DNA of 64,000 nt from Micromonospora parva. Lineage in GTDB: Bacteria > Actinomycetota > Actinomycetes > Mycobacteriales > Micromonosporaceae. The notes beneath the pieces are model-generated. The model worked only from the letters and a program-made list of their open reading frames with translations, had not been told where the DNA came from and ran no database searches. Numbering within the stretch: the first letter of the stretch is position 1; every line of letters starts with the position of its first letter. The stretch spans positions 248,001-312,000 of the forward strand of contig NZ_JNZS01000004.1 of assembly GCF_000718515.1 (NCBI RefSeq), given 5' to 3'. Positions 1-64,000 of this stretch are shown in pieces. The translations under genes were made by a program, and so were the position numbers.

Positions 1-1
1 G

Positions 2-1471
2 GCACCGCCCGGCAACCGGGCGGAGGGGCGGCGCCGCACGCCAGTGCTGGCGCTCGCGCTCGGCCTGTTCGCGGCGCTCGCCCTGGGACCTGCCGGCGCC
101 AGTGCGGCCACACCGGATACGGAACCGGTCCTCAGCTCGGCCGGCCCGGTCAACGAGCCGGGAGACGGGCCCCCGACCACGCCGGCGCAGGAGCCCACCC
201 CGACCGAGGATCCGGGCGGTGAACCGGGGCCGACCGAGCCGGCCCCGGAGACCACCGCGCCACCACCGGAGACGACGCCACCAGCACCGGTGACCACCGC
301 ACCGGAGGTCCCGCCGGTGCCGACCACCGTCGCGCCCGCGCCGGGCGGCACCACCCGACCGCCCAGCCCGGCTCCCCCGGTGCCGCCGACACCTGTGGCC
401 CCGCCAACGCCGCCGGCTCCCGCGACACCCCCGGCTCCGCCGGTCCACCCGTCCGCGCCGGGTTCGGCGGCACCACCGCGGAGCCCGCTGGGCGTGCAGG
501 TCACCACCGGTGACGTCACCCTCGGCGAGGCGTACTGGAACGCGGCGCGCACGGCGGCCACCCTGCAGGTCACCGTGCGGAACACGGGTACCACCACGCA
601 ACGGATCCGGCTCTCGTACACGCTGCCCGTCGGGCTGAGCGACGCCGGCACCAAGGGCTGCGTCGCCGCCGGTGGTGGCGCGTACCGCTGCGGGGCCTGG
701 ACGGCGGAGGCGGGCGTCCGGTTCAGCACGGTGCTGCGCCTGCGGGTCGCCGGCACGGCGTGGAAGCAGATGCCGCTCAGCGGCTCCGTCCGGGTCATCG
801 CGGACGCACCGGGAGTCGCCGGCGAGGCGACCGACGACCAGGGCTTCGCGGTGCTCTTCCCACCCGGTCCGCCGGTGCCCGGGATCGCGCTCGCCGCCGA
901 CGAGGTGGCCTTCGACATCAGCGGCAGCCCCGGCACCCTCACGCTCCGGCTGGGCAACACCGGCACGGTGGACGCCGCCGGACGGGTCGAGGTCGTCCTG
1001 CCGGCCGGGGTGACGGTGCCGACCCCGCCGTCCGGTTGTGTGGCGGTCGACCCGTCGCGTACCCGCTGTGACGCCGGGATGGTGCTGGCCGGCACGACCG
1101 CCGAGGTGCGGCTGCCGGTGGAGGCGACACCGCAGGCCCAGCGGGAGGCTCCGCTGTCCGGTGCCGTGATCGGTCAACTCGATCCTCGCAGCGGCCCGAC
1201 CCGTCGGGTGCAGATGAGCTTCCGGATCACCGCGGCGGCCGCCCTGGCCACGCCGGTGGTCTCCCCTCCCGCACCGACCGGCTCGCAGGGCGTCCTGCCG
1301 GCCGGCGCCGCGAGCGGAGACGGCGGGTTGACCTCGGTGCAGCGCACCGCTGTCATCCTGATCGTGGTCTCCACGCTGTTGGTGGTGCTGGCCCTCACGC
1401 TGGCCATGACCTCGCTGCGCCGCCGGTTCGGCGGCCCGCCGCCCGAGCCCGCCACCAACCCCGCCGACTGA
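2..1471 (+). CDS. Proline-rich secreted/cell-wall protein with C-terminal membrane anchor (5' partial)
   Basis: The reading frame is open to the left edge. A visible GTG lies at 44, but the residues before it (RAEGRRRTP) give the basic n-region expected of the hydrophobic signal peptide that follows (VLALALGLFAALALG, then ASA/A), so the true start is probably outside the window. After the signal comes a low-complexity Pro/Thr/Glu-rich spacer of about 120 residues, then two Ig-like/DUF11-like beta-sandwich segments, each with a Cys pair (GCVAAGGGAYRC; GCVAVDPSRTRC). A single transmembrane helix (TAVILIVVSTLLVVLALTLAM) and a short basic tail (SLRRRFGG) complete it. This layout suggests an extracytoplasmic anchored protein; no enzymatic motif is seen. 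Substrate and partner are unknown. Confidence 0.7.
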   Translation, partial: APPGNRAEGRRRTPVLALALGLFAALALGPAGASAATPDTEPVLSSAGPVNEPGDGPPTTPAQEPTPTEDPGGEPGPTEPAPETTAPPPETTPPAPVTTAPEVPPVPTTVAPAPGGTTRPPSPAPPVPPTPVAPPTPPAPATPPAPPVHPSAPGSAAPPRSPLGVQVTTGDVTLGEAYWNAARTAATLQVTVRNTGTTTQRIRLSYTLPVGLSDAGTKGCVAAGGGAYRCGAWTAEAGVRFSTVLRLRVAGTAWKQMPLSGSVRVIADAPGVAGEATDDQGFAVLFPPGPPVPGIALAADEVAFDISGSPGTLTLRLGNTGTVDAAGRVEVVLPAGVTVPTPPSGCVAVDPSRTRCDAGMVLAGTTAEVRLPVEATPQAQREAPLSGAVIGQLDPRSGPTRRVQMSFRITAAAALATPVVSPPAPTGSQGVLPAGAASGDGGLTSVQRTAVILIVVSTLLVVLALTLAMTSLRRRFGGPPPEPATNPAD

Positions 1472-1480
1472 TCGACGGAC

Positions 1481-1506
1481 GACCCCGGCCCCGCCCGGCC
1501 GGGGTC
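1481..1506 (+). terminator. Hairpin terminator after the surface-protein gene
   Basis: A perfect 10-bp inverted repeat (GACCCCGGCC / GGCCGGGGTC) with a 6-nt loop sits 10 bp after the stop codon at 1471. It has no T-tract, which is common in high-GC actinobacteria. Confidence 0.6.
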
Positions 1507-1709
1507 ATCGACGCGTCCGGGGGTGATCTGAATTACGGCGGGCGGGACGTAATACCGCAAAGGCGGGCATTTTTCACCACCGTCTGGTCCCAGTCGGCGG
1601 ACCTCCGGCGATAGTTAGGGCTCCCTTAGACGTAGGCTCTCAGGTGAGGAACGACAGCGGCCGGACCAGCCTGGGGCGGTGCGGTGAAGCGTTGCGTCAA
1701 GGAGGTTCC

Positions 1710-1754
1710 GTGGCCGGGCAAGCCCCGCAGTCGCGAACGAAGGTGGCACAGTGA
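1710..1754 (+). CDS. Possible 14-codon leader ORF coupled to korA
   Basis: A strong Shine-Dalgarno (AAGGAGG, about 1699-1705) precedes GTG at 1710 by a near-ideal spacing. The frame reads VAGQAPQSRTKVAQ and stops at TGA 1752-1754, overlapping the GTG start of korA at 1751 (GTGA). By contrast, korA itself has only a weak AGGTGG upstream. Translational coupling through a leader peptide is inferred from this arrangement; codon-use statistics are impossible on 14 codons and it could be chance. Confidence 0.25.
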   Translation: MAGQAPQSRTKVAQ

Positions 1755-3598
1755 CCAAGCAGATCCGTCAACTCGACCGGGTCGTCATCCGGTTCGCCGG
1801 CGACTCCGGCGACGGCATGCAGCTGACCGGCGACCGGTTCACCTCGGAGACGGCGCAGCTCGGCAACGACATCTCCACGCTGCCAAACTTCCCCGCCGAG
1901 ATCCGGGCTCCCGCCGGGACCCTGCCGGGTGTGTCGAGCTTCCAGGTGCACTTCGCCGACTACGACATCCTCACGCCGGGTGACGCGCCCAACGTGCTGG
2001 TGGCGATGAACCCGGCGGCGCTCAAGGCCAACCTGGCCGACCTGCCGCGCGGCGCGGACATCATCGTCAACACCGACGAGTTCACCAAGCGCAACCTCGC
2101 CAAGGTCGGCTACCAGACCAGCCCGCTGGACGACGACTCGCTGGCCGGCTACGTCGTGCACCCGGTGGCGCTGACCTCGATGACTGTCGGCGCGCTCGCC
2201 GCCCACCAGGTGTCCAAGAAGGACGCCGAGCGGTCGAAGAACATGTTCGCGCTCGGCCTGCTCTCGTGGATGTACTCCCGGCCCTTCGAGTCGACCCTGC
2301 GCTTCCTGGAGCGCAAGTTCGCGGCCCGTCCGGAGCTGGTCGCCGCGAACGTCGCCGCCTTCAAGGCCGGCTGGAACTTCGGCGAGACCACCGAGGACTT
2401 CGCGGTCCGCTACGAGGTCAAGCCGGCGAAGATGCAGCCGGGCACGTACCGCAACATCACCGGCAACGCGGCACTCTCGCTGGGGCTGGTCGCCGCCGGG
2501 GTCCGCTCCGGGCTGCCGGTCTTCCTGGGCGCGTACCCGATCACGCCCGCGTCGGACATCCTGCACGAGCTGAGCAAGCACAAGCGCTTCGGTGTCCTCA
2601 CCATGCAGGCCGAGGACGAGATCGCCGCGGTCGGCGCCGCACTGGGCGCCTCCTACGGCGGGTCGCTCGGCGTGACCACCACCAGCGGCCCCGGTGTGGC
2701 GCTCAAGAGCGAGACGATCTCGCTCGCGGTGGCGCTGGAGCTGCCGCTGGTGATCGTCGACGTGCAGCGCGCCGGCCCGTCGACAGGCATGCCGACCAAG
2801 ACCGAGCAGGCCGACCTCAACATGGCGCTCTACGGTCGGCACGGTGAGGCGCCGATCGCGGTGATCGCGCCCCGCTCACCGTCGGACTGCTTCTTCGCGG
2901 CGCTGGAAGCGGCCCGGATCGCGCTCACCTACCGCACCCCGGTGATCCTGCTGTCCGACAACTACGTCGCCAACGGCTCCGAGCCCTGGCTGCTGCCCGA
3001 CGTGGAGTCGCTGCCCGACCTGCGGGTCGAGTTCGCCACCAAGCCCAACGGCGAGGACGGCACCACCTTCCTGCCCTACCTGCGTGACCCGGAGACCCTG
3101 GCCCGGCCGTGGGCGATCCCCGGCACGGCGGGCCTGGAGCACCGGATCGGCGGTCTGGAGAAGGCCGACAAGACCGGGGACATCTCCTACGACCCGGCCA
3201 ACCACGACTTCATGGTGCGCACCCGGGCCGCCCGGATCGAGACGATCCCGGTGCCGGACATCGAGGTGGAGGACCCGGACGGCGACGCCCGGGTGCTGGT
3301 CCTCGGCTGGGGCTCGACGTACGGGCCGATCGGCGCGGCGTGCCGCGGCGTGCGCCAGCGCGGTCTCTCCATCGCCCAGGCGCACCTGCGGCACCTGGCA
3401 CCGATGCCGGCCAACCTCGGCGAGGTGCTGCGCTCGTACGACAAGGTGGTCATCCCGGAGATGAACCTGGGCCAGCTCGCCCACGTCATCCGGGCCCGCT
3501 ACCTGGTCGACGCGATCAGCTACAACCAGGTCCGCGGCCTTCCGTTCACGGCCGCCGAGCTGGAGACGACGCTGGAAGAGGTGCTGAAGAATGTCTGA
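1751..3598 (+). CDS. korA: 2-oxoacid:ferredoxin oxidoreductase, alpha subunit (gamma-alpha fusion)
   Basis: Catalyses CoA- and ferredoxin-dependent oxidative decarboxylation of a 2-oxoacid, probably 2-oxoglutarate, in the cytoplasm together with KorB. The 615-residue protein has an N-terminal gamma domain (about 1-200, starting VVIRFAGDSGDGMQLTG) fused to the pyrimidine-binding alpha domain (from about 235, GAYPITPASDILHELSKH) and a C-terminal domain II. This is the standard actinobacterial/archaeal KorA layout and full length. The GTG start at 1751 follows AGGTGG. korB overlaps its end by 8 bp, so the two are a translationally coupled operon. 2-Oxoglutarate is preferred over pyruvate by family resemblance; specificity cannot be proven from sequence. 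Confidence 0.93.
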   Translation: MTKQIRQLDRVVIRFAGDSGDGMQLTGDRFTSETAQLGNDISTLPNFPAEIRAPAGTLPGVSSFQVHFADYDILTPGDAPNVLVAMNPAALKANLADLPRGADIIVNTDEFTKRNLAKVGYQTSPLDDDSLAGYVVHPVALTSMTVGALAAHQVSKKDAERSKNMFALGLLSWMYSRPFESTLRFLERKFAARPELVAANVAAFKAGWNFGETTEDFAVRYEVKPAKMQPGTYRNITGNAALSLGLVAAGVRSGLPVFLGAYPITPASDILHELSKHKRFGVLTMQAEDEIAAVGAALGASYGGSLGVTTTSGPGVALKSETISLAVALELPLVIVDVQRAGPSTGMPTKTEQADLNMALYGRHGEAPIAVIAPRSPSDCFFAALEAARIALTYRTPVILLSDNYVANGSEPWLLPDVESLPDLRVEFATKPNGEDGTTFLPYLRDPETLARPWAIPGTAGLEHRIGGLEKADKTGDISYDPANHDFMVRTRAARIETIPVPDIEVEDPDGDARVLVLGWGSTYGPIGAACRGVRQRGLSIAQAHLRHLAPMPANLGEVLRSYDKVVIPEMNLGQLAHVIRARYLVDAISYNQVRGLPFTAAELETTLEEVLKNV

Positions 3599-4625
3599 GC
3601 CCGTCGCCGTCAAGCTCACCGCGAAGGACTTCAAGTCCGACCAGGAGGTGCGCTGGTGCCCCGGCTGCGGTGACTACGCGATCCTGGCGGCCATCCAGCA
3701 GTTCATGCCGGAGCTGAACATCCCCCGGGAACGCACCGTCTTCGTCTCCGGGATCGGCTGCTCGTCGCGCTTCCCGTACTACATGAACACGTACGGGATG
3801 CACTCGATCCACGGTCGGGCCCCGGCGATCGCGACCGGCCTGTCGGTGTCCCGGCCGGACCTGTCGGTCTGGGTGGTCACCGGCGACGGCGACGCGCTCT
3901 CCATCGGCGGCAACCACCTGATCCACGCGCTACGGCGCAACGTCAACCTCAAGATCCTGCTGTTCAACAACCGGATCTACGGTCTGACCAAGGGTCAGTA
4001 TTCTCCGACGTCCGAGGTCGGCAAGATCACCAAGTCCACGCCGGCCGGCTCGGCGGACGCCCCGTTCAACCCGCTCTCGCTCGCCCTCGGCGCGGAGGCC
4101 AGCTTCGTCGGCCGGACCATCGACTCCGACCGCAAGCACCTGCAGTCGGTGCTGCGGGCCGCCGCGGAACACGAGGGCTCGGCCTTCGTGGAGATCTACC
4201 AGAACTGCAACATCTTCAACGATGGGGCGTTCGACCAGCTGAAGGACCCGTCCACCCGGGACGACTACCTGATCCGCCTGGAGCACGGGCAGCCGATCAC
4301 CTTCGGTGCCGACGGGCGGTTCTGCGTGGTGCACCCGCCGGGCGGTTTCGGCCTCGAGGTTCGGGACACCAGCTCGGTGCGCCCGGAGGAGATCGTCGTG
4401 CACGACGCGACGGTGACCGACCCGGCGTACGCCTTCGCGCTGTCCCGGCTGCCCGGCCTGGACCTGCGCAACACCCCGATCGGGGTGTTCCGCTCGGTGG
4501 ACCGGCCGTCCTACGACAGCGTGGTGCAGGGTCAGCTGGCGGCCGCCAAGGCGACTGTCACCGAGACCCCCGAGCAGCAGCTCGCCGGTCTGCTGGGCAG
4601 CGGTGACACCTGGACGATCGTCTGA
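3591..4625 (+). CDS. korB: 2-oxoacid:ferredoxin oxidoreductase, beta subunit
   Basis: This is the thiamine-diphosphate-binding partner of KorA. The 344 residues include the start motif WCPGCGDYAIL (about 24-34) and the ThDP/Mg2+ motif GDGDALSIGGNH followed by NNRIYGLTKGQYSPTS, as in KorB proteins. No ferredoxin domain is attached, so electrons must pass to a separate ferredoxin. Its ATG lies inside the end of korA (8-bp overlap) and a strong hairpin terminator follows 13 bp downstream, defining a two-gene operon. Confidence 0.94.
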   Translation: MSEPVAVKLTAKDFKSDQEVRWCPGCGDYAILAAIQQFMPELNIPRERTVFVSGIGCSSRFPYYMNTYGMHSIHGRAPAIATGLSVSRPDLSVWVVTGDGDALSIGGNHLIHALRRNVNLKILLFNNRIYGLTKGQYSPTSEVGKITKSTPAGSADAPFNPLSLALGAEASFVGRTIDSDRKHLQSVLRAAAEHEGSAFVEIYQNCNIFNDGAFDQLKDPSTRDDYLIRLEHGQPITFGADGRFCVVHPPGGFGLEVRDTSSVRPEEIVVHDATVTDPAYAFALSRLPGLDLRNTPIGVFRSVDRPSYDSVVQGQLAAAKATVTETPEQQLAGLLGSGDTWTIV

Positions 4626-4638
4626 TCGTGCGACAACG

Positions 4639-4674
4639 GGAAGGGCCCGCAACCGGTTGGTTGCGGGCCCTTCC
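4639..4674 (+). terminator. Strong intrinsic terminator after korAB
   Basis: A perfect 16-bp inverted repeat (GGAAGGGCCCGCAACC / GGTTGCGGGCCCTTCC) with a GGTT loop, followed by GTTTCG. It lies between convergent korB (ends 4625) and the protease gene (ends 4701), so it may serve both strands. Confidence 0.85.
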
Positions 4675-4700
4675 GTTTCGTTACCGCTGGAACAACCGGA

Positions 4701-6512
4701 TCAGAAGACCAGGTTGAAGGCGCCCCAGCCGGTGCCGACGACCTTGCCGCTCGAGTCGATCCACTGGCCGTAGCCGTTGGTCGTGTAGAGCCGCATGTCG
4801 CCCTTGCTGTTGACGCCCAGCATGTCCATCATGTTGTCGCCGCTCCAGTCGCCCGGAACCATGATGTTCTTGAAGCCCTGCCAACCGCTGCCGATCTTGG
4901 TGCCGAGCGGGTTGGTCCAGCCGCCCTTGCTGTCGGACTGGTACATCTTCAGGTCACCGGTCGAGGTGCGACCGATCAGCACCTCACGCCCGTCGCCCTT
5001 CCAGGCCCCGGGGGTGAGGAACAGGTTGAAGCCGTTCCAACCGTTGCCGATCTTGGTGCCGAGCGGGTTCTCCCAACCGCCCGCACCATTGCTGGTGTAG
5101 CGGATCAGGTCACCGTTGGACTTGCGCACCAGCAGGCTCGGCCGGTTGTTGCCCAGCCAGTTGTTCGTCACCATGAGCGCGGTGAAGCCCTGCCAACCGG
5201 TGCCGACCTTCTTGGCGCCTCCGACGAAGTTGCCCTTGCCATCGGTGTTGTAGAGGAACAGCTCACCGTTGGGCTTCATCGCCATGATGGAGGGCTTCTT
5301 GTCGCCGTTCCAGTTGTAGACCCGGAAGACGCGGCTGTAGATGTTCCAGCCCGTGCCGATCTGGCGAGCCATGTAGAAGCCGCCGTACCCGTTGTTGGAG
5401 AAGCCACTGCCGTAGTACAACCCCAGGTTGCCGGCGGAGTCGCGGGCGAGCAGGTCGGTGTGACCGTCGCCGGACCAGTCCGCGTTGACCAGCGCCGGAC
5501 GGGTCAGGTCCGCCTTGATCGAGTTGTTGTAGTAGCTCAACCGCTCGTAGTAGCCGGGCGAGGAACCACACGGCTCGAAGCCCCAGTCGGTGATGCCGAC
5601 CTGGACCCCGTTGACGAGCAGCGGACCGCCCGAGTCGCCAGCGCAGGTGTCGCTGCTGGGGGCGGCCTTGGTGCCCGAGCCGGCGCAGATCATCCGGTTG
5701 GCAAAGTAGAGCCCGTCGGCGTTGCAGTCCGCATCGGACCGCATCGCAACGGTCGCCTTGCGCAGCCGACTGTCCGGCTGCTGCTCACCCGACGTGGTGA
5801 TGCCGTAGCCCGCGATCTGGGCCGAGGTGCCGGCCGCGTACGGCTTCTGGTCGCCCTGGGCGCTCAGCGACACCGCGGTATACGCGCTGGGCAGGTTCTG
5901 CTTCAGCGTGAGGACCGAGACGTCGTCGACGATCGGCGCGTTGGGGTCGTTGTACTGCTGGGCGATGTTCCAGCCCGGGTGGGTCCAGGTTGAACTGACC
6001 TCGGCGACGTACCCGCTGCCACCGACGATCTGGCCATTGCTGTCGACCAGCCGGTCGTTGCCGGCGATGACCCGAGTGGTGCCGGGACCGTCGGCGGTGC
6101 AGTGCGCGGCGGTCAGCACCTTGTTACGGGCGATGATCGTGCCGGTGCACCAGTACCAGTAGAAGTCCGGGCCGTCCTGGAGGGTGGTGACGATACCCAC
6201 GATGTACGGAAACTCGGAGGCACTGGCCAGGGTCCCCTGGAAGACCTTGGGAGAGGCACCCGTGCCGGACTGGAAGGCCCGGCCCTGGGCGCCCGGCTTG
6301 GGAAGCGTGAGCTTCCCCTTGTGCAGGTTCGGCAGCTTGCTCAACCGGTCCGGTCGCGAGCTGCTCGCCGCGTCGTAGACGCCGCCGCCGGTGGGGGCGG
6401 CCTGAGCACTGGTCGTGGGTGCCACGGCCGCCACGCCCGTGAGGGCGAGGCCCGCCACGACACCGGCGTACCACCGCCGTCGGGCTCCTGCGGATGTTGC
6501 CACTTCAGCCAC
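4701..6512 (-). CDS. Secreted trypsin-like serine protease with C-terminal FG-GAP/VCBS repeats
   Basis: The GTG start at 6512 is followed by a signal peptide (basic ARRRWYAG, hydrophobic stretch, AQAA). The chymotrypsin-fold (S1) domain occupies about residues 90-340. The catalytic triad is visible as LTAAHC (His), DDVSVLTL (Asp) and GDSGGPLLV (Ser), and a Cys before the Ser motif supports S1 disulfides. Residues from about 345 to 603 hold five to six FG-GAP-like repeats (WSGDGHTDLLARDSAGNLGLY, WNGDKKPSIMAMKPNGEL and similar), a probable beta-propeller for binding or stability. Extracellular proteolysis is the likely role. It stands alone, with over 400 bp upstream for its own promoter. Confidence 0.92.
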   Translation of the reverse strand: MAEVATSAGARRRWYAGVVAGLALTGVAAVAPTTSAQAAPTGGGVYDAASSSRPDRLSKLPNLHKGKLTLPKPGAQGRAFQSGTGASPKVFQGTLASASEFPYIVGIVTTLQDGPDFYWYWCTGTIIARNKVLTAAHCTADGPGTTRVIAGNDRLVDSNGQIVGGSGYVAEVSSTWTHPGWNIAQQYNDPNAPIVDDVSVLTLKQNLPSAYTAVSLSAQGDQKPYAAGTSAQIAGYGITTSGEQQPDSRLRKATVAMRSDADCNADGLYFANRMICAGSGTKAAPSSDTCAGDSGGPLLVNGVQVGITDWGFEPCGSSPGYYERLSYYNNSIKADLTRPALVNADWSGDGHTDLLARDSAGNLGLYYGSGFSNNGYGGFYMARQIGTGWNIYSRVFRVYNWNGDKKPSIMAMKPNGELFLYNTDGKGNFVGGAKKVGTGWQGFTALMVTNNWLGNNRPSLLVRKSNGDLIRYTSNGAGGWENPLGTKIGNGWNGFNLFLTPGAWKGDGREVLIGRTSTGDLKMYQSDSKGGWTNPLGTKIGSGWQGFKNIMVPGDWSGDNMMDMLGVNSKGDMRLYTTNGYGQWIDSSGKVVGTGWGAFNLVF

Positions 6513-6867
6513 TGATTGCTTCCCGTCGTTCGATTAACGAGGCACTCGGAGCTGCCCGGGATGACCTGCGGGGGACGCGACGGGTGAACGACGAAACACA
6601 CATGGGCGAATCCGCCCGAACTGAAGATTTTCCCCGTCGTGCCTGCGCCAACGACGCTGCGCCGACACGTCCCGGCAGCGACACCCATTGACAGCTCTAA
6701 GCCGGGACACCGTAGCAAGGGTTCGGTCAGGAAGCTGCCCGGTAAGGGGTTTTCTCCATGATCCGAAACCGGACCGCGACGAAACCGATGGGGTCAGGGC
6801 AGCCACGACTCATCCGGACGGGTTGCGGCCCTCAGCCACCCGGTGCACAGAACTGGATGTCCCGGGC
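6513..6867. other. Intergenic region upstream of the protease
   Basis: No gene with plausible codon use is seen on either strand. The part next to 6512 must hold the protease promoter (minus strand). I could not assign -35/-10 boxes with confidence. Confidence 0.5.
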
Positions 6868-6904
6868 CGGAGGGTGGCCGTCCGGTGTGGACCGCCACCC
6901 TCCG
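6868..6904 (-). terminator. Hairpin terminator downstream of the azoreductase gene
   Basis: A perfect 11-bp inverted repeat (CGGAGGGTGGC / GCCACCCTCCG) with a 15-nt loop, 21 bp past the stop of the minus-strand gene ending at 6926. Confidence 0.6.
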
Positions 6905-6925
6905 CTGCGACGAGGCAACCGACAG

Positions 6926-7570
6926 TCAGCGGGCGGCACCGGCCGGTGGCCAGAGATTGTCGATCTCCTTCTCGGCCTGCGCGAGGCTCGCCTCGTGCAG
7001 CGGGATCAGCTCGGCCATCGCCGGCACCGACGGCGCCAGGGTCAGCTCGGCACTGATGAAGCGCGGCCGCAGGCCGGTCAGCGACAGGCCGTGCGGGAGC
7101 CACGGCTCCGCGTGGTCCCAGCCGTTGCGCGGGGCTCCCTCGCCGTATCCGCCACCTCGGCTGGCGAGCACCACGAACTCGCGGTCACCGAGCAGACCCT
7201 CCTGTGTCGTCGGGTCGTACGCCAGCCCAGGAACGATCAGGTGGTCGACCCAGGACTTGACGCTGCTGGGCGCGCCGTAGTTGTAGAGCGGCAGCCCGAG
7301 CAGCACCACGTCGGCCTGCTTCACCTCGTCGACCAACCGCTCGCTGAGCTCCCAGGACTCGCGCTGGGCCGGCGTGTGCTGATCCGGCGGCGTCATCCGG
7401 GCCAGCCCGCCGGCCGCGTCCAGGTGCGGGAGCGGGTCGGCGCCCAGATCCCGGTAGGCCACGGTGCCGCCCGGGTGGGCCGCACGCCATGCGTCGACCG
7501 CGCGGGCGGTGAGCCGCCGACTGACGGACCAGTCACCTCGGATGCTCGAATCAATATGCAGCAGGTGCAT
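6926..7570 (-). CDS. FMN-dependent NADH-azoreductase / NAD(P)H:quinone oxidoreductase (flavodoxin-like fold)
   Basis: The 214-residue protein starts MHLLHIDSSIRGDWSVSRRLT, the AzoR-type phosphate-binding loop. It carries QADVVLLGLPLYNYGAPSSVKSWVDHL, the signature substrate/FMN loop of the AzoR/MdaB family. It probably reduces quinones or azo compounds with NAD(P)H in the cytoplasm. The start is supported by AGGAGG six bases upstream of ATG. It is divergent from a MarR regulator, with 82 bp between starts, a classic arrangement in which MarR represses a quinone- or electrophile-inducible reductase; that regulation is inference. Confidence 0.88.
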   Translation of the reverse strand: MHLLHIDSSIRGDWSVSRRLTARAVDAWRAAHPGGTVAYRDLGADPLPHLDAAGGLARMTPPDQHTPAQRESWELSERLVDEVKQADVVLLGLPLYNYGAPSSVKSWVDHLIVPGLAYDPTTQEGLLGDREFVVLASRGGGYGEGAPRNGWDHAEPWLPHGLSLTGLRPRFISAELTLAPSVPAMAELIPLHEASLAQAEKEIDNLWPPAGAAR

Positions 7571-7605
7571 TATTCCTCCTCCAGGAATCGTCTGCGAAGC
7601 ACCAA

Positions 7606-7615
7606 CTATTTATAG
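7606..7615. promoter_or_regulatory. Candidate MarR operator/-10 region
   Basis: CTATTTATAG, an inverted repeat (CTAT / ATAG) in a locally AT-rich patch between the divergent azoreductase and MarR genes. It could be an operator, a -10 hexamer for the plus strand, or both. Confidence 0.4.
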
Positions 7616-7652
7616 CAAGCCGATGTTCCGTCAGCTCGGTAGACTGGGTCAC

Positions 7653-8129
7653 ATGTCCGCCCAGCCGCTCGACTCCTCGGAGCACCGCTCGGGCGCCCTC
7701 CTGGACCACCTGGCCCGGCGGATACGACTGCGGTCGGAGTCGGTGCTGGCGCCGCTGGGGCTACGCCCCCGGCACCTGGTCGCGCTCACCGTGCTGCGGG
7801 CCGGCGGCGGCACCGGTCAACAGGCGCTCGCCGCCACCCTCGAGATGGACAGCACCAACATCGTCGGGCTGCTCAACGACCTCGAAGCGAAGCAGCTGAT
7901 CGAGCGCCGACGCTCCCCCGAGGACCGCCGCCGACACGTCGTCGAACTCACCGAAGATGGGGCAAAACGCCTCAGCGAGGCCGAATGCGCCCTGGCCGGC
8001 GCCGAGGACGAGGTGCTGGGCGCGCTGAATCCCGTCGAGCGGGAGACGCTCTACGAGTTGCTCAACCGGGCCGCCACCGGCACGGTCAACTGCGCCGAGG
8101 TGATCTGCGGCACCGACGACCCCCGCTGA
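7653..8129 (+). CDS. MarR-family transcriptional regulator
   Basis: 158 residues from ATG 7653; an in-frame ATG at 7623 would add 10 residues and neither has a clear Shine-Dalgarno. The winged helix-turn-helix is visible as QQALAATLEMDSTNIVGLLNDLEAKQLIERRRSPEDRRRHVVELTEDG, including the MarR wing motif DRRRHVVELT. It probably autoregulates and represses the divergent azoreductase, acting as a dimer. Two Cys near the C-terminus (NCAEVICG) could sense oxidants or quinones, but this is only a suggestion. Confidence 0.88.
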   Translation: MSAQPLDSSEHRSGALLDHLARRIRLRSESVLAPLGLRPRHLVALTVLRAGGGTGQQALAATLEMDSTNIVGLLNDLEAKQLIERRRSPEDRRRHVVELTEDGAKRLSEAECALAGAEDEVLGALNPVERETLYELLNRAATGTVNCAEVICGTDDPR

Positions 8130-8231
8130 CGCTGCGCCCCTGCTGACGGTGCCGCACCTCAGCGGCGCGGCTGTCCAGCAGCGGTCACGCCGACGGCGGG
8201 GCGGTCACACCGGCCAACAGCGGTGCCAGGA

Positions 8232-9245
8232 TCAGGCGGTAGTGGCCGACTGCGGGCGGTCGTCGCGTACGTGCACCAGCATGTCGCCGGTCTCGATCAC
8301 CGCTCCGGCCCGGTCGGCCAGGGTGACCACCTTGCCCCGCCGCACCAGGGCGATCACCAGCGATTCCAGCTCACGCGGTGAACGGCCCACCTCGTCCCGC
8401 TCGGCGGAACGCATCGCCAGCGCCATGCCCTGGCCGGGGGTGAGCAGGTCCTCCACCACGTCGATCAGCGGCGGCGCCGAGGTGGACAGGCCGAGCAGCC
8501 GGCCCGCCGTGGCCGAGGAGACGATCACGTGGTGCGCACCGCTCTGCTTGAGCAGCGGGGCGTTCTCCGCCTCCCGGGCCGCCGCGATGATCCGGACCTG
8601 CCCGGCGGTGAGCTGCCGTACCGTCAGCGCGACCAGCACCGACGCGTCGTCGCTGTCGGTCGCGATGATCACGGCCTTGGCGCTCTTGACATGTGCCTCG
8701 TTCAGCACCGACGACCGGGTCGCCGAGCCCTCGATCGCCACCAGCCCGGCGGAGGTGGCCTGCCGCAGGGCGGCGGCGCTGCGCTCCACCACCACGATCC
8801 GCGAGCGGTCCAGACCGTTCTCCATCAGCGCGGAGACCGCGCTGCGCCCCTTGGTGCCGTAGCCGCAGATGATGACGTGGTCCTTCACGGCTCTCCTCCA
8901 CCGCGACAGGCGACGGCCGGTCCGGTACTGCTCGGTCAGAACTTCCAGGGTGGTACCGACCAGGATGATAAGGAAGATCACTCGGGCCGGGGTGATGAAG
9001 AGGACGTTGACCAGCCGGGCCGACGGCGCAGCCGGGGTGATGTCCCCGTAGCCGGTGGTCGAGAGCGACACCACCGCGTAGTAGAAGCAGTCCAGGAGGG
9101 TGAGGCCGTCCTCATTGACATCGCGGTAGCCGTCCCGGCCGAGGTAGACCGCGGCGACCACGGCGAAGACCAGGCCCAGGGCGGCGGCGAGCCGGAGGCT
9201 CAGCGCGCTCAGCGGGCCCCGACGCTGCGCGGGAAAATGGATCAC
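8232..9245 (-). CDS. Two-TM potassium channel with RCK/TrkA-N domain
   Basis: The N-terminal half has a TM helix (LAAALGLVFAVVAAVYLG), a pore helix plus selectivity filter STTGYGDITP, and a second TM (LFITPARVIFLIILVGTT). This is followed by a Rossmann RCK domain (DHVIICGYGTKGRSAVSALME, with GxGxxG-like nucleotide-binding loop) and a TrkA-C-like tail. It should form a tetrameric, ligand-gated K+ channel in the cell membrane. GTG 9245 is preferred as start because GGGGGAGCAGG lies upstream; the frame stays open with a possible start at 9311. It is monocistronic. Confidence 0.88.
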   Translation of the reverse strand: MIHFPAQRRGPLSALSLRLAAALGLVFAVVAAVYLGRDGYRDVNEDGLTLLDCFYYAVVSLSTTGYGDITPAAPSARLVNVLFITPARVIFLIILVGTTLEVLTEQYRTGRRLSRWRRAVKDHVIICGYGTKGRSAVSALMENGLDRSRIVVVERSAAALRQATSAGLVAIEGSATRSSVLNEAHVKSAKAVIIATDSDDASVLVALTVRQLTAGQVRIIAAAREAENAPLLKQSGAHHVIVSSATAGRLLGLSTSAPPLIDVVEDLLTPGQGMALAMRSAERDEVGRSPRELESLVIALVRRGKVVTLADRAGAVIETGDMLVHVRDDRPQSATTA

Positions 9246-9411
9246 CGTCGAACCTGCTCCCCCGCCGTCGCCTGCACGCCCACAACATAGCGGGTACACC
9301 GGCGACCGCACGTCGGGGTCGCAGCGGACAACCTGCGGCCCGCCCGCACCCGACTACCGGACGACAACGACGACCCGGTGCAGGCCGGCAGACGGAGGGG
9401 GCGCGACCCTC

Positions 9412-9924
9412 GTGACGACGAGCGGCGGACGGCGAACCGAGGCCGACGACGAATACACCGAGTACGTCCGGTCCCGGATGGCGCAGTGGCGACGCACCGC
9501 CTACCTGATGTGCGGGGACTGGGACCGGGGCGACGACATCCTGCAACGGGTGCTCACCGAGCTGTACCGAAACTGGCCCAAGGCCCGCCAGGCCGACCAC
9601 CTGGACGCGTTGGTGCGCACCATGCTGCTGCGGCGGCTGATCGACGAACGGCGGTTGCGGTGGGCGCGGGTCCGCCTCGGCGGCGCGCTGCCCGACGCGT
9701 CCACCGCTTTTCCCGACCCGAGCGACCGGATCACGGTGGTGGGCGCGCTGCGCCAGGTACCGCCACGGCAACGCGCGGTGCTGGTGCTGCGGTACTTCCA
9801 GGACCTCAGCGTCGAGGAGACCGCCCAAGCCATGGGCTGCTCGACGGGGACGGTGAAGAGCCAGACCGCCAAGGGCCTGGCCACCCTGCGCACTCTGCTC
9901 ACCCCCACCCTGACCGGCAACTGA
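9412..9924 (+). CDS. SigE-family RNA polymerase sigma-70 factor
   Basis: 170 residues from GTG. Region 2 is visible as YLMCGDWDRGDDILQRVLTELY and region 4 as RQVPPRQRAVLVLRYFQDLSVEETAQAMGCSTGTVKSQTAKGLATL, a canonical HTH. It belongs to the actinobacterial SigE subgroup of group 4 (ECF-like) factors. The downstream membrane protein follows after 11 bp with a good Shine-Dalgarno, so it may be its regulator or target. No zinc anti-sigma motif (HxxxCxxC) is found in that neighbour. Confidence 0.9.
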   Translation: MTTSGGRRTEADDEYTEYVRSRMAQWRRTAYLMCGDWDRGDDILQRVLTELYRNWPKARQADHLDALVRTMLLRRLIDERRLRWARVRLGGALPDASTAFPDPSDRITVVGALRQVPPRQRAVLVLRYFQDLSVEETAQAMGCSTGTVKSQTAKGLATLRTLLTPTLTGN

Positions 9925-9935
9925 GAGGAGCGACG

Positions 9936-11054
9936 ATGCTCGACGAACGCCACATTGGCGACCTGATGCTGACCGAGATCGAATCGGCCGAGCGGCCCTC
10001 GGAGGTGCTGGACGTGCGGCGGGCGATGCGCACCGCACGGCGGCAACGCCGCCTCGCCCACGGAGCCGGCGCCGCGCTGCTGGCGGTGGCGCTGACCGTC
10101 GGCGGGCTCACCGTCCCCGACCTGCTGACCCCGGACCGGTCGCCGGCCCCCGCACCGGTGGGCACCGCGGCCGGCAAGGGTCGGACCGGGCTACCGGCCG
10201 CGCTCACCACGGTCGACCCCCAGCGGGCGTACGTCCGGTTCGGCTGGCTGCCGGACGGGCTGCGGAATCTCCAGTACCAGGCCGGACTGCTGCTCTCCGG
10301 TCCGGGCGTGTACCTCAGCGCGTCCAACGCCCCCGGCAGTGGCCAGTGGAAGGGCGTCGCTGTCACTCTCTATCCGAAGGGGGTGCAACCCCCGGCCCCA
10401 CAGCGGGACAGCGGCGAACCGGCACAGCCCGGTAAGACCACGCCCGGCCCGGAACTGAACGGTGGCACCAGCACCTTCGCCTCCTACAGCGGGGCCGAGC
10501 AGCCGGAGGCGATCCTGCGCTGGCGGTACGCCCCGGACGGCTGGGCACAGCTCAAGGTGGTGGGCGTGGGAGCCGACGTCCAGAGCACCGCGGCCCAGGT
10601 GGCCAGGGCGCTGCGGTTCGGCGACGAGCCGACCCCGATGCCGGCCTCGGTGGCGGGTGTACCGGCATCGCTACAGGTGATCACGGTCGACGTGCAGGAG
10701 TCGCTGGACGAGCCGAACGACTGGTACGCGTCGACCACCTGGGCACCGCGGTCGAGCACCGGCGATCCTGGCCAGCAGCGGGCTCGCACGATGACGGTGA
10801 GCGTCTCCCGCTACCGCAACATCACCGATCCCACCGACAACAGGTACGTCGAACCGAACACCACGGTCGCCGGACACCCGGCACGGTTCGGCGGACAGAA
10901 CGGCAACGAGTCGCTGACCGTCTACGACGTGAACGGGGCGAACGTGACGATCGACGACAGTGCCCTGCTGCCCACCGGCGGCACCAGGGCACTGTTCCCG
11001 ACGGTCACGCTGGTGCCCGAGCCGGCCAGCTGGCGCACCCACCTGGGTCGGTGA
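9936..11054 (+). CDS. Single-pass membrane protein co-transcribed with sigma factor; function unknown
   Basis: Starts at ATG 9936 after GAGAGGAG. 372 residues: a short cytoplasmic segment (MLDERHIGDLMLTEIESAERP, basic RRAMRTARRQRRLA), one TM helix (GAALLAVALTVGGLTVP) and a roughly 310-residue extracytoplasmic region. Position and topology resemble SigE-family anti-sigma or sensor partners, but the cytoplasmic part lacks a recognisable anti-sigma motif. Role in controlling the upstream sigma factor is inference from the 11-bp spacing and topology. Confidence 0.75.
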   Translation: MLDERHIGDLMLTEIESAERPSEVLDVRRAMRTARRQRRLAHGAGAALLAVALTVGGLTVPDLLTPDRSPAPAPVGTAAGKGRTGLPAALTTVDPQRAYVRFGWLPDGLRNLQYQAGLLLSGPGVYLSASNAPGSGQWKGVAVTLYPKGVQPPAPQRDSGEPAQPGKTTPGPELNGGTSTFASYSGAEQPEAILRWRYAPDGWAQLKVVGVGADVQSTAAQVARALRFGDEPTPMPASVAGVPASLQVITVDVQESLDEPNDWYASTTWAPRSSTGDPGQQRARTMTVSVSRYRNITDPTDNRYVEPNTTVAGHPARFGGQNGNESLTVYDVNGANVTIDDSALLPTGGTRALFPTVTLVPEPASWRTHLGR

Positions 11055-11165
11055 CGTGTCGGGCCCGCGCCGTGCGGCGGCGCGGGCCCGCACGGGCAAC
11101 CGTCGGGTCCGGCAGCGGGCATGATGGGGGTGTTCCCGGACGACGACCGCGAGAGTGAGGCCCGC

Positions 11166-11663
11166 ATGTCGTTACTGCGACGAGTGATCGGTGGGGTGTT
11201 GCGCCGCCACCGCCAGCGTCAGGGCCGCACGCTGCGCGAGGTGGCCGCGTCGGCCGACGTCTCAGTGCCCTACCTCTCAGAGGTCGAGCGGGGCCGCAAA
11301 GAGGCCTCGTCGGAGGTGCTGGCGGCGATCTGCCGAGCGCTCGGCATCAGCCTCGCCGACCTGCTCGGCGAGGCCCGCGACGACATGCGCCGAGTCGAGC
11401 CCCGCCTCCCGGCCGCGCCGCGCGCCGCGCTCACCCACCTGGAACGGGTCGATGCGACCCGGCGGGAGATCGGCAACGCCACCCTGCTGGTGGGTCCCCG
11501 TGTCAGTGGGTTCGTCCTGCACCGCGAGCCGATGGCGAGCGATCCGACCCTCAGCGTTCCCGAAAAAGCGTCCGCTGGTGGCTTCCGCCCCGGTCCGCGT
11601 ACCCCCGCCCTGGCCGACGACGCGCGGACCCGGCTGGGCCTGCGGCAGCTGACCGCCGCGTAG
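11166..11663 (+). CDS. popR: PopR/ClgR-like XRE-family activator of clpP
   Basis: The start at ATG 11166 has GAGTGAGG upstream; an in-frame ATG at 11121 is possible. 165 residues with an N-terminal XRE HTH (LREVAASADVSVPYLSEVERGRKEASSEVLAAICRALGISLADLL). It ends ...LRQLTAA; a C-terminal Ala-Ala is typical of ClgR/PopR-type activators that are themselves ClpP substrates. The next gene is clpP, and two abutting copies of the PopR palindrome (TCTGCC-N3-GGCAGA) lie between them. It probably activates clpP and is removed by ClpP, giving negative feedback. Family naming rests on HTH, tail and operator together. Confidence 0.85.
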   Translation: MSLLRRVIGGVLRRHRQRQGRTLREVAASADVSVPYLSEVERGRKEASSEVLAAICRALGISLADLLGEARDDMRRVEPRLPAAPRAALTHLERVDATRREIGNATLLVGPRVSGFVLHREPMASDPTLSVPEKASAGGFRPGPRTPALADDARTRLGLRQLTAA

Positions 11664-11674
11664 GCCGCGCGGGT

Positions 11675-11704
11675 TCTGCCGTCGGCGGATCTGCCGCCGG
11701 CAGA
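11675..11704 (+). promoter_or_regulatory. Two abutting PopR boxes upstream of clpP
   Basis: 11690-11704 reads TCTGCC GCC GGCAGA, an exact match to the PopR palindrome TCTGCC-N3-GGCAGA known from Streptomyces lividans clpP3-clpP4. Immediately before it, 11675-11689 reads TCTGCC GTC GGCGGA, a one-mismatch copy. Both lie about 100-125 bp upstream of the clpP start. Confidence 0.85.
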
Positions 11705-11800
11705 ATGACTGGGTCAGCCACCGCCGTCGTGCGCACGCTGAAGGGGCCGGTCCACCGGGCGGTCACCACCGCCCGCCGGCACCGTGGGAGGCGACGGCAC

Positions 11801-12400
11801 ATGATGAGGTACGGCGTACAGATGCTGGATGGTGGGCAACCGACCTTTGGTGATCACGTGTTCGAGCGGCTGCTGCGGGAGCGGATCGTCTTCCTCGGCA
11901 CCGAGGTGACGGAGGAGTCGGCCAACCAGATCTGCGCGCAGATCCTGCTGCTCGCCGCCGAGGACGCCGACCGGGACATCTACCTCTACATCAACTCGCC
12001 GGGCGGTTCGGTGAGCGCGGGAATGGCGGTCTACGACACGATGCGCTACGTCCGCAACGACGTGGCGACGCTGGCGCTCGGGTTCGCCGGGTCGATGGGG
12101 CAGTTCCTGCTCTGTGCGGGCGCGGCCGGCAAGCGGTACGCGCTGCCGCACTCGCGGATCATGATGCACCAGCCGTCCGGCGGGATGGGCGGAACCGCCT
12201 CGGACATCACCATCCAGGCGGAGAACATGCTGCACGTGAAGCGGACGATGCAGGAGCTGATCTCCCAGCACAGTGGACGCACGCTCGACGAGATCCAGCG
12301 CGACTGGGACCGGGACCGTTGGTTCACCGCCCAGCAGGCCCGGGAGTACGGCCTCATCGACCACGTGATCACCCGAGCCGAACAACTGCCGACGCTCTGA
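11801..12400 (+). CDS. clpP: ATP-dependent Clp protease proteolytic subunit
   Basis: 199 residues from ATG 11801 (GGGAGG upstream). The catalytic Ser98 lies in GFAGSMGQFLLCAGA, His123 in RIMMHQPSGG, and Asp about 168 in QRDWDRDRW; INSPGGSV is the substrate-strand motif. It forms the tetradecameric serine protease that works with ClpX/ClpC. It is a lone clpP controlled by an adjacent popR. The Streptomyces counterpart is a clpP3-clpP4 pair, so here one gene takes that position, and other clpP genes presumably lie elsewhere. Confidence 0.95.
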   Translation: MMRYGVQMLDGGQPTFGDHVFERLLRERIVFLGTEVTEESANQICAQILLLAAEDADRDIYLYINSPGGSVSAGMAVYDTMRYVRNDVATLALGFAGSMGQFLLCAGAAGKRYALPHSRIMMHQPSGGMGGTASDITIQAENMLHVKRTMQELISQHSGRTLDEIQRDWDRDRWFTAQQAREYGLIDHVITRAEQLPTL

Positions 12401-12413
12401 TCGAGAGGACCTG

Positions 12414-12429
12414 CCCCGGCAGGATTCGA
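12414..12429 (-). repeat. Fragment identical to the T-arm/3' end of the nearby tRNA-Arg
   Basis: The 16 bases CCCCGGCAGGATTCGA are identical to 13047-13062 in the tRNA-Arg gene, and flanking bases (TGC before, CCTG after with one gap) extend the similarity to about 24 positions. It is in the same orientation as the tRNA, 630 bp away. It could be an attachment-site relic of an integrative element. Confidence 0.5.
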
Positions 12430-12439
12430 CCTGGGCCCG

Positions 12440-12461
12440 CGCCTGGCCACCCGGCCAGGCG
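12440..12461 (+). terminator. Hairpin terminator after clpP
   Basis: Inverted repeat CGCCTGGCC / GGCCAGGCG with a 4-nt loop, 40 bp after the clpP stop. Confidence 0.6.
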
Positions 12462-12591
12462 AAGCCCCGGAACCAGTTCGAGCCCGCCCACCTCAGCCGG
12501 TACGATCGCGATCTTGTTCGTACTGCAGGGAGCCCGTGAGATCCTCGTGCGGCCGCCCCGGCAACTCCCATGCTGAGAGTAGGTGTCGTCA

Positions 12592-12972
12592 ATGGCATGC
12601 CGTATCGGTGAGATCGTGCTCAAGTGCCGCGACCTCGACGTGCTGGCGCGGTTCTGGTCCGAGGTCCTGGACTTCGTCGAACTCGATCGCGAAGAGGGCG
12701 TCTACATCGAGATAGGCCCGCGCGAAGGGTTCGGCGGCCCGCAGCCGACGATCTTCCTCATCCGCAACGACGATCCGAAGAGCGGGCACGCCCGGCTGCA
12801 CATCGACGTCAACCCCACCGACCGGGACCAGGCCGCCGAGCTTGAGCGCCTCCTGGCCGTCGGGGCCGTACCCGTCGACATCGGTCAGCCGGCCGATGCG
12901 TCGTGGCACGTGCTCGCCGATCCGGAGGGCAACGAGTTCTGCCTGCTCCGTAGCCGCCTCGACCCACTCTGA
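12592..12972 (+). CDS. VOC-superfamily (glyoxalase/bleomycin-resistance fold) protein
   Basis: 126 residues from ATG 12592. The start MACRIGEIVLKCRDLDVLARFWSEVLDF is the typical first beta-alpha-beta unit of vicinal-oxygen-chelate proteins. The end, WHVLADPEGNEFCLLR, is the classic C-terminal metal/substrate motif (DPEGNEFCL). It probably acts as a cytoplasmic dimer; substrate cannot be assigned. It is the only gene between the tRNA-like fragment at 12414 and the intact tRNA-Arg. Confidence 0.85.
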   Translation: MACRIGEIVLKCRDLDVLARFWSEVLDFVELDREEGVYIEIGPREGFGGPQPTIFLIRNDDPKSGHARLHIDVNPTDRDQAAELERLLAVGAVPVDIGQPADASWHVLADPEGNEFCLLRSRLDPL

Positions 12973-13040
12973 CGGCGCTCGCCCACGCTGCGCCACCCGG
13001 CGAGCGCCGACAAGCTCACCAAGAGGATCTACGTTTCGCC

Positions 13041-13116
13041 TGGTGCCCCCGGCAGGATTCGAACCTGCGACACACGGTTTAGGAAACCGATGCTCTATCC
13101 CCTGAGCTACGGGGGC
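13041..13116 (-). tRNA. tRNA-Arg (anticodon CCU)
   Basis: On the minus strand the acceptor stem is GCCCCCG / CGGGGGC with discriminator A and an encoded CCA (13041-13043). The D-loop reads AGCTCAGGGGATAGAGC, the anticodon loop TTCCTAA gives CCU, and the T-arm is CAGGTTCGAATCCTG. It decodes the rare Arg codon AGG. Confidence 0.96.
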
Positions 13117-13394
13117 GCGAGGGCCAAGTCTAGCGACCTGGGGGGTCACCTGGGGTGGCAGGGAGTGGCAGACGTTCACCCACCTCGCCCGGGCCCCTGT
13201 TTGCCCAGCCCAGCACCACATCCTGAGCACGCGAACCCTGACCTCGCCACCGGGGGCGGTCGGCTGCGGTGCCCGCCTGTGGCGGTGCCGACGATGACCG
13301 TTCCCCGCCCCGTGTCCGCTCACCCCGCTGGGTGCGGGTTCGACGCGGCCAGTGCGGATGTCGGCGGCCAGCACCACCTACGTGTTGAAATGGA

Positions 13395-13414
13395 TCTACT
13401 CAATACCGAGTAGA
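13395..13414. promoter_or_regulatory. Palindromic operator upstream of DUF218 gene
   Basis: TCTACTC-N6-GAGTAGA, a perfect 7-bp inverted repeat in a locally AT-rich stretch, 20-40 bp before the candidate starts of the next gene. This is a typical dimeric-repressor site; the regulator is unknown. The rest of 13117-13394 shows no gene. Confidence 0.5.
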
Positions 13415-13453
13415 GTCCATGGTTCGAACTACAGGATGAGGCCGAGGGATTTG

Positions 13454-14176
13454 ATGAGCCCGAGCAGCACGACTCCTCGGATCGCAAGGGAAGACGACCT
13501 CGCGGGCTTCACGGCCGGCCAGTTCCTGGCCGTGACGAAAGCCCTCACGATGATTCTGGCTCTCCCGCCGTCAGCCGCCGATCACGTCGATGCGCTCGTC
13601 ATCGCCAGTGGCCAGGGCGAGGAATGGCGCTTCACCCACGCGATCCGCAGCTGGGAGACGAACCTCGATCTCCGCTACCTCCTGGTGGCCAACGGCAACC
13701 CGACCGAGAAGACCTACGTCGACATCACACTCGGTTACCTGCGCAGCCTCGGCCTCCGTCGCGTCGGTGGAGTTCACGTCCAGGCCGAGCCGGCTCCCAA
13801 CACCGCCCTCCAGGCCGCGTGGATCGTCAACCAGGTCAAGGCCCACGGCATCACGAGCCTGGCGCTCGCCGTCTCTCCCTACCACCTGCCCCGCGCCTAC
13901 CTCACGCTCCTCAAAGCGTTCACCGAGTCAGGCGTTCGCCTTCCCATCATTCCGGTGCCGGTGGCGGTGCCCCCGGACCGGCTGGTCCCGGAAACCGGAG
14001 CCACCGCCTACGACCTCGTGCCCGGGGAGGTGAAGCGCATGCTGACGTACGCGGACCAGGGGTGGATCGCGACGCTTGAGGAGCTGCAGCAGTATCTGCA
14101 GTGGCTGTGGAGTCATCACGAGCCGCTTCTCCGTGGGGGCTCGCGACGGTCTGTCGAGGATGGCGTGTCGGCCTGA
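13454..14176 (+). CDS. YdcF/DUF218-like protein
   Basis: 240 residues from ATG 13454 (GAGGG upstream); an in-frame ATG at 13436 has no Shine-Dalgarno. Fold elements resemble the DUF218/YdcF-ElyC superfamily: a strand/loop DALVIASGQGEEWR, a conserved ANGNPTEKTYVDITLGYLRSLG segment and SLALAVSPYHLPRAYLTL, similar to the family's T-x-x-x-H-x-x-R region. No TM helix or signal peptide is evident, so it is likely cytoplasmic. Biochemical role is unknown. Confidence 0.65.
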   Translation: MSPSSTTPRIAREDDLAGFTAGQFLAVTKALTMILALPPSAADHVDALVIASGQGEEWRFTHAIRSWETNLDLRYLLVANGNPTEKTYVDITLGYLRSLGLRRVGGVHVQAEPAPNTALQAAWIVNQVKAHGITSLALAVSPYHLPRAYLTLLKAFTESGVRLPIIPVPVAVPPDRLVPETGATAYDLVPGEVKRMLTYADQGWIATLEELQQYLQWLWSHHEPLLRGGSRRSVEDGVSA

Positions 14177-14212
14177 CATCCACCGGGGCGCCCGGTGCAG
14201 CAGGCCGCCAGC

Positions 14213-14863
14213 CTACGAGCGTGGGGGTCGGGCGGCGCGGCGACGCTCGGTGAGCCGTCGCGCCTTCACCGCGTTGCCGCAGTCGGCCATCCGGCACCAG
14301 CGGCGGGAACCGTTGCGGCTCTGATCGAGGAACAGCCAGCCACAGCCACCTTCGAGCACCGGGCAGCGGCGCACCCGGGTCAGGTCGGCTGTCAGCATGA
14401 CGTCGAAGGCGGCCTCGGCGATCCGGTCGGGCACCAACATGGCCGGCACCGTGCCGTACGCCAGCCGCACCCGTGACGGTTCGAGCACGAATCGCGCTCG
14501 GGCGGCCGCGCCGGACCAGCGCTGGTGCAGGGCGACGAGTGCGGCACCGGCCGCGATGGGGTCACCCGGCGTACCACCGTCCGGGTCGATGATCGCCGCA
14601 AGCAGCACGAGGTGCAGCCCTTCGCGGATGTCTCGCACGGCGGTCAACCCGGCGTGCGCCGCCGCGGGCTCGTCGCGCCACGCCTGAGCAACCTGGTCAG
14701 CCTCCGCGTCGCTGATCAGGCCCACCCGACCCGACCAGCGCAGCAAGGCGGAGCTGTCGGACAGGAAGTCGTGCGGCGACTCGCCCCCTCGCTCGAGTGT
14801 GTTGACCAGATCGAGCACAGGGTGCCCGCCGACCAACGGCAGCTGACACACGTCGAGTGGCAT
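14213..14863 (-). CDS. ABATE/CGNR zinc-finger protein (putative transcriptional regulator)
   Basis: Start placed at ATG 14863 (MPLDVCQLPLVGGHPVLDLVNTLE), which matches the start of the ABATE (DUF1470) domain. The frame is open further but upstream residues are low-quality. At the C-terminus, RRCPVLEGGCGWLFLDQSRNGSRRWCRMADCGNAVKARR is the CGNR zinc-binding motif (four Cys and the CGNxxK/R signature). Such proteins are presumed DNA-binding stress regulators in actinobacteria; the target is unknown. Confidence 0.87.
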   Translation of the reverse strand: MPLDVCQLPLVGGHPVLDLVNTLERGGESPHDFLSDSSALLRWSGRVGLISDAEADQVAQAWRDEPAAAHAGLTAVRDIREGLHLVLLAAIIDPDGGTPGDPIAAGAALVALHQRWSGAAARARFVLEPSRVRLAYGTVPAMLVPDRIAEAAFDVMLTADLTRVRRCPVLEGGCGWLFLDQSRNGSRRWCRMADCGNAVKARRLTERRRAARPPRS

Positions 14864-15031
14864 GCCGACAAGGCTACCACCTAAACCGTCGAAGGAGGTT
14901 ATGCTGCGGCTCGGCCCGGGGCCGGTGACGGCGGCGAGACCCCCGCCGTCATCCGGTCGGACCGCAGCGGGCGGCGCAGGCGATCGGCACATGACCAGTG
15001 CGGTGAGCGGACGCCTACGCCACTGCCCCGA

Positions 15032-16039
15032 TCACGCGGCATGGGCGCCGGCGGTGTCGAGCCGCTCGACGTGTGCCGCGTCGAGCTTGACGTCGATCGC
15101 CGACATGGCAGCCGCGTACTGGTCGAGGGTGCGCGGCCCGATCAGCGGCACGATGCTCGGCGACGTCTGGTGCATCAGCCACGCGAGCACCAACTGGTTG
15201 GGCTTGACCCCCAGCTCGGCGGCGAGCGCGGTGAGAGCCGTGAGGCGCGCCTCGGCATCCGGGCCCTGGTACGGATCCATGATGTCGTGGTTTCGCCGCT
15301 TCGCCGGATCGTCGTAGACCCCCTTGAGGATCGGCGAGTACGCGACCAACGTCAGGTCGTCGTGCGTCCGCAGGTAGTCGAGCTGCTCGTCGTCGACGAT
15401 GGACTTGTGGTCGAGCCCGGCGCGGCGACGGAGGTAGCTGTGTTGTTGCTGCACCGCTACCGGCGCGGGCCAACCATGGCGGTCACAGAGCTGCCGGATG
15501 CGTTCCAGTCGCCAGGTGCGCACGTTGCTCCAGCCGATGTACCGCGCCTTGCCGGCGCTGACGATCTCCGCCAGGGCGGCCAGCGTCTCCTCCAGCGGCG
15601 TCGACCGGTCGTCGACGTGCACGTAGAACAGGTCGACGTGGTCGGTGCCGAGCCGCCGCAGGCTGTCGTCGATGCCCCGGCGTACGGTGTCGGCGCCGGC
15701 ACCCTCGAAACGGGCCTGGACCTCTTCCCACGTCTTGCCACGCGCCTCTTCCGGATCGGCCAACCGCGCACCGCACTTGGTGGCGAGAAAGACCTTGTCG
15801 CGTCGACCGCCGCGGGCGAGCCAGCGGCCTATCAACTCCTCACTCTCGCCACCGGTGTTGCCCGGTGACGGCCACCACGCATAGCAGTTGGCGGTGTCGA
15901 CGAAATTGCCCCCGGCATCGAGATAACGGTCCAGCATCTCCACCGACGACGCCTCGTCGGTGAGCGTTCCCATCAGCATGCACCCGAGAGCAATCTGACT
16001 GACCTGCTCACCCGTACGCCCCAATTCCACAGTCCTCAT
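15032..16039 (-). CDS. Aldo/keto reductase
   Basis: 335 residues from ATG 16039 (MRTVELGRTGEQVSQIALGCM). TIM-barrel AKR features are visible: Asp and Tyr of the catalytic tetrad in FVDTANCYAWW, the Lys in FLATKCG, and a His in LFYVHVDD. The NADPH-binding end is PLIGPRTLDQYAAAMSAI. It probably reduces an aldehyde or ketone or an aromatic carbonyl; the substrate is unknown. It stands alone, with about 290 bp upstream. Confidence 0.9.
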   Translation of the reverse strand: MRTVELGRTGEQVSQIALGCMLMGTLTDEASSVEMLDRYLDAGGNFVDTANCYAWWPSPGNTGGESEELIGRWLARGGRRDKVFLATKCGARLADPEEARGKTWEEVQARFEGAGADTVRRGIDDSLRRLGTDHVDLFYVHVDDRSTPLEETLAALAEIVSAGKARYIGWSNVRTWRLERIRQLCDRHGWPAPVAVQQQHSYLRRRAGLDHKSIVDDEQLDYLRTHDDLTLVAYSPILKGVYDDPAKRRNHDIMDPYQGPDAEARLTALTALAAELGVKPNQLVLAWLMHQTSPSIVPLIGPRTLDQYAAAMSAIDVKLDAAHVERLDTAGAHAA

Positions 16040-16187
16040 GGCGGGAAAGCTATATGTTCGGGCGTCCTCCACGTCAACCCGTTGCGCTACTCGAAAAGCG
16101 CGCCGGTCATACGCCTCCGCGGAACGGAAAAAGGGCGAGCTGCACCGCTGCCGGAGCCTGAGATTGGCCGATGCTCGCATACTGACG

Positions 16188-16219
16188 CATCGTGGTAGCC
16201 ACCGGCGGCTACCACGATG
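16188..16219 (-). terminator. Long inverted repeat downstream of ugd
   Basis: Perfect 13-bp arms (CATCGTGGTAGCC / GGCTACCACGATG) with a 6-nt loop. It lies about 110 bp past the minus-strand ugd stop and 150 bp upstream of the aldo/keto reductase start. It has no T-tract. A terminator marking the left edge of the cluster is most likely; an operator for the reductase is the alternative. The rest of 16040-16327 shows no gene. Confidence 0.55.
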
Positions 16220-16327
16220 ACTCGGAACAACGGCGTCCGCGCCAATGGCGCGGTGGGACATGCCGACGGCGACGGGTTCCTGGTTCAGCAACTCGACGCC
16301 GTCAGGCACGTCCGTGACGCGGCACCG

Positions 16328-17653
16328 TCAGTTCTGCAGTGCGGGGCGGCCAGGCGCGACGTACTGCCACCCGGCCTGCTGCCACTCCTCGGCGTTGAGC
16401 AGGTGCCGCCCGTCCACGATGTTGCGGCTCTTGACCTCCTTGCCCAGCACCCGTGGGTCGAGGGTGGCGAACTCCTGCCAGTCGGTCAACAGGGCCACCG
16501 CGTCGGCGCCGCGGGCCGCGTCGAGCGGGCTGGTGGTGTAGGTCAGGTGGGGGAAGGCACGCCGCGCGTTCCCCATCGCCCGCGGGTCGTAGACAGCGGC
16601 GACACCGCCCTCACGGCTGATCAGCTCAGCCACGTACAGCGCGGGCGAGTCGCGGATGTCGTCGGTGTTGGGCTTGAAGGCGGCGCCGAGCACCGCCACC
16701 CGCCGTCCGCTGAACCCGCCGCCGCACTGCTTGCGGAGCAACTCCACCACCCGGTCGCGGCACCGCAGGTTCACCGCGTCGACCTCGGCCAGGAAGGCCA
16801 GGGCGTGGCCGACGCCGAGGTCGTGGGCGCGGGCCCGGAAGGCCCGGATGTCCTTCGAGATGCAGCCGCCGCCGAAGCCGAGGCCGGCCTTGAGGAACTG
16901 CTCGCCGATACGCGGGTCGCGTCCGAGCGCTTCGGCGACGACTGTGACGTCGGCGCCGCTCGCGTCGCAGAACTCGGCGATCGCGTTGATGAAGGAGATC
17001 TTCGTGGCCATGAAGGAGTTGGCGGCGGTCTTGATGACTTCGGCGGTGGGCAGATCGGCCACCACCACCGGGACGCCCGCCTCGATCAGCGGCGCGTAGA
17101 CCTCGCGGAGCACCGCCTCGGCGGACGTGTCGGCCACGCCGAGCACGAGGCGGTCCGGGCGCAGGGTGTCGGCCACCGCCGTACCCTCGCGCAGGAACTC
17201 CGGGTTCCAGGCGACCGCCACCTTCTCGCGGTCGGGCGCCAGAACGCGGAGCATCTCGGCCAGGTGAGCCGCGGTGCCGACCGGCACTGTGGACTTGCCG
17301 ACGACCAGGCACCCGTCCGCCAGCGACGGTGCCAGACCCTCGATGGCCGCGTGCAGGTGGCTGAGGTCGGCTGCGCTGGTGTCACTGCGCTGCGGCGTGC
17401 CCACGCAGATGAAGTGCACGTCGGCGCTCGCGGCGTCCTCGTACGCGGTGCTGAACCGCAGACGCCCCTCGGCGAGATTGCGGGTGATCAGCTCGTCCAG
17501 CCCAGGCTCGAAGAACGGCACTCGGCCGTCCGCCAGCGCGGCGATCTTTTCCGGGTCGATGTCAATCCCGATGACCTGGTGCCCCAACTCGGCCATACCG
17601 GCGGCGTGTGTGACACCGAGATACCCGCAGCCCAGCACGGAGATCGTAAGCAC
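16328..17653 (-). CDS. ugd: UDP-glucose 6-dehydrogenase
   Basis: 441 residues, full family length. N-terminal Rossmann motif is ISVLGCGYLGVTHAAGMAELG; the catalytic Cys is in GLGFGGGCISKDIRAF (usually GFGGSCFPKD); Lys/Asn support lies in EVIKTAANSFMATKISFINAIAE. It oxidises UDP-glucose to UDP-glucuronate with NAD+. It sits 8 bp downstream of the UDP-glucuronate decarboxylase-like gene. Together they should supply UDP-xylose or a 4-keto pentose for the cluster's glycosyltransferases. The hairpin at 16188 ends the unit. Confidence 0.92.
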   Translation of the reverse strand: MLTISVLGCGYLGVTHAAGMAELGHQVIGIDIDPEKIAALADGRVPFFEPGLDELITRNLAEGRLRFSTAYEDAASADVHFICVGTPQRSDTSAADLSHLHAAIEGLAPSLADGCLVVGKSTVPVGTAAHLAEMLRVLAPDREKVAVAWNPEFLREGTAVADTLRPDRLVLGVADTSAEAVLREVYAPLIEAGVPVVVADLPTAEVIKTAANSFMATKISFINAIAEFCDASGADVTVVAEALGRDPRIGEQFLKAGLGFGGGCISKDIRAFRARAHDLGVGHALAFLAEVDAVNLRCRDRVVELLRKQCGGGFSGRRVAVLGAAFKPNTDDIRDSPALYVAELISREGGVAAVYDPRAMGNARRAFPHLTYTTSPLDAARGADAVALLTDWQEFATLDPRVLGKEVKSRNIVDGRHLLNAEEWQQAGWQYVAPGRPALQN

Positions 17654-17661
17654 TGTGCCTC

Positions 17662-18621
17662 CTAATTCCAGTCCGCTGATGGTTTGCTGGCGGCCGCTGC
17701 CGTCCGCCGTAGGCCTTCTTTGAGGGCGACCTGTGGCCGCCAGCCCAGTTCCCGCTCGGCTCGAGTGATGTCGGGGCAGCGCTGCCGAGGGTCGTCCTCG
17801 TCGGCCTCGATGAACTTCAGCGGTGACCGGCTGCCCGTCACCTCGAGGATCATCTGAGCCAGGTCACGGATGGTGACCTCGTGGACGTTGCCGATGTTCA
17901 CCGGTTGCCCGTAGTCGCTCTCCGCGATCGCCAACAGGCCTCGCGCGGTGTCCTCGGCGTAGCAGGGCGAACGCGTCTGGTTGCCGTCGCCGTGGATCGT
18001 CAGGGGGACGCCGTCGAGGGCCTGGGCGATGAAGCCGGAGATCACCCGACCGTCCGGGCGCATCCGCGGGCCGTAGCTGTTGAAGATGCGCGCGATACCC
18101 ACGCTCACGTCGTGCTTCTTGCCGTAGGCAGTGGTGAATGCCTCGGCGAACCGCTTCGCCTCGTCGTAGACGGATCGCGCGCCGATCGGGTTGACGTTGC
18201 CCCAGTACTCTTCGTCCTGCGGATGCTTCAGCGGGTCGCCGTACACCTCCGAGGTGGAGGCCAGCACGAAGCGGGCTCCGCATCGGTGGGCGATGCGCAG
18301 CGCGTTGTGGGTGCCGTAGCTACCGACGAGCATGGTCTCGATCGGCAGCCGATAGAATTCGGGAATCGACGCCGGTGACGCCAGGTGCATCACCAGGTCG
18401 ACCGATCCCGGCGTGTCGAATTCCTCGGAGACATCCGCCTCCACGAGCGTGAAACCCGGTCGGCTCATCAGGTGCTCGATATAGCTACGGTGCCCGGTGG
18501 AGAAATTGTCGACGCCAATCACCTCCACGCCGGCGGAGAGGAGCTGCTCGCAGACGTACGAGCCGAGAAATCCTCCACCGCCGGTCACCAAGGCTCGTCG
18601 GAATCTGCTGGATTGCGACAC
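17662..18621 (-). CDS. UDP-glucuronate decarboxylase/UDP-xylose synthase-type SDR epimerase
   Basis: The GTG start at 18621 follows GGAGG with good spacing (VSQSSRFRRALVTGGGGFLGSYVCEQL), giving 319 residues. Extended-SDR features: GGxGFxG Rossmann loop, Thr/Ser in STSEVYGDP, and the YxxxK pair in SVYDEAKRFAEA. The stretch DEEYWGNVNPIGARSVYDEAKR is highly characteristic of UXS. It should convert UDP-glucuronate to UDP-xylose via a 4-keto intermediate. It is the first gene of a two-gene operon with ugd, behind a promoter-like element shared with two other operons of the cluster. Confidence 0.88.
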   Translation of the reverse strand: MSQSSRFRRALVTGGGGFLGSYVCEQLLSAGVEVIGVDNFSTGHRSYIEHLMSRPGFTLVEADVSEEFDTPGSVDLVMHLASPASIPEFYRLPIETMLVGSYGTHNALRIAHRCGARFVLASTSEVYGDPLKHPQDEEYWGNVNPIGARSVYDEAKRFAEAFTTAYGKKHDVSVGIARIFNSYGPRMRPDGRVISGFIAQALDGVPLTIHGDGNQTRSPCYAEDTARGLLAIAESDYGQPVNIGNVHEVTIRDLAQMILEVTGSRSPLKFIEADEDDPRQRCPDITRAERELGWRPQVALKEGLRRTAAAASKPSADWN

Positions 18622-18725
18622 GGGAACCTCCAATCCCTGTCGAAAGTGGGTTGGACCTCGGCTACGCGGAGCCTTATCGCACCGCCGCGTCAATGCTGCG
18701 ACGGCTGAGCCCACTCTCCGGTGGG

Positions 18726-18776
18726 ATGAACGTACTGTCGGCCGGGTACTCTGCACGCGGCTCGACCAGCACTCAA
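18726..18776 (-). promoter_or_regulatory. Conserved cluster promoter element, copy 1 (upstream of UXS-ugd)
   Basis: Read on the minus strand: TTGAGT (18776-18771), then GTGCAGAGTACC (GTACC begins 27 nt after the start of TTGAGT), then AGTACGTTCAT (ends 18726). The two AGTAC words start 14 nt apart. The same layout recurs at 42975-43024 and 45724-45771. It lies about 105 bp upstream of the UXS start. Confidence 0.7.
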
Positions 18777-18816
18777 CGGGCCCGCACGCCTACCGTTGCG
18801 ACGGACTGGCGCTACC

Positions 18817-21795
18817 TCAGACAGCGGGCGGAAGAACAGCTTGTTCGCGCACGTCGTGCCGGCCGGCCGCCTCGTCGCGAATCTGCCCGAGTAGCTCGTC
18901 GGCCTCCAGGCGACCCAGCAGTGCGTGGAACTGGTCGAAGATCCCGAGCGCCTGGGAGGCCCACTCCAGTGCGGAGGAGTAGTCCCGTCGAGCCCGGTGC
19001 ACCCGCGCGAGCGCCAGGCAGAATCGCGCGGTGGCGAGCCGGTCGCCGTTTCGGCGGGCGATCGCGTACCCGTGGTTCAGTGTCACCGCCGCCTGGTGAT
19101 GCTGGTGTTGCCGCAGTTTCACGAGACCGAGCCCGTGCAGCACGTGCGCCTCGCCTGCCCGGTCGTGGCCGCCGCGTACCAGCTTCAGGGCCTTGGTCAG
19201 CTCTTCCTCGGCCCGGGTCAGGTCGCCGTCCTCGAAGTGCAGTTCACCCAGCCGATGCAGCACCATCGCCTGGACACGGGTGCTGTTGACCTCGGTCACC
19301 TTCCGCAGCGCCTCAGCCAGCAGCTCGGCGGCGGAGCCGCGCTCGCTCCATTCCAGCTTGATGCGCGCCATGCCGCTGAGGATGTGCGCGGTGCCCGCCG
19401 CGTCCCCGAGCGGATGCAACGCGGCAAGTGCCTCGCTGTAGCGCGCCCACGCTTGATCGAGGTCACCGTGCACCCGGTCGAGGAAGGCCAGGTGCCGCAG
19501 GGCGAGGGCGCGGCCGCGCGCCTCGCCGATCTCGTCAAACACCTCAAGCGCCTGGGTCAGCCGGGCGCGCGCGTCGTCGAAGCGCTGCTCGACGATGTCC
19601 ACCGCGCCCAGCGAGTACAGCATCGCGGCAGTGCCGAGTCGGTCGTCAGCCTGCCGCGCGGTGAGCAGGGCGATTTCGTGCGTCGCTCGCCAGTCGTCGA
19701 GGTAGCTGCCGGTCTCGAAGAGCGCCACCATGGTGATCGCCAGGTCCCAGCAGTAGTCGGGAGCACCGGCCTGGGATGCCTGACCCACCGCGGCCACCGC
19801 GGCGGCTCGTTCGTTCTCGAACCACATCAGCGGATCGCGCAGGAGGTCGTGGACGAGGTGTCGTGGCAGACTCCAACGCTCCGCCCTGCTGTGGATCACG
19901 GTGTAGTCGCCGCCGTAGAGGATGCGGTGCGCCTCGTCGGCGAGGAACAGCCACGCACCGAGGAGACGCCGAGCGGCCTCCAGCCGGACCGGTGCGGTCT
20001 CCTCGGCCGCGAGCCGCTCACGGGCGTAGACCCGAACCAGGTCGTGCAGCCGGTAGCGGGTGTCGACGCCGAATCCACCCACGACCTCCAGCAGCTGCGC
20101 GTCCACCAGCGCGTCGAGCGTGTCGGACGCGGTGGCCACGTCGATGTCGAGCAACGGCGCCGCGGTCCAGCTCGGGAAGTCGTGGGTCTCGAGCAGGCCG
20201 AGCCGCCGTAACAGCCGTTGCGCCTGCTCGTCGAGGCCCTCGTAGCTGATAGCGATGTTGGTTCGCACATCCAGGCCGCCGTGCGCCAGCTCGTCCAGAC
20301 GCCGGCCCTCGTCCTCAAGCCGCTCGGTCAGCTGCGCCATCCGCCAGTGTGGACGGGCGATCAGCCTCGCGGCCGCGATCCGCAGCGCCAGCGGCAACCG
20401 ACCGCACAGCTCGACCAGGCGCAGGGCCTCGCGCGGTTCGGCGGAGGCCCGTTCGGAGCCGACCATCCGGGTCAGCAGTTCGACGGCGTCGCGCTGTTCG
20501 AGTGCACTCACCTCGACGAGCCGGGAGCCGGGGATGCCAGCCAGGCGGCGCCGGCTGGTCACGATCACACCGCAGCTGGGGCTGCCCGGAAGGAGGGGGT
20601 AGACCTGTCGCTCGTCGACGACGTCGTCCAGGACGATCAGCACCCGGGACGCGGCGATCTGGCTTCGAAAGGTCGCCGCGCGCGCCTCCAGCCCCTCCGG
20701 TATCGAGGACCCGGGCATGCCGAGCGCGCGGAGAAAACCGTCGAGGATCTGGGAAACACCGCCGCTGTGTGACCGCTCCGGGCCCAACCGGGTGAACAGC
20801 AGCCCGTCCGAGAATTCGCCGGCCAACTCGTGGGCCAGGTGCACGGCGAGGGTCGTCTTTCCCGCGCCGCCGCGGCCGGTGATGGTCAGGACCGGCACGG
20901 AGTCGTGGTCGGAATGGCCGCTGCCATAGCGCAAGAAGTCGCCCAACTCGGTCACGAGCTCCCCGTACCCGGTGAAGTCAGGTATGTCGGCCGGAGCCAT
21001 TCGGGGCACCGGGGGCGCCGGCTCGATCGGATTCGGCCATTCCTGCTCCACTGCCGGGCCGGGCTCGAGGTCTCCGTTGAGGATGGCCCGCTCCAACAGC
21101 CGGAGCGGCTCACTCGGCTCCAACCCGAGGTCGTCGATCGAGGCCTGCCGCGCCGACCGGTATGCCGCCAGCGCCTCCGCCTGCCGGCCGGCCCGGTAGA
21201 GCGCGGTGATCAGCTGTTGCCACAGCCGTTCCCGCAGCGGGTGCTCGGTGACGAGCGCCATCAGTTCGTCAATGGTCTCGCGATGCCGGCCGAGGTGCAG
21301 CTCCAGTTCGAGGCAGTCCTCGACGACGGCGAGCCGTCGCTCGGCGATCCGGGTGGCCGCCGCCTCGACCAGCCGGCTGTCCACGCCGCTGAGCGGAGCC
21401 CCGCGGTACAGCGCCAGGGCCTGCCGAAAACCCGACGCGGCATCTTCAAGCCGTTGCTCCCGCAGCGCCGTGCGGGCTTCGCTCAGAAGGTCGTTGAAGA
21501 TGTGCAGGTCCAGCTCACCCTCGGCGATTCTGATCTGGTAGCCGGCCGGGTTGGTGACGATCCGATCGTCGAGACCGGTGCCTCGGAGCGCACGTCGTAC
21601 CGCCGATATACAGATCTGGATCTGACTTTTGGCTGTCGATGGCGGCGATTCCTCCCATACCGCCTCGATAAGCCGGCCGAGCGGGACCACATTATTGGCC
21701 TCCAGTAGCAGCATGGCGAGCACTGTCTGCTGCCGGGAGGCGGTGATGCTGGCGTTCACAACGTGCAAAGGTCCAAGTATGCGGAAAACCTGCAA
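18817..21795 (-). CDS. SARP-family regulator with BTAD, NB-ARC and TPR domains (AfsR-like)
   Basis: Start placed at TTG 21795 (LQVFRILGPLHVV), where the OmpR-like DNA-binding domain begins and GGGGAGGAA lies at correct spacing; 992 residues. Order: winged-helix DNA-binding domain (about 1-95), BTAD (about 95-245, ending GLEPSEPLRLLE), NB-ARC ATPase (P-loop TGRGGAGKTTLAVHLA, Walker B RVLIVLDDV, sensor VIVTSRRRL, GLPL-like GRLPLAL), then several TPRs to the C-terminus. AfsR-type proteins bind heptamer direct repeats and activate antibiotic genes. A heptamer array fitting this family lies 1 kb away at 22845. It is the likely cluster activator. Confidence 0.92.
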   Translation of the reverse strand: MQVFRILGPLHVVNASITASRQQTVLAMLLLEANNVVPLGRLIEAVWEESPPSTAKSQIQICISAVRRALRGTGLDDRIVTNPAGYQIRIAEGELDLHIFNDLLSEARTALREQRLEDAASGFRQALALYRGAPLSGVDSRLVEAAATRIAERRLAVVEDCLELELHLGRHRETIDELMALVTEHPLRERLWQQLITALYRAGRQAEALAAYRSARQASIDDLGLEPSEPLRLLERAILNGDLEPGPAVEQEWPNPIEPAPPVPRMAPADIPDFTGYGELVTELGDFLRYGSGHSDHDSVPVLTITGRGGAGKTTLAVHLAHELAGEFSDGLLFTRLGPERSHSGGVSQILDGFLRALGMPGSSIPEGLEARAATFRSQIAASRVLIVLDDVVDERQVYPLLPGSPSCGVIVTSRRRLAGIPGSRLVEVSALEQRDAVELLTRMVGSERASAEPREALRLVELCGRLPLALRIAAARLIARPHWRMAQLTERLEDEGRRLDELAHGGLDVRTNIAISYEGLDEQAQRLLRRLGLLETHDFPSWTAAPLLDIDVATASDTLDALVDAQLLEVVGGFGVDTRYRLHDLVRVYARERLAAEETAPVRLEAARRLLGAWLFLADEAHRILYGGDYTVIHSRAERWSLPRHLVHDLLRDPLMWFENERAAAVAAVGQASQAGAPDYCWDLAITMVALFETGSYLDDWRATHEIALLTARQADDRLGTAAMLYSLGAVDIVEQRFDDARARLTQALEVFDEIGEARGRALALRHLAFLDRVHGDLDQAWARYSEALAALHPLGDAAGTAHILSGMARIKLEWSERGSAAELLAEALRKVTEVNSTRVQAMVLHRLGELHFEDGDLTRAEEELTKALKLVRGGHDRAGEAHVLHGLGLVKLRQHQHHQAAVTLNHGYAIARRNGDRLATARFCLALARVHRARRDYSSALEWASQALGIFDQFHALLGRLEADELLGQIRDEAAGRHDVREQAVLPPAV

Positions 21796-21797
21796 AT

Positions 21798-21833
21798 TTC
21801 CTCCCCGTCGACAAGCTTCCTCCCCGTCGACAA
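21798..21833 (-). repeat. Tandem duplication carrying the Shine-Dalgarno of the SARP gene
   Basis: The 17 bases TTCCTCCCCGTCGACAA occur at 21798-21814 and again at 21817-21833 (period 19). On the minus strand each copy contains GGGGAGGAA, so two ribosome-binding sites stand in tandem before the TTG start at 21795. Confidence 0.75.
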
Positions 21834-22400
21834 CGACACATCGCCAGCCCAACGGCACCCCCCGGAGCCGGCCGGATGATCGTTTGACGCCCCGCATAGG
21901 AGAACGTTTTACATGGTAGCGAAGCATGCAGGCGGGCACCAGGCGAGATTCGGGATCGCCGATGTTTCAGAGCGTCTATGAGATGACGTGTTGGCCAGGC
22001 GCAGGTGAACGTACGATACGGTGATTCGACGGGTCATGCGGGCCGTACCAGCCCGACGGGCGTGGCGTCAACGTGCACCCGATGGCGCGCGCAGTTCCGA
22101 GCGAGCAGACGACGGTGGGCGCGTCACGCCGGGGCTCGCTCGGCGATCGTGAGTGGGGCGGCGAAGTCCCGCGAGGCCGAGGGCTCGCGGCCGCCAAGCT
22201 TTTCTCGGGGTCGCCGCCGCCGCTCTCCCTCGCAACCGGGACGGCGGGTCAGCGCGCGGAAAACGCCCCGGTCGACGCTGATCCAGCACCGTCGGGCCCA
22301 GGGGCAACCATGCGGCGCAGACACCGCGCCATCCCGCCGGCGGCGCCAGACCACGCACACCATCCACTGATGACCCACTCAGCCCGCTCCCGCCGGCGCG
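21834..22400. other. Gene-free region upstream of the SARP gene
   Basis: No convincing coding sequence on either strand; short frames here have Arg/Pro-rich nonsense composition. TGAACGTACG at 22006 resembles half of the cluster element (ATGAACGTACT) but the rest of the element is missing. The SARP promoter should lie in the first 200 bp of this stretch. Confidence 0.5.
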
Positions 22401-22733
22401 TTATGCACGTTCTCCGTAGACGGCGAAACCCGCAGCGTTGAGGTATACGGCCATCCGCAGGTCGAGCTCGATCTCGCGTACCTGGATGGACACCGAGAAG
22501 TCGCGGTATTCCGCGACAGTCCCGAGGCCGGCGAAGTAACTGGAGGGATCGAACGTGAGCTGATGGGCGCCGCGCTTCACCTGAAGCTCCTCCAGCGCCG
22601 GCAGTCGGCCGTCATTTGCCGTGAACCCGGACATCAATGGTGCCCAGCCTCGATCATCGCGGCTGTGCAGCCGCACCAGCACGCCCGGGACAGGTCTGCC
22701 CGACGCGCCATCAATAATGCGAACACCAATCAT
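22401..22733 (-). CDS. Transthyretin/5-hydroxyisourate hydrolase-like protein lacking catalytic residues
   Basis: 110 residues from ATG 22733 (GGAGGG upstream; an ATG at 22754 is also in frame). The pattern IGVRIIDGASGRPVPGVLVRL, then GFTANDGRL, HQLTFDPSSYF and RMAVYLNAAGFAVYGERA follows the HIUase/transthyretin fold from start to end. However, the two catalytic His (HVLD and HYHVP in true HIUases) are both Arg here, and the C-terminal YRGS is YGER. It is therefore probably not a uricolytic enzyme but a binding or scaffolding protein recruited to the cluster. Assignment is by motif reading only. Confidence 0.6.
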   Translation of the reverse strand: MIGVRIIDGASGRPVPGVLVRLHSRDDRGWAPLMSGFTANDGRLPALEELQVKRGAHQLTFDPSSYFAGLGTVAEYRDFSVSIQVREIELDLRMAVYLNAAGFAVYGERA

Positions 22734-22844
22734 TTGACATCCAAGTCCCTCCATTTATGGCAGCGGCTCGCGTGAGCTTACAGCTGACCGCTTTCATCCC
22801 GCTATCAAGTCGGCAAGCGCTTTCGCCATCTTGCGCTAAGCGCA

Positions 22845-22917
22845 TCGAGGACGGATCGACAGCCATCAGATATCAGGTCGACAGCGGACGCTGGTGGACT
22901 CGGTCCGTAGCCGAGAT
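22845..22917 (+). promoter_or_regulatory. Heptamer array in 11-bp phase, candidate SARP binding site
   Basis: Heptamers start at 22845 (TCGAGGA), 22856 (TCGACAG), 22878 (TCGACAG), 22900 (TCGGTCC) and 22911 (CCGAGAT), all on an 11-bp grid. SARP regulators bind TCGA-type heptamer direct repeats with 11- or 22-bp period. It lies in the leader of the HIUase-like gene (minus strand) and before a tiny plus-strand frame at 22936. Confidence 0.55.
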
Positions 22918-22989
22918 CGAAGGGGGAGCGAGATTATGAGCCGTGATACCAACTGGGGCTGACGACTTGGGCCGGGCGCCCACAACGAG

Positions 22990-23030
22990 AGGTGGTCCCT
23001 CGAGTCGGAAACCGATTCGAGGGACCACCT
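22990..23030. terminator. Strong hairpin ending the acyl-CoA operon
   Basis: 19-bp arms (AGGTGGTCCCTCGAGTCGG / CCGATTCGAGGGACCACCT, one G-T wobble) with an AAA loop, 20 bp past the minus-strand SRPBCC stop at 23051. Followed by TTC on the plus side, so it could act in both directions. Confidence 0.8.
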
Positions 23031-23050
23031 TCATGCTGCGCGGGACACGC

Positions 23051-23398
23051 CTAGAGGTCAGAGACCGCCCTCCGGACAGCCCTCGACAGCACCCGTTCGA
23101 TCAGCGGGTCGAGGATCCGGTCATATATCGGCACCCCGACGTCGTACGTCAGCTCGAAGAGCACCTCACAGCCCTCCGCCGCGGGGATTGTCCGCCACAC
23201 GCCGGACAGGCTGCGGAAATCGCCATCGGTCTGGGTGAACGAGATACGGCGCTCGCTCGGTGCCGGCTCGGACCGCTGCCGCCAGTGAATCGCCCCACCG
23301 CGGAACGGCACCGTCCACTCATCGTCGAACTGCCTGATCCGATCGAACGCGGCATCCGCCGACACCGCGCTTCCGGCTGTCACCCGAATCGTCCTCAT
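23051..23398 (-). CDS. SRPBCC (START/Bet v1-like) small protein
   Basis: 115 residues, ATG at 23398 overlapping the aldehyde dehydrogenase stop (ATGA). Motifs fit the polyketide cyclase/SRPBCC fold: a first strand with VSADAAFDRIRQFDDEW, the central ISFTQTDGDFRSLSGVWRTIP and a C-terminal amphipathic helix LDPLIERVLSRAVRRAVSDL. It is shorter than typical aromatase/cyclase members (about 145). It probably binds a hydrophobic intermediate produced by the three upstream acyl-CoA enzymes. Catalysis is uncertain. Confidence 0.75.
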   Translation of the reverse strand: MRTIRVTAGSAVSADAAFDRIRQFDDEWTVPFRGGAIHWRQRSEPAPSERRISFTQTDGDFRSLSGVWRTIPAAEGCEVLFELTYDVGVPIYDRILDPLIERVLSRAVRRAVSDL

Positions 23399-24948
23399 GA
23401 GCCGCTCCTCAGTGAGACCGCCTGCAGATGCGTCGTCCGGATCATCATGTAGCTGGCTTCGCCGAAGACGCCGCCGGTGAGGCCGGTTCCGCCGTGCGAG
23501 GGCAGGTACGGGAAGAAGCCGGAGTGCGATTCGTCGTTCACCTTGATGACGCCGCCGTTGGTCACGCCACCCACGAAGCGCTCCACCACCGCTTCGTCAG
23601 CCGACCAGAACGAGTTGCGCAGGCCGTACGCGTTGGTGTTGACGAAGTCGAGCACATCCTCGAGCAGCGCGTCGTCACTGCGGCCCGGCTCGGGAACCAC
23701 CACCGGTAGCAGCGGGAAGAACGTCTCGGCGCGGACCACCGACAGCTCACGGCTGCGCGCCAGGCCGTCGACGCGCACCACAGTCGGTTCCAGGAAGTAG
23801 CCGGTGTCGGACGGCGACCCGTCCACCTCCAGCTGGCGTCCGCCGCACACCAGCTGGGCTCCACCGGCCAGTGCTTCCTCGAGCACCGCGAAGAAGCTCC
23901 GCTGGGCCAGAACCGGGGTGAGCTCCACGCCCTCGTCGTCGGGGTAGCCGGGTCGGATCTGCCCGGCGGCGACCCGGAGCCGGTCAAGCAGCTCGTCGGC
24001 GATCGCCGGATGCGCCACAACCTGGTTGGGCACGTTGCAGATCTGCCCCGAGGCGTTGAACGCCTCGGTCAGCGCGCGGACCGCCACGTCGAGATCAGCA
24101 TCCCGCCAGACCACTGCGCAGTCGTTGCCGGCCAGCTCCAGGATGGGCTTCTTGCCGGCGGCGATGCAGTCGTTCTGGAAGGCCAGCCCCTTCTCGCTGC
24201 CGCCGAAGTAGATGATGTCGTTGACGTGCGGGCTGGCCAGCCAGTCGTCGAGCATCGGCGGTCCGCACACGACGTTGACGGTGCCCGGTGGCGCACCCAC
24301 CTCGTCGAGGGCCGGGGCGATGATCTCCCGGATCGCGTACATCACGCCCAGCGGCAGACTGCGCGGCGCCCGGATCACCACGGTGTTGCCGGAGAGCAGG
24401 GCGGCAGCGCCGTAGATGGCGTTCGAGTGCGGCGCGTTCTGCGGCGGCGCCACGCAGACGACCCCGTCCGGACGGCGGCGCACCACGATCCGCCTGCCGT
24501 CGTGTGAGAACTCGCGGTGCAGCAGCTCGGCGCACCACGAGAGGGTCTGCTCGCTGAAGATGTGCAGCAACCCGTCGATCTCGGCGTACGACGGGGTGCG
24601 CGGCCGCCCCTCGGCGACCATCAGCTCCACGAACTCCTCGCGGGTCGCGACGAGCCGCCGGCGGATCGCCTCGCCCAGACGCAGCCGGGTACGCAGCGGC
24701 GTCCTGCCCCACTCCGGCTGGGCGGCGGCCGCCGCGGCCAACGCCTGCTGGACGGTCTGCGGGTCGGCCAACGCGCATCGTCCGACAACGCGCGGGTCGT
24801 CCTCGGCACCGGACTCACCGGCCTCCAGCCGCCGCTTCAGGCTCAACGCACCGAAGGTGTCCTCCAGCGCCGCGCGCGCCGAGATGCCGTAGACGTGCCG
24901 GTCCGACTCGACGTCCTTGCCGGCCACATAGGACGGGAAGGTTCTCAT
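23395..24948 (-). CDS. NAD(P)-dependent aldehyde dehydrogenase-family enzyme
   Basis: 517 residues from ATG 24948. ALDH features: the catalytic Cys in FNASGQICNVPNQVV, the general-base Glu in PILELAGNDCAVV, cofactor motifs in PPQNAPHSNAIYGAAALLSGNTVVI, and the C-terminal GGVFGEASYMM. The first 100 residues are atypical. It overlaps both neighbours by 4 bp (ATGA), so it is made together with the acyl-CoA dehydrogenase. It may oxidise an aldehyde or, working in reverse on a CoA thioester, make one; which is not decidable from sequence. Confidence 0.87.
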   Translation of the reverse strand: MRTFPSYVAGKDVESDRHVYGISARAALEDTFGALSLKRRLEAGESGAEDDPRVVGRCALADPQTVQQALAAAAAAQPEWGRTPLRTRLRLGEAIRRRLVATREEFVELMVAEGRPRTPSYAEIDGLLHIFSEQTLSWCAELLHREFSHDGRRIVVRRRPDGVVCVAPPQNAPHSNAIYGAAALLSGNTVVIRAPRSLPLGVMYAIREIIAPALDEVGAPPGTVNVVCGPPMLDDWLASPHVNDIIYFGGSEKGLAFQNDCIAAGKKPILELAGNDCAVVWRDADLDVAVRALTEAFNASGQICNVPNQVVAHPAIADELLDRLRVAAGQIRPGYPDDEGVELTPVLAQRSFFAVLEEALAGGAQLVCGGRQLEVDGSPSDTGYFLEPTVVRVDGLARSRELSVVRAETFFPLLPVVVPEPGRSDDALLEDVLDFVNTNAYGLRNSFWSADEAVVERFVGGVTNGGVIKVNDESHSGFFPYLPSHGGTGLTGGVFGEASYMMIRTTHLQAVSLRSGS

Positions 24949-26096
24949 GGCGCGTACTCCCGCCCGAGCAGTTCCCGTGCGACCACCAGCTTGGTGGCGT
25001 TGGCGGTGCCGTCGGCGAGCTGCGTGCCGATCAGGTCCCGGAGCCGCTGGGCGATCGGCTGCTCCTCGCTGTAACCGAAGTGACCGAGCGTCAGCAACGC
25101 CTGGTGCGTCGCCTCGACGGCCACCTTCGGCGCCCACCACTTGGCCATGTTCGCCGCCAGACGGTGCTCCAGCCCGGCGTCGTTGCGCCACAGCGCCTCG
25201 TACGCGACGAGCCGGGCCGCGTGCAGATAGGTGGCGCACTCCGCGAGCGGGAAGGCGATGCCCTGGAACTGGCCGAGCGGCTTCTCGAACGCCCGCCGGT
25301 GCTGAGCGTGCGAGATGGCGTCGTCCAGCGCGGCCTGTGCCACGCTGACCGCCATGAGCGCGATGAGCGCCCGCGAGTAGTCGAAGCCGCGCATGCCCTG
25401 GGCGAAGCCGAGTCCGGTTTCGCCGACCACGTCCGACACCTGGACCGGCAGGCCGTCGAAGACCAGAGTTGATCGGCCGCCGGACCGGCTGCCCAGGTCA
25501 CGCAGGGTTGACCGCACGACGTGCTGGTCGTCCAACCGGGCGTAGAAGGCGGTGACCCCACGGGCACGTGGCGCGTCGCTGGTACGCGCAAAGATCATCC
25601 CGTGGGTGGCGTACGCCCCCAGCATGATCGAGGTCTTCTCGCCGACGAGCCGCCAGTCGTGCGGACCGTTCGGCTCGGCTCGCAGCTTGACGGCGGCCGC
25701 GTCGGTCCCGTGGCTGGGCTCGGTCATGCAGAACGCCACCACGGCGTCCCCGCGAGCGATCGCCGGCAGCCAGCGCGCGCGTTGCTCCGGGGTCCCGTTG
25801 GCGGTGATGATGCCGGCCACCAGGGCGGCGTTCAGCACCGGGTAGCACGCGGTGAGGTCGCCGCGGGCCAGCTCCTCCAGGGCGACGCCGGTGCTGACCG
25901 CGTCCAACCCCAGCCCGCCGTACTCGACCGGGACGCGCAGGGCGAACAGGCCCTCGGCGGCCAACTCGGGCAGCAGATCGGGGCGGAACTGTCCCTGCCG
26001 GTCGCTGTCCTGATAGAACGGCGTTATTCGCTTCTCGGTGAAGGTGCGCACCCGTTCGGCCAGCGCGCGCTGATCAGCAGTAAGAGAGAAATCCAT
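24945..26096 (-). CDS. Acyl-CoA dehydrogenase
   Basis: 383 residues; ATG 26096 overlaps the ligase stop (TGATG). FAD/substrate motifs: AFCMTEPSHGTDAAAVKLRAE, RSTLVFDGLPVQVSDVVGETGLGFAQGM, FEKPLGQFQGIAFPLAECAT and the C-terminal LTLGHFGYSEEQPIAQRLRD, where the catalytic carboxylate region lies. It resembles cyclohexanecarboxyl-CoA dehydrogenases (AliB/BadJ type). It should introduce an alpha,beta double bond into the CoA thioester made by the adjacent ligase. Electrons pass to ETF encoded elsewhere. Confidence 0.9.
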   Translation of the reverse strand: MDFSLTADQRALAERVRTFTEKRITPFYQDSDRQGQFRPDLLPELAAEGLFALRVPVEYGGLGLDAVSTGVALEELARGDLTACYPVLNAALVAGIITANGTPEQRARWLPAIARGDAVVAFCMTEPSHGTDAAAVKLRAEPNGPHDWRLVGEKTSIMLGAYATHGMIFARTSDAPRARGVTAFYARLDDQHVVRSTLRDLGSRSGGRSTLVFDGLPVQVSDVVGETGLGFAQGMRGFDYSRALIALMAVSVAQAALDDAISHAQHRRAFEKPLGQFQGIAFPLAECATYLHAARLVAYEALWRNDAGLEHRLAANMAKWWAPKVAVEATHQALLTLGHFGYSEEQPIAQRLRDLIGTQLADGTANATKLVVARELLGREYAP

Positions 26097-27736
26097 CACG
26101 TCGCCTTCAATCGTTCCCGCAGAACGAACTTCTGGACCTTTCCCGACGGCGTCTTCGGCAGTTCGTCAACCGCACTGATCCGCTCCGGCCAATACGGCTT
26201 GGCCATGCCCAGCTCGGTGAGATGGGCACGCAATTCGTCGAGGGAGGGCGCCTCGCCGTCCGGCACGATGACCGCGCACGCCCGTTCCCCGAGCCGTGGG
26301 TCCGGATAACCGACGACGGCCGCCTCCCGGATCGCCGGGTGGCGCAGCAGCGCTGCCTCCACCTCGACCACTGGCACCTTCTCGGCTCCCCGGACGATGA
26401 CGTCCTTCAGGCGGCCGACCATGCGGATGCCGCCGTGTCCGTCGTCGCGCGCCAGGTCGCCGGTGTCGAACCACCCGTCGGGTGTCAGCGACTGGCGGTA
26501 CAGGTTCGGACGGCGGTAGTAGCCCAGGCACTGGTTGTCGCCCCGTACCTGGAGCCGCCCGACCTCACCCTTCTCGACAGGTCTGCCGGTCTTCTCGTCG
26601 ACGATGCGGATCTCCATGCCGGGCACCGGTGTGCCGTCGCTCTCCGCGGCCCGCATCGGTGGGTCCTCCGGGCGGGTGACAGTGACGCAGCCGTTCTCCG
26701 TCATGCCCCAGACGGCGTAGACGCGGCAGCCGAGGACCTCCCGCGCCTCCTCCACGAGGACCGGCGGCACCGGCGCGCTGCCGGTGCCGAACGCCTTGAG
26801 GGCGCCGACGTCCCGCCCACTGCGTCGCTGCTCGTGGATCAGGTCGCTGAGGAACGTCGGCGCGCCGTAGAAGAACGTCACCCGCTCCGCCTCGAAGATC
26901 CGCAGCATCAGCGCCGGATCCCAGGTGTCCAGTTGCACCGCGCTCGCGCCCAGCAGCAGCGGCATGACGAAGTTCCAGGTGTATCCACCCTGCAGGGTGG
27001 TGGGCGAGCCCATCGCCGTCACCTCGTCGCTGGTCAGCCCCAGCACCTCGATCTGCCGTTGGTTGATCGCGTAGAGCGTCCGGTGACTGTGCATGACGCC
27101 CTTCGGCTCACCGGTGGTGCCGGAGGTGAACATGACCTGGGCCAGGTCGTCGGGGCCGGCTTCGCGGCCGTCCAGCTCACCGGGCGGCACCTCGTCTTCC
27201 CAGGCCCGGTTGAGCAGGTCGGCGTCGAAGTCGAGGGCACCCGGAGTGCTCGGCTCACCGATGAGGACGCGATGGCGGAGGGAGGGCACCGCCGCCGCCA
27301 CCTCCGCGCTCATCTCGTCGTACGAGAAGCCACGGTAGGAGGCCGCCCCCACGTACACCGGGCTCTCGGTGAGCCGGGTCATGAATTCCAGCTCACGCCG
27401 GCGCATGATCGGCGCCACCGGACCGGCGACGGCGCCGATCCGCGCGCAGGCGAGGGCGAGGGCGACGAGTTGCCACGAGTTGGGCAGTTGCAGCGTCACC
27501 ACCTCGCCGCGGCGGACGCCGAGCCTCGCCAGCCCGGCCGCCAACCGCTCGACCGTCGCACCCAACTGTGCGTAGGTCAGCCGTTCGGTCGCCCGGCCAT
27601 CGGCGTGCCAGCAGATCACCGCCGACCGCTGCGGATGCCGGGCCACGGCCTCCCGGAGATGGTCGAGCATGGTCCTGTCGTCGTGCGGTCCGGCGGGTTG
27701 GAGTAGCCGGACCGCCGTACTTGTCTCTGTGGTCAC
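26096..27736 (-). CDS. AMP-forming acyl-CoA ligase (cyclohexanecarboxylate/medium-chain type)
   Basis: 546 residues with the ANL superfamily motifs in order: P-loop MFTSGTTGEPKGVMHSH, the A5-type motif YAVWGMTENG, the A7-type DGWFDTGDLARDD, A8 hinge GRLKDVIVRGAEKVPVVEVE and the catalytic Lys near the end (PKTPSGKVQKF). It activates a carboxylic acid to its CoA thioester via an acyl-AMP. The pairing with an AliB-like dehydrogenase resembles the aliphatic/alicyclic acid pathway AliA-AliB. No carrier protein is fused. Confidence 0.92.
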   Translation of the reverse strand: MTTETSTAVRLLQPAGPHDDRTMLDHLREAVARHPQRSAVICWHADGRATERLTYAQLGATVERLAAGLARLGVRRGEVVTLQLPNSWQLVALALACARIGAVAGPVAPIMRRRELEFMTRLTESPVYVGAASYRGFSYDEMSAEVAAAVPSLRHRVLIGEPSTPGALDFDADLLNRAWEDEVPPGELDGREAGPDDLAQVMFTSGTTGEPKGVMHSHRTLYAINQRQIEVLGLTSDEVTAMGSPTTLQGGYTWNFVMPLLLGASAVQLDTWDPALMLRIFEAERVTFFYGAPTFLSDLIHEQRRSGRDVGALKAFGTGSAPVPPVLVEEAREVLGCRVYAVWGMTENGCVTVTRPEDPPMRAAESDGTPVPGMEIRIVDEKTGRPVEKGEVGRLQVRGDNQCLGYYRRPNLYRQSLTPDGWFDTGDLARDDGHGGIRMVGRLKDVIVRGAEKVPVVEVEAALLRHPAIREAAVVGYPDPRLGERACAVIVPDGEAPSLDELRAHLTELGMAKPYWPERISAVDELPKTPSGKVQKFVLRERLKAT

Positions 27737-27751
27737 GCCGTCCTCCGAACG

Positions 27752-28951
27752 TTAGACGCTGGCCGGGGCGAACTGGTCGAGCTGACCGATCGGCCGGGTC
27801 GGCTGCCAGCTGCCCGGCACGAGGTGCGCGTTGATCAACTTGCCGTCACCGCGAAGCTCGGAGTAGGACGGGTGCCGCATGTGCAGCAGCGGCTCGTCGA
27901 AGGCGTCGTACGCCGCGTCGAAACCGAAGCGGTAGTTGAACTCGATGTCCTCGCCGCCCCAGCCCTGGAAGCGCTCGTCCATGCCGCCGGTCCGGTAGTA
28001 CAGCTCGGCACGGGCGAAGAAGCACAGCCCCGGGCCACGGCGCAGCGTGAAGGCGCGCAGCCGCCGCGGGTCGGGCGCCGCCGCGCCGCCGTGCAGCCGC
28101 TCGCGGATCGCCCGCCAGGTGGCGGGGTAGTCCATCGCCACCATGTCCCGGTACGGCAGGTGCCCCATCGTGCCGGGTTCGCGCATGCGGTCGACGTTGC
28201 GCGCCAGGAAGTCACGGTCGGCCAGCACGTCGGCGTCCATGTGGCAGATGATCTCGGTGTCTCCGGGCGTGTTCGCGACGCCGACGTTCATCGCCCAGGA
28301 CTTGTTGAACACCCCACTCTTGGGGGCGAAGATGTAGTTGTCGGCGAAGCGGCTGATCACGTCACGCCAGCGGGACTGCTCGTCACTCTCCACGACCGTC
28401 ACCTGATACTGCTCGCGCGGCAACGACTGGTCACGCAGCGACCGCAGGCACGCCAGGAGGTTGCGCAGCCGCTCGCCGCCGCCCTCCAGCCGGCTGTGGA
28501 ACGGGATCACCACGAGGACCTCCGGCGCGGCGCCGTCGGGCAGCCGCGGCCCCGGGTCGAACGCGGCCATCTCCTCCACCGTCACCGGGACGGCGTCGCT
28601 CGTGTAGTCCTCGTTCAGCACGTGGCCCAGGCGCGAGTTGCACTCCGCACGCCAGCCCAGGTGCATGATGTTGTCGATGGCGGAGTCGCGGCCGTGCCGC
28701 TCCGCCAGCGCCGCGTGCAGCGCCCAGTACCGTCGGTGGTCCGTCGGGTCGGCCAGCAGGCTCTCACCCAGCGTGCGGATCGCGTCGGCCCCACACGTCC
28801 GGACCGCGTCGACGACCTTGTCCCGCCAGGGCCGGGAGATCTCCCAGTAGTAGAGGCCCGAGGCGGGTGCGTCGGGGTCGGCCGCGACGACGAGGTTGTC
28901 AGCGACGGCCTTCGCCAGTACGGCAGGATCGGTCGGCTTCAGATACGACAT
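27752..28951 (-). CDS. Family 2 glycosyltransferase with galactosyltransferase-like C-terminus
   Basis: 399 residues. The N-terminal roughly 130 residues are an unfamiliar helical region. The GT-A domain begins EVLVVIPFHSR, has the metal-binding DxD in EIICHMDADVLADRDF and the C-terminal acceptor/base motif FQGWGGEDIEFNYRFGFD, as in chondroitin-polymerase/GalT-like GT2 enzymes. It is a soluble sugar transferase using a nucleotide sugar. It is the first gene of the minus-strand unit with the acyl-CoA cassette (15-bp gap), suggesting that acyl and sugar parts are assembled together. Confidence 0.88.
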   Translation of the reverse strand: MSYLKPTDPAVLAKAVADNLVVAADPDAPASGLYYWEISRPWRDKVVDAVRTCGADAIRTLGESLLADPTDHRRYWALHAALAERHGRDSAIDNIMHLGWRAECNSRLGHVLNEDYTSDAVPVTVEEMAAFDPGPRLPDGAAPEVLVVIPFHSRLEGGGERLRNLLACLRSLRDQSLPREQYQVTVVESDEQSRWRDVISRFADNYIFAPKSGVFNKSWAMNVGVANTPGDTEIICHMDADVLADRDFLARNVDRMREPGTMGHLPYRDMVAMDYPATWRAIRERLHGGAAAPDPRRLRAFTLRRGPGLCFFARAELYYRTGGMDERFQGWGGEDIEFNYRFGFDAAYDAFDEPLLHMRHPSYSELRGDGKLINAHLVPGSWQPTRPIGQLDQFAPASV

Positions 28952-29203
28952 TATCGCCCCAATTCACGAGAGCTGATTCTGGTCGGGCTTGCCGGCAGTG
29001 GCGACGATACTGGGAAACCTCTGCGGGAAAGGCTTCCTCATCGCTACCGGGTTATCGCGACGAAGTACTCAACCGGTCCGGCTGCTCGATACACAGGGGC
29101 CGCATTCGGTACTCAGGAGCGCGCTGGCCTCGCGGTTCGTCGATAGGCCGCCCGGGTGATGGTTTGACGAAAGCCGATCGATAGCGACCAATAAGACAGT
29201 GGC
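28952..29203. promoter_or_regulatory. Divergent promoter region between glycosyltransferase and LAL regulator
   Basis: No gene. GTACTC words occur at about 29056 and 29107 (AGTACTCAACC; GGTACTCAGG), reminiscent of parts of the cluster element but without its full spacing. TTGACG at about 29164 is a possible -35 for the plus strand, with no convincing -10. Confidence 0.4.
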
Positions 29204-31825
29204 GTGGTGGATTCCACCGAGGTAACGATCAGGGACCGCCTCCGAGATGTTTTCGCTGGCCGGCACTCAGAGCTGCGGCGCATCTGCGCAGCGACCGACC
29301 GGCGCGGATCCGCCGGCATCGCGTTGATCGGCCCGGAAGGCGTGGGCAAGAGCCGGCTGCAGACCGAGGCCGCCCACCGGGCGGACCCGGCGCGACACCA
29401 CGTCATCCGGGCCGTCACCACCGTGGCGACCGCCAACGTCCCGTTCGGCGCGCTCGCCGAACACCTACCGTCCGGGCTGCTCCGCTCACCGTTCACGGGC
29501 GACGCGCTCCGGGTCGCGGCCGAGGCGCTGCTCAAGCCGGCCGGCAAGCGCCGTCTGACGCTTCTCGTGGACGACGCTCCCCTGCTGGACGAGGCATCCG
29601 CCGCGCTGGCGGTGCAGCTCGCCCGGCGCGGCGAACTCTTCCTCCTCGCCGCGGTGCGTCCCGACCGGCGGCTGCCGCGCCCGATCGCGGACCTGTGGAC
29701 CGACGGGCTGGCCGAGTGGATCGAGGTTGGCCCGCTCAGCCGCGACGACGTCCACCAGATCCTCGGTGAGGCGCTGTCCGGCCAGGTGGAAGGTGCTCTG
29801 GTTCAGCGGTTCTGGGAGGCCACCGCGGGCAACGCGTTGCTGGTACGCGAGCTGCTGACCGCTCAGTTGGAGGCGAACCGGCTGGTGACCGAGAACGGCA
29901 TGTGGATGCTTCGTGGCCCGTTCGCCATCCCGTCCTGGCTCACCGGGCTGATCGACGAGCGGCTCGCGGCGGTGTCGCCGGAATGCCGTTCCGCCATGGA
30001 GCTGCTCGCCGTCACCGAGCCGATCGGCCCGAACGTGCTCGGCGAGCTGGTCTCCGCTGACGTGCTCGAAGCAGCGGAAGCGCACGGTCTCATCACTATC
30101 GAGCGAAGCGGTGGCCAGGACCTCGCCCGCCTGACGTACCCGATCTATGGAGATGTCCTGCGTGCCGTCACGCCGCGTCTGCGCGCGCGACGGTGGCTCG
30201 GTCAGTGCGCCAGCCTGATGGAGGCGAGCAGCCACGATCCGGTCGACCTCGCGCGGACCGTACGGTGGCAGCTGGCCTGTGGCCAGCGGCCGTCCCCGGA
30301 GAACACTGCGGTCGCCGCCAGGGCCGCACGGTCGGCACTGGATTTCGAGCTCGCCGGGCAGCTGGCCCAGCGCGAGCTGGCCGCCGGTCGGGGGACGGCG
30401 GTGATCGAACCGCTCGGCTACGGCCTGCTGTTCGCCGGCCGCCCGGCGGAAGCCGAGTCCGCGCTGTCCGGTCTCGGTCGGCTGGACTGCGACTTCGACC
30501 GGGCCCGGGTCGCCATGGTGCGCGCGTTCAACCTCTACTTCGGACTCGACCGGCAGGGGCCCGCCGAGGCGCTGCTGGCGGCGGCGGTCGACGAGGTCGT
30601 CGACCCGGTCGCCCGTCGGCGGCTGGTCGCCCGGCAGGCGCTGCTGCGTGCTCTCTCGGACGCCCCGAAGGATGCCCTGGAGTTCGCCGCCGGGGCGCCG
30701 GACGAGCCGGAAGCCCAGGTGGCCGCCGGCCTGGCCATGGTCTTCTCCGGCCGCCCGCACGAGGGACTCGACCTGCTGGCCGGCGAGTGGCCGGACGAGG
30801 CACCGTGGCTCTCCGTTCTCGCCGACCTGGGCACCGTCCACGGCATGCTGTGGACCGCGCAGTTCGCCGATGCGGAGGAGCGGGCCCGCATCAGCTACGA
30901 ACGGGCGCTCGCCAACCGGTGGCAGTTCGCGACCCTGGTGTCGTGCCTGCTGCGCGGCCTGGTCGCCCGGATGCGGGGGCAGCTGCGGGACCAGGCGTCC
31001 TGGTGCCGTGAGGGCATCTCGATCGCCCGTGAGCAGAGGTCGAACAACATGCTGGCGGTGTTGCTGGGGCTGCTCGCGCACAGCTACGCGCTGACCGGCG
31101 AACCCGACGCCGCGGCCAGCACGTTGGCCGAGGCCGACCGCTTGGACGGGGTGTCCCTGCGGCTGCTGAGCCCCTGGACGGAACTCAACCGCGCCTGGGT
31201 CATCGGCGCCCGGCACGGCGACGCCGCCGCGCACGCGCAGTGGACCGCGCGACTGGCCCGGGACCGGGGTTCGGCAGGTTTCGAGACGCTGGCCCTGCAC
31301 GACGCGGCGCGCCTGGGCGCTCCGCGACCAGCCGCCGACCGGCTGCGGACGCTCGCGGGCCAGTCCGGGCGACTCCTCGGGAAGTCCTACGCCCTGCACG
31401 CCCGGGCGATGGCGGAGGGCGACGCGGCGGCGCTCGCGAAGGCCTCCGCCGACTTCGCCGAAATGGGTAGCCCGCTGCTGGCCGCGGAGGCCGCCGCCGA
31501 GGAGTCCGAGCGGCACCGGTCCGATGGCCGTCTGGCCATGGCGTCCACCGCCGCCGCCCGCGCCCTCATGTTCATGCGCCACTGCGACGAGATCCCCCGC
31601 TCGCCCGCGTTGTCAGCGCTGGCGCCGCCACGCCTCACGCCCCGCGAGGGTGAGATCGCCGAGCTCGCCGCCGGAGGGCTGTCCAGCCGCGAGATCGCCC
31701 GAACCCTCGTGCTGTCGGTGCGGACGGTGGAGAACCACCTGCACCGGGTCTACCGCAAGCTCGGCATCACCAACCGGGGGGAGCTCGGCGCGCTGAGCGT
31801 GCTGCTCACCCGGCCGCAGACCTGA
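29204..31825 (+). CDS. LAL-type LuxR-family regulator (large ATP-binding)
   Basis: 873 residues from GTG 29204. Walker A lies at about 45 (GPEGVGKSRLQTEA), Walker B in RLTLLVDDAPLLDEASA, a long helical/TPR-like middle follows, and the C-terminal LuxR HTH is RLTPREGEIAELAAGGLSSREIARTLVLSVRTVENHLHRVYRKLGI. LAL proteins are pathway-specific activators in actinomycete clusters. It is the only plus-strand gene among the minus-strand operons and is divergent from the glycosyltransferase. It may respond to ATP/ADP and an inducer; the ligand is unknown. Confidence 0.92.
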   Translation: MVDSTEVTIRDRLRDVFAGRHSELRRICAATDRRGSAGIALIGPEGVGKSRLQTEAAHRADPARHHVIRAVTTVATANVPFGALAEHLPSGLLRSPFTGDALRVAAEALLKPAGKRRLTLLVDDAPLLDEASAALAVQLARRGELFLLAAVRPDRRLPRPIADLWTDGLAEWIEVGPLSRDDVHQILGEALSGQVEGALVQRFWEATAGNALLVRELLTAQLEANRLVTENGMWMLRGPFAIPSWLTGLIDERLAAVSPECRSAMELLAVTEPIGPNVLGELVSADVLEAAEAHGLITIERSGGQDLARLTYPIYGDVLRAVTPRLRARRWLGQCASLMEASSHDPVDLARTVRWQLACGQRPSPENTAVAARAARSALDFELAGQLAQRELAAGRGTAVIEPLGYGLLFAGRPAEAESALSGLGRLDCDFDRARVAMVRAFNLYFGLDRQGPAEALLAAAVDEVVDPVARRRLVARQALLRALSDAPKDALEFAAGAPDEPEAQVAAGLAMVFSGRPHEGLDLLAGEWPDEAPWLSVLADLGTVHGMLWTAQFADAEERARISYERALANRWQFATLVSCLLRGLVARMRGQLRDQASWCREGISIAREQRSNNMLAVLLGLLAHSYALTGEPDAAASTLAEADRLDGVSLRLLSPWTELNRAWVIGARHGDAAAHAQWTARLARDRGSAGFETLALHDAARLGAPRPAADRLRTLAGQSGRLLGKSYALHARAMAEGDAAALAKASADFAEMGSPLLAAEAAAEESERHRSDGRLAMASTAAARALMFMRHCDEIPRSPALSALAPPRLTPREGEIAELAAGGLSSREIARTLVLSVRTVENHLHRVYRKLGITNRGELGALSVLLTRPQT

Positions 31826-31862
31826 GACTGAGCCGCCGCTCAGGTGACCGGAGCCGGTCGCG

Positions 31863-31923
31863 GTCCGAGCCCGCGGCCGTCCCCACCAGAGCTTTCCTGG
31901 TGGGGACGGCCGCGGGCTCGGAC
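31863..31923. terminator. 27-bp perfect hairpin between convergent LAL gene and cysN
   Basis: Arms 31863-31889 and 31897-31923 are perfectly complementary over 27 bp with a 7-nt loop (AGCTTTC). It lies between the stops of the convergent genes at 31825 and 31937 and should end transcription from both sides. Confidence 0.88.
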
Positions 31924-31936
31924 GATGTGTCGGGCG

Positions 31937-33178
31937 TCAGTTGATGACGCCGGCGCCCACCGTGTGATTCGTCTCCTCGTCGATGAGGATGAAGGAGCCG
32001 GTGAGCCGATTGCGGGAGTACGGGTCACACAACAGCGGCTGGGTCACCCGCAGCTGGAGCCGGCTGATCTCGTTGCACCGCAACTCGGTGGGATCGGGAT
32101 CGCGCCGCAGTGTGTTGACGTCGAGCCGGTACTGCAGATCCCGGATGACCGCGCGCACGGTCCGGGTGGTGTGCTTGAGCAGCAGCCGAGCCGGCGGCCG
32201 GAGCGCCCGTTCGTTCATCCAGACCACCATGGCGTCGATGTCCTGGACCACGGCCGGCGCGTTGTGCGGCCGGCAGATCATGTCCCCACGGGACACGTCC
32301 AGGTCGTCGGCGAGCCGCAGCACCACCGACATCGGCGGCGTGGCCTCATCGACCGGCCCGTCCGGACCGTCGATGGCGGCGACCCGGGTGGTCAGCCCGG
32401 AGGGCAGGTGCATGACCTCGTCACCGGGGCGCAGCACCCCGCCGGCGACCTGACCGGCGTAACCGCGGTAGTCGGGGCAGGCACTGGACTGCGGGCGGAT
32501 CACGTACTGCACCGGGAAGCGGACGTCGACCAGGTTGCGGTCCGAGGCGATGTGCACGTTCTCCAGGTGATGCAGCAGCGAGGTGCCTTCGTACCAGGGC
32601 ATCTCGGTCGAGCGACTCACCACGTTGTCCCCGTGCAGCGCGCTGATCGGCACGAAGGTGACGTCCCGCGTGGCCATCCTCGTGGTGAACGCCGAGAACT
32701 CCGCCCGAATACTGTCGAAAACGCCCTGGTCATACCCGACCAGATCCATCTTGTTGACGCAGACCACCAGGTGCGGCACGCCGAGCAGGCCGAGCAGGAA
32801 CGTGTGCCGCCGGCTCTGCTCGACCATGCCCTTCGTGGCGTCCACCAGGACGATGGCCAGGTCCGCCGTGGAGGCGCCGGTCACCATGTTCCGGGTGTAC
32901 TGGGCGTGGCCGGGGGTGTCGGCGAGGATGAACTTGCGCTTGGGCGTGGCGAAGTAGCCGTACGCCACGTCGATGGTGATGCCCTGCTCACGTTCCGCCC
33001 GCAGGCCGTCCATCAGCAGTGCGAGGTTGGTGTACTCGTCGCCACGCCGACGGCTGACGTCCTCGACCGCGGCGAGCCGGTCGGTGAAGGTGGACTTGGA
33101 GTCGTAGAGCAGCCGTCCGATGAGTGTGCTCTTGCCGTCGTCCACCGAGCCGGCGGTGGCGAACCGGAGGATGTCCAT
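31937..33178 (-). CDS. cysN: Sulfate adenylyltransferase large subunit (GTPase)
   Basis: 413 residues, EF-Tu-like. GTP-binding motifs: GSVDDGKSTLIGRLLYDSK, DTPGHAQYTRNMVTGAS, VNKMDLVGYD and the switch segment EREQGITIDVAYGYF. With CysD it makes adenosine 5'-phosphosulfate (APS) from sulfate and ATP. There is no fused APS kinase domain, and none elsewhere in the cluster, so PAPS formation must rely on a kinase encoded outside the window. It is the last gene of the long core operon, 2 bp after cysD. Confidence 0.95.
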   Translation of the reverse strand: MDILRFATAGSVDDGKSTLIGRLLYDSKSTFTDRLAAVEDVSRRRGDEYTNLALLMDGLRAEREQGITIDVAYGYFATPKRKFILADTPGHAQYTRNMVTGASTADLAIVLVDATKGMVEQSRRHTFLLGLLGVPHLVVCVNKMDLVGYDQGVFDSIRAEFSAFTTRMATRDVTFVPISALHGDNVVSRSTEMPWYEGTSLLHHLENVHIASDRNLVDVRFPVQYVIRPQSSACPDYRGYAGQVAGGVLRPGDEVMHLPSGLTTRVAAIDGPDGPVDEATPPMSVVLRLADDLDVSRGDMICRPHNAPAVVQDIDAMVVWMNERALRPPARLLLKHTTRTVRAVIRDLQYRLDVNTLRRDPDPTELRCNEISRLQLRVTQPLLCDPYSRNRLTGSFILIDEETNHTVGAGVIN

Positions 33179-33180
33179 GA

Positions 33181-34071
33181 TCAGAAGTACCCTTCCCGCT
33201 TGCGGTCCTCCATGGCGGCCTCGCTGGTCCGGTCGTCCGCCCGGGTCGCGCCGCGTTCGGTGATCCTGGTGGTCGCCACCTCCTGGATGATGTCGGCGAC
33301 CGTCCGCGCGCCGGAGAGGACCGCCCCCGTGCAGGTCATGTCACCGACCGTCCGGTACCGCACGGTCTCCTCGGACACCACCTCAGTGGGGTCCGGCGCT
33401 TGGTACGGGTTCTCCGCCAGCAGCATGCCGTCCCGCTCGAACACCCGCCGCCGGTGCGCGAAATAGATCGGCGGCACGTCGAGCTCGTCGCGGGCGATGT
33501 AGCGCCAGACGTCGAGTTCCGTCCAGTTGGACAGCGGGAAGACCCGGATGTGCTCGCCCGGCCGGATGCGGGTGTTGAACAGGTTCCACAGCTCCGGGCG
33601 CTGGTTTCTCGGGTCCCACTGGCCGATCTCGTCGCGGAAGGAGAAGATGCGCTCCTTGGCCCGGGCCTTCTCCTCGTCGCGTCGGGCTCCGCCGAACGCC
33701 ACGTCGAAGCGGTGCTCGGCGATGATGTCCAGCAGCGTGGTGGTCTGCAACCGGTTGCGGCTGGCCCGGCGTCCGGTCGGCTCGACCACCCGCCCGGAGT
33801 CGATCGAGTCCTGCACCGAGGCCACGATCAGCCGCACGCCCAGCTCGGCGACGCGCTTGTCGCGGTAGTCGAGGACCTCCGGGAAGTTGTGCCCGGTGTC
33901 GACGTGGACCAACGCGAACGGCATCGGCGCCGGCCGGAACGCCTTCTCCGCCAGGCGGAGCATGACGATCGAGTCCTTGCCGCCGGAGAAGAGCAGCGCC
34001 GGCCGCTCGAACTCGGAGGCCACCTCGCGGATGATGTGGATCGACTCTGCTTCCAGCATTTCCAGACTCAT
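33181..34071 (-). CDS. cysD: Sulfate adenylyltransferase small subunit
   Basis: 296 residues from ATG 34071, overlapping the SDR stop (ATGA). PP-loop ATP pyrophosphatase motif ALLFSGGKDSIVMLRLAEKAF, then HVDTGHNFPEVLDYRD, AFGGARRDEEKARAKERIFSFRD and FPLSNWTELDVWRYI, all diagnostic of CysD. It works as a heterodimer with CysN. Its location in the operon of a sulfotransferase indicates that it boosts activated sulfate for product sulfation rather than cysteine synthesis. Confidence 0.95.
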   Translation of the reverse strand: MSLEMLEAESIHIIREVASEFERPALLFSGGKDSIVMLRLAEKAFRPAPMPFALVHVDTGHNFPEVLDYRDKRVAELGVRLIVASVQDSIDSGRVVEPTGRRASRNRLQTTTLLDIIAEHRFDVAFGGARRDEEKARAKERIFSFRDEIGQWDPRNQRPELWNLFNTRIRPGEHIRVFPLSNWTELDVWRYIARDELDVPPIYFAHRRRVFERDGMLLAENPYQAPDPTEVVSEETVRYRTVGDMTCTGAVLSGARTVADIIQEVATTRITERGATRADDRTSEAAMEDRKREGYF

Positions 34072-34850
34072 GTGACACCTCGCGTGTTTCCGCCATCGAC
34101 CAGCAGCACCGTGCCGGTCACGAAGCCCGCCTGCTCGCTGGCGAGGAAGGCGGCGAGCGCACCGAAGTCCGCTGGCTGCCCGACCCGGCCGAGCGGCACC
34201 TCGGCGATGATCTCCTTGAGCGCGGCCTCGCCGTCGATGGCGGACCGCGCCGCCACGAACCCGTCGAAGGCCGGCGTCTGGTGCACGCCGGGGGCCAGCA
34301 CGTTCACCGTGATGCCGCTGGCGCCGACCGCGTGGACCACACCCTTGGCGAAGCCGAGCACGCCCAACCGGGCGGTCGCGGACATCGCGGTGCCGGGCAG
34401 CGGTTGACGTACGGCCTCCGAGGTGATCAGCAGGATCCGTCCCCAACCGGCCCGGCGCAGGTGCGGCAGGGCCGCCAACGTGATCGAGATGTGGGGCAGC
34501 AACGACCCCTCGACGCCCTGCCGATAGTCGTCCACTGTGAACGTGTCGGCCTGGCCGTGCGGCACGCCGGGCGAGTTGGTGACCACGACGTGCAGCGCGC
34601 CGAACTCCTCGGCCGTCTGGTTCACCCAGCGCGTCACGTCCGCGTCGTCACGGACGTCCACCTCGACGGAGAGCACCCGCCCAGGACCGGCCTCGTCGAC
34701 CAGCTTGTGCGCCGCCGCCAGTCGCTGTGGGTCGCGGGCCGCGATGGACACGTTCGCGCCCTCGGCCGCCAACGCGCGAGCGACCGCCAGCCCGAGGCCG
34801 CTGCTGGCGGCGGCCACCAACGCCGTCCGCCCGGACAGTCCGAGATCCAT
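34068..34850 (-). CDS. Short-chain dehydrogenase/reductase with atypical active site
   Basis: 260 residues; ATG 34850 overlaps the sulfotransferase stop (TGATG). Rossmann motif LVAAASSGLGLAVARALAAEG and the C-terminal PADFGALAAFLASEQAGFVTGTVLLVDGGN are clear. However, the YxxxK catalytic pair is missing: after ITSEAVRQP the expected YSASKAA segment reads MSATARLG. The catalytic Ser remains. It belongs to an SDR branch without the canonical Tyr/Lys, so it may use other residues or bind without reducing. Its position between sulfotransferase and cysD suggests action on the sulfated or pre-sulfated intermediate. Confidence 0.85.
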   Translation of the reverse strand: MDLGLSGRTALVAAASSGLGLAVARALAAEGANVSIAARDPQRLAAAHKLVDEAGPGRVLSVEVDVRDDADVTRWVNQTAEEFGALHVVVTNSPGVPHGQADTFTVDDYRQGVEGSLLPHISITLAALPHLRRAGWGRILLITSEAVRQPLPGTAMSATARLGVLGFAKGVVHAVGASGITVNVLAPGVHQTPAFDGFVAARSAIDGEAALKEIIAEVPLGRVGQPADFGALAAFLASEQAGFVTGTVLLVDGGNTRGVT

Positions 34851-35752
34851 CACGCCACCTTTCGCGCCAGCGTCGGATACCCGTAGCGGCGTAGCAGGGG
34901 CAGGGCGAGCGCCGTGGTCGTGGCGGTGGGCAGCGCCGGCAGCTCCGTACGCCAACGGTCGTCCGGCCGGATCAACACGGTGCCCTGACCGAGCCGATCC
35001 GGGTTGCCGGTGACCGTGTGGTTGGTGCCGAGGGTCACCTTGCCCTCCTCGGTCACCGGTGGCTCGTCGTCGAGCCCCGCGAAACGCAGCACATCGGCCA
35101 GCACCTCACGGGGCTGCCGGGTCAGGTCCTCGTGTCGGATTCGGAGATAGCGGCCCGCCGCGGCCCGGCCGACGTACTCGGAGGCCACGTTGAAGCCCAC
35201 CCAGTTCGCCGTGCTCTGGGCCGGGCTCATCGGCTCGATGTACCGCTTGCCGCGCTGGTACGAGTAGGTGGTTGCCCGCGGGTCACGGACGATGTGCAGC
35301 ACCCGCACGTCCACATCGGAGCGTCGCAGCAGGGCGGCCGCCTCGGCCGGGTACTTGGAGCTGTCCACCACCGCCCGCTCCGCGCCCCGCCGCGCCAGCT
35401 CCCGGTAGACGGCGACGGTGCGGTCCAGGACCTGGGTGACGTGCGGGGGCGTGCTGGCCAGCCGGGCGCGGGTGTGCCGGGTCCGCAGGCCGGCCTGCTG
35501 CGACGACATCATCTGGCGGGCGAGCTTGGTGGGCTCGGCGTCGCCGAACGTGGCGATCACCGACGACCACAGCGTGCACTGCCGGATCTGCTCGCCGCAC
35601 CCGCACAGCGAGTTCGTGCCGCTGTCCAGCAGGCCGTTCTTCCACAGGTAGTGCAGTTCGCCGGCGTGCAGCACGCCGGGCAGCTCGTTGAGGACGTTGC
35701 CGAGGATGGTGCTGCCGCTGCGCAGCCAGCCGGTGATGTAGATGACCTTCAT
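34850..35752 (-). CDS. PAPS-dependent sulfotransferase
   Basis: 300 residues; ATG 35752 overlaps the encapsulin stop (ATGA). The 5'-phosphosulfate loop is visible at the start (ITGWLRSGSTILGNVL) and the 3'-phosphate loop as VVDSSKYPAEAA... and HIVRDPRATTYSYQRGKR. A CGCGEQIRQC segment adds Cys pairs. It transfers sulfate from PAPS to a hydroxyl or amine of the pathway intermediate. In azabicyclic amino acid pathways sulfation creates a leaving group; whether that applies here is open. It is directly coupled to the shell protein gene. Confidence 0.92.
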   Translation of the reverse strand: MKVIYITGWLRSGSTILGNVLNELPGVLHAGELHYLWKNGLLDSGTNSLCGCGEQIRQCTLWSSVIATFGDAEPTKLARQMMSSQQAGLRTRHTRARLASTPPHVTQVLDRTVAVYRELARRGAERAVVDSSKYPAEAAALLRRSDVDVRVLHIVRDPRATTYSYQRGKRYIEPMSPAQSTANWVGFNVASEYVGRAAAGRYLRIRHEDLTRQPREVLADVLRFAGLDDEPPVTEEGKVTLGTNHTVTGNPDRLGQGTVLIRPDDRWRTELPALPTATTTALALPLLRRYGYPTLARKVA

Positions 35753-36630
35753 CGCTGACCGTCCGTCAACAGGAGGAAGTGCTGGGGCAGGTGCACGGCC
35801 AGGCCCACGGAGGTGCGGGCCTCCACGACGTCGCCGTGCAGCGTCAGCGACGACCGGCTGGGGTCGAGCAGCGTCACGGCGGCCCGGAAATCCCCGAGCA
35901 GCGCCTGACCGCGCGGCATCATCCGGGTACGTGAGACCTTGATTCCGGCCTCGGCGAGTCGGCCGAGCAGCCCGTCGCGGACCAGGTCCCAGTAGTGGGC
36001 GGGGTGCACGACGATGCCGTCGCAGGAACCACCGGTCTCCTCGACCGCCCCCGCCGCGGCGGTCAACGCCGCACCGAGGTCGCCGCCAATGGTCGACCTG
36101 CGCATCTCGGGCAGCTTGAGCAGCCCCGCGATCCGACCGTCGGCGGTGCCGTGCAGCAGGGCCTGGTTCTCCACCACGCCCATCCGGACCAGCACCCGGT
36201 AGTCGATGAACGCGGCGAGCAACGCGGGCTCGTGCCGCAGGTCGGCGGGCAGGGGCACGGACACGCTCAGCTCGGTCAGCTCGGCGTACTCGACGGTGGG
36301 CTCGAAGGTCGCCTCCGGCGTGCTGGCGTACGCCGTGCCCGCGTTCGCGTACTCGCTCTTCGGAGCCTCGCGTACGTAGGCGAGCGTCTGATCGGAGACC
36401 GAGGCCACCTTCAACAGGTGCCGCACGGTGTAGCGCGGGCGGCTCTTGAACAGCGGGAACGAGGCGGTCAGGTGTGCCCGGATCGGCACCACCACGTCGT
36501 CGCCGTTCTGCACCCGGGCAACCGACATGGCGAATTCCTCACCCGGGCTGCGTCGGGCGAGCGTGGGGTCCGCAAGCGTCTGTCGGGTCACTTCCAGCGC
36601 GCTGGCGCTGGGTTGCATCGTGGTGGTCAT
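35749..36630 (-). CDS. HK97-fold encapsulin-like shell protein (family 3, natural-product type)
   Basis: 293 residues from ATG 36630 (GGGG at 5-6 nt; ATG 36633 also possible). It matches phage HK97-type major capsid/encapsulin architecture: a spine/E-loop region (about 45-95), the P-domain segment DLRHEPALLAAFIDYRVLVRMGVVENQALLHG, then GIAGLLK-like, the A-domain strand GIVVHPAHYWDLVRDG and MPRGQALLGDFRAAVTLLDPSRSSLTLHG. No portal, terminase or protease genes are near, and it overlaps its neighbours by 2-4 bp inside a biosynthetic operon, so it is not a prophage remnant. It probably self-assembles into a protein compartment holding one or more pathway enzymes. Cargo and targeting signal are unknown. 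Confidence 0.82.
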   Translation of the reverse strand: MTTTMQPSASALEVTRQTLADPTLARRSPGEEFAMSVARVQNGDDVVVPIRAHLTASFPLFKSRPRYTVRHLLKVASVSDQTLAYVREAPKSEYANAGTAYASTPEATFEPTVEYAELTELSVSVPLPADLRHEPALLAAFIDYRVLVRMGVVENQALLHGTADGRIAGLLKLPEMRRSTIGGDLGAALTAAAGAVEETGGSCDGIVVHPAHYWDLVRDGLLGRLAEAGIKVSRTRMMPRGQALLGDFRAAVTLLDPSRSSLTLHGDVVEARTSVGLAVHLPQHFLLLTDGQR

Positions 36631-37535
36631 CATTTCCCCTTCAGGACAGCGCTGAGAACCGCGGATGTCGTGAGCCCCAACGCGGCGAGTGTCTCGTCGT
36701 GGTTGCCGCCCTCGGCCGGCCAGTCGGCGCCGGCGTTCACACTCAGCACCTCGCGGTCGGGCAGCAGCAGCGCGAGGGTGGAGGCCACGCTGCCGGCAGC
36801 GCGGTGCTCCTCGACGACGACCAGCCGTCGCGCGTCGGCCAGCTGCGGCAGGGCGAGCGTCAGGCTTTCCTCGTCCACCCAGCACAGGTGCGCGTGGCCG
36901 AGGTCCGGCTGCTGCTCGGTGGCGGCCTGGCACAGTGCCGTCGGCTTCTCCCCGATGGATACGACGCAGGTGTCACCACCCATCGGGTTCAACCAGGTGA
37001 CAGCGCCCCGACCGGCCGGGGCGAACGACGCGTCGAACACCTCGTTGCGGCCCAGCCGCACGTAGCACGGCCAGTCGCCGTCGGCGGCGGCCCGGATCGC
37101 CTCGCGGGTCTCGGCCTCACCGGCGGGTACGGCGATCCGCACACCCGGCAGGCTCTGCATCACCGCGAGGTCCTCCAGGCAGTGGTGGGTCGGCCCGAAC
37201 CACGCGCCGGACACCCCGCCGTACGGGCTGACCAGGACCACGGGGGCACCGAGGTACCCGAGGCCGAGCTTGACACTCTCCCCCGCGCGGAACGCCGCGA
37301 ACGTGGCGAACGTGCTGACGAACGGCCGCAGCCCGGCGGAGGCGAGGCCCACCGCGATGTCCACCGCGGACGCTTCGGCGATACCGAGGTTCAGGAACCG
37401 GTCGGGAAACCGGTCCTGGAAACAGTGCTTGGGGCCGCCGAGATCCGCCTCCAGGCACACAATGCGCGGGTCGTCCGCGGCCAGCTCGGTCAGCTCGAGC
37501 CGGTACGCCTCCCGCGCGGACACCGTGGCCGTCAT
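36630..37535 (-). CDS. Transketolase-like, C-terminal subunit
   Basis: 301 residues from ATG 37535, overlapping the N-terminal subunit stop (TGATG). It carries the pyrimidine-binding domain (RFLNLGIAEASAVDIAVGLASAGLRPFVSTFATFAAFRAGESVK) and GPTHHCLEDLAVMQSLPGVRIAVPAG, as in split transketolases and DXS-like proteins, plus the C-terminal transketolase domain (about 180-301). With the N-terminal subunit it should transfer a two-carbon ketol unit. In carrier-protein pathways such a pair extends the LysW-bound semialdehyde. Confidence 0.9.
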   Translation of the reverse strand: MTATVSAREAYRLELTELAADDPRIVCLEADLGGPKHCFQDRFPDRFLNLGIAEASAVDIAVGLASAGLRPFVSTFATFAAFRAGESVKLGLGYLGAPVVLVSPYGGVSGAWFGPTHHCLEDLAVMQSLPGVRIAVPAGEAETREAIRAAADGDWPCYVRLGRNEVFDASFAPAGRGAVTWLNPMGGDTCVVSIGEKPTALCQAATEQQPDLGHAHLCWVDEESLTLALPQLADARRLVVVEEHRAAGSVASTLALLLPDREVLSVNAGADWPAEGGNHDETLAALGLTTSAVLSAVLKGK

Positions 37536-38308
37536 CACCGGATCGCCGCCTTCCACTGCCGCGCCCGCGCGGGACTGATCTTCACGTAGTGCGAGCCGGC
37601 CTTGCCCTCGGTGGCCGGCACGCCCTTGCCCTTCACCGTGGTGGCCAGCACCGCGAGCGGCCGGTCGGTCGGCGCCATCGTCCGCACCAACTTCTCGATG
37701 TCGTGCCCGTCGACCTCGGCCACCTCGAACCCGAACGCGGCCAGCCGGGCCGGCAGGTCGGTCAGCGGCGAGATGTCGGAGACGTACCCGTCGTTCTGGC
37801 CACCGTTGAGGTCCACCACCACGGTGAGCCCGCCGACCCGCTTGGCCTGGGCCACCTGTAGCGCCTCCCAGACCAGGCCCTCCTGCAACTCGCCGTCACC
37901 GACCACCGCGATGGCCCCGCCCGGCCGGTTCAGCAACCGTCGGGAGAGGGCCCAGCCGACCGCGTACGCGAGCCCGTGGCCGAGACTGCCGGTGGGGAAC
38001 CGGACGCCGGGCACCTTCGGGCCGGGATGTCCGGTGTAGGGCGACCCGGCGCGGCCGTACCGGGGTGCCGGGTTCTCCTCGATGACGCCGACCTCGTGCA
38101 GCACCGCGTAGAGGGCGGCCGCCGCGTGGCCCTTGCTGAGGACGACCTCCGTGCCCGGCTCGGACCGGGCGACGGCATACGCGGCGACCAGGATGTCCAC
38201 CACCGAAAGGCTGCCGCCGAGGTGACACCCGACCCCGCTGGCCGCCATGTCGACCACCAGCCGGCGAGCCCGGCTGGCCTGCTCCCGAAGCAGATCGATC
38301 TCGTCCAT
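37535..38308 (-). CDS. Transketolase-like, N-terminal (ThDP-binding) subunit
   Basis: 257 residues from ATG 38308, overlapping the kinase-hydrolase stop (TGATG). The ThDP/Mg2+ motif is GDGELQEGLVWEALQVAQAKRVGGLTVVVDLNG, with VVLSKGHAAAALYAVLHEVG and TGSLGHGLAYAVGWALS further upstream in the protein, as in transketolase N-domains. The frame is open upstream but the start is fixed by the overlap and the domain boundary. It pairs with the next gene to make a two-subunit enzyme. Confidence 0.9.
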   Translation of the reverse strand: MDEIDLLREQASRARRLVVDMAASGVGCHLGGSLSVVDILVAAYAVARSEPGTEVVLSKGHAAAALYAVLHEVGVIEENPAPRYGRAGSPYTGHPGPKVPGVRFPTGSLGHGLAYAVGWALSRRLLNRPGGAIAVVGDGELQEGLVWEALQVAQAKRVGGLTVVVDLNGGQNDGYVSDISPLTDLPARLAAFGFEVAEVDGHDIEKLVRTMAPTDRPLAVLATTVKGKGVPATEGKAGSHYVKISPARARQWKAAIR

Positions 38309-40155
38309 CACCGCACACACCAATCCCGTACGGCGGCGGACAACACCGTCCGCGCCCGCCGGTACTCGTCGGCTGACAGCCGCTCGTCGGGCGTGTGGTC
38401 CAGGTGAGCATCTCCCGGCCCGTACGCCACCATCGGAACGCCGCGCCACCTGGTGGCGAGCGTGTTCATGTCGCTGCTCCCCTTCTTCGCGAGCAGCCGT
38501 GGAGCGTCACCGGTCGCCGCGCGCAGCGCCCGGGTGAACGCCCGTACCAGCGGATCGGTCCGGGGTGTGCTCACCGGCGGCGTGGCGAGCAGCAGCTCAC
38601 CGTCCTCGAAGACGGACAGCATGCTGTCCAGTTCGGTTCCCGGCGGGACCCGGACATCCAGCACCGCCGAGGCGGTCTGCGTGCCACCGGAGCCGCCCGA
38701 GGCCAGATCGAGCACCGCGAACAACGCTTCCGGACTGCACTTGCCGACCTCGGCCTCGACCTCGCCGATGAGGTCGACGAGGGAACTGGCGGCGGTCCGC
38801 CGTTCCTTGCCCGCCGTGTGACCGGTGGTCCGGGCGACATCCATCCGCACCTTGCAGACGCCGTGGTAGCCGATGGTCACCGCACCGGCGCCGCTGGGCT
38901 CGCCGATGATGACCGCGTCCGCCGGGTAGTGGTCACGCGCGTAGAGCGAACCGGACGCCGTCCGCTCCTCCTCCACGGTGCCGACCACCCGCACCGTGAC
39001 ACCCTCGGGTGGTTCGAACTCCACGAGCGTCTGCAGGAACACGGCCAGGCTGGCCTTGGCGTCCACGCAGCCCCGGCCGGTCAGCGCGGCACCGTCCCAG
39101 GCCACCGGCCAGCGGTAGGGGACGGTGTCCAGGTGGCCGAGCATCAGCAGCCGGCGTGGCCCGCTGCCGCGCGTGGCGACCAGGTTGCCGGCTGGGTCGA
39201 TGACCGCGTGCACGCCCTTCTCGGTCAGCCACTTCAGCAGGTACAGCGCCAGTTCCCGTTCGCCGCCGGAGACCGAGGAGATCTCCACCATGCGGGTCAG
39301 CAGGTCCAGGTCCGGCTCCGGTGCGGCGGCCCGCCAGAACCGGGTACCGCCGTGGGTGTTTGCGGTGTGCGGGCCGGTTATGGCGACGTCAGCGGTCCCC
39401 TTCAGGGCCAGCTCCGCCGCCCGGACCTTCTGCCGCATCCGTCCGCTCGCGTACGTCATTCCCTCACCACTGCACAGGTGCGGCAGGGTGCTGGTGCGGT
39501 CGGACGGGTCGGCGAGCAGGCCCGGGGTGCCGGTCACCAGGCGCAGGTGATCGGCGTCGAGCGCGTTCGCCACCTCGGCGGCGAGCACGTCGGCATCGAC
39601 GTTGATCGGCGCGCCGCCGTCGCTCGCGGTCACCGGCGGTGACACGCAGACCACGTCGAAGGTGTCCAGGAGGGACAGCAGCCGCGCCACGTCCACCGCG
39701 GAGACCGCGCCGGCGCGGTGGTCGCGGACCAGCCGCTGCCGGTCGCCCTCGACCACCCGCAGCGGCCGGTTCGGGGTGCCCGTGACCAGCCCCTCCGGTG
39801 TGGCCGTCGCGGCGAACACCGTCAACTCACGCTGGCCCAGGTTCTCCCGGATCCGGGGGAGGGTCAGCTGTTCGTACGCGGCGACGATGTGCGGCATCTC
39901 GTCGGGCGGGCAGTACCGCACCTCGTCGCCGGAGGCCAGTCGCAGCATCCGCATCGGGCGCTCGATACCGGCGTAGTAGTCAGCGATGTCGGCCGCGCCG
40001 CCGGCGACCAGCAACAGTCGGGCACCGCCCGCGCTCAGCGCGGCCAGGTCGTCGTAGACGGAGGCGTGCCGCAGGCTCGAACTGCCCACCTTGACCACGT
40101 ACAGCGGCCGGTAGGGGAAGATCCCCGCCAACGCCTCGTTATTCATCACGGCCAT
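38308..40155 (-). CDS. Fused [LysW]-aminoacyl kinase (LysZ) and [LysW]-amino acid hydrolase (LysK)
   Basis: 615 residues from ATG 40155 (GGAGG 7 nt upstream). Residues about 15-270 form an amino acid kinase domain (LYVVKVGSSSLRHASVYDDL, RLLLVAGGAADI, INVDADVLAAEVANALDADHLRLVTGTPGLL). Residues about 280-615 form an M20/ArgE-like metallohydrolase: zinc ligands in MLGHLDTVPY, GRGCVDAKASLAV, EEERTASGS, IGEPSG and the late HLDHTPDERL. In known LysW pathways these are separate enzymes: LysZ phosphorylates the carrier-bound carboxylate and LysK releases the finished amino acid. Here first-activation and release are fused into one chain. Confidence 0.87.
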   Translation of the reverse strand: MAVMNNEALAGIFPYRPLYVVKVGSSSLRHASVYDDLAALSAGGARLLLVAGGAADIADYYAGIERPMRMLRLASGDEVRYCPPDEMPHIVAAYEQLTLPRIRENLGQRELTVFAATATPEGLVTGTPNRPLRVVEGDRQRLVRDHRAGAVSAVDVARLLSLLDTFDVVCVSPPVTASDGGAPINVDADVLAAEVANALDADHLRLVTGTPGLLADPSDRTSTLPHLCSGEGMTYASGRMRQKVRAAELALKGTADVAITGPHTANTHGGTRFWRAAAPEPDLDLLTRMVEISSVSGGERELALYLLKWLTEKGVHAVIDPAGNLVATRGSGPRRLLMLGHLDTVPYRWPVAWDGAALTGRGCVDAKASLAVFLQTLVEFEPPEGVTVRVVGTVEEERTASGSLYARDHYPADAVIIGEPSGAGAVTIGYHGVCKVRMDVARTTGHTAGKERRTAASSLVDLIGEVEAEVGKCSPEALFAVLDLASGGSGGTQTASAVLDVRVPPGTELDSMLSVFEDGELLLATPPVSTPRTDPLVRAFTRALRAATGDAPRLLAKKGSSDMNTLATRWRGVPMVAYGPGDAHLDHTPDERLSADEYRRARTVLSAAVRDWCVR

Positions 40156-41174
40156 CCGCCGGCCTCCGGGAGTCCTAGCCGTTCGTCCATTCCGTGGATT
40201 CGGTTCATCGCCTGCACCGCCTGGCCGGCGCCGCCCTTGATGAGGTTGTCCAGGGCGGACACCACCACCCAGCGGTCACCGGACACCACCGCCGCGACCT
40301 CGGCGACGTTGGCGCCCACGACCGTCTTGAGCATCGGCATCCCCATCGGGGACCGCCCGGCCGCCACCCGCACGAAGGGCGCGTCGGCGTACGCCCGGGC
40401 GAACGCCCGGCGCACGTCGCTCTCCCCCGCACCGGGCTTCAGCCGCCCGTACGCCGAGACCATGACGCCGCGCGCGACCGGCAGGCTGAAGGTGGAGAAC
40501 TGCAGGTCCGGAGCCCGACCGGTCAGGTCGGTGAGGGCCTGGCGTACCTCGGGGGAGTGCCGGTGACCGTGCAGCTTGTGCACCCGGACGTTCCCGTCGC
40601 GTACGGCCGGATGCTCCACACTGCCGGTGCCGCTGCCGCTCGACCCCGACTTGGCGTCCACCACCACGTCCTCCGCCGCCAGGTCCGCCTTGAACAGCGG
40701 GTAGAGCGCGTAGATGGTGGCCGCCGCCATGCAGCCCGGCAGGTTGAGCACCGGTTCTGTCGGGGTAGGCGCGAACTCCGGGATGTAGTAGGGGATGGGC
40801 TGGCGCCAGCCGCCAGCCGACGCGGGATAGTGGCGCTCGACCTGGTCCGTCTGGCGCAGCCGGTAATCGCCGGCCAGGTTGATCACGACCTTGGCGCGGT
40901 TGGCCACGTCGTCGAGCACTGACGGCAGTACGCCGTTGGGCAGGCAGGCGAACGCGACGTCCACGTCCGGCATCTCGTCGAGCTTGCGCATGTGGTGCCC
41001 GCCGATCGACATGTTGCGCAACCCCGGCACGACCTGCCCGACGCGCTGACCGGCGTGCCGGGCCGAGGACACGAACGTCGGCACCACCTGGGGGTGGGCG
41101 GCCAGCAGCCGGATCAGCTCGGCTCCGATGAACCCGCTGCCGCCGAGGACGGCGGCGCTGATGTGCTCGCTCAC
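40146..41174 (-). CDS. lysY: [LysW]-aminoacyl-phosphate reductase (LysY/ArgC-like)
   Basis: 342 residues; GTG 41174 overlaps the lysX stop (GTGA). NADPH-binding start is AAVLGGSGFIGAELIRLLAAHPQV; the catalytic Cys is in NLPGCMAAATIYALYPL; DAKSGSSGSGTG and KLHGHRHSPEVRQAL complete the ArgC/LysY pattern. It reduces the acyl phosphate made by LysZ on the carrier to a semialdehyde, the proposed acceptor for the transketolase. It overlaps the kinase-hydrolase start by 10 bp. Confidence 0.92.
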   Translation of the reverse strand: MSEHISAAVLGGSGFIGAELIRLLAAHPQVVPTFVSSARHAGQRVGQVVPGLRNMSIGGHHMRKLDEMPDVDVAFACLPNGVLPSVLDDVANRAKVVINLAGDYRLRQTDQVERHYPASAGGWRQPIPYYIPEFAPTPTEPVLNLPGCMAAATIYALYPLFKADLAAEDVVVDAKSGSSGSGTGSVEHPAVRDGNVRVHKLHGHRHSPEVRQALTDLTGRAPDLQFSTFSLPVARGVMVSAYGRLKPGAGESDVRRAFARAYADAPFVRVAAGRSPMGMPMLKTVVGANVAEVAAVVSGDRWVVVSALDNLIKGGAGQAVQAMNRIHGMDERLGLPEAGGWP

Positions 41175-42049
41175 GCCGCCACCCCCGCCCGTGCGAACAC
41201 CGCGTCCCGCACGTACGCGGCGACGTGGCCGGCGATGTCGACGCCGTGGACCTTCGAGGACTGGGCGAAGTCCGGGTTGGTGTTGACCTCCAGCACGTAC
41301 ATCTCGCCGGTCTCCCTGGACTCGGCCAGGTCGACGCCGTAGAACCCGGGGCCGAAGCACGCCACGACCCGGGCGCACAGTTCGCGGGCGCGGTCCGAGA
41401 TCGGGATGGGCTCCACGGCGCCGCCCTGGTGGGTGTTGGTGCGCAGACCGGCGCCCACCTGGCGGTACGCCACGATCGGACGGTCCCCCACCACGTGCAC
41501 CCGCTCGTTGAAGCCGGGCTTGGGCACGTACTGCTGCACCACGACGGGGAACTCCTTGCCGGCCGGGTCCAACGCCTCCCGGCCGCCGGCCCAGGCGTCG
41601 AACTGCGCCTCGTCGGTGATGCGGACGATCCCGCGTCCCCACGAGCCGCTGATCGGCTTGACGACAGCGTCCCCGCCGAGCTCGTCGACGTAGCCACGAA
41701 CCTGCTCGACGGTGAACGCGACGTGCGTCGTCGGGTGCGGGACGTCGTGGTTGGCGAAGGCGATCGCCTGGAGATCCTTGGCGAGACACAGCCGCACCGC
41801 GTGCGGCGTGTTCAGCGTCTCGATGTCGGCGTGCTCGAACCGGGCCGCCATCGAGGCCAGTTCCCGGTGGGACACGTTGCGCAGCAGCACCATCCGGGGC
41901 CGCGGCGCGGCGTTGTTGAGTATGGCGGCGGTATGGCGGGGCAGCGCCGACTGCGCGGTCAGCCCGGTCGCCCGGAGCGCCCCCAGGAGCAGCCGCTCCT
42001 CCGGGCGCACCATGGTCACGGAGACCAGCACATCGGCCGTCTCACTCAC
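41171..42049 (-). CDS. lysX: [LysW]-amino acid ligase, ATP-grasp (LysX/RimK-like)
   Basis: 292 residues; GTG 42049 lies inside lysW (8-bp overlap). ATP-grasp motifs: GDAVVKPISGSWGRGIVRITDEAQ, VVVQQYVPKPGFNERVHVVGDRPIVAYRQ, GFYGVDLAESRETGEMYVLEVNTNPDF. It joins the alpha-amino group of glutamate, 2-aminoadipate or an analogue to the C-terminal Glu of LysW with ATP. Substrate choice is not readable with certainty. Confidence 0.93.
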   Translation of the reverse strand: MSETADVLVSVTMVRPEERLLLGALRATGLTAQSALPRHTAAILNNAAPRPRMVLLRNVSHRELASMAARFEHADIETLNTPHAVRLCLAKDLQAIAFANHDVPHPTTHVAFTVEQVRGYVDELGGDAVVKPISGSWGRGIVRITDEAQFDAWAGGREALDPAGKEFPVVVQQYVPKPGFNERVHVVGDRPIVAYRQVGAGLRTNTHQGGAVEPIPISDRARELCARVVACFGPGFYGVDLAESRETGEMYVLEVNTNPDFAQSSKVHGVDIAGHVAAYVRDAVFARAGVAA

Positions 42050-42227
42050 CCCAGTCCTCCTCGATCTCCGGTGCGCGGTCGAGCCGGATCGCGGGCGTGA
42101 CCTCGACTACCTCGTGTTCCTGGCCGCAGCCGCGGCACGACAGGATGTCGCCCAGCTCCGCCTCGGTCGACACGACGACCTCGGTGTCGCACTCCAGGCA
42201 GACCGGTGCGGTGGTCAGATTGGACAT
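42042..42227 (-). CDS. lysW: LysW-type amino-group carrier protein
   Basis: 61 residues. Two zinc knuckle pairs (CLEC about 10-13 and CRGC about 31-34) and the diagnostic acidic C-terminus EEDWGE, whose terminal Glu carries the substrate through an isopeptide bond. Such carriers hold amino acid intermediates in lysine/arginine synthesis in Thermus and archaea, and in secondary metabolism in Streptomyces (vazabitide, azinomycin and ficellomycin-type pathways). It is coupled to lysX by overlap. Confidence 0.96.
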   Translation of the reverse strand: MSNLTTAPVCLECDTEVVVSTEAELGDILSCRGCGQEHEVVEVTPAIRLDRAPEIEEDWGE

Positions 42228-42244
42228 GGGATCCCTCCGGAAGA

Positions 42245-42949
42245 CTAGGCTCGCTCGAAATCGATGATCATCATGTCGCGGGTCGCGACTGTCGCACCCT
42301 CGGGTCCGATCGGGGTTACTTCGTGTTCCATTGCGCGATCGTCGAGCAGAATGGTTTCCATAGGATTCACCATCGCGTGCTCGAACAACGGCTCGCTCTC
42401 ACCCTTGCGGAAGACACGGCTGATGCCACCGGCGCAATTCTGCCGGCCGACCAGATGGATGGCCACATAGTCGTGGCCGTCGCTGTGCCGCCCCTCCGGG
42501 GCGGGCGCCGAAGTGCCTTCACTGCCGGCCGTCACACGGATCATGTGGACGGTTATCAACCAGTCGCTGTCAATTCCGCTGGCACGGCTGACAAAGCCCA
42601 GGTCGTGTGTGATGACGGCTTGGAAGTTTGCGTTCTCGTACGCCTCCGGCGTGATCGGCGCGAACTGCCTGGCCTGCCCACCGTAGACCCGGTTCACGTC
42701 CGTCGCCTGGTAGAACGGCTGGGCGGGCAGCGTTTCCAGGGCACCTCCGGCGCGTCCCAGCAGCCGCCCCAACCGGCGGTATCGGCGTGTCCGGTGGCTC
42801 GGTTGGACGTACGGGTCGATTGGAAGGTCCTCCCATAATTTCGCGAATTCATACCACCCGTCACTGACGGAAACGGGTAGTTGCTCGTGGGCCCACCCGT
42901 TCTTCACGATGTCCTGCGCGCGGAGCAGGGCGAAATTGTTGATAGGCAT
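42245..42949 (-). CDS. 2-oxoglutarate/Fe(II) dioxygenase family protein (PF10014-like)
   Basis: 234 residues. The HxD pair of the iron site is in EGRHSDGHDYVAIHLVGR, the distal His in LLDDRAMEHEVTPIG and the 2-oxoglutarate Arg in VATRDMMIIDF. This pattern fits the family that includes amino acid hydroxylases such as isoleucine 4-hydroxylase. It probably hydroxylates an amino acid or carrier-bound intermediate. It is the first gene of the core operon, with the cluster promoter element 26 bp upstream and lysW 17 bp downstream. Confidence 0.88.
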   Translation of the reverse strand: MPINNFALLRAQDIVKNGWAHEQLPVSVSDGWYEFAKLWEDLPIDPYVQPSHRTRRYRRLGRLLGRAGGALETLPAQPFYQATDVNRVYGGQARQFAPITPEAYENANFQAVITHDLGFVSRASGIDSDWLITVHMIRVTAGSEGTSAPAPEGRHSDGHDYVAIHLVGRQNCAGGISRVFRKGESEPLFEHAMVNPMETILLDDRAMEHEVTPIGPEGATVATRDMMIIDFERA

Positions 42950-42974
42950 TGCGTGCCTCCCTTCTTATCCAGGA

Positions 42975-43024
42975 ATGAACGTACTCGCGGGGCGGTACTC
43001 TGCACCCGACTGAGCTCCACTCAA
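42975..43024 (-). promoter_or_regulatory. Conserved cluster promoter element, copy 2 (core operon)
   Basis: Read on the minus strand: TTGAGT (from 43024), then GTGCAGAGTACC with GTACC 26 nt after the start of TTGAGT, then AGTACGTTCAT ending at 42975; the AGTAC words are 14 nt apart. Ten to eleven bases in each block are identical to copy 1 at 18726-18776. It lies 26 bp upstream of the dioxygenase start. Confidence 0.72.
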
Positions 43025-43494
43025 GACCTCGGTAAATGGCACCCAGAACCCGTTTGAGCCGCCACCCACGCCGTTGTGCGTCGAGCTGCCGCTGGCGGAG
43101 TCGCGAGCCGGCGGGCGGCACAACGACAGTTGTGCTGGCCGACCTCGCCCGCACTGTTCACTGACGCCCGCCCGCGAGGCCCCCGTCGCCGCACCCTGCG
43201 CTCGGACCCGGTCAGACCCGCGAAGCTTCCTGTCAATCGCCTAGCGGTAGTAGCTCGGCCGGCTCGCCCGCATCGCCCGCGCCACTCCGACACGCGACTG
43301 ACGTGCGCAAACATCTCTAGTGTGGACATGGCGAGGGATGACGGCCCGGATATGCTACCTTCAAAACCCGGTTAGCCGGTATCACGCAAGCGGACCTGCG
43401 GTTGAGTAGCGCCGTCGAGACGAACGAGTGTCTGTTGTGTACCGCTTGCGTGGCGACTTCTTGCTACACCTTGTCCAGGAATTGGGAGGTAGCC
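43025..43494. other. Intergenic region between core operon and MFS gene
   Basis: No credible gene on either strand. CCGG-TTAG-CCGG at about 43371 and TTGAGT at 43402 followed by GTACC at 43439 (37 nt, one turn longer than in the conserved element) are possible plus-strand control sites. The MFS gene has GGGAGG at 43485-43490. Confidence 0.4.
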
Positions 43495-44715
43495 ATGGTG
43501 CACCAACGACGCGCGGTCTATGCCCTCACCGCGTTGTCCGCCGCCACTTTCTGTTACGTCACCACCGAAGTGCTTCCGATCGGTCTGCTCACGCTGATCG
43601 CGCCGGACCTGGGACGCTCCAGGTCGGAGACCGGTCTGCTGGTGACCGGGTACGCGGTGGTGGTCATGATCGTGGCGCTTCCGCTGACCCGGGTCACTCG
43701 ACGAGTACCCCGACGGCCGCTGCTCGCCGGCGCCCTCGGCGTGTTCGCCGCGGCGACGGCGGTGTCAGCCCTCGCCACCTCGTACGAGGTGCTGCTCGCC
43801 GCCCGGCTGGTGTCCGCCATCACCAACGGCGTCTTCTGGGCGGTGGTGTTCCCCGTGGCGATCTCGATGTTCCCCGAGAACATCCGAGGCCGCATCGTGG
43901 CGCGGCTGTCGATAGGCAACGCTCTCGGCCCGGTCCTCGGCGTACCGCTGGGCACCTGGTTGGGCGGACAGGCCGGCTGGCGGGCCGCCTTCGTCGCGAT
44001 GGCCGCCCTCGGCTTCGTCACCTGCATCGCGGTCGCCCTGCTCCTGCCGAGCGTCGCACCGCAACAGAGCGCGAGCGACGTGGGGCCGATGCCGGATCGG
44101 CAGCGTTTCGTGGTGCTCCTCGTCGCCACCATCCTCGCGGTCACCGGGGCCATGGGCGCGTTCACCTACATGACCGTGTTCCTCCTCGACGTGAGCGGGT
44201 TCGCCGCGGCATCTCTCGGCCTGCTGCTCTTCGTCCAGGGCTCGTTCGGCGTCGCCGGCACGTGGGCGGTCGGTCGGGTCCTGGACCGGTTCCCACTCGG
44301 TGTCGTGCTGGGGCTGCTCGGGCTCATCACCGCGGCGATGCTCGGCCTCTACGGGGTTGGTTCGAGCAAGATATTGACGATCCCTCTGCTCGCCGTGGCG
44401 GGCATGTCGTTCAGTTCGCTGATCGCGGGAATCCAGCACCGAATCATGCAGGTGGCCCCGTCGACCACCGACATGGCGTCCGCCAGCCTCAGCGTCGCGT
44501 TCAACTTCGGCCTCGCGGCCGGCTCGTTCATCGGCGCGGGCCTGCTGGCGACGGCCGGGGTCCGCGTCATCCCGTTGTTCGGTGGCCTGCTGACGGCCGC
44601 CGCGTTCGCGCTGCTCGCCTTCCACGAAATGTCCCGCAAGAAGAGGAGAGGCCATGAAACTGTCCGTCGTAATCCCGACCTACAACCGGTCGGACATTCT
44701 GCAGCTCACCCTTGA
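43495..44715 (+). CDS. MFS transporter (DHA1-like drug/product exporter)
   Basis: 406 residues from ATG 43495 (GGGAGG upstream). Twelve hydrophobic helices are discernible; between TM2 and TM3 is TRVTRRVPRRPLLAGALG and in TM5 GNALGPVLGVPLGTWLGGQAGWR, a motif C-like stretch of drug:H+ antiporters. It is likely the export and self-resistance pump for the cluster product. Its last 62 bp overlap the next gene in another frame, an unusually long overlap for functional genes. Confidence 0.9.
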   Translation: MVHQRRAVYALTALSAATFCYVTTEVLPIGLLTLIAPDLGRSRSETGLLVTGYAVVVMIVALPLTRVTRRVPRRPLLAGALGVFAAATAVSALATSYEVLLAARLVSAITNGVFWAVVFPVAISMFPENIRGRIVARLSIGNALGPVLGVPLGTWLGGQAGWRAAFVAMAALGFVTCIAVALLLPSVAPQQSASDVGPMPDRQRFVVLLVATILAVTGAMGAFTYMTVFLLDVSGFAAASLGLLLFVQGSFGVAGTWAVGRVLDRFPLGVVLGLLGLITAAMLGLYGVGSSKILTIPLLAVAGMSFSSLIAGIQHRIMQVAPSTTDMASASLSVAFNFGLAAGSFIGAGLLATAGVRVIPLFGGLLTAAAFALLAFHEMSRKKRRGHETVRRNPDLQPVGHSAAHP

Positions 44716-45517
44716 GTCCCTGGTCCGCCAGGACCTGGATCACGACGACTACGAGGTGCTGGTGGTCGACGACGGATCGTCGGACGACACCGCGGACGTC
44801 GTGAAGAAGTACATGGACCAGATGAACCTGCGCTACTTCTTCCAGGAGGACGAGGGTTACCGGGCCGCCGGGGCCCGCAACCTCGGCATCAGCCACGCCG
44901 AGGGCGAGATCACCGTCTTCATGGACGCGGGTGTGATGGCGCACTCCAGCCTCCTGCGCGTGCACCTCGCCACCCACGAGGCCTACAGCGAACCGATCGC
45001 CCTGTGCGGGTACGTCTTCGGCTACAGCCTGAACAACGAGAACGCCGACGAGGTCCTGGCCGACCTCGACGTCAACGATGTGGACGGCACGATCGAGCAG
45101 TGGCGTGAGAAGGGCCTGCACCCCGACATCAGGGAGGACTTCTTCATCCGGGAGGGCGACGACTTCTCCGACGCGCCGGCACCCTGGCTCATGTACTGGA
45201 CGTTCAACTCCTCGGTGCGCACGGAACAGCTACGGCGGGTCGGCATGTTCGACGACGCGTTCCGCGCCTGGGGCGGCGAGGACGTCGACCTCGGCTACCG
45301 ACTGCACCGCGACGGGGCCCGCATGTTCCTCAACCGCGACGCGGTGTCGCTGCACTGGCCGCACGCGCGGGACGGCGAAGGCGCCGACGCGGTCGCCAAC
45401 TACCAGTACATGGCCCGCAAGTACGACACCCCCATCACGCGACTGCTGGACATCGTCCCGACCATCAACTTCTTCGTCATCAACGACGTCATCCGGGGCA
45501 GGAAGCTGACCCACTGA
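44654..45517 (+). CDS. Family 2 glycosyltransferase (GalT-like)
   Basis: 287 residues. GT-A start MKLSVVIPTYNRSDILQLTLESLVRQD, nucleotide-binding VLVVDDGSSDDT, a DxD-like EITVFMDAGV (the second Asp is Gly), and the acceptor/base motif [30 protein letters not shown] precedes the ATG at 44654, inside the end of the MFS gene. It is a second cluster glycosyltransferase, related in its C-terminal half to the one at 27752. The sugar donor may be made by the nucleotide-sugar genes just downstream. Confidence 0.88.
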   Translation: MKLSVVIPTYNRSDILQLTLESLVRQDLDHDDYEVLVVDDGSSDDTADVVKKYMDQMNLRYFFQEDEGYRAAGARNLGISHAEGEITVFMDAGVMAHSSLLRVHLATHEAYSEPIALCGYVFGYSLNNENADEVLADLDVNDVDGTIEQWREKGLHPDIREDFFIREGDDFSDAPAPWLMYWTFNSSVRTEQLRRVGMFDDAFRAWGGEDVDLGYRLHRDGARMFLNRDAVSLHWPHARDGEGADAVANYQYMARKYDTPITRLLDIVPTINFFVINDVIRGRKLTH

Positions 45518-45573
45518 CCTGATCGCAGCTGGTATGCGGCCCGCACGGGCCACCTACCTTCGCGGCGCCCTCT

Positions 45574-45612
45574 GCGCGCCGGCCACCGTCAATGCGACAC
45601 CGGCCGGCGCGC
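45574..45612 (+). terminator. Hairpin after the glycosyltransferase
   Basis: GCGCGCCGGCC / GGCCGGCGCGC, 11-bp perfect arms with a 17-nt loop, about 55 bp past the stop at 45517. Confidence 0.5.
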
Positions 45613-45723
45613 TGCGCTGTTCGGCGACTTCCGCGGCCCGGATCCGATGGCACTTCTGCCGCCTCTCGGGGAAATCTCCTCAGTAGTAAATCCCCGTTCT
45701 GATGAGCAGTTCCACAGAATCTA

Positions 45724-45771
45724 TTGAGTAATCGGGAGAACGCTAGTGCGGTACCGCCGCCGGAGTACGTT
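45724..45771 (+). promoter_or_regulatory. Conserved cluster promoter element, copy 3 (right-flank sugar operon)
   Basis: TTGAGT 45724-45729, GTGCGGTACC with GTACC at 45751 (27 nt after the start of TTGAGT), AGTACGTT at 45764; the GGTAC/AGTAC words are 14 nt apart as in the other copies. It lies in an AT-richer pocket of the 561-bp gene-free stretch 45518-46078, about 310 bp upstream of the next start. Otherwise that stretch shows no gene. Confidence 0.6.
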
Positions 45772-46078
45772 GCTGCTACGAATATAAAGGAACTGCGGAA
45801 GGGCGGGATCGCGTTCAGCCTATCGGGAGAGCGGACACGAATTGTGCGCTCTCCCGTCACTGGTTCCAACGAGTCGAGCAGCAAGCGCGTACGAGATGGT
45901 CCGAGGTCCACCAGGGGCTGGCACCCGGCAATCGACCAGGAAGGTCGACCCTTTGGCCGCCGGACTCTCAATAGGCAGGTCCGGCGCACCGAAAGGAGCT
46001 CGGGCGCAGCCGGAACGCGGCCCGGTCGCGGGCACGCGGACCGGCGGACGGTAGAAGTCTGGTCGAAATGAGGCGGTC

Positions 46079-47455
46079 ATGGGACAAGAGTCGGTTACCT
46101 CCATGATATTGGACGATGCCCGGTCGCATCGGTCGTTCGAGCAGGACTACTCACCAACCTCTATAGCCGAGGAACCAACAGGTGAGAGTTCTCGCGTGTC
46201 GTACGATCTGGCAGTTGTTGGTCTTGGCTATGTGGGTCTGCCTCTGCTGAAAGAGGCGGCCGCTGCCGGACTGCGCGTCATCGGAGTGGATATCGACGCC
46301 AATCGCGTCGATATGCTGAACAGCGGGAAATCCTACATCGACGACATCTCCAAGGACGATCTCGGCGAGATGCTCGACGCCGGCTTCCGGGCGACGACGG
46401 ACCCGGCGTCGTTCGCCGAGAGCGCGGTCATCATCGTCTGCGTGCCGACGCCACTCAGCGACGATCACGGGCCGGACCTGTCGGCGGTGCGCAGCGCGGC
46501 ACACATGGTCGCCGCCTGCCTGACGCCGGGCACCCTGGTCGTGCTCGAGTCCACCACGTACCCCGGCACGACCGAGGAGGTCGTCCGGCCGATCCTGGAG
46601 AAGTCAGGCCTCACGGCGGGACGCGACTTCAGCCTGGCGTACTCACCCGAGCGCATCGATCCGGGCAACGGGCAGTTCGGACTGCGGAACACGCCAAAGG
46701 TCGTCGGCGGCCTCACCGAGAGCTGCCGTGACCAGGCGGCCACCTTCTACGGCAAGCTCGTGTCCCGGGTGGTGCCCACCTCCGGCCTGCGCGAAGCCGA
46801 GATGGCGAAGCTGCTGGAGAACACCTATCGCAACGTGAACATCGCCCTGGTCAACGAGATGGCGATCTTCTGCGAGGAACTGGGCATCGACCTGTGGGAG
46901 ACCATCGAGGCCGCTGCCACCAAGCCTTTCGGCTTCCACAAGTTCCTTCCCGGGCCGGGAGTCGGCGGCCACTGCATCCCGGTCGACCCCTCCTACCTGT
47001 CGCACACCGTCCGCAAGCTCGGCTACACCTTCCGGCTGGCCGAGACGGCTGACGAGATCAACGGGCGGATGCCGAAGTACGTCGCCAGCCGCCTGCAGCG
47101 GGCGCTCAACCGGGAGCGGAAGTCGGTCAACGGCGCGCGCGTGATGCTGCTGGGTGTGACGTACAAGCCGGACATCGCCGACGACCGCGAGACCCCGGCC
47201 CTGCCACTGGCCCGTGAGCTGCTCAGCCTCGGCGCCGAGTTGTGTTTCGCCGATCCCTACGTACGGAACTGGACCGTCGACGGCGTGAGCATCACTCCGG
47301 TCGAGGCACCCCTGTACGCGGTCCACGACTGCGACGCCGTCGTGCTGCTGCAGCCGCACTCGGCGTTCGACCTCGCGGCCATTGCCCGGCGCTCCCGGCT
47401 GGTGCTCGACACGAGCGGCCGCATGGGGCGCTACGACAACGTCGAACGACTCTGA
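46079..47455 (+). CDS. Nucleotide-sugar 6-dehydrogenase (WecC/UDP-N-acetylhexosamine dehydrogenase type)
   Basis: 458 residues from ATG 46079; an extra N-terminal segment of about 38 residues precedes the Rossmann motif LAVVGLGYVGLPLLKEAAAAGL. The catalytic Cys is in PGPGVGGHCIPVDPSYL and GVTYKPDIADDRETPAL is conserved. The GVGGHCIPVDP form points to UDP-ManNAc/UDP-GlcNAc dehydrogenases rather than UDP-glucose dehydrogenase, in contrast to the enzyme at 16328. It would give a uronic acid of an N-acetylated amino sugar, consistent with the deacetylase that follows. Confidence 0.88.
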   Translation: MGQESVTSMILDDARSHRSFEQDYSPTSIAEEPTGESSRVSYDLAVVGLGYVGLPLLKEAAAAGLRVIGVDIDANRVDMLNSGKSYIDDISKDDLGEMLDAGFRATTDPASFAESAVIIVCVPTPLSDDHGPDLSAVRSAAHMVAACLTPGTLVVLESTTYPGTTEEVVRPILEKSGLTAGRDFSLAYSPERIDPGNGQFGLRNTPKVVGGLTESCRDQAATFYGKLVSRVVPTSGLREAEMAKLLENTYRNVNIALVNEMAIFCEELGIDLWETIEAAATKPFGFHKFLPGPGVGGHCIPVDPSYLSHTVRKLGYTFRLAETADEINGRMPKYVASRLQRALNRERKSVNGARVMLLGVTYKPDIADDRETPALPLARELLSLGAELCFADPYVRNWTVDGVSITPVEAPLYAVHDCDAVVLLQPHSAFDLAAIARRSRLVLDTSGRMGRYDNVERL

Positions 47456-47504
47456 GCCGCGCTCCAGAAGACCTTCGGATGACTCACGGAAACGGACACC
47501 CACG

Positions 47505-48218
47505 ATGACGTTCAGCTGGTCGCAGCAGCGCATTCTCATCCTTTCGCCGCACCCCGACGACGAGGTTCTCGGCTGTGGCGGATTAATCCACAAGGCGAAG
47601 TCCGCAGGCGCCGAGGTCTTCGTCCAGTTCCTCACGGTCGGCAACACCACCGACCAGTCCTCGTCGGTCTCTACCAGCCCGGAGGACCGCAACGACGAGA
47701 TCAAGCGGGTCGCCGACCACCAACAGTGGGACGGCTGGCACATGGCCTTTCCGGGCGACGAGTACCACCTCCGGCTCGACCAGCTTCCCCGACTCGAACT
47801 CGCCAACATGGTGGAGCAGGAGAGCCCGCTCGCCATCGCCAGGCTGCGGCCCACGATGTTGATCGCTCCGCACCGTTCGAGCTACAACCAGGACCACCAG
47901 GCCGTGGCTGAGGCGGCCCACACCGCGACGCGGCCGTCCAACAACCGGCTACGCCATCACCCCGACTTCGTGCTGGCCTACGAGGAGGCGGCGGATCAGT
48001 GGCGAACCGATTCGGTTCCCATGCCCAACCTCCTGGTCGAGCTCACCGAGGAAGACCTCGGCAGCAAGCTCGAAGCGATGCGGCAGTACGCCACCCAGAT
48101 TCACGAGCATCCACATACACGGTCCGAAGAAACCCTCCGCAGCCTCGCGGTCCTGCGCGGCATGCAGGCCGGCGTACCGCTGGCCGAGGCGTACCACATC
48201 ATGCGGTGCCTGGCCTGA
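47505..48218 (+). CDS. PIG-L/LmbE-family N-deacetylase
   Basis: 237 residues from ATG 47505. Zinc-binding motif HPDDE in LILSPHPDDEVLGCGGLIHKA and the later His pair in APHRSSYNQDHQAVAEAAHTA. The family removes acetyl groups from N-acetylglucosamine units (MshB, BtrD, teicoplanin deacetylase). Next to an N-acetylhexosamine dehydrogenase, it likely frees an amino sugar either at the nucleotide-sugar stage or after glycosyl transfer. Confidence 0.9.
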   Translation: MTFSWSQQRILILSPHPDDEVLGCGGLIHKAKSAGAEVFVQFLTVGNTTDQSSSVSTSPEDRNDEIKRVADHQQWDGWHMAFPGDEYHLRLDQLPRLELANMVEQESPLAIARLRPTMLIAPHRSSYNQDHQAVAEAAHTATRPSNNRLRHHPDFVLAYEEAADQWRTDSVPMPNLLVELTEEDLGSKLEAMRQYATQIHEHPHTRSEETLRSLAVLRGMQAGVPLAEAYHIMRCLA

Positions 48219-48269
48219 CCGTCCGCGCCCGACACCCGCACCCCACCTGCTGCCGAAAGGAAGCGAGCA

Positions 48270-49262
48270 ATGCGAATTCTTGTCACCGGGGGCGCCGGAT
48301 TCATCGGCTCCCACCTCTGTGAATTCCTGGTTGAGCAAGAACACGACGTCACAGTGCTCGACGAGCTGTCCACTGGTTCGGTGGCAAACCTCGCCAGTTG
48401 CCTGGACGCCGGCACCGTACGCCTGGTCGAGGGGTCGATCCTCGACCGGGACCTGGTGAACGAGTGCGTCCGCGGCAAGGATCTGGTCTTCCATCTCGCC
48501 GCCGCCGTCGGCGTGCGAACCATCGTCGACAGTCCCCTGCACTCACTGCGGGTCAACCTGTACGGCACGGAGAACGTCGTCGAGGCGGCGGTCACGCACG
48601 GCGTGCCGTTCGGCGTCACGTCGACCAGCGAGGTGTACGGCAAGAACGACGCCGACGGGCTCCGCGAGGACGCCGACCGGATCCTGGGGTCCCCGCTGCT
48701 CAGCCGGTGGTCGTACGCGGCGGCCAAGGGTCTCGACGAGTTGGTGGCGCACATCCGCGCGTCCGAGACGGGCACCCCCTGCGTGAGTTACCGACTGTTC
48801 AACGTCGTCGGGCCGCGGCAGACCGGTCGGTACGGCATGGTCCTGCCGCGGTTCGTCACGCAGGCGCTCAACCACGAACCGATCACCGTGTACGGCGACG
48901 GCACGCAGCGCCGGTGCTTCGGGTCGGTCTACGACGTGGTGCCCGCGATCGTCAAGCTGCTGCAGACCCCGGCAGCGCACGGTAGGGCGGTGAACCTCGG
49001 CGGGCGTGAGGAGGTCTCCATCCGCGGACTGGCCGAGAAGATCAAGGACTTCACCGGCTCGACCAGCGACATCCAGACGGTGCCGTACGAGGTCGCCTAC
49101 GGTAGCGGCTTCGAGGACATGGCCCGCCGCATGCCGGATCTGTCACTGGCCCACGAACTCATCGGCTACACCGCCCGCTACGACCTCGACGACATCGTGC
49201 GGTCAGTCGTCACCGACATGCAGCGCGCAGGCGAACGCGAGTCGCTGCTGGCCGCCCCGTAA
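48270..49262 (+). CDS. NAD-dependent sugar epimerase/dehydratase (extended SDR)
   Basis: 330 residues; GAAAGGAAG before ATG 48270. Rossmann start MRILVTGGAGFIGSHLCEFLVEQEH, Ser/Thr in GVTSTSEVYGKN, YxxxK in SRWSYAAAKGLDELV, and a nucleotide-sugar tail (HEPITVYGDGTQRRCFGSVYDVV). It resembles UDP-GlcNAc/UDP-glucose 4-epimerases and UDP-glucuronate epimerase/decarboxylases. It completes the three-gene nucleotide-sugar operon and is the right-hand end of the cluster. Confidence 0.87.
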   Translation: MRILVTGGAGFIGSHLCEFLVEQEHDVTVLDELSTGSVANLASCLDAGTVRLVEGSILDRDLVNECVRGKDLVFHLAAAVGVRTIVDSPLHSLRVNLYGTENVVEAAVTHGVPFGVTSTSEVYGKNDADGLREDADRILGSPLLSRWSYAAAKGLDELVAHIRASETGTPCVSYRLFNVVGPRQTGRYGMVLPRFVTQALNHEPITVYGDGTQRRCFGSVYDVVPAIVKLLQTPAAHGRAVNLGGREEVSIRGLAEKIKDFTGSTSDIQTVPYEVAYGSGFEDMARRMPDLSLAHELIGYTARYDLDDIVRSVVTDMQRAGERESLLAAP

Positions 49263-49297
49263 CTCCGGACTCCCGGTCGCGTCGCCACGGCAGGGAC

Positions 49298-49333
49298 CGG
49301 CCCGGCGCGGAGAGTGTCCTCCGCGCCGGGCCG
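49298..49333. terminator. 15-bp hairpin between convergent epimerase and cellulase genes
   Basis: CGGCCCGGCGCGGAG / CTCCGCGCCGGGCCG, perfect arms with a 6-nt loop, 35 bp after one stop and 15 bp after the other. It marks the right boundary of the cluster. Confidence 0.8.
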
Positions 49334-49348
49334 TGACATCGGATCGGG

Positions 49349-50734
49349 TCAGGCGGTCACACACTCCGCCAGCACACCCGGGCCGGTGCCGGTGCCCTGG
49401 AAGCCGAAGTTGGTCGACTGCCGGCCGGCGACCCGGCCGTTGTAGCTCACGTTGGTGAACTCGACAGTGCCGCTGGAGCCGCTGGCCTGGGCGTTCCAGG
49501 TGCCGGTGACTCCGGCGCCGCCGGGCAGCACGATGGTCACGGTCCAGCCGTTGATGTCCGACTTGCCGGCGGTGACCGTCACGCTCGCGGTGAAGCCCTC
49601 GGCCCACTGGTTGATCGCCACCGACGCGTAGCAGCCGTCACCGGCCGGCGGCGTCGTGTTCGGCGGGGTGACCGGCGGCGTGGTCGGCGGGGTCGTGGTC
49701 GGCGGCGTGGTGGTCGGCGGCGTCGTGGTGGGCGGGGTGGTGGTCGGCGGGTTCGGCGCGCCGTTGGCCAGGCTGAAGGCCAGATCGGGCTGGAACGAAC
49801 CGGCAGTGAAGCGGCAGCCGTCCGCCTCACCCGGCGGCTTCACCCAGAGGTACGCGTCGATGTTGTTGTCGCCGGTGTTGGTCGTCGGGTACTGACCGAT
49901 GCGCCGGTCGGTGTTGTCGTCGCCGCACCAGTCCCCGCTGGCGCCCCCGTTACGGCTGGTGTCGATGACCTGGCGCTTGCCCGAGATCCCCATGCCGTTG
50001 AGGGAGGAGATGACCGCCCGGCCGAAGTTCGCCTCGTTGGAGGTGGAGTTGTAGTTCGACACGTTGGTGAAGAAGCCGTCGGCGTACTGCACGCCGGCCG
50101 CCCGGAGCCGGTTGGCCGTCTCACCGGCGCTGTTCCAGGTGGAGTGGCCGCCGTCGAGGTACACCTTGGCGTTGGGGTTGCCCGACTTGATGGTGCGGGT
50201 GGCCGTCGAGATCGCCTGGTTGCGCGCGTTGATCTCACTGGTGTTCAGGCAGGTCAGCAGGGCGAGCGAGTCGGTTTCCAGGATGATGATGACGGTCTGG
50301 TTGCCGAGTCCCCTGGCGAAGTTGGACACCCACGTCTGGTACTGGTTGAGGTCCGGCGCCCCACCGGCGCTGGCCCCGCCGCAGTCCCGGTTGGTGATCT
50401 CGTAGACCGCCAGCACCGGGATCTGCTGCGCCGCGTTGGCGGCGCCGATGAAACCGGAGACCTCGGACTGCACCGTCGAGGGGTTGAAGTTGGCGAACCA
50501 GCGCGCCTGCGGCTGACTCGCGATCTTGTCGCGGATGACGGCGGCACGCGAGTCACCGGGGTTGGCGGCGACCCAGCGGACGACGGCCGAGCTCGGGTCG
50601 CGGTAGAGCGACCCGGACAGTGTGCCAGCGGATGCGCTGCTGACGGCGAGGCAGACGCCGACAGCGGTGGCGCCCGCGACGGCCGCCACACCGATGGCCG
50701 CCGATCTGCGGCGGAGCGAGGAGAGGATGGCCAC
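49349..50734 (-). CDS. Secreted GH6 cellulase (1,4-beta-glucanase/cellobiohydrolase) with CBM2
   Basis: 461 residues from GTG 50734 (GGAGG upstream). Signal peptide (LRRRSAAIGVAAVAGATAVGVCLAVSSASA). GH6 domain about 35-325: IPVLAVYEITNRDCGG, VYLDGGHSTWNSAGET, RNGGASGDWCGDDN and DAYLWVKPPGEADG carry the conserved Asp/substrate-tunnel residues. A Pro-Thr linker of repeated PPTTT follows, then a C-terminal CBM2 (about 365-461, GCYASVAINQWAEGF... with the terminal Cys). It hydrolyses cellulose outside the cell. A CebR-like operator lies 41 bp upstream. Confidence 0.95.
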   Translation of the reverse strand: MAILSSLRRRSAAIGVAAVAGATAVGVCLAVSSASAGTLSGSLYRDPSSAVVRWVAANPGDSRAAVIRDKIASQPQARWFANFNPSTVQSEVSGFIGAANAAQQIPVLAVYEITNRDCGGASAGGAPDLNQYQTWVSNFARGLGNQTVIIILETDSLALLTCLNTSEINARNQAISTATRTIKSGNPNAKVYLDGGHSTWNSAGETANRLRAAGVQYADGFFTNVSNYNSTSNEANFGRAVISSLNGMGISGKRQVIDTSRNGGASGDWCGDDNTDRRIGQYPTTNTGDNNIDAYLWVKPPGEADGCRFTAGSFQPDLAFSLANGAPNPPTTTPPTTTPPTTTPPTTTPPTTPPVTPPNTTPPAGDGCYASVAINQWAEGFTASVTVTAGKSDINGWTVTIVLPGGAGVTGTWNAQASGSSGTVEFTNVSYNGRVAGRQSTNFGFQGTGTGPGVLAECVTA

Positions 50735-50774
50735 GTCGTGTTGCCTCCAGATCACATAGATGTGTCCAAGTTCA

Positions 50775-50788
50775 TGGGAGCGTTCCCA
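50775..50788. promoter_or_regulatory. CebR/CelR-type operator of the cellulase gene
   Basis: TGGGAGCGTTCCCA, one base off the perfect palindrome TGGGAGCGCTCCCA known as the CelR/CebR site of cellulase genes in Thermobifida and Streptomyces. Repression lifted by cello-oligosaccharide is expected. Confidence 0.85.
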
Positions 50789-50941
50789 GGACGGTAGCGG
50801 AGGCGCGCGCCGCTGCCAAGACGTGGACGCCCGTCGATGGGGCAATTGCCCGCGTTTGTAGGTCAAAGGCTCATGCGGCTCAACGCGACGCGGCTGTCGC
50901 CGGACATCCAGGCAGTGGTCAGTGCGAGGTCGGGGCGAGCG

Positions 50942-52336
50942 CTATGACCGGCCGAGTGCGACAGCGAGTCGGCGGACCGCTTCGTCCATCAACTCCGCCG
51001 GGGCAGCCGCGTACGTGAGGCGCAGGTGGGGCGCTGGAGCCTCGGCTGCGTACCAGGGCCGGCCGGGGAAGACGATGACGCCCGCGGCGGCAGCGGCGGC
51101 GGACAACGCCACGTCGTCAGTGCCGTCGGGAAGCCGGACCCACAGGTGCAGCCCACCGCGCGGAACGCCCTGCGGGGTCAGCGACGGCACGTGCCGCGCC
51201 AGCGCGGACAGCAGCGCCTCGCGCCGGGAGCGCAGCTCGTTTCGCAGGTTACGACGATGCCGGGCCCAGGCAGGTGCGGTGACGAACTCCAACGTGGCCT
51301 GTTGCAGCGGCCCGGCGACGAAGAAGTCGTCGAGCAGCCGGGCAGCCCGCAGTCGGGTGCCAGCCGGACCGCGCGCACCGATCGCGGCGACCCGGAGGCC
51401 GGGTGCGGCGGATTTGGTCAGCGAGCGTAGGTAGATGACGTGCCCGTCCGGGTCGTCGGCGGCCAGTGGCGGCGGCGGGTCGCCGTCGATGGCCAGGTCG
51501 CGGGCGTAGTCGTCCTCGATCAGGAACGCCCCGGCGGCGCGAACCTCGGCCGCGACCGCCGCTCGGCGCTGGACGGCGAGCGTCGCGCCGTGCGGGTTGG
51601 CGTAGAGCGGCTGGCAGTAGAACAGCCGGGCGCCGGTACGGGCGAACGCGACGGCGAGCTGGTCGGGCCGTACGCCATCGACGTCGGCGGGCACGGGCAC
51701 CAGTCGCAGGCCCGCTGCGCGGGCGGCGGCCAGCGCGCCCAGGTAGGTCGGGGACTCCACGAGCAGGGTGTCGCCGGGCGTGGTCAGCGCGCGCAGCGTC
51801 GACGACAGTGCGGCCTGCCCGCCGGGGCAGATCACCATGTCGTCGGGGCGCAGCCCCGTGCCGGCCTCGCGGGTGAACCAGGCGCGCAGATCCCCGCGCC
51901 CCTCGGCCGGTCCGCGCTCCCAGGAGGACGGCTGCCGGGCCGCGCGGGCCAACGCCGCGCCGAGCGGGCCGGCGGGCTGAAGATTCGGCTCCAGATAACC
52001 ACCGGACAGCGGAATCGCACCTGCGGGCGGTAACGCGAGTAACGCCTGCATCTCCTCCTCGCCCGGCCGGCGGGGGCCGAGCGCCACCGTCTGCCACGAC
52101 AGGTCGGGCGCGCTCCGCTGGGCTGGCCGACCGGCCACAAAGGTGCCCCGGCCCGATCGGGTCTCGATCAGGCCCTCCGCAACAAGCTGCCGGATCGCCG
52201 CTGCCACCGTCACCGGGGAGGCGTGGTGGCGGGCGGTCAGCTCGCGTACCGAGGGCAGGCGCGTGCCTGCTGCCGCCGCGTCCACCAGGCTCCGCAGATC
52301 TTGAACAACAGAATCAACAGCGTTACCGTTGCCCAT
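50942..52336 (-). CDS. MocR-family regulator (GntR HTH fused to aminotransferase-like domain)
   Basis: 464 residues from ATG 52336. N-terminal GntR-type winged helix (LPSVRELTARHHASPVTVAAAIRQLVAEGLIETRSGRGTFV, about 27-70), then a fold-type I PLP domain with the Schiff-base Lys in IYLRSLTKSAAPGLRVAAIG and IEDDYARDL before it. Such proteins regulate transcription in response to PLP or amino compounds. It is divergent from an EamA transporter; their start codons overlap. The reading frame stays open far upstream but that part is the antisense of the transporter. Confidence 0.9.
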   Translation of the reverse strand: MGNGNAVDSVVQDLRSLVDAAAAGTRLPSVRELTARHHASPVTVAAAIRQLVAEGLIETRSGRGTFVAGRPAQRSAPDLSWQTVALGPRRPGEEEMQALLALPPAGAIPLSGGYLEPNLQPAGPLGAALARAARQPSSWERGPAEGRGDLRAWFTREAGTGLRPDDMVICPGGQAALSSTLRALTTPGDTLLVESPTYLGALAAARAAGLRLVPVPADVDGVRPDQLAVAFARTGARLFYCQPLYANPHGATLAVQRRAAVAAEVRAAGAFLIEDDYARDLAIDGDPPPPLAADDPDGHVIYLRSLTKSAAPGLRVAAIGARGPAGTRLRAARLLDDFFVAGPLQQATLEFVTAPAWARHRRNLRNELRSRREALLSALARHVPSLTPQGVPRGGLHLWVRLPDGTDDVALSAAAAAAGVIVFPGRPWYAAEAPAPHLRLTYAAAPAELMDEAVRRLAVALGRS

Positions 52337-52358
52337 GACGGTACAGAGTAGCGCTACT
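52334..52358. promoter_or_regulatory. Overlapping divergent starts and adjacent 12-bp palindrome
   Basis: The ATG of the MocR gene (52336-52334, minus) and that of the transporter (52335-52337, plus) share the sequence CATG. AGTAGCGCTACT, a perfect 12-bp palindrome, follows at 52347-52358 inside the transporter's first codons and is a candidate operator. Confidence 0.45.
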
Positions 52359-53288
52359 GCCCCGGTGACGATAACAGCGGGACGCGGCGCCGGCCTCGCC
52401 CTCGGCGCACTGGGGGTGCTCGCCTTCAGCATGTCGCTGCCGGCCACCCGCCTCGCGGTGCAGGATCTCGACCCGTGGTTCGTCGCCTTCGGCCGGGCGG
52501 TCGGCGCGGCGCTGCTGGCGTACGCGTACCTGCGGTTCACCAGAGCGCCGCGACCCACCCGGGGCCAGTGGCAGCGGCTCTCGATCGTCGCGCTCGGTGT
52601 CGTCGTCGGCTTTCCACTGTTCACGTCGCTCGCGCTCACCACGCAGACCTCCGCGCACGGCGCGGTGGTCATCACGGTGCTGCCCGCCATGACGGCCGTC
52701 TTCGCGGTGCTGCGGTCGAACGAGCGCCCGCCCCCGTTGTTCTGGATCGCCACTGTCGCTGGACTGCTGTCGGTGCTCACGTTCCTCGCCGCCAGCGGCG
52801 CGGTGCACGGCGCCCTCTCCCTCGCCGACCTGTTCCTGCTGGCAGCGGTCGTGCTCTGCGGCCTCGGGTACGCCGAGGGCGGCGCGCTCGCCCGCGAGCT
52901 CGGCGGGGCCCGGACGATCTGCTGGGCGTTGCTGCTCTCCCTGCCTGCCACGGTGCCCATCACGGCCGTGGCGGCCGTCGCCCGTCCCCCACAGGCGGAC
53001 GCCGTCGTCTGGTCGGCGTTCGGTTACCTCACCGTCGTCTCGATGTTCCTCGGCTTCTTCGCCTGGTACGCGGGTCTCGCCCGGGGTGGCATCGCCAAGG
53101 TCGGCCAGATTCAGCTGGCCCAGCCCGTACTGACCCTGATCTGGTCGGCGCTGCTGCTCGGCGAGACCGTCACACCCGCCTCGATCGGGGCGGCGGTGGT
53201 GGTGCTGGCCTGCGTCGTGCTGATCCAGCGAACCCGGGCCAGTGCCCAGGTGACCATGCCCGCGTCGGCGACACAACCCGGTCGCTGA
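52335..53288 (+). CDS. EamA/DMT-family transporter
   Basis: 317 residues from ATG 52335, without a Shine-Dalgarno (possibly leaderless). Ten hydrophobic helices in two EamA repeats: GLALGALGVLAFSMSLPATRLAVQDLDPWFVAFGRAVGAALLAYA in the first, VSMFLGFFAWYAGLARGGIAKVGQIQLAQPVLTLIWSALLLGE in the second. It is an inner-membrane exporter of small metabolites or amino acids. The divergent MocR gene probably controls it. Confidence 0.88.
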   Translation: MTVQSSATAPVTITAGRGAGLALGALGVLAFSMSLPATRLAVQDLDPWFVAFGRAVGAALLAYAYLRFTRAPRPTRGQWQRLSIVALGVVVGFPLFTSLALTTQTSAHGAVVITVLPAMTAVFAVLRSNERPPPLFWIATVAGLLSVLTFLAASGAVHGALSLADLFLLAAVVLCGLGYAEGGALARELGGARTICWALLLSLPATVPITAVAAVARPPQADAVVWSAFGYLTVVSMFLGFFAWYAGLARGGIAKVGQIQLAQPVLTLIWSALLLGETVTPASIGAAVVVLACVVLIQRTRASAQVTMPASATQPGR

Positions 53289-53346
53289 CCGTCACGACGG
53301 CGGATCCGTGCTCCTCGCCGCAGGTCAGCGCCGCCGGCCGGCCCGG

Positions 53347-54324
53347 TCAGACCGGCGCCAGGCCCAACGCGCGCACGTCGACCGCGACCTCACTGCCGTA
53401 CGACTCGACGATGCGGCGCTCGAAAACGTCGGCGTCGACGGTGTATTCCTGCGGGCCCTCGACCTCCAGCACGTGCGCCGCCAGCACGCAGCCCACCTGT
53501 GCCGCCCGTTCGATGGGCAGGTCCGCGGCGAGCGCGGCGAAGAAGCCGGCCCGGAAGCCGTCGCCGACGCCGGTCGGGTCGACGATGGCGCCCACCCGCG
53601 CCGCCGGGACCAGGAACTCGCCGTCGCGCCCGGTGATCCGTACCCCGTTGGCGCCCAGGGTCACGACCCGCACGCCCACCCGGCGCAGGATGTCGTCCTC
53701 GCTCAGGCCGGTCTTCGACTCCAGCAGCGCCGCCTCGTACTCGTTCGTCAACAGATAGCGCGCACCGGTGATCATCGCCTCGATGTCGGCCGACGGCATC
53801 CGGGCCAGCTGCTGCGACGGGTCGGCGGCGAAGGGCAGGCCCAGTCGGCGGCAGGCGGCGGCACGGGCGAGCATGGTGTCCGGATTCTCCGCGGCGACGA
53901 TGACGAGCCGGAGGCCGCCGGCCCGGGTGGCGACACCGTCGAGGCTGATCCGGTCGGGCTCGCCCATCGCACCCGGATAGAACGACGCGATCTGGCAGAG
54001 GTCGGTGTCGGTGGTGCAGATGAACCGCGCGGTGTGTGCGATGGAGCTGACCTGCACCTCCGAGCAGTCGACCCCGTTGCGCTCCAGCCAGCTGCGGTAG
54101 TCGCCGAAGTCGCCACCGACCGCGCCGAGCAGCACCGGCCGGTGCCCGAGTTGAGCCAGCCCGAAGGCGATGTTGGCAGCGACACCGCCGCGACGGACGA
54201 CGAGGTCGTCGACGAGGAACGAGAGCGAGACGGTGTCGAGGCTGCCGGCGACGAGTTGCTCGGCGAACCGCCCCGGGAAGCGCATCAGATGGTCGGTCGC
54301 GATCGAACCGGATACGGCGATCAT
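53347..54324 (-). CDS. PfkB-family sugar/adenosine kinase
   Basis: 325 residues from ATG 54324. N-terminal PfkB signature region GGVAANIAFGLAQLGHRPVLLGAVGGDFGDY and the C-terminal signature DPTGVGDGFRAGFFAALAADLPIERAAQVG, with the catalytic Asp in GVGDGF. It lies 14 bp downstream of S-adenosylhomocysteinase, which releases adenosine. Adenosine kinase in the methyl cycle is therefore the likely role; a ribokinase-like sugar kinase is the alternative. Confidence 0.88.
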   Translation of the reverse strand: MIAVSGSIATDHLMRFPGRFAEQLVAGSLDTVSLSFLVDDLVVRRGGVAANIAFGLAQLGHRPVLLGAVGGDFGDYRSWLERNGVDCSEVQVSSIAHTARFICTTDTDLCQIASFYPGAMGEPDRISLDGVATRAGGLRLVIVAAENPDTMLARAAACRRLGLPFAADPSQQLARMPSADIEAMITGARYLLTNEYEAALLESKTGLSEDDILRRVGVRVVTLGANGVRITGRDGEFLVPAARVGAIVDPTGVGDGFRAGFFAALAADLPIERAAQVGCVLAAHVLEVEGPQEYTVDADVFERRIVESYGSEVAVDVRALGLAPV

Positions 54325-54338
54325 GCGGACGGGCCCTC

Positions 54339-55784
54339 TCAGTAGCGGTAGTGGTCGGGCTTGTAGGGCCCCTCGACCGGGACACCGAGGTAGTTGGCTT
54401 GTTCCTTGGTCAGCTCGGTGAGGCGCACACCCAACGCGGCGAGGTGGAGTCGGGCGACCTTCTCGTCCAGGTGCTTGGGGAGGGTGTGGACACCGACCGG
54501 GTACTGGTCGGTGCGGGTGAACAGCTCGATCTGCGCGATGGTCTGGTTGGCGAAGCTGTTCGACATCACGAAGCTCGGATGTCCGGTGGCGTTGCCGAGG
54601 TTCAACAGCCGCCCCTCGGACAACACAATGATCGAGTGGCCGTCCGCGAACCGCCACTCGTCCACCTGCGGCTTCACCGTGATCCGCTCGACGTCCCCGC
54701 GTTTCGCGAGACCGGCCATGTCGATCTCGTTGTCGAAGTGACCGATGTTCCCCACTATCGCCTGGTGCTTCATGCGGGCCATGTGCTCGTTGGTGATCAC
54801 ACTGAAGCAGCCCGTCGCGGTCACGAAGATGTCAGCGGTCTCGACAACGTCATCGATGGTCGCGACCTGGTAGCCGTCCATCGCCGCCTGCAGGGCGCAG
54901 ATCGGGTCCACCTCGGTCACGATGACCCGCGCGCCCTGACCGCGCAGACTCTCGGCGCAGCCCTTGCCAACGTCGCCGTAACCGAACACGACGGCGACCT
55001 TCCCGCCGATCAGCACATCGGTGGCCCGGTTGATGCCGTCGATGAGCGAGTGCCGGCAGCCGTACTTGTTGTCGAACTTGCTCTTGGTCACCGAGTCGTT
55101 GACGTTGATCGCCGGGAACAGCAGGTTCCCCGCCTGCTGCATCTCGTACAGCCGGTGCACACCGGTGGTGGTCTCCTCGGTCACGCCCCTGATCCCGGCG
55201 GCGACCCGCGTCCAGCGACGGTTGTCCTCCCGCAGCGACCGGGTCAACACACCGAGGATGACCTCGTACTCCTCGGAGTCCGCGCTCTCCGGCGACGGCA
55301 CCGCCCCGATCGCCTCGAACTCGGCACCCTTGTGCACCAGCAACGTGGCGTCACCACCGTCGTCGAGGATCATGTTCGGGCCCTGCCCGTCCGGCCAGAG
55401 CAGCACCTGCTGGGTGCACCACCAGTACTCGTCGAGGGTCTCGCCCTTCCACGCGTAGACCGGGACGCCCGCCGGGGCGTCCGGGGTGCCGGCCGGACCG
55501 ACCACGATCGCTGCCGCCGCGTGGTCCTGGGTCGAGAAGATGTTGCAGGAAGCCCACCTGACCTGCGCGCCGAGCGCCACCAGCGTCTCGATCAGCACCG
55601 CCGTCTGAATCGTCATGTGCAGCGAGCCGGTGATCCGCGCACCCTTCAGCGGCCGCCGCGAGGCGAACTCCCTCCGGATCGACATCAACCCCGGCATCTC
55701 GTGCTCGGCCAGCTCGATCTCCTTACGCCCGAAGGCCGCCAACGACAGGTCCGCCACCTTGAAATCGCTGAAGTTGCCAGTCAT
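54339..55784 (-). CDS. ahcY: S-adenosylhomocysteinase
   Basis: 481 residues from ATG 55784 (GGGGGAGGG upstream). SAH-binding and catalytic parts: [59 protein letters not shown] (Lys/Asp/Cys active-site cluster), the NAD-binding loop [27 protein letters not shown], and the C-terminal KPDHYRY. It splits S-adenosylhomocysteine into homocysteine and adenosine. It forms an operon with the PfkB kinase. No SAH riboswitch was recognised in its 105-bp leader. Confidence 0.97.
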
Positions 55785-55842
55785 GCCCGCACCCTCCCCC
55801 AGCGGCGTCGAGGACCGTTGGAGTCCGGTTCAACGGTGCTCA

Positions 55843-55882
55843 TGCGCCGCACCCGGGCCGCCTGGAGCCTGGGTGCGGCGCA
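55843..55882 (-). terminator. Hairpin between peroxidase gene and ahcY
   Basis: TGCGCCGCACCC / GGGTGCGGCGCA, perfect 12-bp arms with a 16-nt loop, just past the minus-strand peroxidase stop (55890) and upstream of the ahcY start. Confidence 0.65.
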
Positions 55883-55889
55883 GGAGCTG

Positions 55890-57425
55890 TCAGGAGTTGC
55901 GGCTGGCCGGGTCGACCCGGGCGTACGTGAGCAGGTCCGCCATCGTGAACTGGCCGGAGAAGCGGGCGGGCAGGGTCGGGCGCCAGCTGGGCTGCACGGT
56001 CAGGTAGCTCGCCGGGTCGAGTTGGGCGACGCCGATGAGCACCTCCGCCACGATCCGCCCACCCACCGCGCCCAACGAACCGCCGCCGGCCTGGAGCTGC
56101 GCCTCCTTGAGGATGTAGTAGAAGAGCGGGGTGTTGGCGTCCAGGCCGAGGCCGTACCCACTGAGCTCGGGGAAGTTGAAGCTGCCGAGCGCGGGCGCCC
56201 CGATGTGCGCGGCGATCCGCTGGCCCGACGGGATGCCGAAGGTCAACTGCCGGAGCAGGTCGCGGCCGAGCAGGTTGGCAGACGGCGAGCCGGACGGCGG
56301 CGGTGGCAGCGGGAAACCGAACAGCGGTGTCGAGTTGCGCACGTCGATCCACTTGCTCCAGCGCACCTGGCCGTCGAAGAACTGGAACCAGAACTGGTAG
56401 TCGAGGTAGCGGCGGGCGGCCCGCTTCCCGCCGCGCAGGTCGGCCGGGTCGGCGCCGCCCAGCGCCGAGTCGAAGAGCATGGCGTAGAACTCGTCGCCGC
56501 CGTTGCCGGTGCGGTTGACCAGGTAGGCCGGTCGTGGCTGGCTGTGGCCGAAGCGGAACGCCGCCGCGGTGAACTCGACCGGGATGAATGTCGCGTTCGG
56601 CTCCGGCCGGTAGAAGCGCCGGCCTCCGCTGAGCACCGTGGAGACGGTGCCCGGGCCGGCGATCAGCGGGAGGAACTCGTTGAGCACGATCCACTGGTAG
56701 TGCCAGGTGACGAGCCTGCGGGCGGCGGCGAAGACCTGCGACTCCGCTGTGCCCTGGGCGCGCACCAGGTCGACCACCCGGTTGTGGAAGAGGATGAACG
56801 CGGCAGTGATCTGCGCGATCGGCAGGTTCTCGTCGTTGCGGGGGTCGAAGACGATCGCCTTACCGCTGGAGTTGCGCGGCAGGTCCTCGAAGCGCCCGCC
56901 CGACTCGATCCTGAGTTTGGCGGGGTCGGATGAGGTGTACAGCTCCGGGTTCCCGGTCGGTCCGGCACCGTAGAGCGAGTCGAGGTCGAGGGCCGGCGTC
57001 CGGGGATTGGGCACCGTGGTCGGGTCGACCGGCGTGCCCAGCGGCGCCGTCGTCTCGAAGGCCAGGTCGTGGTCGACGAACTGCCCGAAGTACGTCATGC
57101 CCTGCGGGACCGAGAAGTTGTCGGGGTTGTTGATGCTGTGTTGCTGCAGGTCGGAGAGGGCCTCGGCGCCGACACCGAGCGGGTCGCGGGCGTCCATCGG
57201 GCCACCGACGCGGGACAGGTCGATCAGCGCGTTCCGCATCTGGGTCGTCGCCGACCCGAACGCCGGTAACGACGGGAACATCCGACCGAACCGGTTGGAG
57301 AACGCGGCCGCCGCCGGCGCCGCGTCGAGCAGGACTCCCCCGGTGCCGGCGAGGAGCGCGCCCGCGCCGACTCCGGCCAATAGTCGCCGTCGGCTGACAC
57401 CTGGAGAAGCGTTGCCAATTGCCAT
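55890..57425 (-). CDS. Tat-exported animal-type heme peroxidase
   Basis: 511 residues from ATG 57425. Twin-arginine signal SRRRLLAGVGAGALLAGTGGVLLDAAPAAAA. The peroxidase-cyclooxygenase fold is shown by the distal His in YFGQFVDHDLAFE, ITAAFILFHNRVVDLVRAQG, and the proximal His in AAAFRFGHSQPRPAYL. Extracellular oxidation of phenolics or halides is possible; the substrate is unknown. It is separated by hairpins from ahcY and by 82 bp from the polyketide operon upstream, so it may or may not belong to it. Confidence 0.9.
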   Translation of the reverse strand: MAIGNASPGVSRRRLLAGVGAGALLAGTGGVLLDAAPAAAAFSNRFGRMFPSLPAFGSATTQMRNALIDLSRVGGPMDARDPLGVGAEALSDLQQHSINNPDNFSVPQGMTYFGQFVDHDLAFETTAPLGTPVDPTTVPNPRTPALDLDSLYGAGPTGNPELYTSSDPAKLRIESGGRFEDLPRNSSGKAIVFDPRNDENLPIAQITAAFILFHNRVVDLVRAQGTAESQVFAAARRLVTWHYQWIVLNEFLPLIAGPGTVSTVLSGGRRFYRPEPNATFIPVEFTAAAFRFGHSQPRPAYLVNRTGNGGDEFYAMLFDSALGGADPADLRGGKRAARRYLDYQFWFQFFDGQVRWSKWIDVRNSTPLFGFPLPPPPSGSPSANLLGRDLLRQLTFGIPSGQRIAAHIGAPALGSFNFPELSGYGLGLDANTPLFYYILKEAQLQAGGGSLGAVGGRIVAEVLIGVAQLDPASYLTVQPSWRPTLPARFSGQFTMADLLTYARVDPASRNS

Positions 57426-57507
57426 GTCGGCCACCTTCCGTCCGCGGGCGCCCGCGTGGACGCACGGGCGGTAAACCCGCGAACCGGCAGCAGTGTGAAC
57501 CCTCCCC

Positions 57508-58893
57508 TTAGTGGCGCTCTGGAGCTTCGGTGGTGTCCGGCTGGAGACCGGTGAGCATGGTGTCGACAAGCGAGGTGTCGTGTTTGGCGGCGCGGAACAG
57601 CGGATGGTCGAGCGTCGATCGGAGGAAGTCGCGGGTGGTGGCCACACCTGGCCCTTCGACGGCGCACTCGTCGAGGGCGCGGGCCATCCGGGCCAGGGCC
57701 TGGGTGCGGTCGGGCGCCCAGACGACCACCTTCGCGAGGAGCGAGTCGTAGTCGGCCGGAACCCGGTAGCCGGCGTACCCGTGCGTGTCGACCCGGACGA
57801 ACGGGCCGGCGGGCAGGTCGAAGCGGGTCAGCTCACCCGGTGTCGGTACGAAGCCGCGCGCCGGGTCCTCGACGTTGAGGCGACACTCGATCGCGGTACC
57901 GCGCGGCGTCACGTCAGCCTGGGTCAGTGCGAGCCGTTCGCCGCCCGCGACGAGGATCTGTTGCCGCACCAGGTCGACGCCGGTCACCAACTCGGAGACC
58001 GGGTGTTCGACCTGCAGGCGGCAGTTGACCTCCATGAGGTGGAAGTCGTCCCCGCCGCCGACCAGGAACTCGAAGGTGCCCGCGCCCACGTAGCCGACGC
58101 CGAGCGCGCCGGTGACCGCGGCGGCGGTCATCCGGTCGACAAGGTGTTGCGGCAACCCGGGCGCGGGTGACTCCTCGATCAGTTTCTGGTGACGCCGCTG
58201 CACCGAGCAGTCGCGCTCGCCGAGGTGGACGCCGTTGCCGTAACGGTCGGTGAGCACCTGCACCTCGACGTGGCGCGCCGATTCGAGGTAACGCTCGATG
58301 TAGACCCGGTTGTCGCCGAAGAGCAGCTGCGCCTCGGCCCGCGCGGTGGCGAACTCGCCCAGGAACGAGGCCGGGTCGCGGACCACCCGAACGCCCCGGC
58401 CGCCACCACCGGCGACCGCCTTGATGATCAGCGGAAAGCCGATCTCCTCCGCCACCGCGCGGGCGTGGGCCGCCGACTCGACGGCGTCGGTGGTGCCGGG
58501 AAGCACCGGCAGGCCGAGGCCCGCCATGATGCCCCGCGTCCGGGCCTTGTCGCCCAGCGCGGCCATCACGGCGGGCGGCGGCCCGATGAACGTGATCCCG
58601 TCGGCCGCACAGATCTCGGCGAAGTCCGGGTCCTCGGAGAGGAAGCCGTAACCCGGGTGGATCGCGTCGGCCCCCGTGCGACGGGCCGCCTCGATGATGG
58701 CCGGGGCGCTCAGGTAGCTGCGCCGGCTCGGGCCCGGCCCGATCTGGACGGCCTCGTCCGCCAACCGCACCACCGCCGAGTCGCGGTCGACTGTCGAGTA
58801 GACAGCAACTGTCCGCAGCCCCATCTCCCGGCAGGTCCGCGCGATGCGGACCGCGATCTCGCCCCGGTTGGCGATCAGCACCGACTCGAACAC
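57508..58893 (-). CDS. accC: Acetyl-CoA carboxylase, biotin carboxylase subunit
   Basis: 461 residues: start MFESVLIANRGEIAVRIARTCREMG, ATP-grasp glycine loop IIKAVAGGGGRGVRVV, EVQVLTDRYGNGVHLGERDCSVQRRHQKLIEESPAP and FMEVN-like FHLMEVNCRLQVEHPVSE. It carboxylates the biotin of the adjacent BCCP. The location at the end of a type II polyketide operon (accDA, accB, accC) indicates a dedicated malonyl-CoA supply, as seen in several aromatic polyketide clusters. Confidence 0.95.
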   Translation of the reverse strand: MFESVLIANRGEIAVRIARTCREMGLRTVAVYSTVDRDSAVVRLADEAVQIGPGPSRRSYLSAPAIIEAARRTGADAIHPGYGFLSEDPDFAEICAADGITFIGPPPAVMAALGDKARTRGIMAGLGLPVLPGTTDAVESAAHARAVAEEIGFPLIIKAVAGGGGRGVRVVRDPASFLGEFATARAEAQLLFGDNRVYIERYLESARHVEVQVLTDRYGNGVHLGERDCSVQRRHQKLIEESPAPGLPQHLVDRMTAAAVTGALGVGYVGAGTFEFLVGGGDDFHLMEVNCRLQVEHPVSELVTGVDLVRQQILVAGGERLALTQADVTPRGTAIECRLNVEDPARGFVPTPGELTRFDLPAGPFVRVDTHGYAGYRVPADYDSLLAKVVVWAPDRTQALARMARALDECAVEGPGVATTRDFLRSTLDHPLFRAAKHDTSLVDTMLTGLQPDTTEAPERH

Positions 58894-58895
58894 CG

Positions 58896-59319
58896 TCAGT
58901 CCTCCGACACAGCTAAGGCGATCAGCCGCTCGCCGTACTCGACCGGAGTCGCGTTGGGCACCAGTACCTTCACGACCTCGCCCGCACGGTCGGCCTCAAC
59001 CGGGATCATCATCTTCATCGCTTCCAGGATCGCGACCTGCTGGCCGGCCACGACCTGGTCGCCCTCCCGAACGAACGGGTCGGCGCCGGGCGACGGCGCG
59101 AGGTAGAGCGTCGCGACCATCGGCGCGCACACGTAGTGCAGCCCGGCGTCGGCCTCCACCGGCGGGGCCGCCGGGGCTGCCGCCACCACAGCCGCGCCGT
59201 CTGGCCACTCCACCTCGACCACCAGGTCGCCGTGCTGGAGTCGGGCGCGACGGACCGGGCCTGGCGTCGATCCGATCAGCCGCGCGAGGCTGCGGACCGC
59301 GGCGTCCAGCGGGTCGGCG

Positions 59320-59333
<14 letters not shown>
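58896..59333 (-). CDS. accB: Biotin carboxyl carrier protein
   Basis: 145 residues. An Ala/Pro-rich middle precedes the biotinyl domain, with the biotin-attachment motif [15 protein letters not shown] (Lys of MKM) near residue 110 and [17 protein letters not shown]. It overlaps the end of the carboxyltransferase gene by 14 bp and is 2 bp from accC. It carries CO2 between the two catalytic subunits. Confidence 0.95.
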
Positions 59334-61706
<2,373 letters not shown>

Positions 61707-61710
<4 letters not shown>

Positions 61711-62174
61711 GAGTTTCCTCCCGTCGGTCGCTGCCACCCGTCGCGGACGCCGCCGACCTGCGGCACCGGCGACTCGGGGTGCGGGACCTCCTCGGTGTCG
61801 ACGTGGCCCAGTTCGGGGCGGGGTGCGAGCGGACTGATCTGGAACACGATCAGCGCGGTCTCACCACCGGCATTGACGATGCGGTGCCGCTGGCCGCGAC
61901 GGACCATGAGAGCTTCGTCGGCCGCGAGCTTGACCTCCGTGCCGTCGACACGGATCACGACCTCGCCGCGCACCAGATAACAGAACTTGTCCGAGTACGG
62001 GTTGTACTGCTCCGCCAGGAACTCGCCCGGCTCCAGCCGGACCGTGCCCATGAAGCCCTCCGTCGCGTCGACGGTCTTCGGGCTGAGCAGGATCCGCACC
62101 TCGCCGCCGATCCGGTTGATGCCGGGCACGTCGGTGGCGGCGACCTTCACTACCGGTTGCCGATGCATGGTCAT
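61707..62174 (-). CDS. Cupin-domain polyketide cyclase/monooxygenase accessory protein
   Basis: 155 residues, ATG 62174 overlapping the methyltransferase stop. Single cupin barrel: GTVRLEPGEFLAEQYNPYSDKFCYLVRGEVVIRVDGTEVKLAADEALMVRRGQRHRIVN. The usual first cupin His motif is largely replaced (EQYNPYSDK), so metal binding is doubtful. Similar cupins occur in spore-pigment (whiE) and pentangular polyphenol clusters and take part in late ring closure or oxidation. Confidence 0.88.
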
Positions 62175-63178
62175 CCCTTCTCTGCGACGAGCACGCGGAA
62201 CGGCAGGTCCGTCGGGTGGACGGTGGCCGGGCCGAAGCCCGCCGCGGCGAGGGCCCGGTTGTAGGCGGCGACGGAGTGCGACTCCCCCTCGAAGGTCCAG
62301 ACCAACATCAGCACCGAGAAGAGGTACGGCGCCGGGTCCAGCGCCGGCGACTCGTCGCCGGTGGTGAAGCCGACGATGACCAGCCGGCCACCCTGCTTGA
62401 CCACGGAACCGAGCCGTTTCACCAGCTCGTGCACCCGCTCCTCGGAGAAGTGGTGGGTGACGTTGGTGAGCAGCGCGACGTCGTAGGGGCCACCGAGATC
62501 GGTGGTGAACATGTCACCGGGCAGGAACGACGCCCGGTCGCGTACGCCGAGCCGCTCGGCGTGCTTCTCGGTCACGGCGAGCACGTTGGGCCAGTCCAAC
62601 GAGGTCACCGTCGCCTGCGGGTTGTGCTGCGCGAGCGTGTAACCGTAGACGCCGTGGCCGCAGGCGACGTCGAGGATGTCGAGCTCGGCGCGCTCCTTCG
62701 CCCACGGCGCGAGCGCCTCGGCCATCACCTCGGCGGTCGGCTGGGCGACCTTCGTCGCATACGCGGCGAAGTCCTCCCAGTAGCTGTACTCCGGGGTTTC
62801 GGCGTGCACGTCCAGGACGGTGCCGCCCTCCCGTACGGCGGCGCTGAGGTCGCGCAGCGCGTCCCACTCCCAGTCGCTCGACATCACCTTGACCATCCCG
62901 CCCAGGTAGTCGGGACGGGTGCTGACCAGGTGGTCGGCGGCCGCCGGGGTGAGCGAGAAGTGCTCGCCGGTCCGGTCGGTGAGGCGGATCGCGGTGAGCG
63001 CGTCGAGCAGGATGCGCGCGCCGCGCGGGTGGATGCCGAGCTTCGGGGCGAGCCCACCGGCCGTCGCCGGGCCCGCGGCCAGGGCGTCGAAGACGCCCAG
63101 CTCGACGCCGGTACGCAGCAGGCTCGTCTTCTTGTATGCCTGCATCATGTCGTTGATGTCGCGGCGGGTCAGCGTCAC
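62171..63178 (-). CDS. SAM-dependent O-methyltransferase (acetylserotonin OMT-like)
   Basis: 335 residues. N-terminal dimerisation/wHTH domain (YKKTSLLRTGVELGVFDALAAGPATAGGLAPKLGIHPRGARILLDAL), then the Rossmann core with SAM motif LDILDVACGHGVYGYTLAQHNP and catalytic-region LTNVTHHFSEE. The first SAM motif reads DVACGHG instead of DVGGGxG. It would methylate a phenolic hydroxyl of the aromatic polyketide. Confidence 0.9.
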   Translation of the reverse strand: MTLTRRDINDMMQAYKKTSLLRTGVELGVFDALAAGPATAGGLAPKLGIHPRGARILLDALTAIRLTDRTGEHFSLTPAAADHLVSTRPDYLGGMVKVMSSDWEWDALRDLSAAVREGGTVLDVHAETPEYSYWEDFAAYATKVAQPTAEVMAEALAPWAKERAELDILDVACGHGVYGYTLAQHNPQATVTSLDWPNVLAVTEKHAERLGVRDRASFLPGDMFTTDLGGPYDVALLTNVTHHFSEERVHELVKRLGSVVKQGGRLVIVGFTTGDESPALDPAPYLFSVLMLVWTFEGESHSVAAYNRALAAAGFGPATVHPTDLPFRVLVAEKG

Positions 63179-63516
63179 GTGATGCTCCCTGTCTCGAGGC
63201 TCCAGGTGTAGAAGGGCGTGGCCAACGAGTCCTGCAGCTCGGTCATGCTGTCCGGCGCGTAGCGCTGCAGGTAGGCCGAGAGGCGGCGGTTGACCTCCTG
63301 GAAGTCCGCGCGGGCGCGGGCCGCGAGGAGCTTGTCGAAGACGTCGGTGTCCGCCTCGAGCAGGTGCATGTAGAGGTCCTGGTAGCGGAAGAGGGTGCGC
63401 CGCGAGATGCCGACGACGTGGGGCATGTCGCCCTTGTCGTGTTCGGCGAAGAGCTCGGCGACGGCGTCGGCGTGACCGGGGGCCATCCGCATGACCATGA
63501 GGGCGCGGTAGGACAT
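63175..63516 (-). CDS. TcmI-family polyketide cyclase
   Basis: 113 residues from ATG 63516, overlapping the methyltransferase start region by 4 bp. The ferredoxin-like fold of TcmI/WhiE-ORFVII is indicated by MSYRALMVMRMAPGHADAVAELFAEHDKGDMPHVVGISRRTLFRYQDLYMHLLEA and DFQEVNRRLSAYLQRYAP. It closes a later ring of the aromatic scaffold. Confidence 0.93.
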   Translation of the reverse strand: MSYRALMVMRMAPGHADAVAELFAEHDKGDMPHVVGISRRTLFRYQDLYMHLLEADTDVFDKLLAARARADFQEVNRRLSAYLQRYAPDSMTELQDSLATPFYTWSLETGSIT

Positions 63517-63520
63517 CTGC

Positions 63521-64000
63521 TCACGCTCCCTGCAGGATCGTGGCCAGGGCGGCGGCCAGGGTCTGCGCCGCGTTGTCCACCGGGCCGGCGCTGCGCCAGG
63601 CGACGATGCCGTCGGGGCGTACCAGCAGCGCGCCGCCGGTGCCGACGCCACAGCTGGCGAGCCACGAGCTGTCGTCGGCGAGGTCGCCGTCGGGGCCGGC
63701 GGTCAGTGCCCGGATCGGGACGCCGGTCTGCGAGGCGACGCTCTCGGCCGCCGCGAGCCACGTGTCGTCGCCGGGTGCGGTGGCCAGCGTCCAGCCCTCG
63801 GTCAGCACGTCGATCGTGGAGATTCGGCTGCCGTGGTGGTCGACCCAGCCGTGCGGCGCGCGCGATCCGGGTTGGCCGGTGAAGCTCAGCTCGCGGGGAA
63901 GCAGCTCGGTGTCGGCGGGCGCGCCGACGATCGCGTTCGAGGTGTAGCGGTAGCCCATCGTCACGATGACGAAGTCACGATAGGCGGCCTTGTCCTCGTC
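63521..64000 (-). CDS. FAD-dependent aromatic hydroxylase, C-terminal part (truncated by window edge)
   Basis: The frame is open to the right edge (DEDKAAYRDFVIVTMGYRYTS at the boundary), so only about 160 C-terminal residues are seen. GWTLATAPGDDTWLAAAESVA and LLVRPDGIVAWRSAGPVDNAAQTLAAALATIL are the thioredoxin-like C-terminal domain of PgaE/RdmE/WhiE-ORFVIII-type monooxygenases. It would hydroxylate the polyketide. It is 4 bp upstream of the TcmI-type cyclase gene. Confidence 0.88.
   Translation of the reverse strand, partial: DEDKAAYRDFVIVTMGYRYTSNAIVGAPADTELLPRELSFTGQPGSRAPHGWVDHHGSRISTIDVLTEGWTLATAPGDDTWLAAAESVASQTGVPIRALTAGPDGDLADDSSWLASCGVGTGGALLVRPDGIVAWRSAGPVDNAAQTLAAALATILQGA

Follow-up and report, generated by a model that had tools for sequence, protein, structure and literature searches.

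In a 64,000-nt stretch of the Micromonospora parva genome (NZ_JNZS01000004.1; hereafter the window), the gene for a Family 3 encapsulin shell protein sits in a natural-product cluster together with sulfotransferase (ST), SDR and amino-group-carrier-protein (AmCP) genes. A predicted ST gene lies near the shell gene in all shell-bearing genomes of this analysis, which suggests that a reduce-and-sulfate step on a reactive intermediate is likely enclosed or served by the shell. We hold with about even confidence that it serves or encloses a reductase-ST pair acting on a reactive keto intermediate that shell-less relatives likely transaminate. From gene content, homology, fold prediction and co-occurrence, all of them observed, we infer the substrate, step order, encapsulation and product discussed below.

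The operon spans positions 31937-42949 of the window, where gene calls confirmed the twelve minus-strand ORFs of the first-pass annotation; the overlaps, described there as present at almost all junctions and 2-14 bp long, were revised to 4-22 bp at 9 of 11 junctions, with gaps of 2 bp between CysN and CysD and of 17 bp between LysW and the 2OG-Fe(II) dioxygenase gene. Its designation as an AmCP operon was borne out by family scans and by direct reading of the LysW motifs, and the pathway set is complete (all genes on the minus strand): the carrier protein LysW (42042..42227), with CLEC, CRGC and a C-terminal EDWGE, which we take to be the defining LysW motifs (two CxxC and a C-terminal Glu); the carrier-protein ligase LysX (41171..42049; TIGR00768, 165 bits, above cut-off; TIGR02144, 177 bits, under its cut-off); an ArgC/LysY-type semialdehyde dehydrogenase (40146..41174; TIGR01850, 258 bits, cut-off 233.6); and a fusion of LysZ, an amino-acid kinase, with LysK, an M20 hydrolase (38308..40155; PF00696 and PF01546; TIGR01902 above cut-off, PRK04443 and PRK14058 under theirs). 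The N-terminal (37535..38311; PF00456) and C-terminal (36630..37556; PF02779) halves of a transketolase follow, and the 2OG-Fe(II) dioxygenase (42245..42949; PF10014, 180 bits) belongs to a family (F25) present in 6 of 62 shell loci, which are the six operons nearest to that of the window.

The shell protein (35749..36633, minus strand) matched the family profile NF041188 (encap_f3) with 349.9 bits against a cut-off of 180, which upheld its identification as an encapsulin, and the HK97 fold proposed for it was recovered in a structure model (pLDDT 85.4, pTM 0.83) that matched the HK97 prohead (E = 3.1e-18, TM 0.69/0.76) and encapsulin 9fy6 (E = 4e-13) in a Foldseek search. A weak Pfam match to Phage_capsid, under its cut-off, and PDB sequence matches that are phage capsids would suit a phage capsid, domesticated or left over as a remnant, lying in a biosynthetic cluster by chance. 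Such a remnant is disfavoured, to the point of being very improbable, by the conservation of the shell near an ST in 62 loci with three precursor modules, by purifying selection (dN/dS 0.13-0.23 for three relatives) resembling that on the operon enzymes, and by a neighbourhood in which a Pfam scan of the main ORFs at ~14-53 kb revealed no phage gene.

The 62 loci, all from named genomes, were found by two peptide patterns from one shell alignment, which favours window-like shells; a single genome contributes two copies, L066 and L068, 13 loci are cut by contig ends so that absences there are soft, and the survey is without myxobacterial and rhizobial Family 3 loci. By tblastn, an ST was present in 62/62 loci (as a fragment only in L075) and an SDR in 60/62 (L057 has none in view and L074 is cut by a contig end). 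Precursor modules were non-overlapping, with AmCP genes in 36 loci, a DegT aminotransferase in 18, aspartate kinase plus ADH synthase in 6 and none in 2; in L027 and L040, LysZK is the only precursor gene that could be assigned. The shell is encoded in 42 of 300 genomes from the window's own family (partly the same genomes as those of the 62 loci), 32 of them with the window-type ST and SDR beside it. In the remaining 10, the ST adjoining the shell belongs to a different Pfam family, PF19798 (10/10 by Pfam), and is accompanied by an aldo/keto reductase (4/4 tested by Pfam, the other 6 by a profile built from the loci being counted) and, in 2/2 loci tested, by a ligase-carrier-reductase protein. 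The formulation that window-type ST and SDR always occur with the shell was therefore abandoned, as 10/42 shell genomes are without that SDR, and widened to "sulfotransferase plus reductase", a pair that recurs with non-orthologous enzymes. The special tie between shell and sulfation that had been suggested from the window holds in these data, with an ST near the shell in 62/62 loci and 42/42 family genomes.

ST-like genes as such are common (231/300 family genomes, E 1e-15). Conversely, starting from the ST, which had more than 150 matches, we read 40 loci, mostly the best-scoring ones after the first eight: all 22 STs with a profile score of at least 355 have SDR and shell, and the 18 scoring at most 301 have no shell and no SDR above 34 bits (one of the loci, L150, being a 3.9-kb contig). 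An SDR without shell occurs in G441 (L175), in a cluster in which no ST was found, while in G435 (L176) ST and SDR lie on a contig of 6.3 kb that breaks off at the ST and is no evidence either way. A quick-method tree of 83 shells requires a minimum of six precursor-module changes, although starred branches force only two for AmCP and two for DegT, and the tree joins long branches to one another. These counts bear on the alternative that the shell encloses the LysW-bound early steps (the transketolase or LysX stage) and that the sulfation genes are bystanders, as the position of the window's shell gene between the transketolase and ST genes and the AmCP genes in 36/62 shell loci could suggest. 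We consider this improbable, given that AmCP genes are missing from view in 24/62 shell loci, with LysZK alone in two more, that the LysZ-LysK search returned 18 genomes of which 13 have the cluster but no shell, and that the ST is present in 62/62.

The window's ST (34850..35752, minus strand; PF13469, 52 bits, cut-off 27) is predicted to be a PAPS-dependent sulfotransferase from its sulfotransferase domain with a P-loop-like N-terminus and its segments GWLRSGST and VRDPRAT, which we take as PAPS-sulfotransferase features; its closest PDB matches are 4gox and the CurM ST 4gbm, presumably enzymes whose sulfation creates a leaving group. The claim that the operon has its own sulfation machinery held in part: besides the ST it encodes ATP sulfurylase, as a PAPS_reduct-type small subunit CysD (33181..34071, minus strand; PF01507, 150 bits) and a large subunit CysN of 413 aa with no APS-kinase domain (31937..33178, minus strand; TIGR02034, 544 bits, cut-off 336), but none of the twelve genes is an APS kinase. 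Two clear APS-kinase matches lie elsewhere in the genome, both on other contigs, and a second CysN copy (73%) lies ~112 kb from the operon.

The SDR-fold partner (34068..34853, minus strand; PF13561; AF2 model pLDDT 93.7) has S157-x-x-x-R161 in place of the classical Y-x-x-x-K. This S-x-x-x-R dyad was found in 60/60 aligned SDR partners, including the window's, four other SDRs in the alignment retaining Y and K, and again in 22/22 further SDR partners. Because the Y-x-x-x-K dyad is missing, reduction by this protein is insecure. Its closest sequences or structures include non-classical SDRs (AerF 6jh7/6jha/6jhb, 5idx/5idy, 5va8, 5vps and 2z1n), with 5idy/5idx and AerF 6jhb as the nearest PDB folds to the model; the five that were aligned (5va8, 5vps, 5idx, 6jh7 and 2z1n) are likewise without Y-x-x-x-K. 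Identities to this group are 27-36%.

A universal ST tail that could serve as cargo peptide was looked for and not found: no cargo-loading tail is common to the STs, several STs are almost without a tail, and C-terminal LWPGE is confined to three Streptomyces STs, with RWPGE in a fourth. The SDR has no evident extension on sequence reading, and nothing common appeared when the ends of the ligase, acyl-CoA dehydrogenase and LysZK were read for a cargo motif. The shell protein might accordingly have lost the ability to form closed particles and act as an enzyme or scaffold itself, with ST and SDR recruited to its surface, and its invariant GGSCDG and HLPQH motifs would agree with such a function. 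The motifs may equally be assembly contacts, however, and the model shows the HK97 fold, so that we regard an enzyme or scaffold as unlikely, if the least unlikely of the alternatives weighed here.

A second line of evidence for a shell that serves the reductase-ST pair comes from AmCP clusters with and without a shell. A LysZ-LysK search (E 1e-45), which overlooks AmCP clusters whose LysK is distant, two shell-bearing ones (G581 and G599) included, retrieved 18 genomes, 5 with a shell and 13 without, a split that is thus no frequency estimate. An aminotransferase was found in 12/13 shell-less clusters (by profiles; Pfam confirmed 5 of the 12) and in 0/36 AmCP shell loci (DegT-type and class III profiles, ~10 kb), the same loci having served both to build the aminotransferase profiles and to count the matches. 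Family scans found none within the window's operon; the sole aminotransferase among the scanned window ORFs is GntR-fused (50942-52963), and no class III aminotransferase was found in the whole window. The contrast is confined to the AmCP kind, as 18/62 shell loci have a DegT aminotransferase, as do 24/32 ST/SDR shell genomes of the family (20 of a divergent class and 4 of the L066 type; 25 with G431). That an AmCP cluster with an ST implies a shell was rejected, since AmCP clusters without a shell also contain a PF19798 ST in 6/13 cases, and both aminotransferase and ST in 5/13. It is to this shell-less kind with an aminotransferase that the window's carrier genes are for the most part closest: LysX, ArgC and the transketolase halves are 51-69% identical to it, versus 30-48% to other AmCP shell-locus types, while the LysZ-LysK fusion does not separate the two kinds (54-57% versus 55-60%).

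These findings weaken the aziridine analogy of the first-pass annotation. In an azinomycin-type pathway, a neighbouring primary amine would displace the sulfate and the shell would confine the alkylating product, which would suit an ST whose nearest structures, 4gox and the CurM ST, are presumably leaving-group sulfation enzymes. The kinase, reductase, split transketolase and sulfation step are shared with azinomycin, whose precedent (PMC9570651) runs kinase-reductase-transketolase-aminotransferase-sulfate and goes via an aminotransferase. No aminotransferase was found by profiles or Pfam in the window's operon or the 36 AmCP shell loci, and the AmCP clusters having both aminotransferase and ST are shell-less; one from elsewhere in the genome could serve, and we rate this pathway as rather improbable, hardly above enclosure of the early steps.

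Under the favoured reading of a shell serving a reductase-ST pair, LysX would, by family, load glutamate onto LysW, LysZ and ArgC would convert it into the semialdehyde, and the split transketolase would add two carbons to give carrier-bound 2-amino-5,7-dihydroxy-6-oxoheptanoate, a C7 hydroxy-ketone whose C6 ketone would be kept because no aminotransferase gene was found in the operon. LysK would then free the amino acid, and ring closure would give a cyclic imine for reduction by the SDR partner. A hydroxyl of the resulting 5-hydroxy-6-(hydroxymethyl)pipecolate would then receive sulfate from the ST, using APS from CysD/CysN and needing an APS kinase from elsewhere in the genome. With a 7-O-sulfate next to its ring nitrogen, the product would be a latent alkylator; this would give a reason for a compartment and would fit the 6-chloromethyl-5-methoxypipecolate of chloromyxamide; by this analogy, the product may perhaps resemble the 6-(hydroxymethyl)pipecolate-type unit of that compound. 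The six ADH-synthase loci would yield a different hydroxylation pattern. More tentatively, and in our view less probably than not, Family 3 encapsulins could be sulfation compartments in general, with the shell as constant partner of a reductase-ST pair through exchanges of both enzymes for non-orthologous ones. In this operon the shell would have replaced the aminotransferase branch, and a keto-amino acid would be cyclised, reduced and converted inside it to a 7-O-sulfo (aziridine- or chloromethyl-forming) pipecolate.

The cluster likely extends past the operon, beyond a LuxR-type regulator (29204..31825, plus strand; PF00196; F27 in 6/62 loci) that is conserved in window-type loci, because flanking genes have homologues in other shell loci. 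These minus-strand genes encode a GT2-like protein (27752..28951; PF00535; F36, 5/62 loci), an AMP-dependent ligase (26096..27736; PF00501; F3, 54/62), an acyl-CoA dehydrogenase (24945..26099; PF00441; F4, 39/62) and an aldehyde dehydrogenase (23395..25239; PF00171; F20, 7/62), with best matches in other shell loci at 70-96% identity. The ligase and acyl-CoA dehydrogenase families resemble cyclohexanecarboxylate-CoA ligase and cyclohexanecarboxyl-CoA dehydrogenase, their representatives matching TIGR03208 and TIGR03207, respectively, under the cut-offs. The order of ligase, acyl-CoA dehydrogenase and aldehyde dehydrogenase genes is common to the window and L020, whose aldehyde dehydrogenase is 70% identical.

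Family 3 "natural product" encapsulins have been known as a kind since 2021 (Andreas and Giessen, PMC8346489), and the main text of that survey describes conserved ST-SDR pairs in "many" of their clusters, gives cargo and role as unknown and already proposes sequestration of reactive aldehydes or ketones by the shell. The window resembles these clusters in its shell family (NF041188), ST, SDR and LysW-type AmCP genes. One Family 3 cluster is reported there as studied, that of chloromyxamide from Myxococcus sp. MCy10608, whose product contains 6-chloromethyl-5-methoxypipecolate; as described, it shares with our case the encapsulin and a 6-substituted, 5-oxygenated pipecolate, which is the predicted skeleton, and differs in being myxobacterial. 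The azinomycin and vazabitide AmCP pathways are alike in the glutamate-derived semialdehyde, C2 extension by a split transketolase and sulfation (PMC9570651), whereas the window has an encapsulin and an S-x-x-x-R SDR and no aminotransferase was found. Newly found here are the ST/SDR partner counts, the S-x-x-x-R dyad, the aminotransferase/shell contrast and the affinity of most of the window's carrier genes to the shell-less kind; the counted ST tie, which holds with non-orthologous enzymes, the altered dyad and the contrast go beyond the main text of PMC8346489, whose supplementary figures may hold part of them.

Collectively, the partner counts narrow the question to the claim that the shell follows a reductase and a sulfotransferase and not a given precursor route. 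The chemical effect of the shell can be sought by comparing the window's operon with its relatives that have an aminotransferase and no shell, a with/without pair provided by nature. If the sulfation-compartment reading is true, an electrophile would be produced behind a virus-derived wall.

The operon on the minus strand at 31937-42949 comprised twelve tightly packed genes, overlapping at 9 of 11 junctions in the gene calls and separated by 2 and 17 bp at the remaining two, in line with the mostly overlapping arrangement described in the first-pass annotation. Pfam and NCBIfam assigned CysN, CysD, an SDR, a PF13469 sulfotransferase (ST), two transketolase halves, a LysZ-LysK fusion, ArgC/LysY, LysX and a PF10014 dioxygenase, with no APS kinase found among the twelve genes, and LysW was recognised by eye from its sequence. 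A second CysN copy (G000:C4:167375-168613 in genome G000; 73% identical to the operon's) is presumably the housekeeping one. The family and structure search that the first-pass annotation proposed for the shell gene (35749-36633, minus strand) identified a Family 3 encapsulin by NF041188 (349.9 bits versus a cut-off of 180), and the AlphaFold2 model (pLDDT 85.4, pTM 0.83) best matched HK97 prohead chains, with encapsulins within the best 50. The six PDB sequence matches at E 1 or better were all phage capsids, so this search revealed no Family 3 relative of solved structure. The closest named relatives were from Micromonospora (L016, 96%; L015, 93%), which makes this the probable genus of the window and Micromonosporaceae its probable family. 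Shell-gene dN/dS values of 0.13-0.23 against three near relatives indicated constraint like that on the enzymes. Family 3 natural product encapsulins were named by Andreas and Giessen in 2021 (PMC8346489), and passages of that paper list sulfotransferases, SDRs, NRPS/PKS and amino-group carrier (AmCP) genes among their neighbours, propose that the shells sequester reactive aldehydes or ketones, and give chloromyxamide as the single experimentally studied cluster, its pathway and shell role being unknown there. Because shells with such neighbours are described in those passages, the operon belongs to an already known kind; a literature search covering few subscription journals found no further paper on Family 3 shell function.

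Beyond the operon limits noted earlier, a ligase, a dehydrogenase and an aldehyde dehydrogenase of the same families as in other shell loci were located at 23395-27736. Nucleotide-sugar genes (UDP-glucose dehydrogenase, epimerases, GT2) occupied both cluster flanks (16328-18756 and 44654-49262), and two minus-strand regulators were present, a BTAD/NB-ARC/TPR protein (18817-21939) and an ABATE/CGNR protein (14213-14992) sharing its Pfam domains with F13, a gene family near other shell loci (20 of 62). Transcribed away from the operon, an ORF of 409 aa (43428-44657, plus strand) had no Pfam match at E 0.001 and was left uncalled by the codon-based gene caller.

Scanning genome contigs with patterns derived from a 31-shell alignment yielded 62 loci, all actinobacterial by their record titles. 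By tblastn the ST was present in 62/62 (a fragment only in L075) and the SDR in 60/62, L057 having none and L074 stopping at a contig end; our own gene calls and clustering gave AMP-ligase in 54, acyl-CoA dehydrogenase in 39, LysW in 33 and CysD in 28. Non-overlapping precursor modules were AmCP (36), DegT aminotransferase (18), aspartate kinase plus ADH synthase (6; identified by NCBIfam from one representative each) and none (2, carrying LysZK alone). The ST accompanied every module, but its position with respect to shell and SDR varied over four or more arrangements; in one it lay on the opposite strand, four genes from the shell. Co-occurrence among related clusters partly reflects descent: the shell tree requires at least 6 module changes, but strong branches force few of them. 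Other neighbours included a carbamoyltransferase (L034, tested; L036, L041), a LanM-like protein (L055-L058, L061, L062, L065; L056 tested) and a YcaO protein (L024, tested; L025, L030, L031, L033, L039, L051).

Among 300 genomes of the window's own family, the shell exceeded the cut-off in 42, which partly coincide with the genomes of the 62 loci, and the partner-type SDR was found in 34; both occurred in 32, and in all 32 ST and SDR lay near the shell. Twenty of the 32 formed a divergent class (L120-L135, L137, L140, L141, L177) with DegT, MFS, ST, SDR, methyltransferase, shell, FAD oxidoreductase and racemase-like genes. The other 10 of 42 lacked the usual ST and SDR; a PF19798 sulfotransferase (Pfam) adjoined the shell in 10/10, an aldo/keto reductase there matched the profile in each of the ten loci (one of them short) and Pfam in 4/4 tested, and Pfam identified a large AMP-binding/carrier/reductase protein in 2/2 tested. 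Thus, a sulfotransferase lay by the shell in 42/42 genomes, accompanied by a reductase belonging to either of two families. Since PF13469 and PF19798 are both P-loop sulfotransferases, they are non-orthologous rather than unrelated; the folds of SDR and aldo/keto reductase differ. The PF19798 class comprised L165-L174 (in L165 at about 7.4-10.0 kb), and in L174 (genome G425; 9049-9920) the shell gene was called as two pieces (52 and 238 aa), which looks like a frameshift or a misassembly. Shell profile scores were 150-159 bits in the divergent class, 170-221 in the PF19798 class and 393-424 for usual shells. Conversely, among 40 ST loci, mostly the best-scoring of more than 150 matches, 22/22 with a profile score of at least 355 carried SDR and shell, while 0/18 at 301 or below carried either. 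The ST rule covers the actinobacterial loci sampled and may fail elsewhere, because the part of section 9 of PMC8346489 on rhizobial Family 3 clusters names SDRs and serine-type genes and no ST.

In an alignment of the window SDR (34068-34853, minus strand) with 63 called proteins, Ser and Arg replaced the Tyr and Lys of the classical dyad in 60 rows, whereas four SDRs from Herbidospora loci retained both; an upstream Ser was conserved in 64/64, and S-x-x-x-R recurred in 22 further partners. By sequence, the SDR is non-classical. Its model (pLDDT 93.7) was nearest to 5idy/5idx, AerF and 5va8/5vps, and Y-x-x-x-K was absent too from five solved relatives aligned. Several of the nearest structures were crystallised with NADP(H), which makes binding of NADPH plausible; with the dyad missing, however, simple reduction of a ketone cannot be taken for granted. 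The sole PDB relatives of the ST at E 0.1 were 4gox and the CurM sulfotransferase, which we take to be enzymes using sulfate as a leaving group. In some STs (L024, L030, L031, L032) the C-terminus was a long tail rich in Pro and Ala that carried [LR]WPGE[FLV][RW], and in others, including L018, L019, L039, L051 and L073, a short Trp-containing tail (WTSD, WIWG, WIWA, WTWD); these may be class-specific loading peptides but are not universal.

A LysZ-LysK search of the 300 genomes returned 18, of which 5 matches were shell operons and 13 other clusters. All 13 were inspected and contained no shell; 12 carried a DegT-type aminotransferase (L188 begins at a contig end), six a PF19798 ST and one (L175) an S-x-x-x-R SDR. 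Across the 36 AmCP shell loci, DegT-type and class III aminotransferase profiles had 0 matches. LysX, ArgC and both transketolase halves of the window shared 51-69% identity with their counterparts, where present, in shell-less L175 and L179-L183, versus 30-48% with AmCP genes of other shell-locus kinds; LysZ-LysK was undiscriminating (54-57% to shell-less clusters, 47% for L182; 55-60% to fused ones of shell loci). For shell, ST and SDR of the window, identity to the proteins called in six shell loci sampled from other kinds was 46-65%. Gene order in L175 and L179-L183, where intact, was LysW-LysX-[aminotransferase]-ArgC-LysZK-transketolase. Judged by identity and order, the window's operon looks like a shell-less AmCP operon lacking the aminotransferase, with shell, ST and SDR located after the transketolase genes.

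In azinomycin biosynthesis, as outlined in part of PMC9570651, transamination follows the transketolase step, and the aminated product is next sulfated and ring-closed to an aziridine. Without transamination the 6-ketone would be retained, and the keto-amino acid freed from LysW would close onto its own amine; reduction of the cyclised intermediate would give 5-hydroxy-6-(hydroxymethyl)pipecolate, the same skeleton as chloromyxamide's unusual residue as named in a passage of PMC8346489. Sulfation of the 7-hydroxyl would then furnish a beta-amino sulfate and with it a latent alkylator. Resemblance of the ligase and dehydrogenase families to enzymes of six-ring carboxylates (TIGR03208 and TIGR03207, both below cut-off) is consistent with a ring acid but is no proof of one. 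Aspartate kinase and ADH-synthase loci would presumably likewise yield a C7 keto-amino acid, and in the PF19798 class an aldehyde would be converted to an alcohol and then a sulfate. Shell assembly, cargo, catalysis and product of the window's operon are predictions from sequence and models. Precursors are proposed for the AmCP, ADH-synthase and PF19798 kinds, DegT shell loci excepted, and what these kinds would share is the reduction and sulfation of a carbonyl next to a shell.
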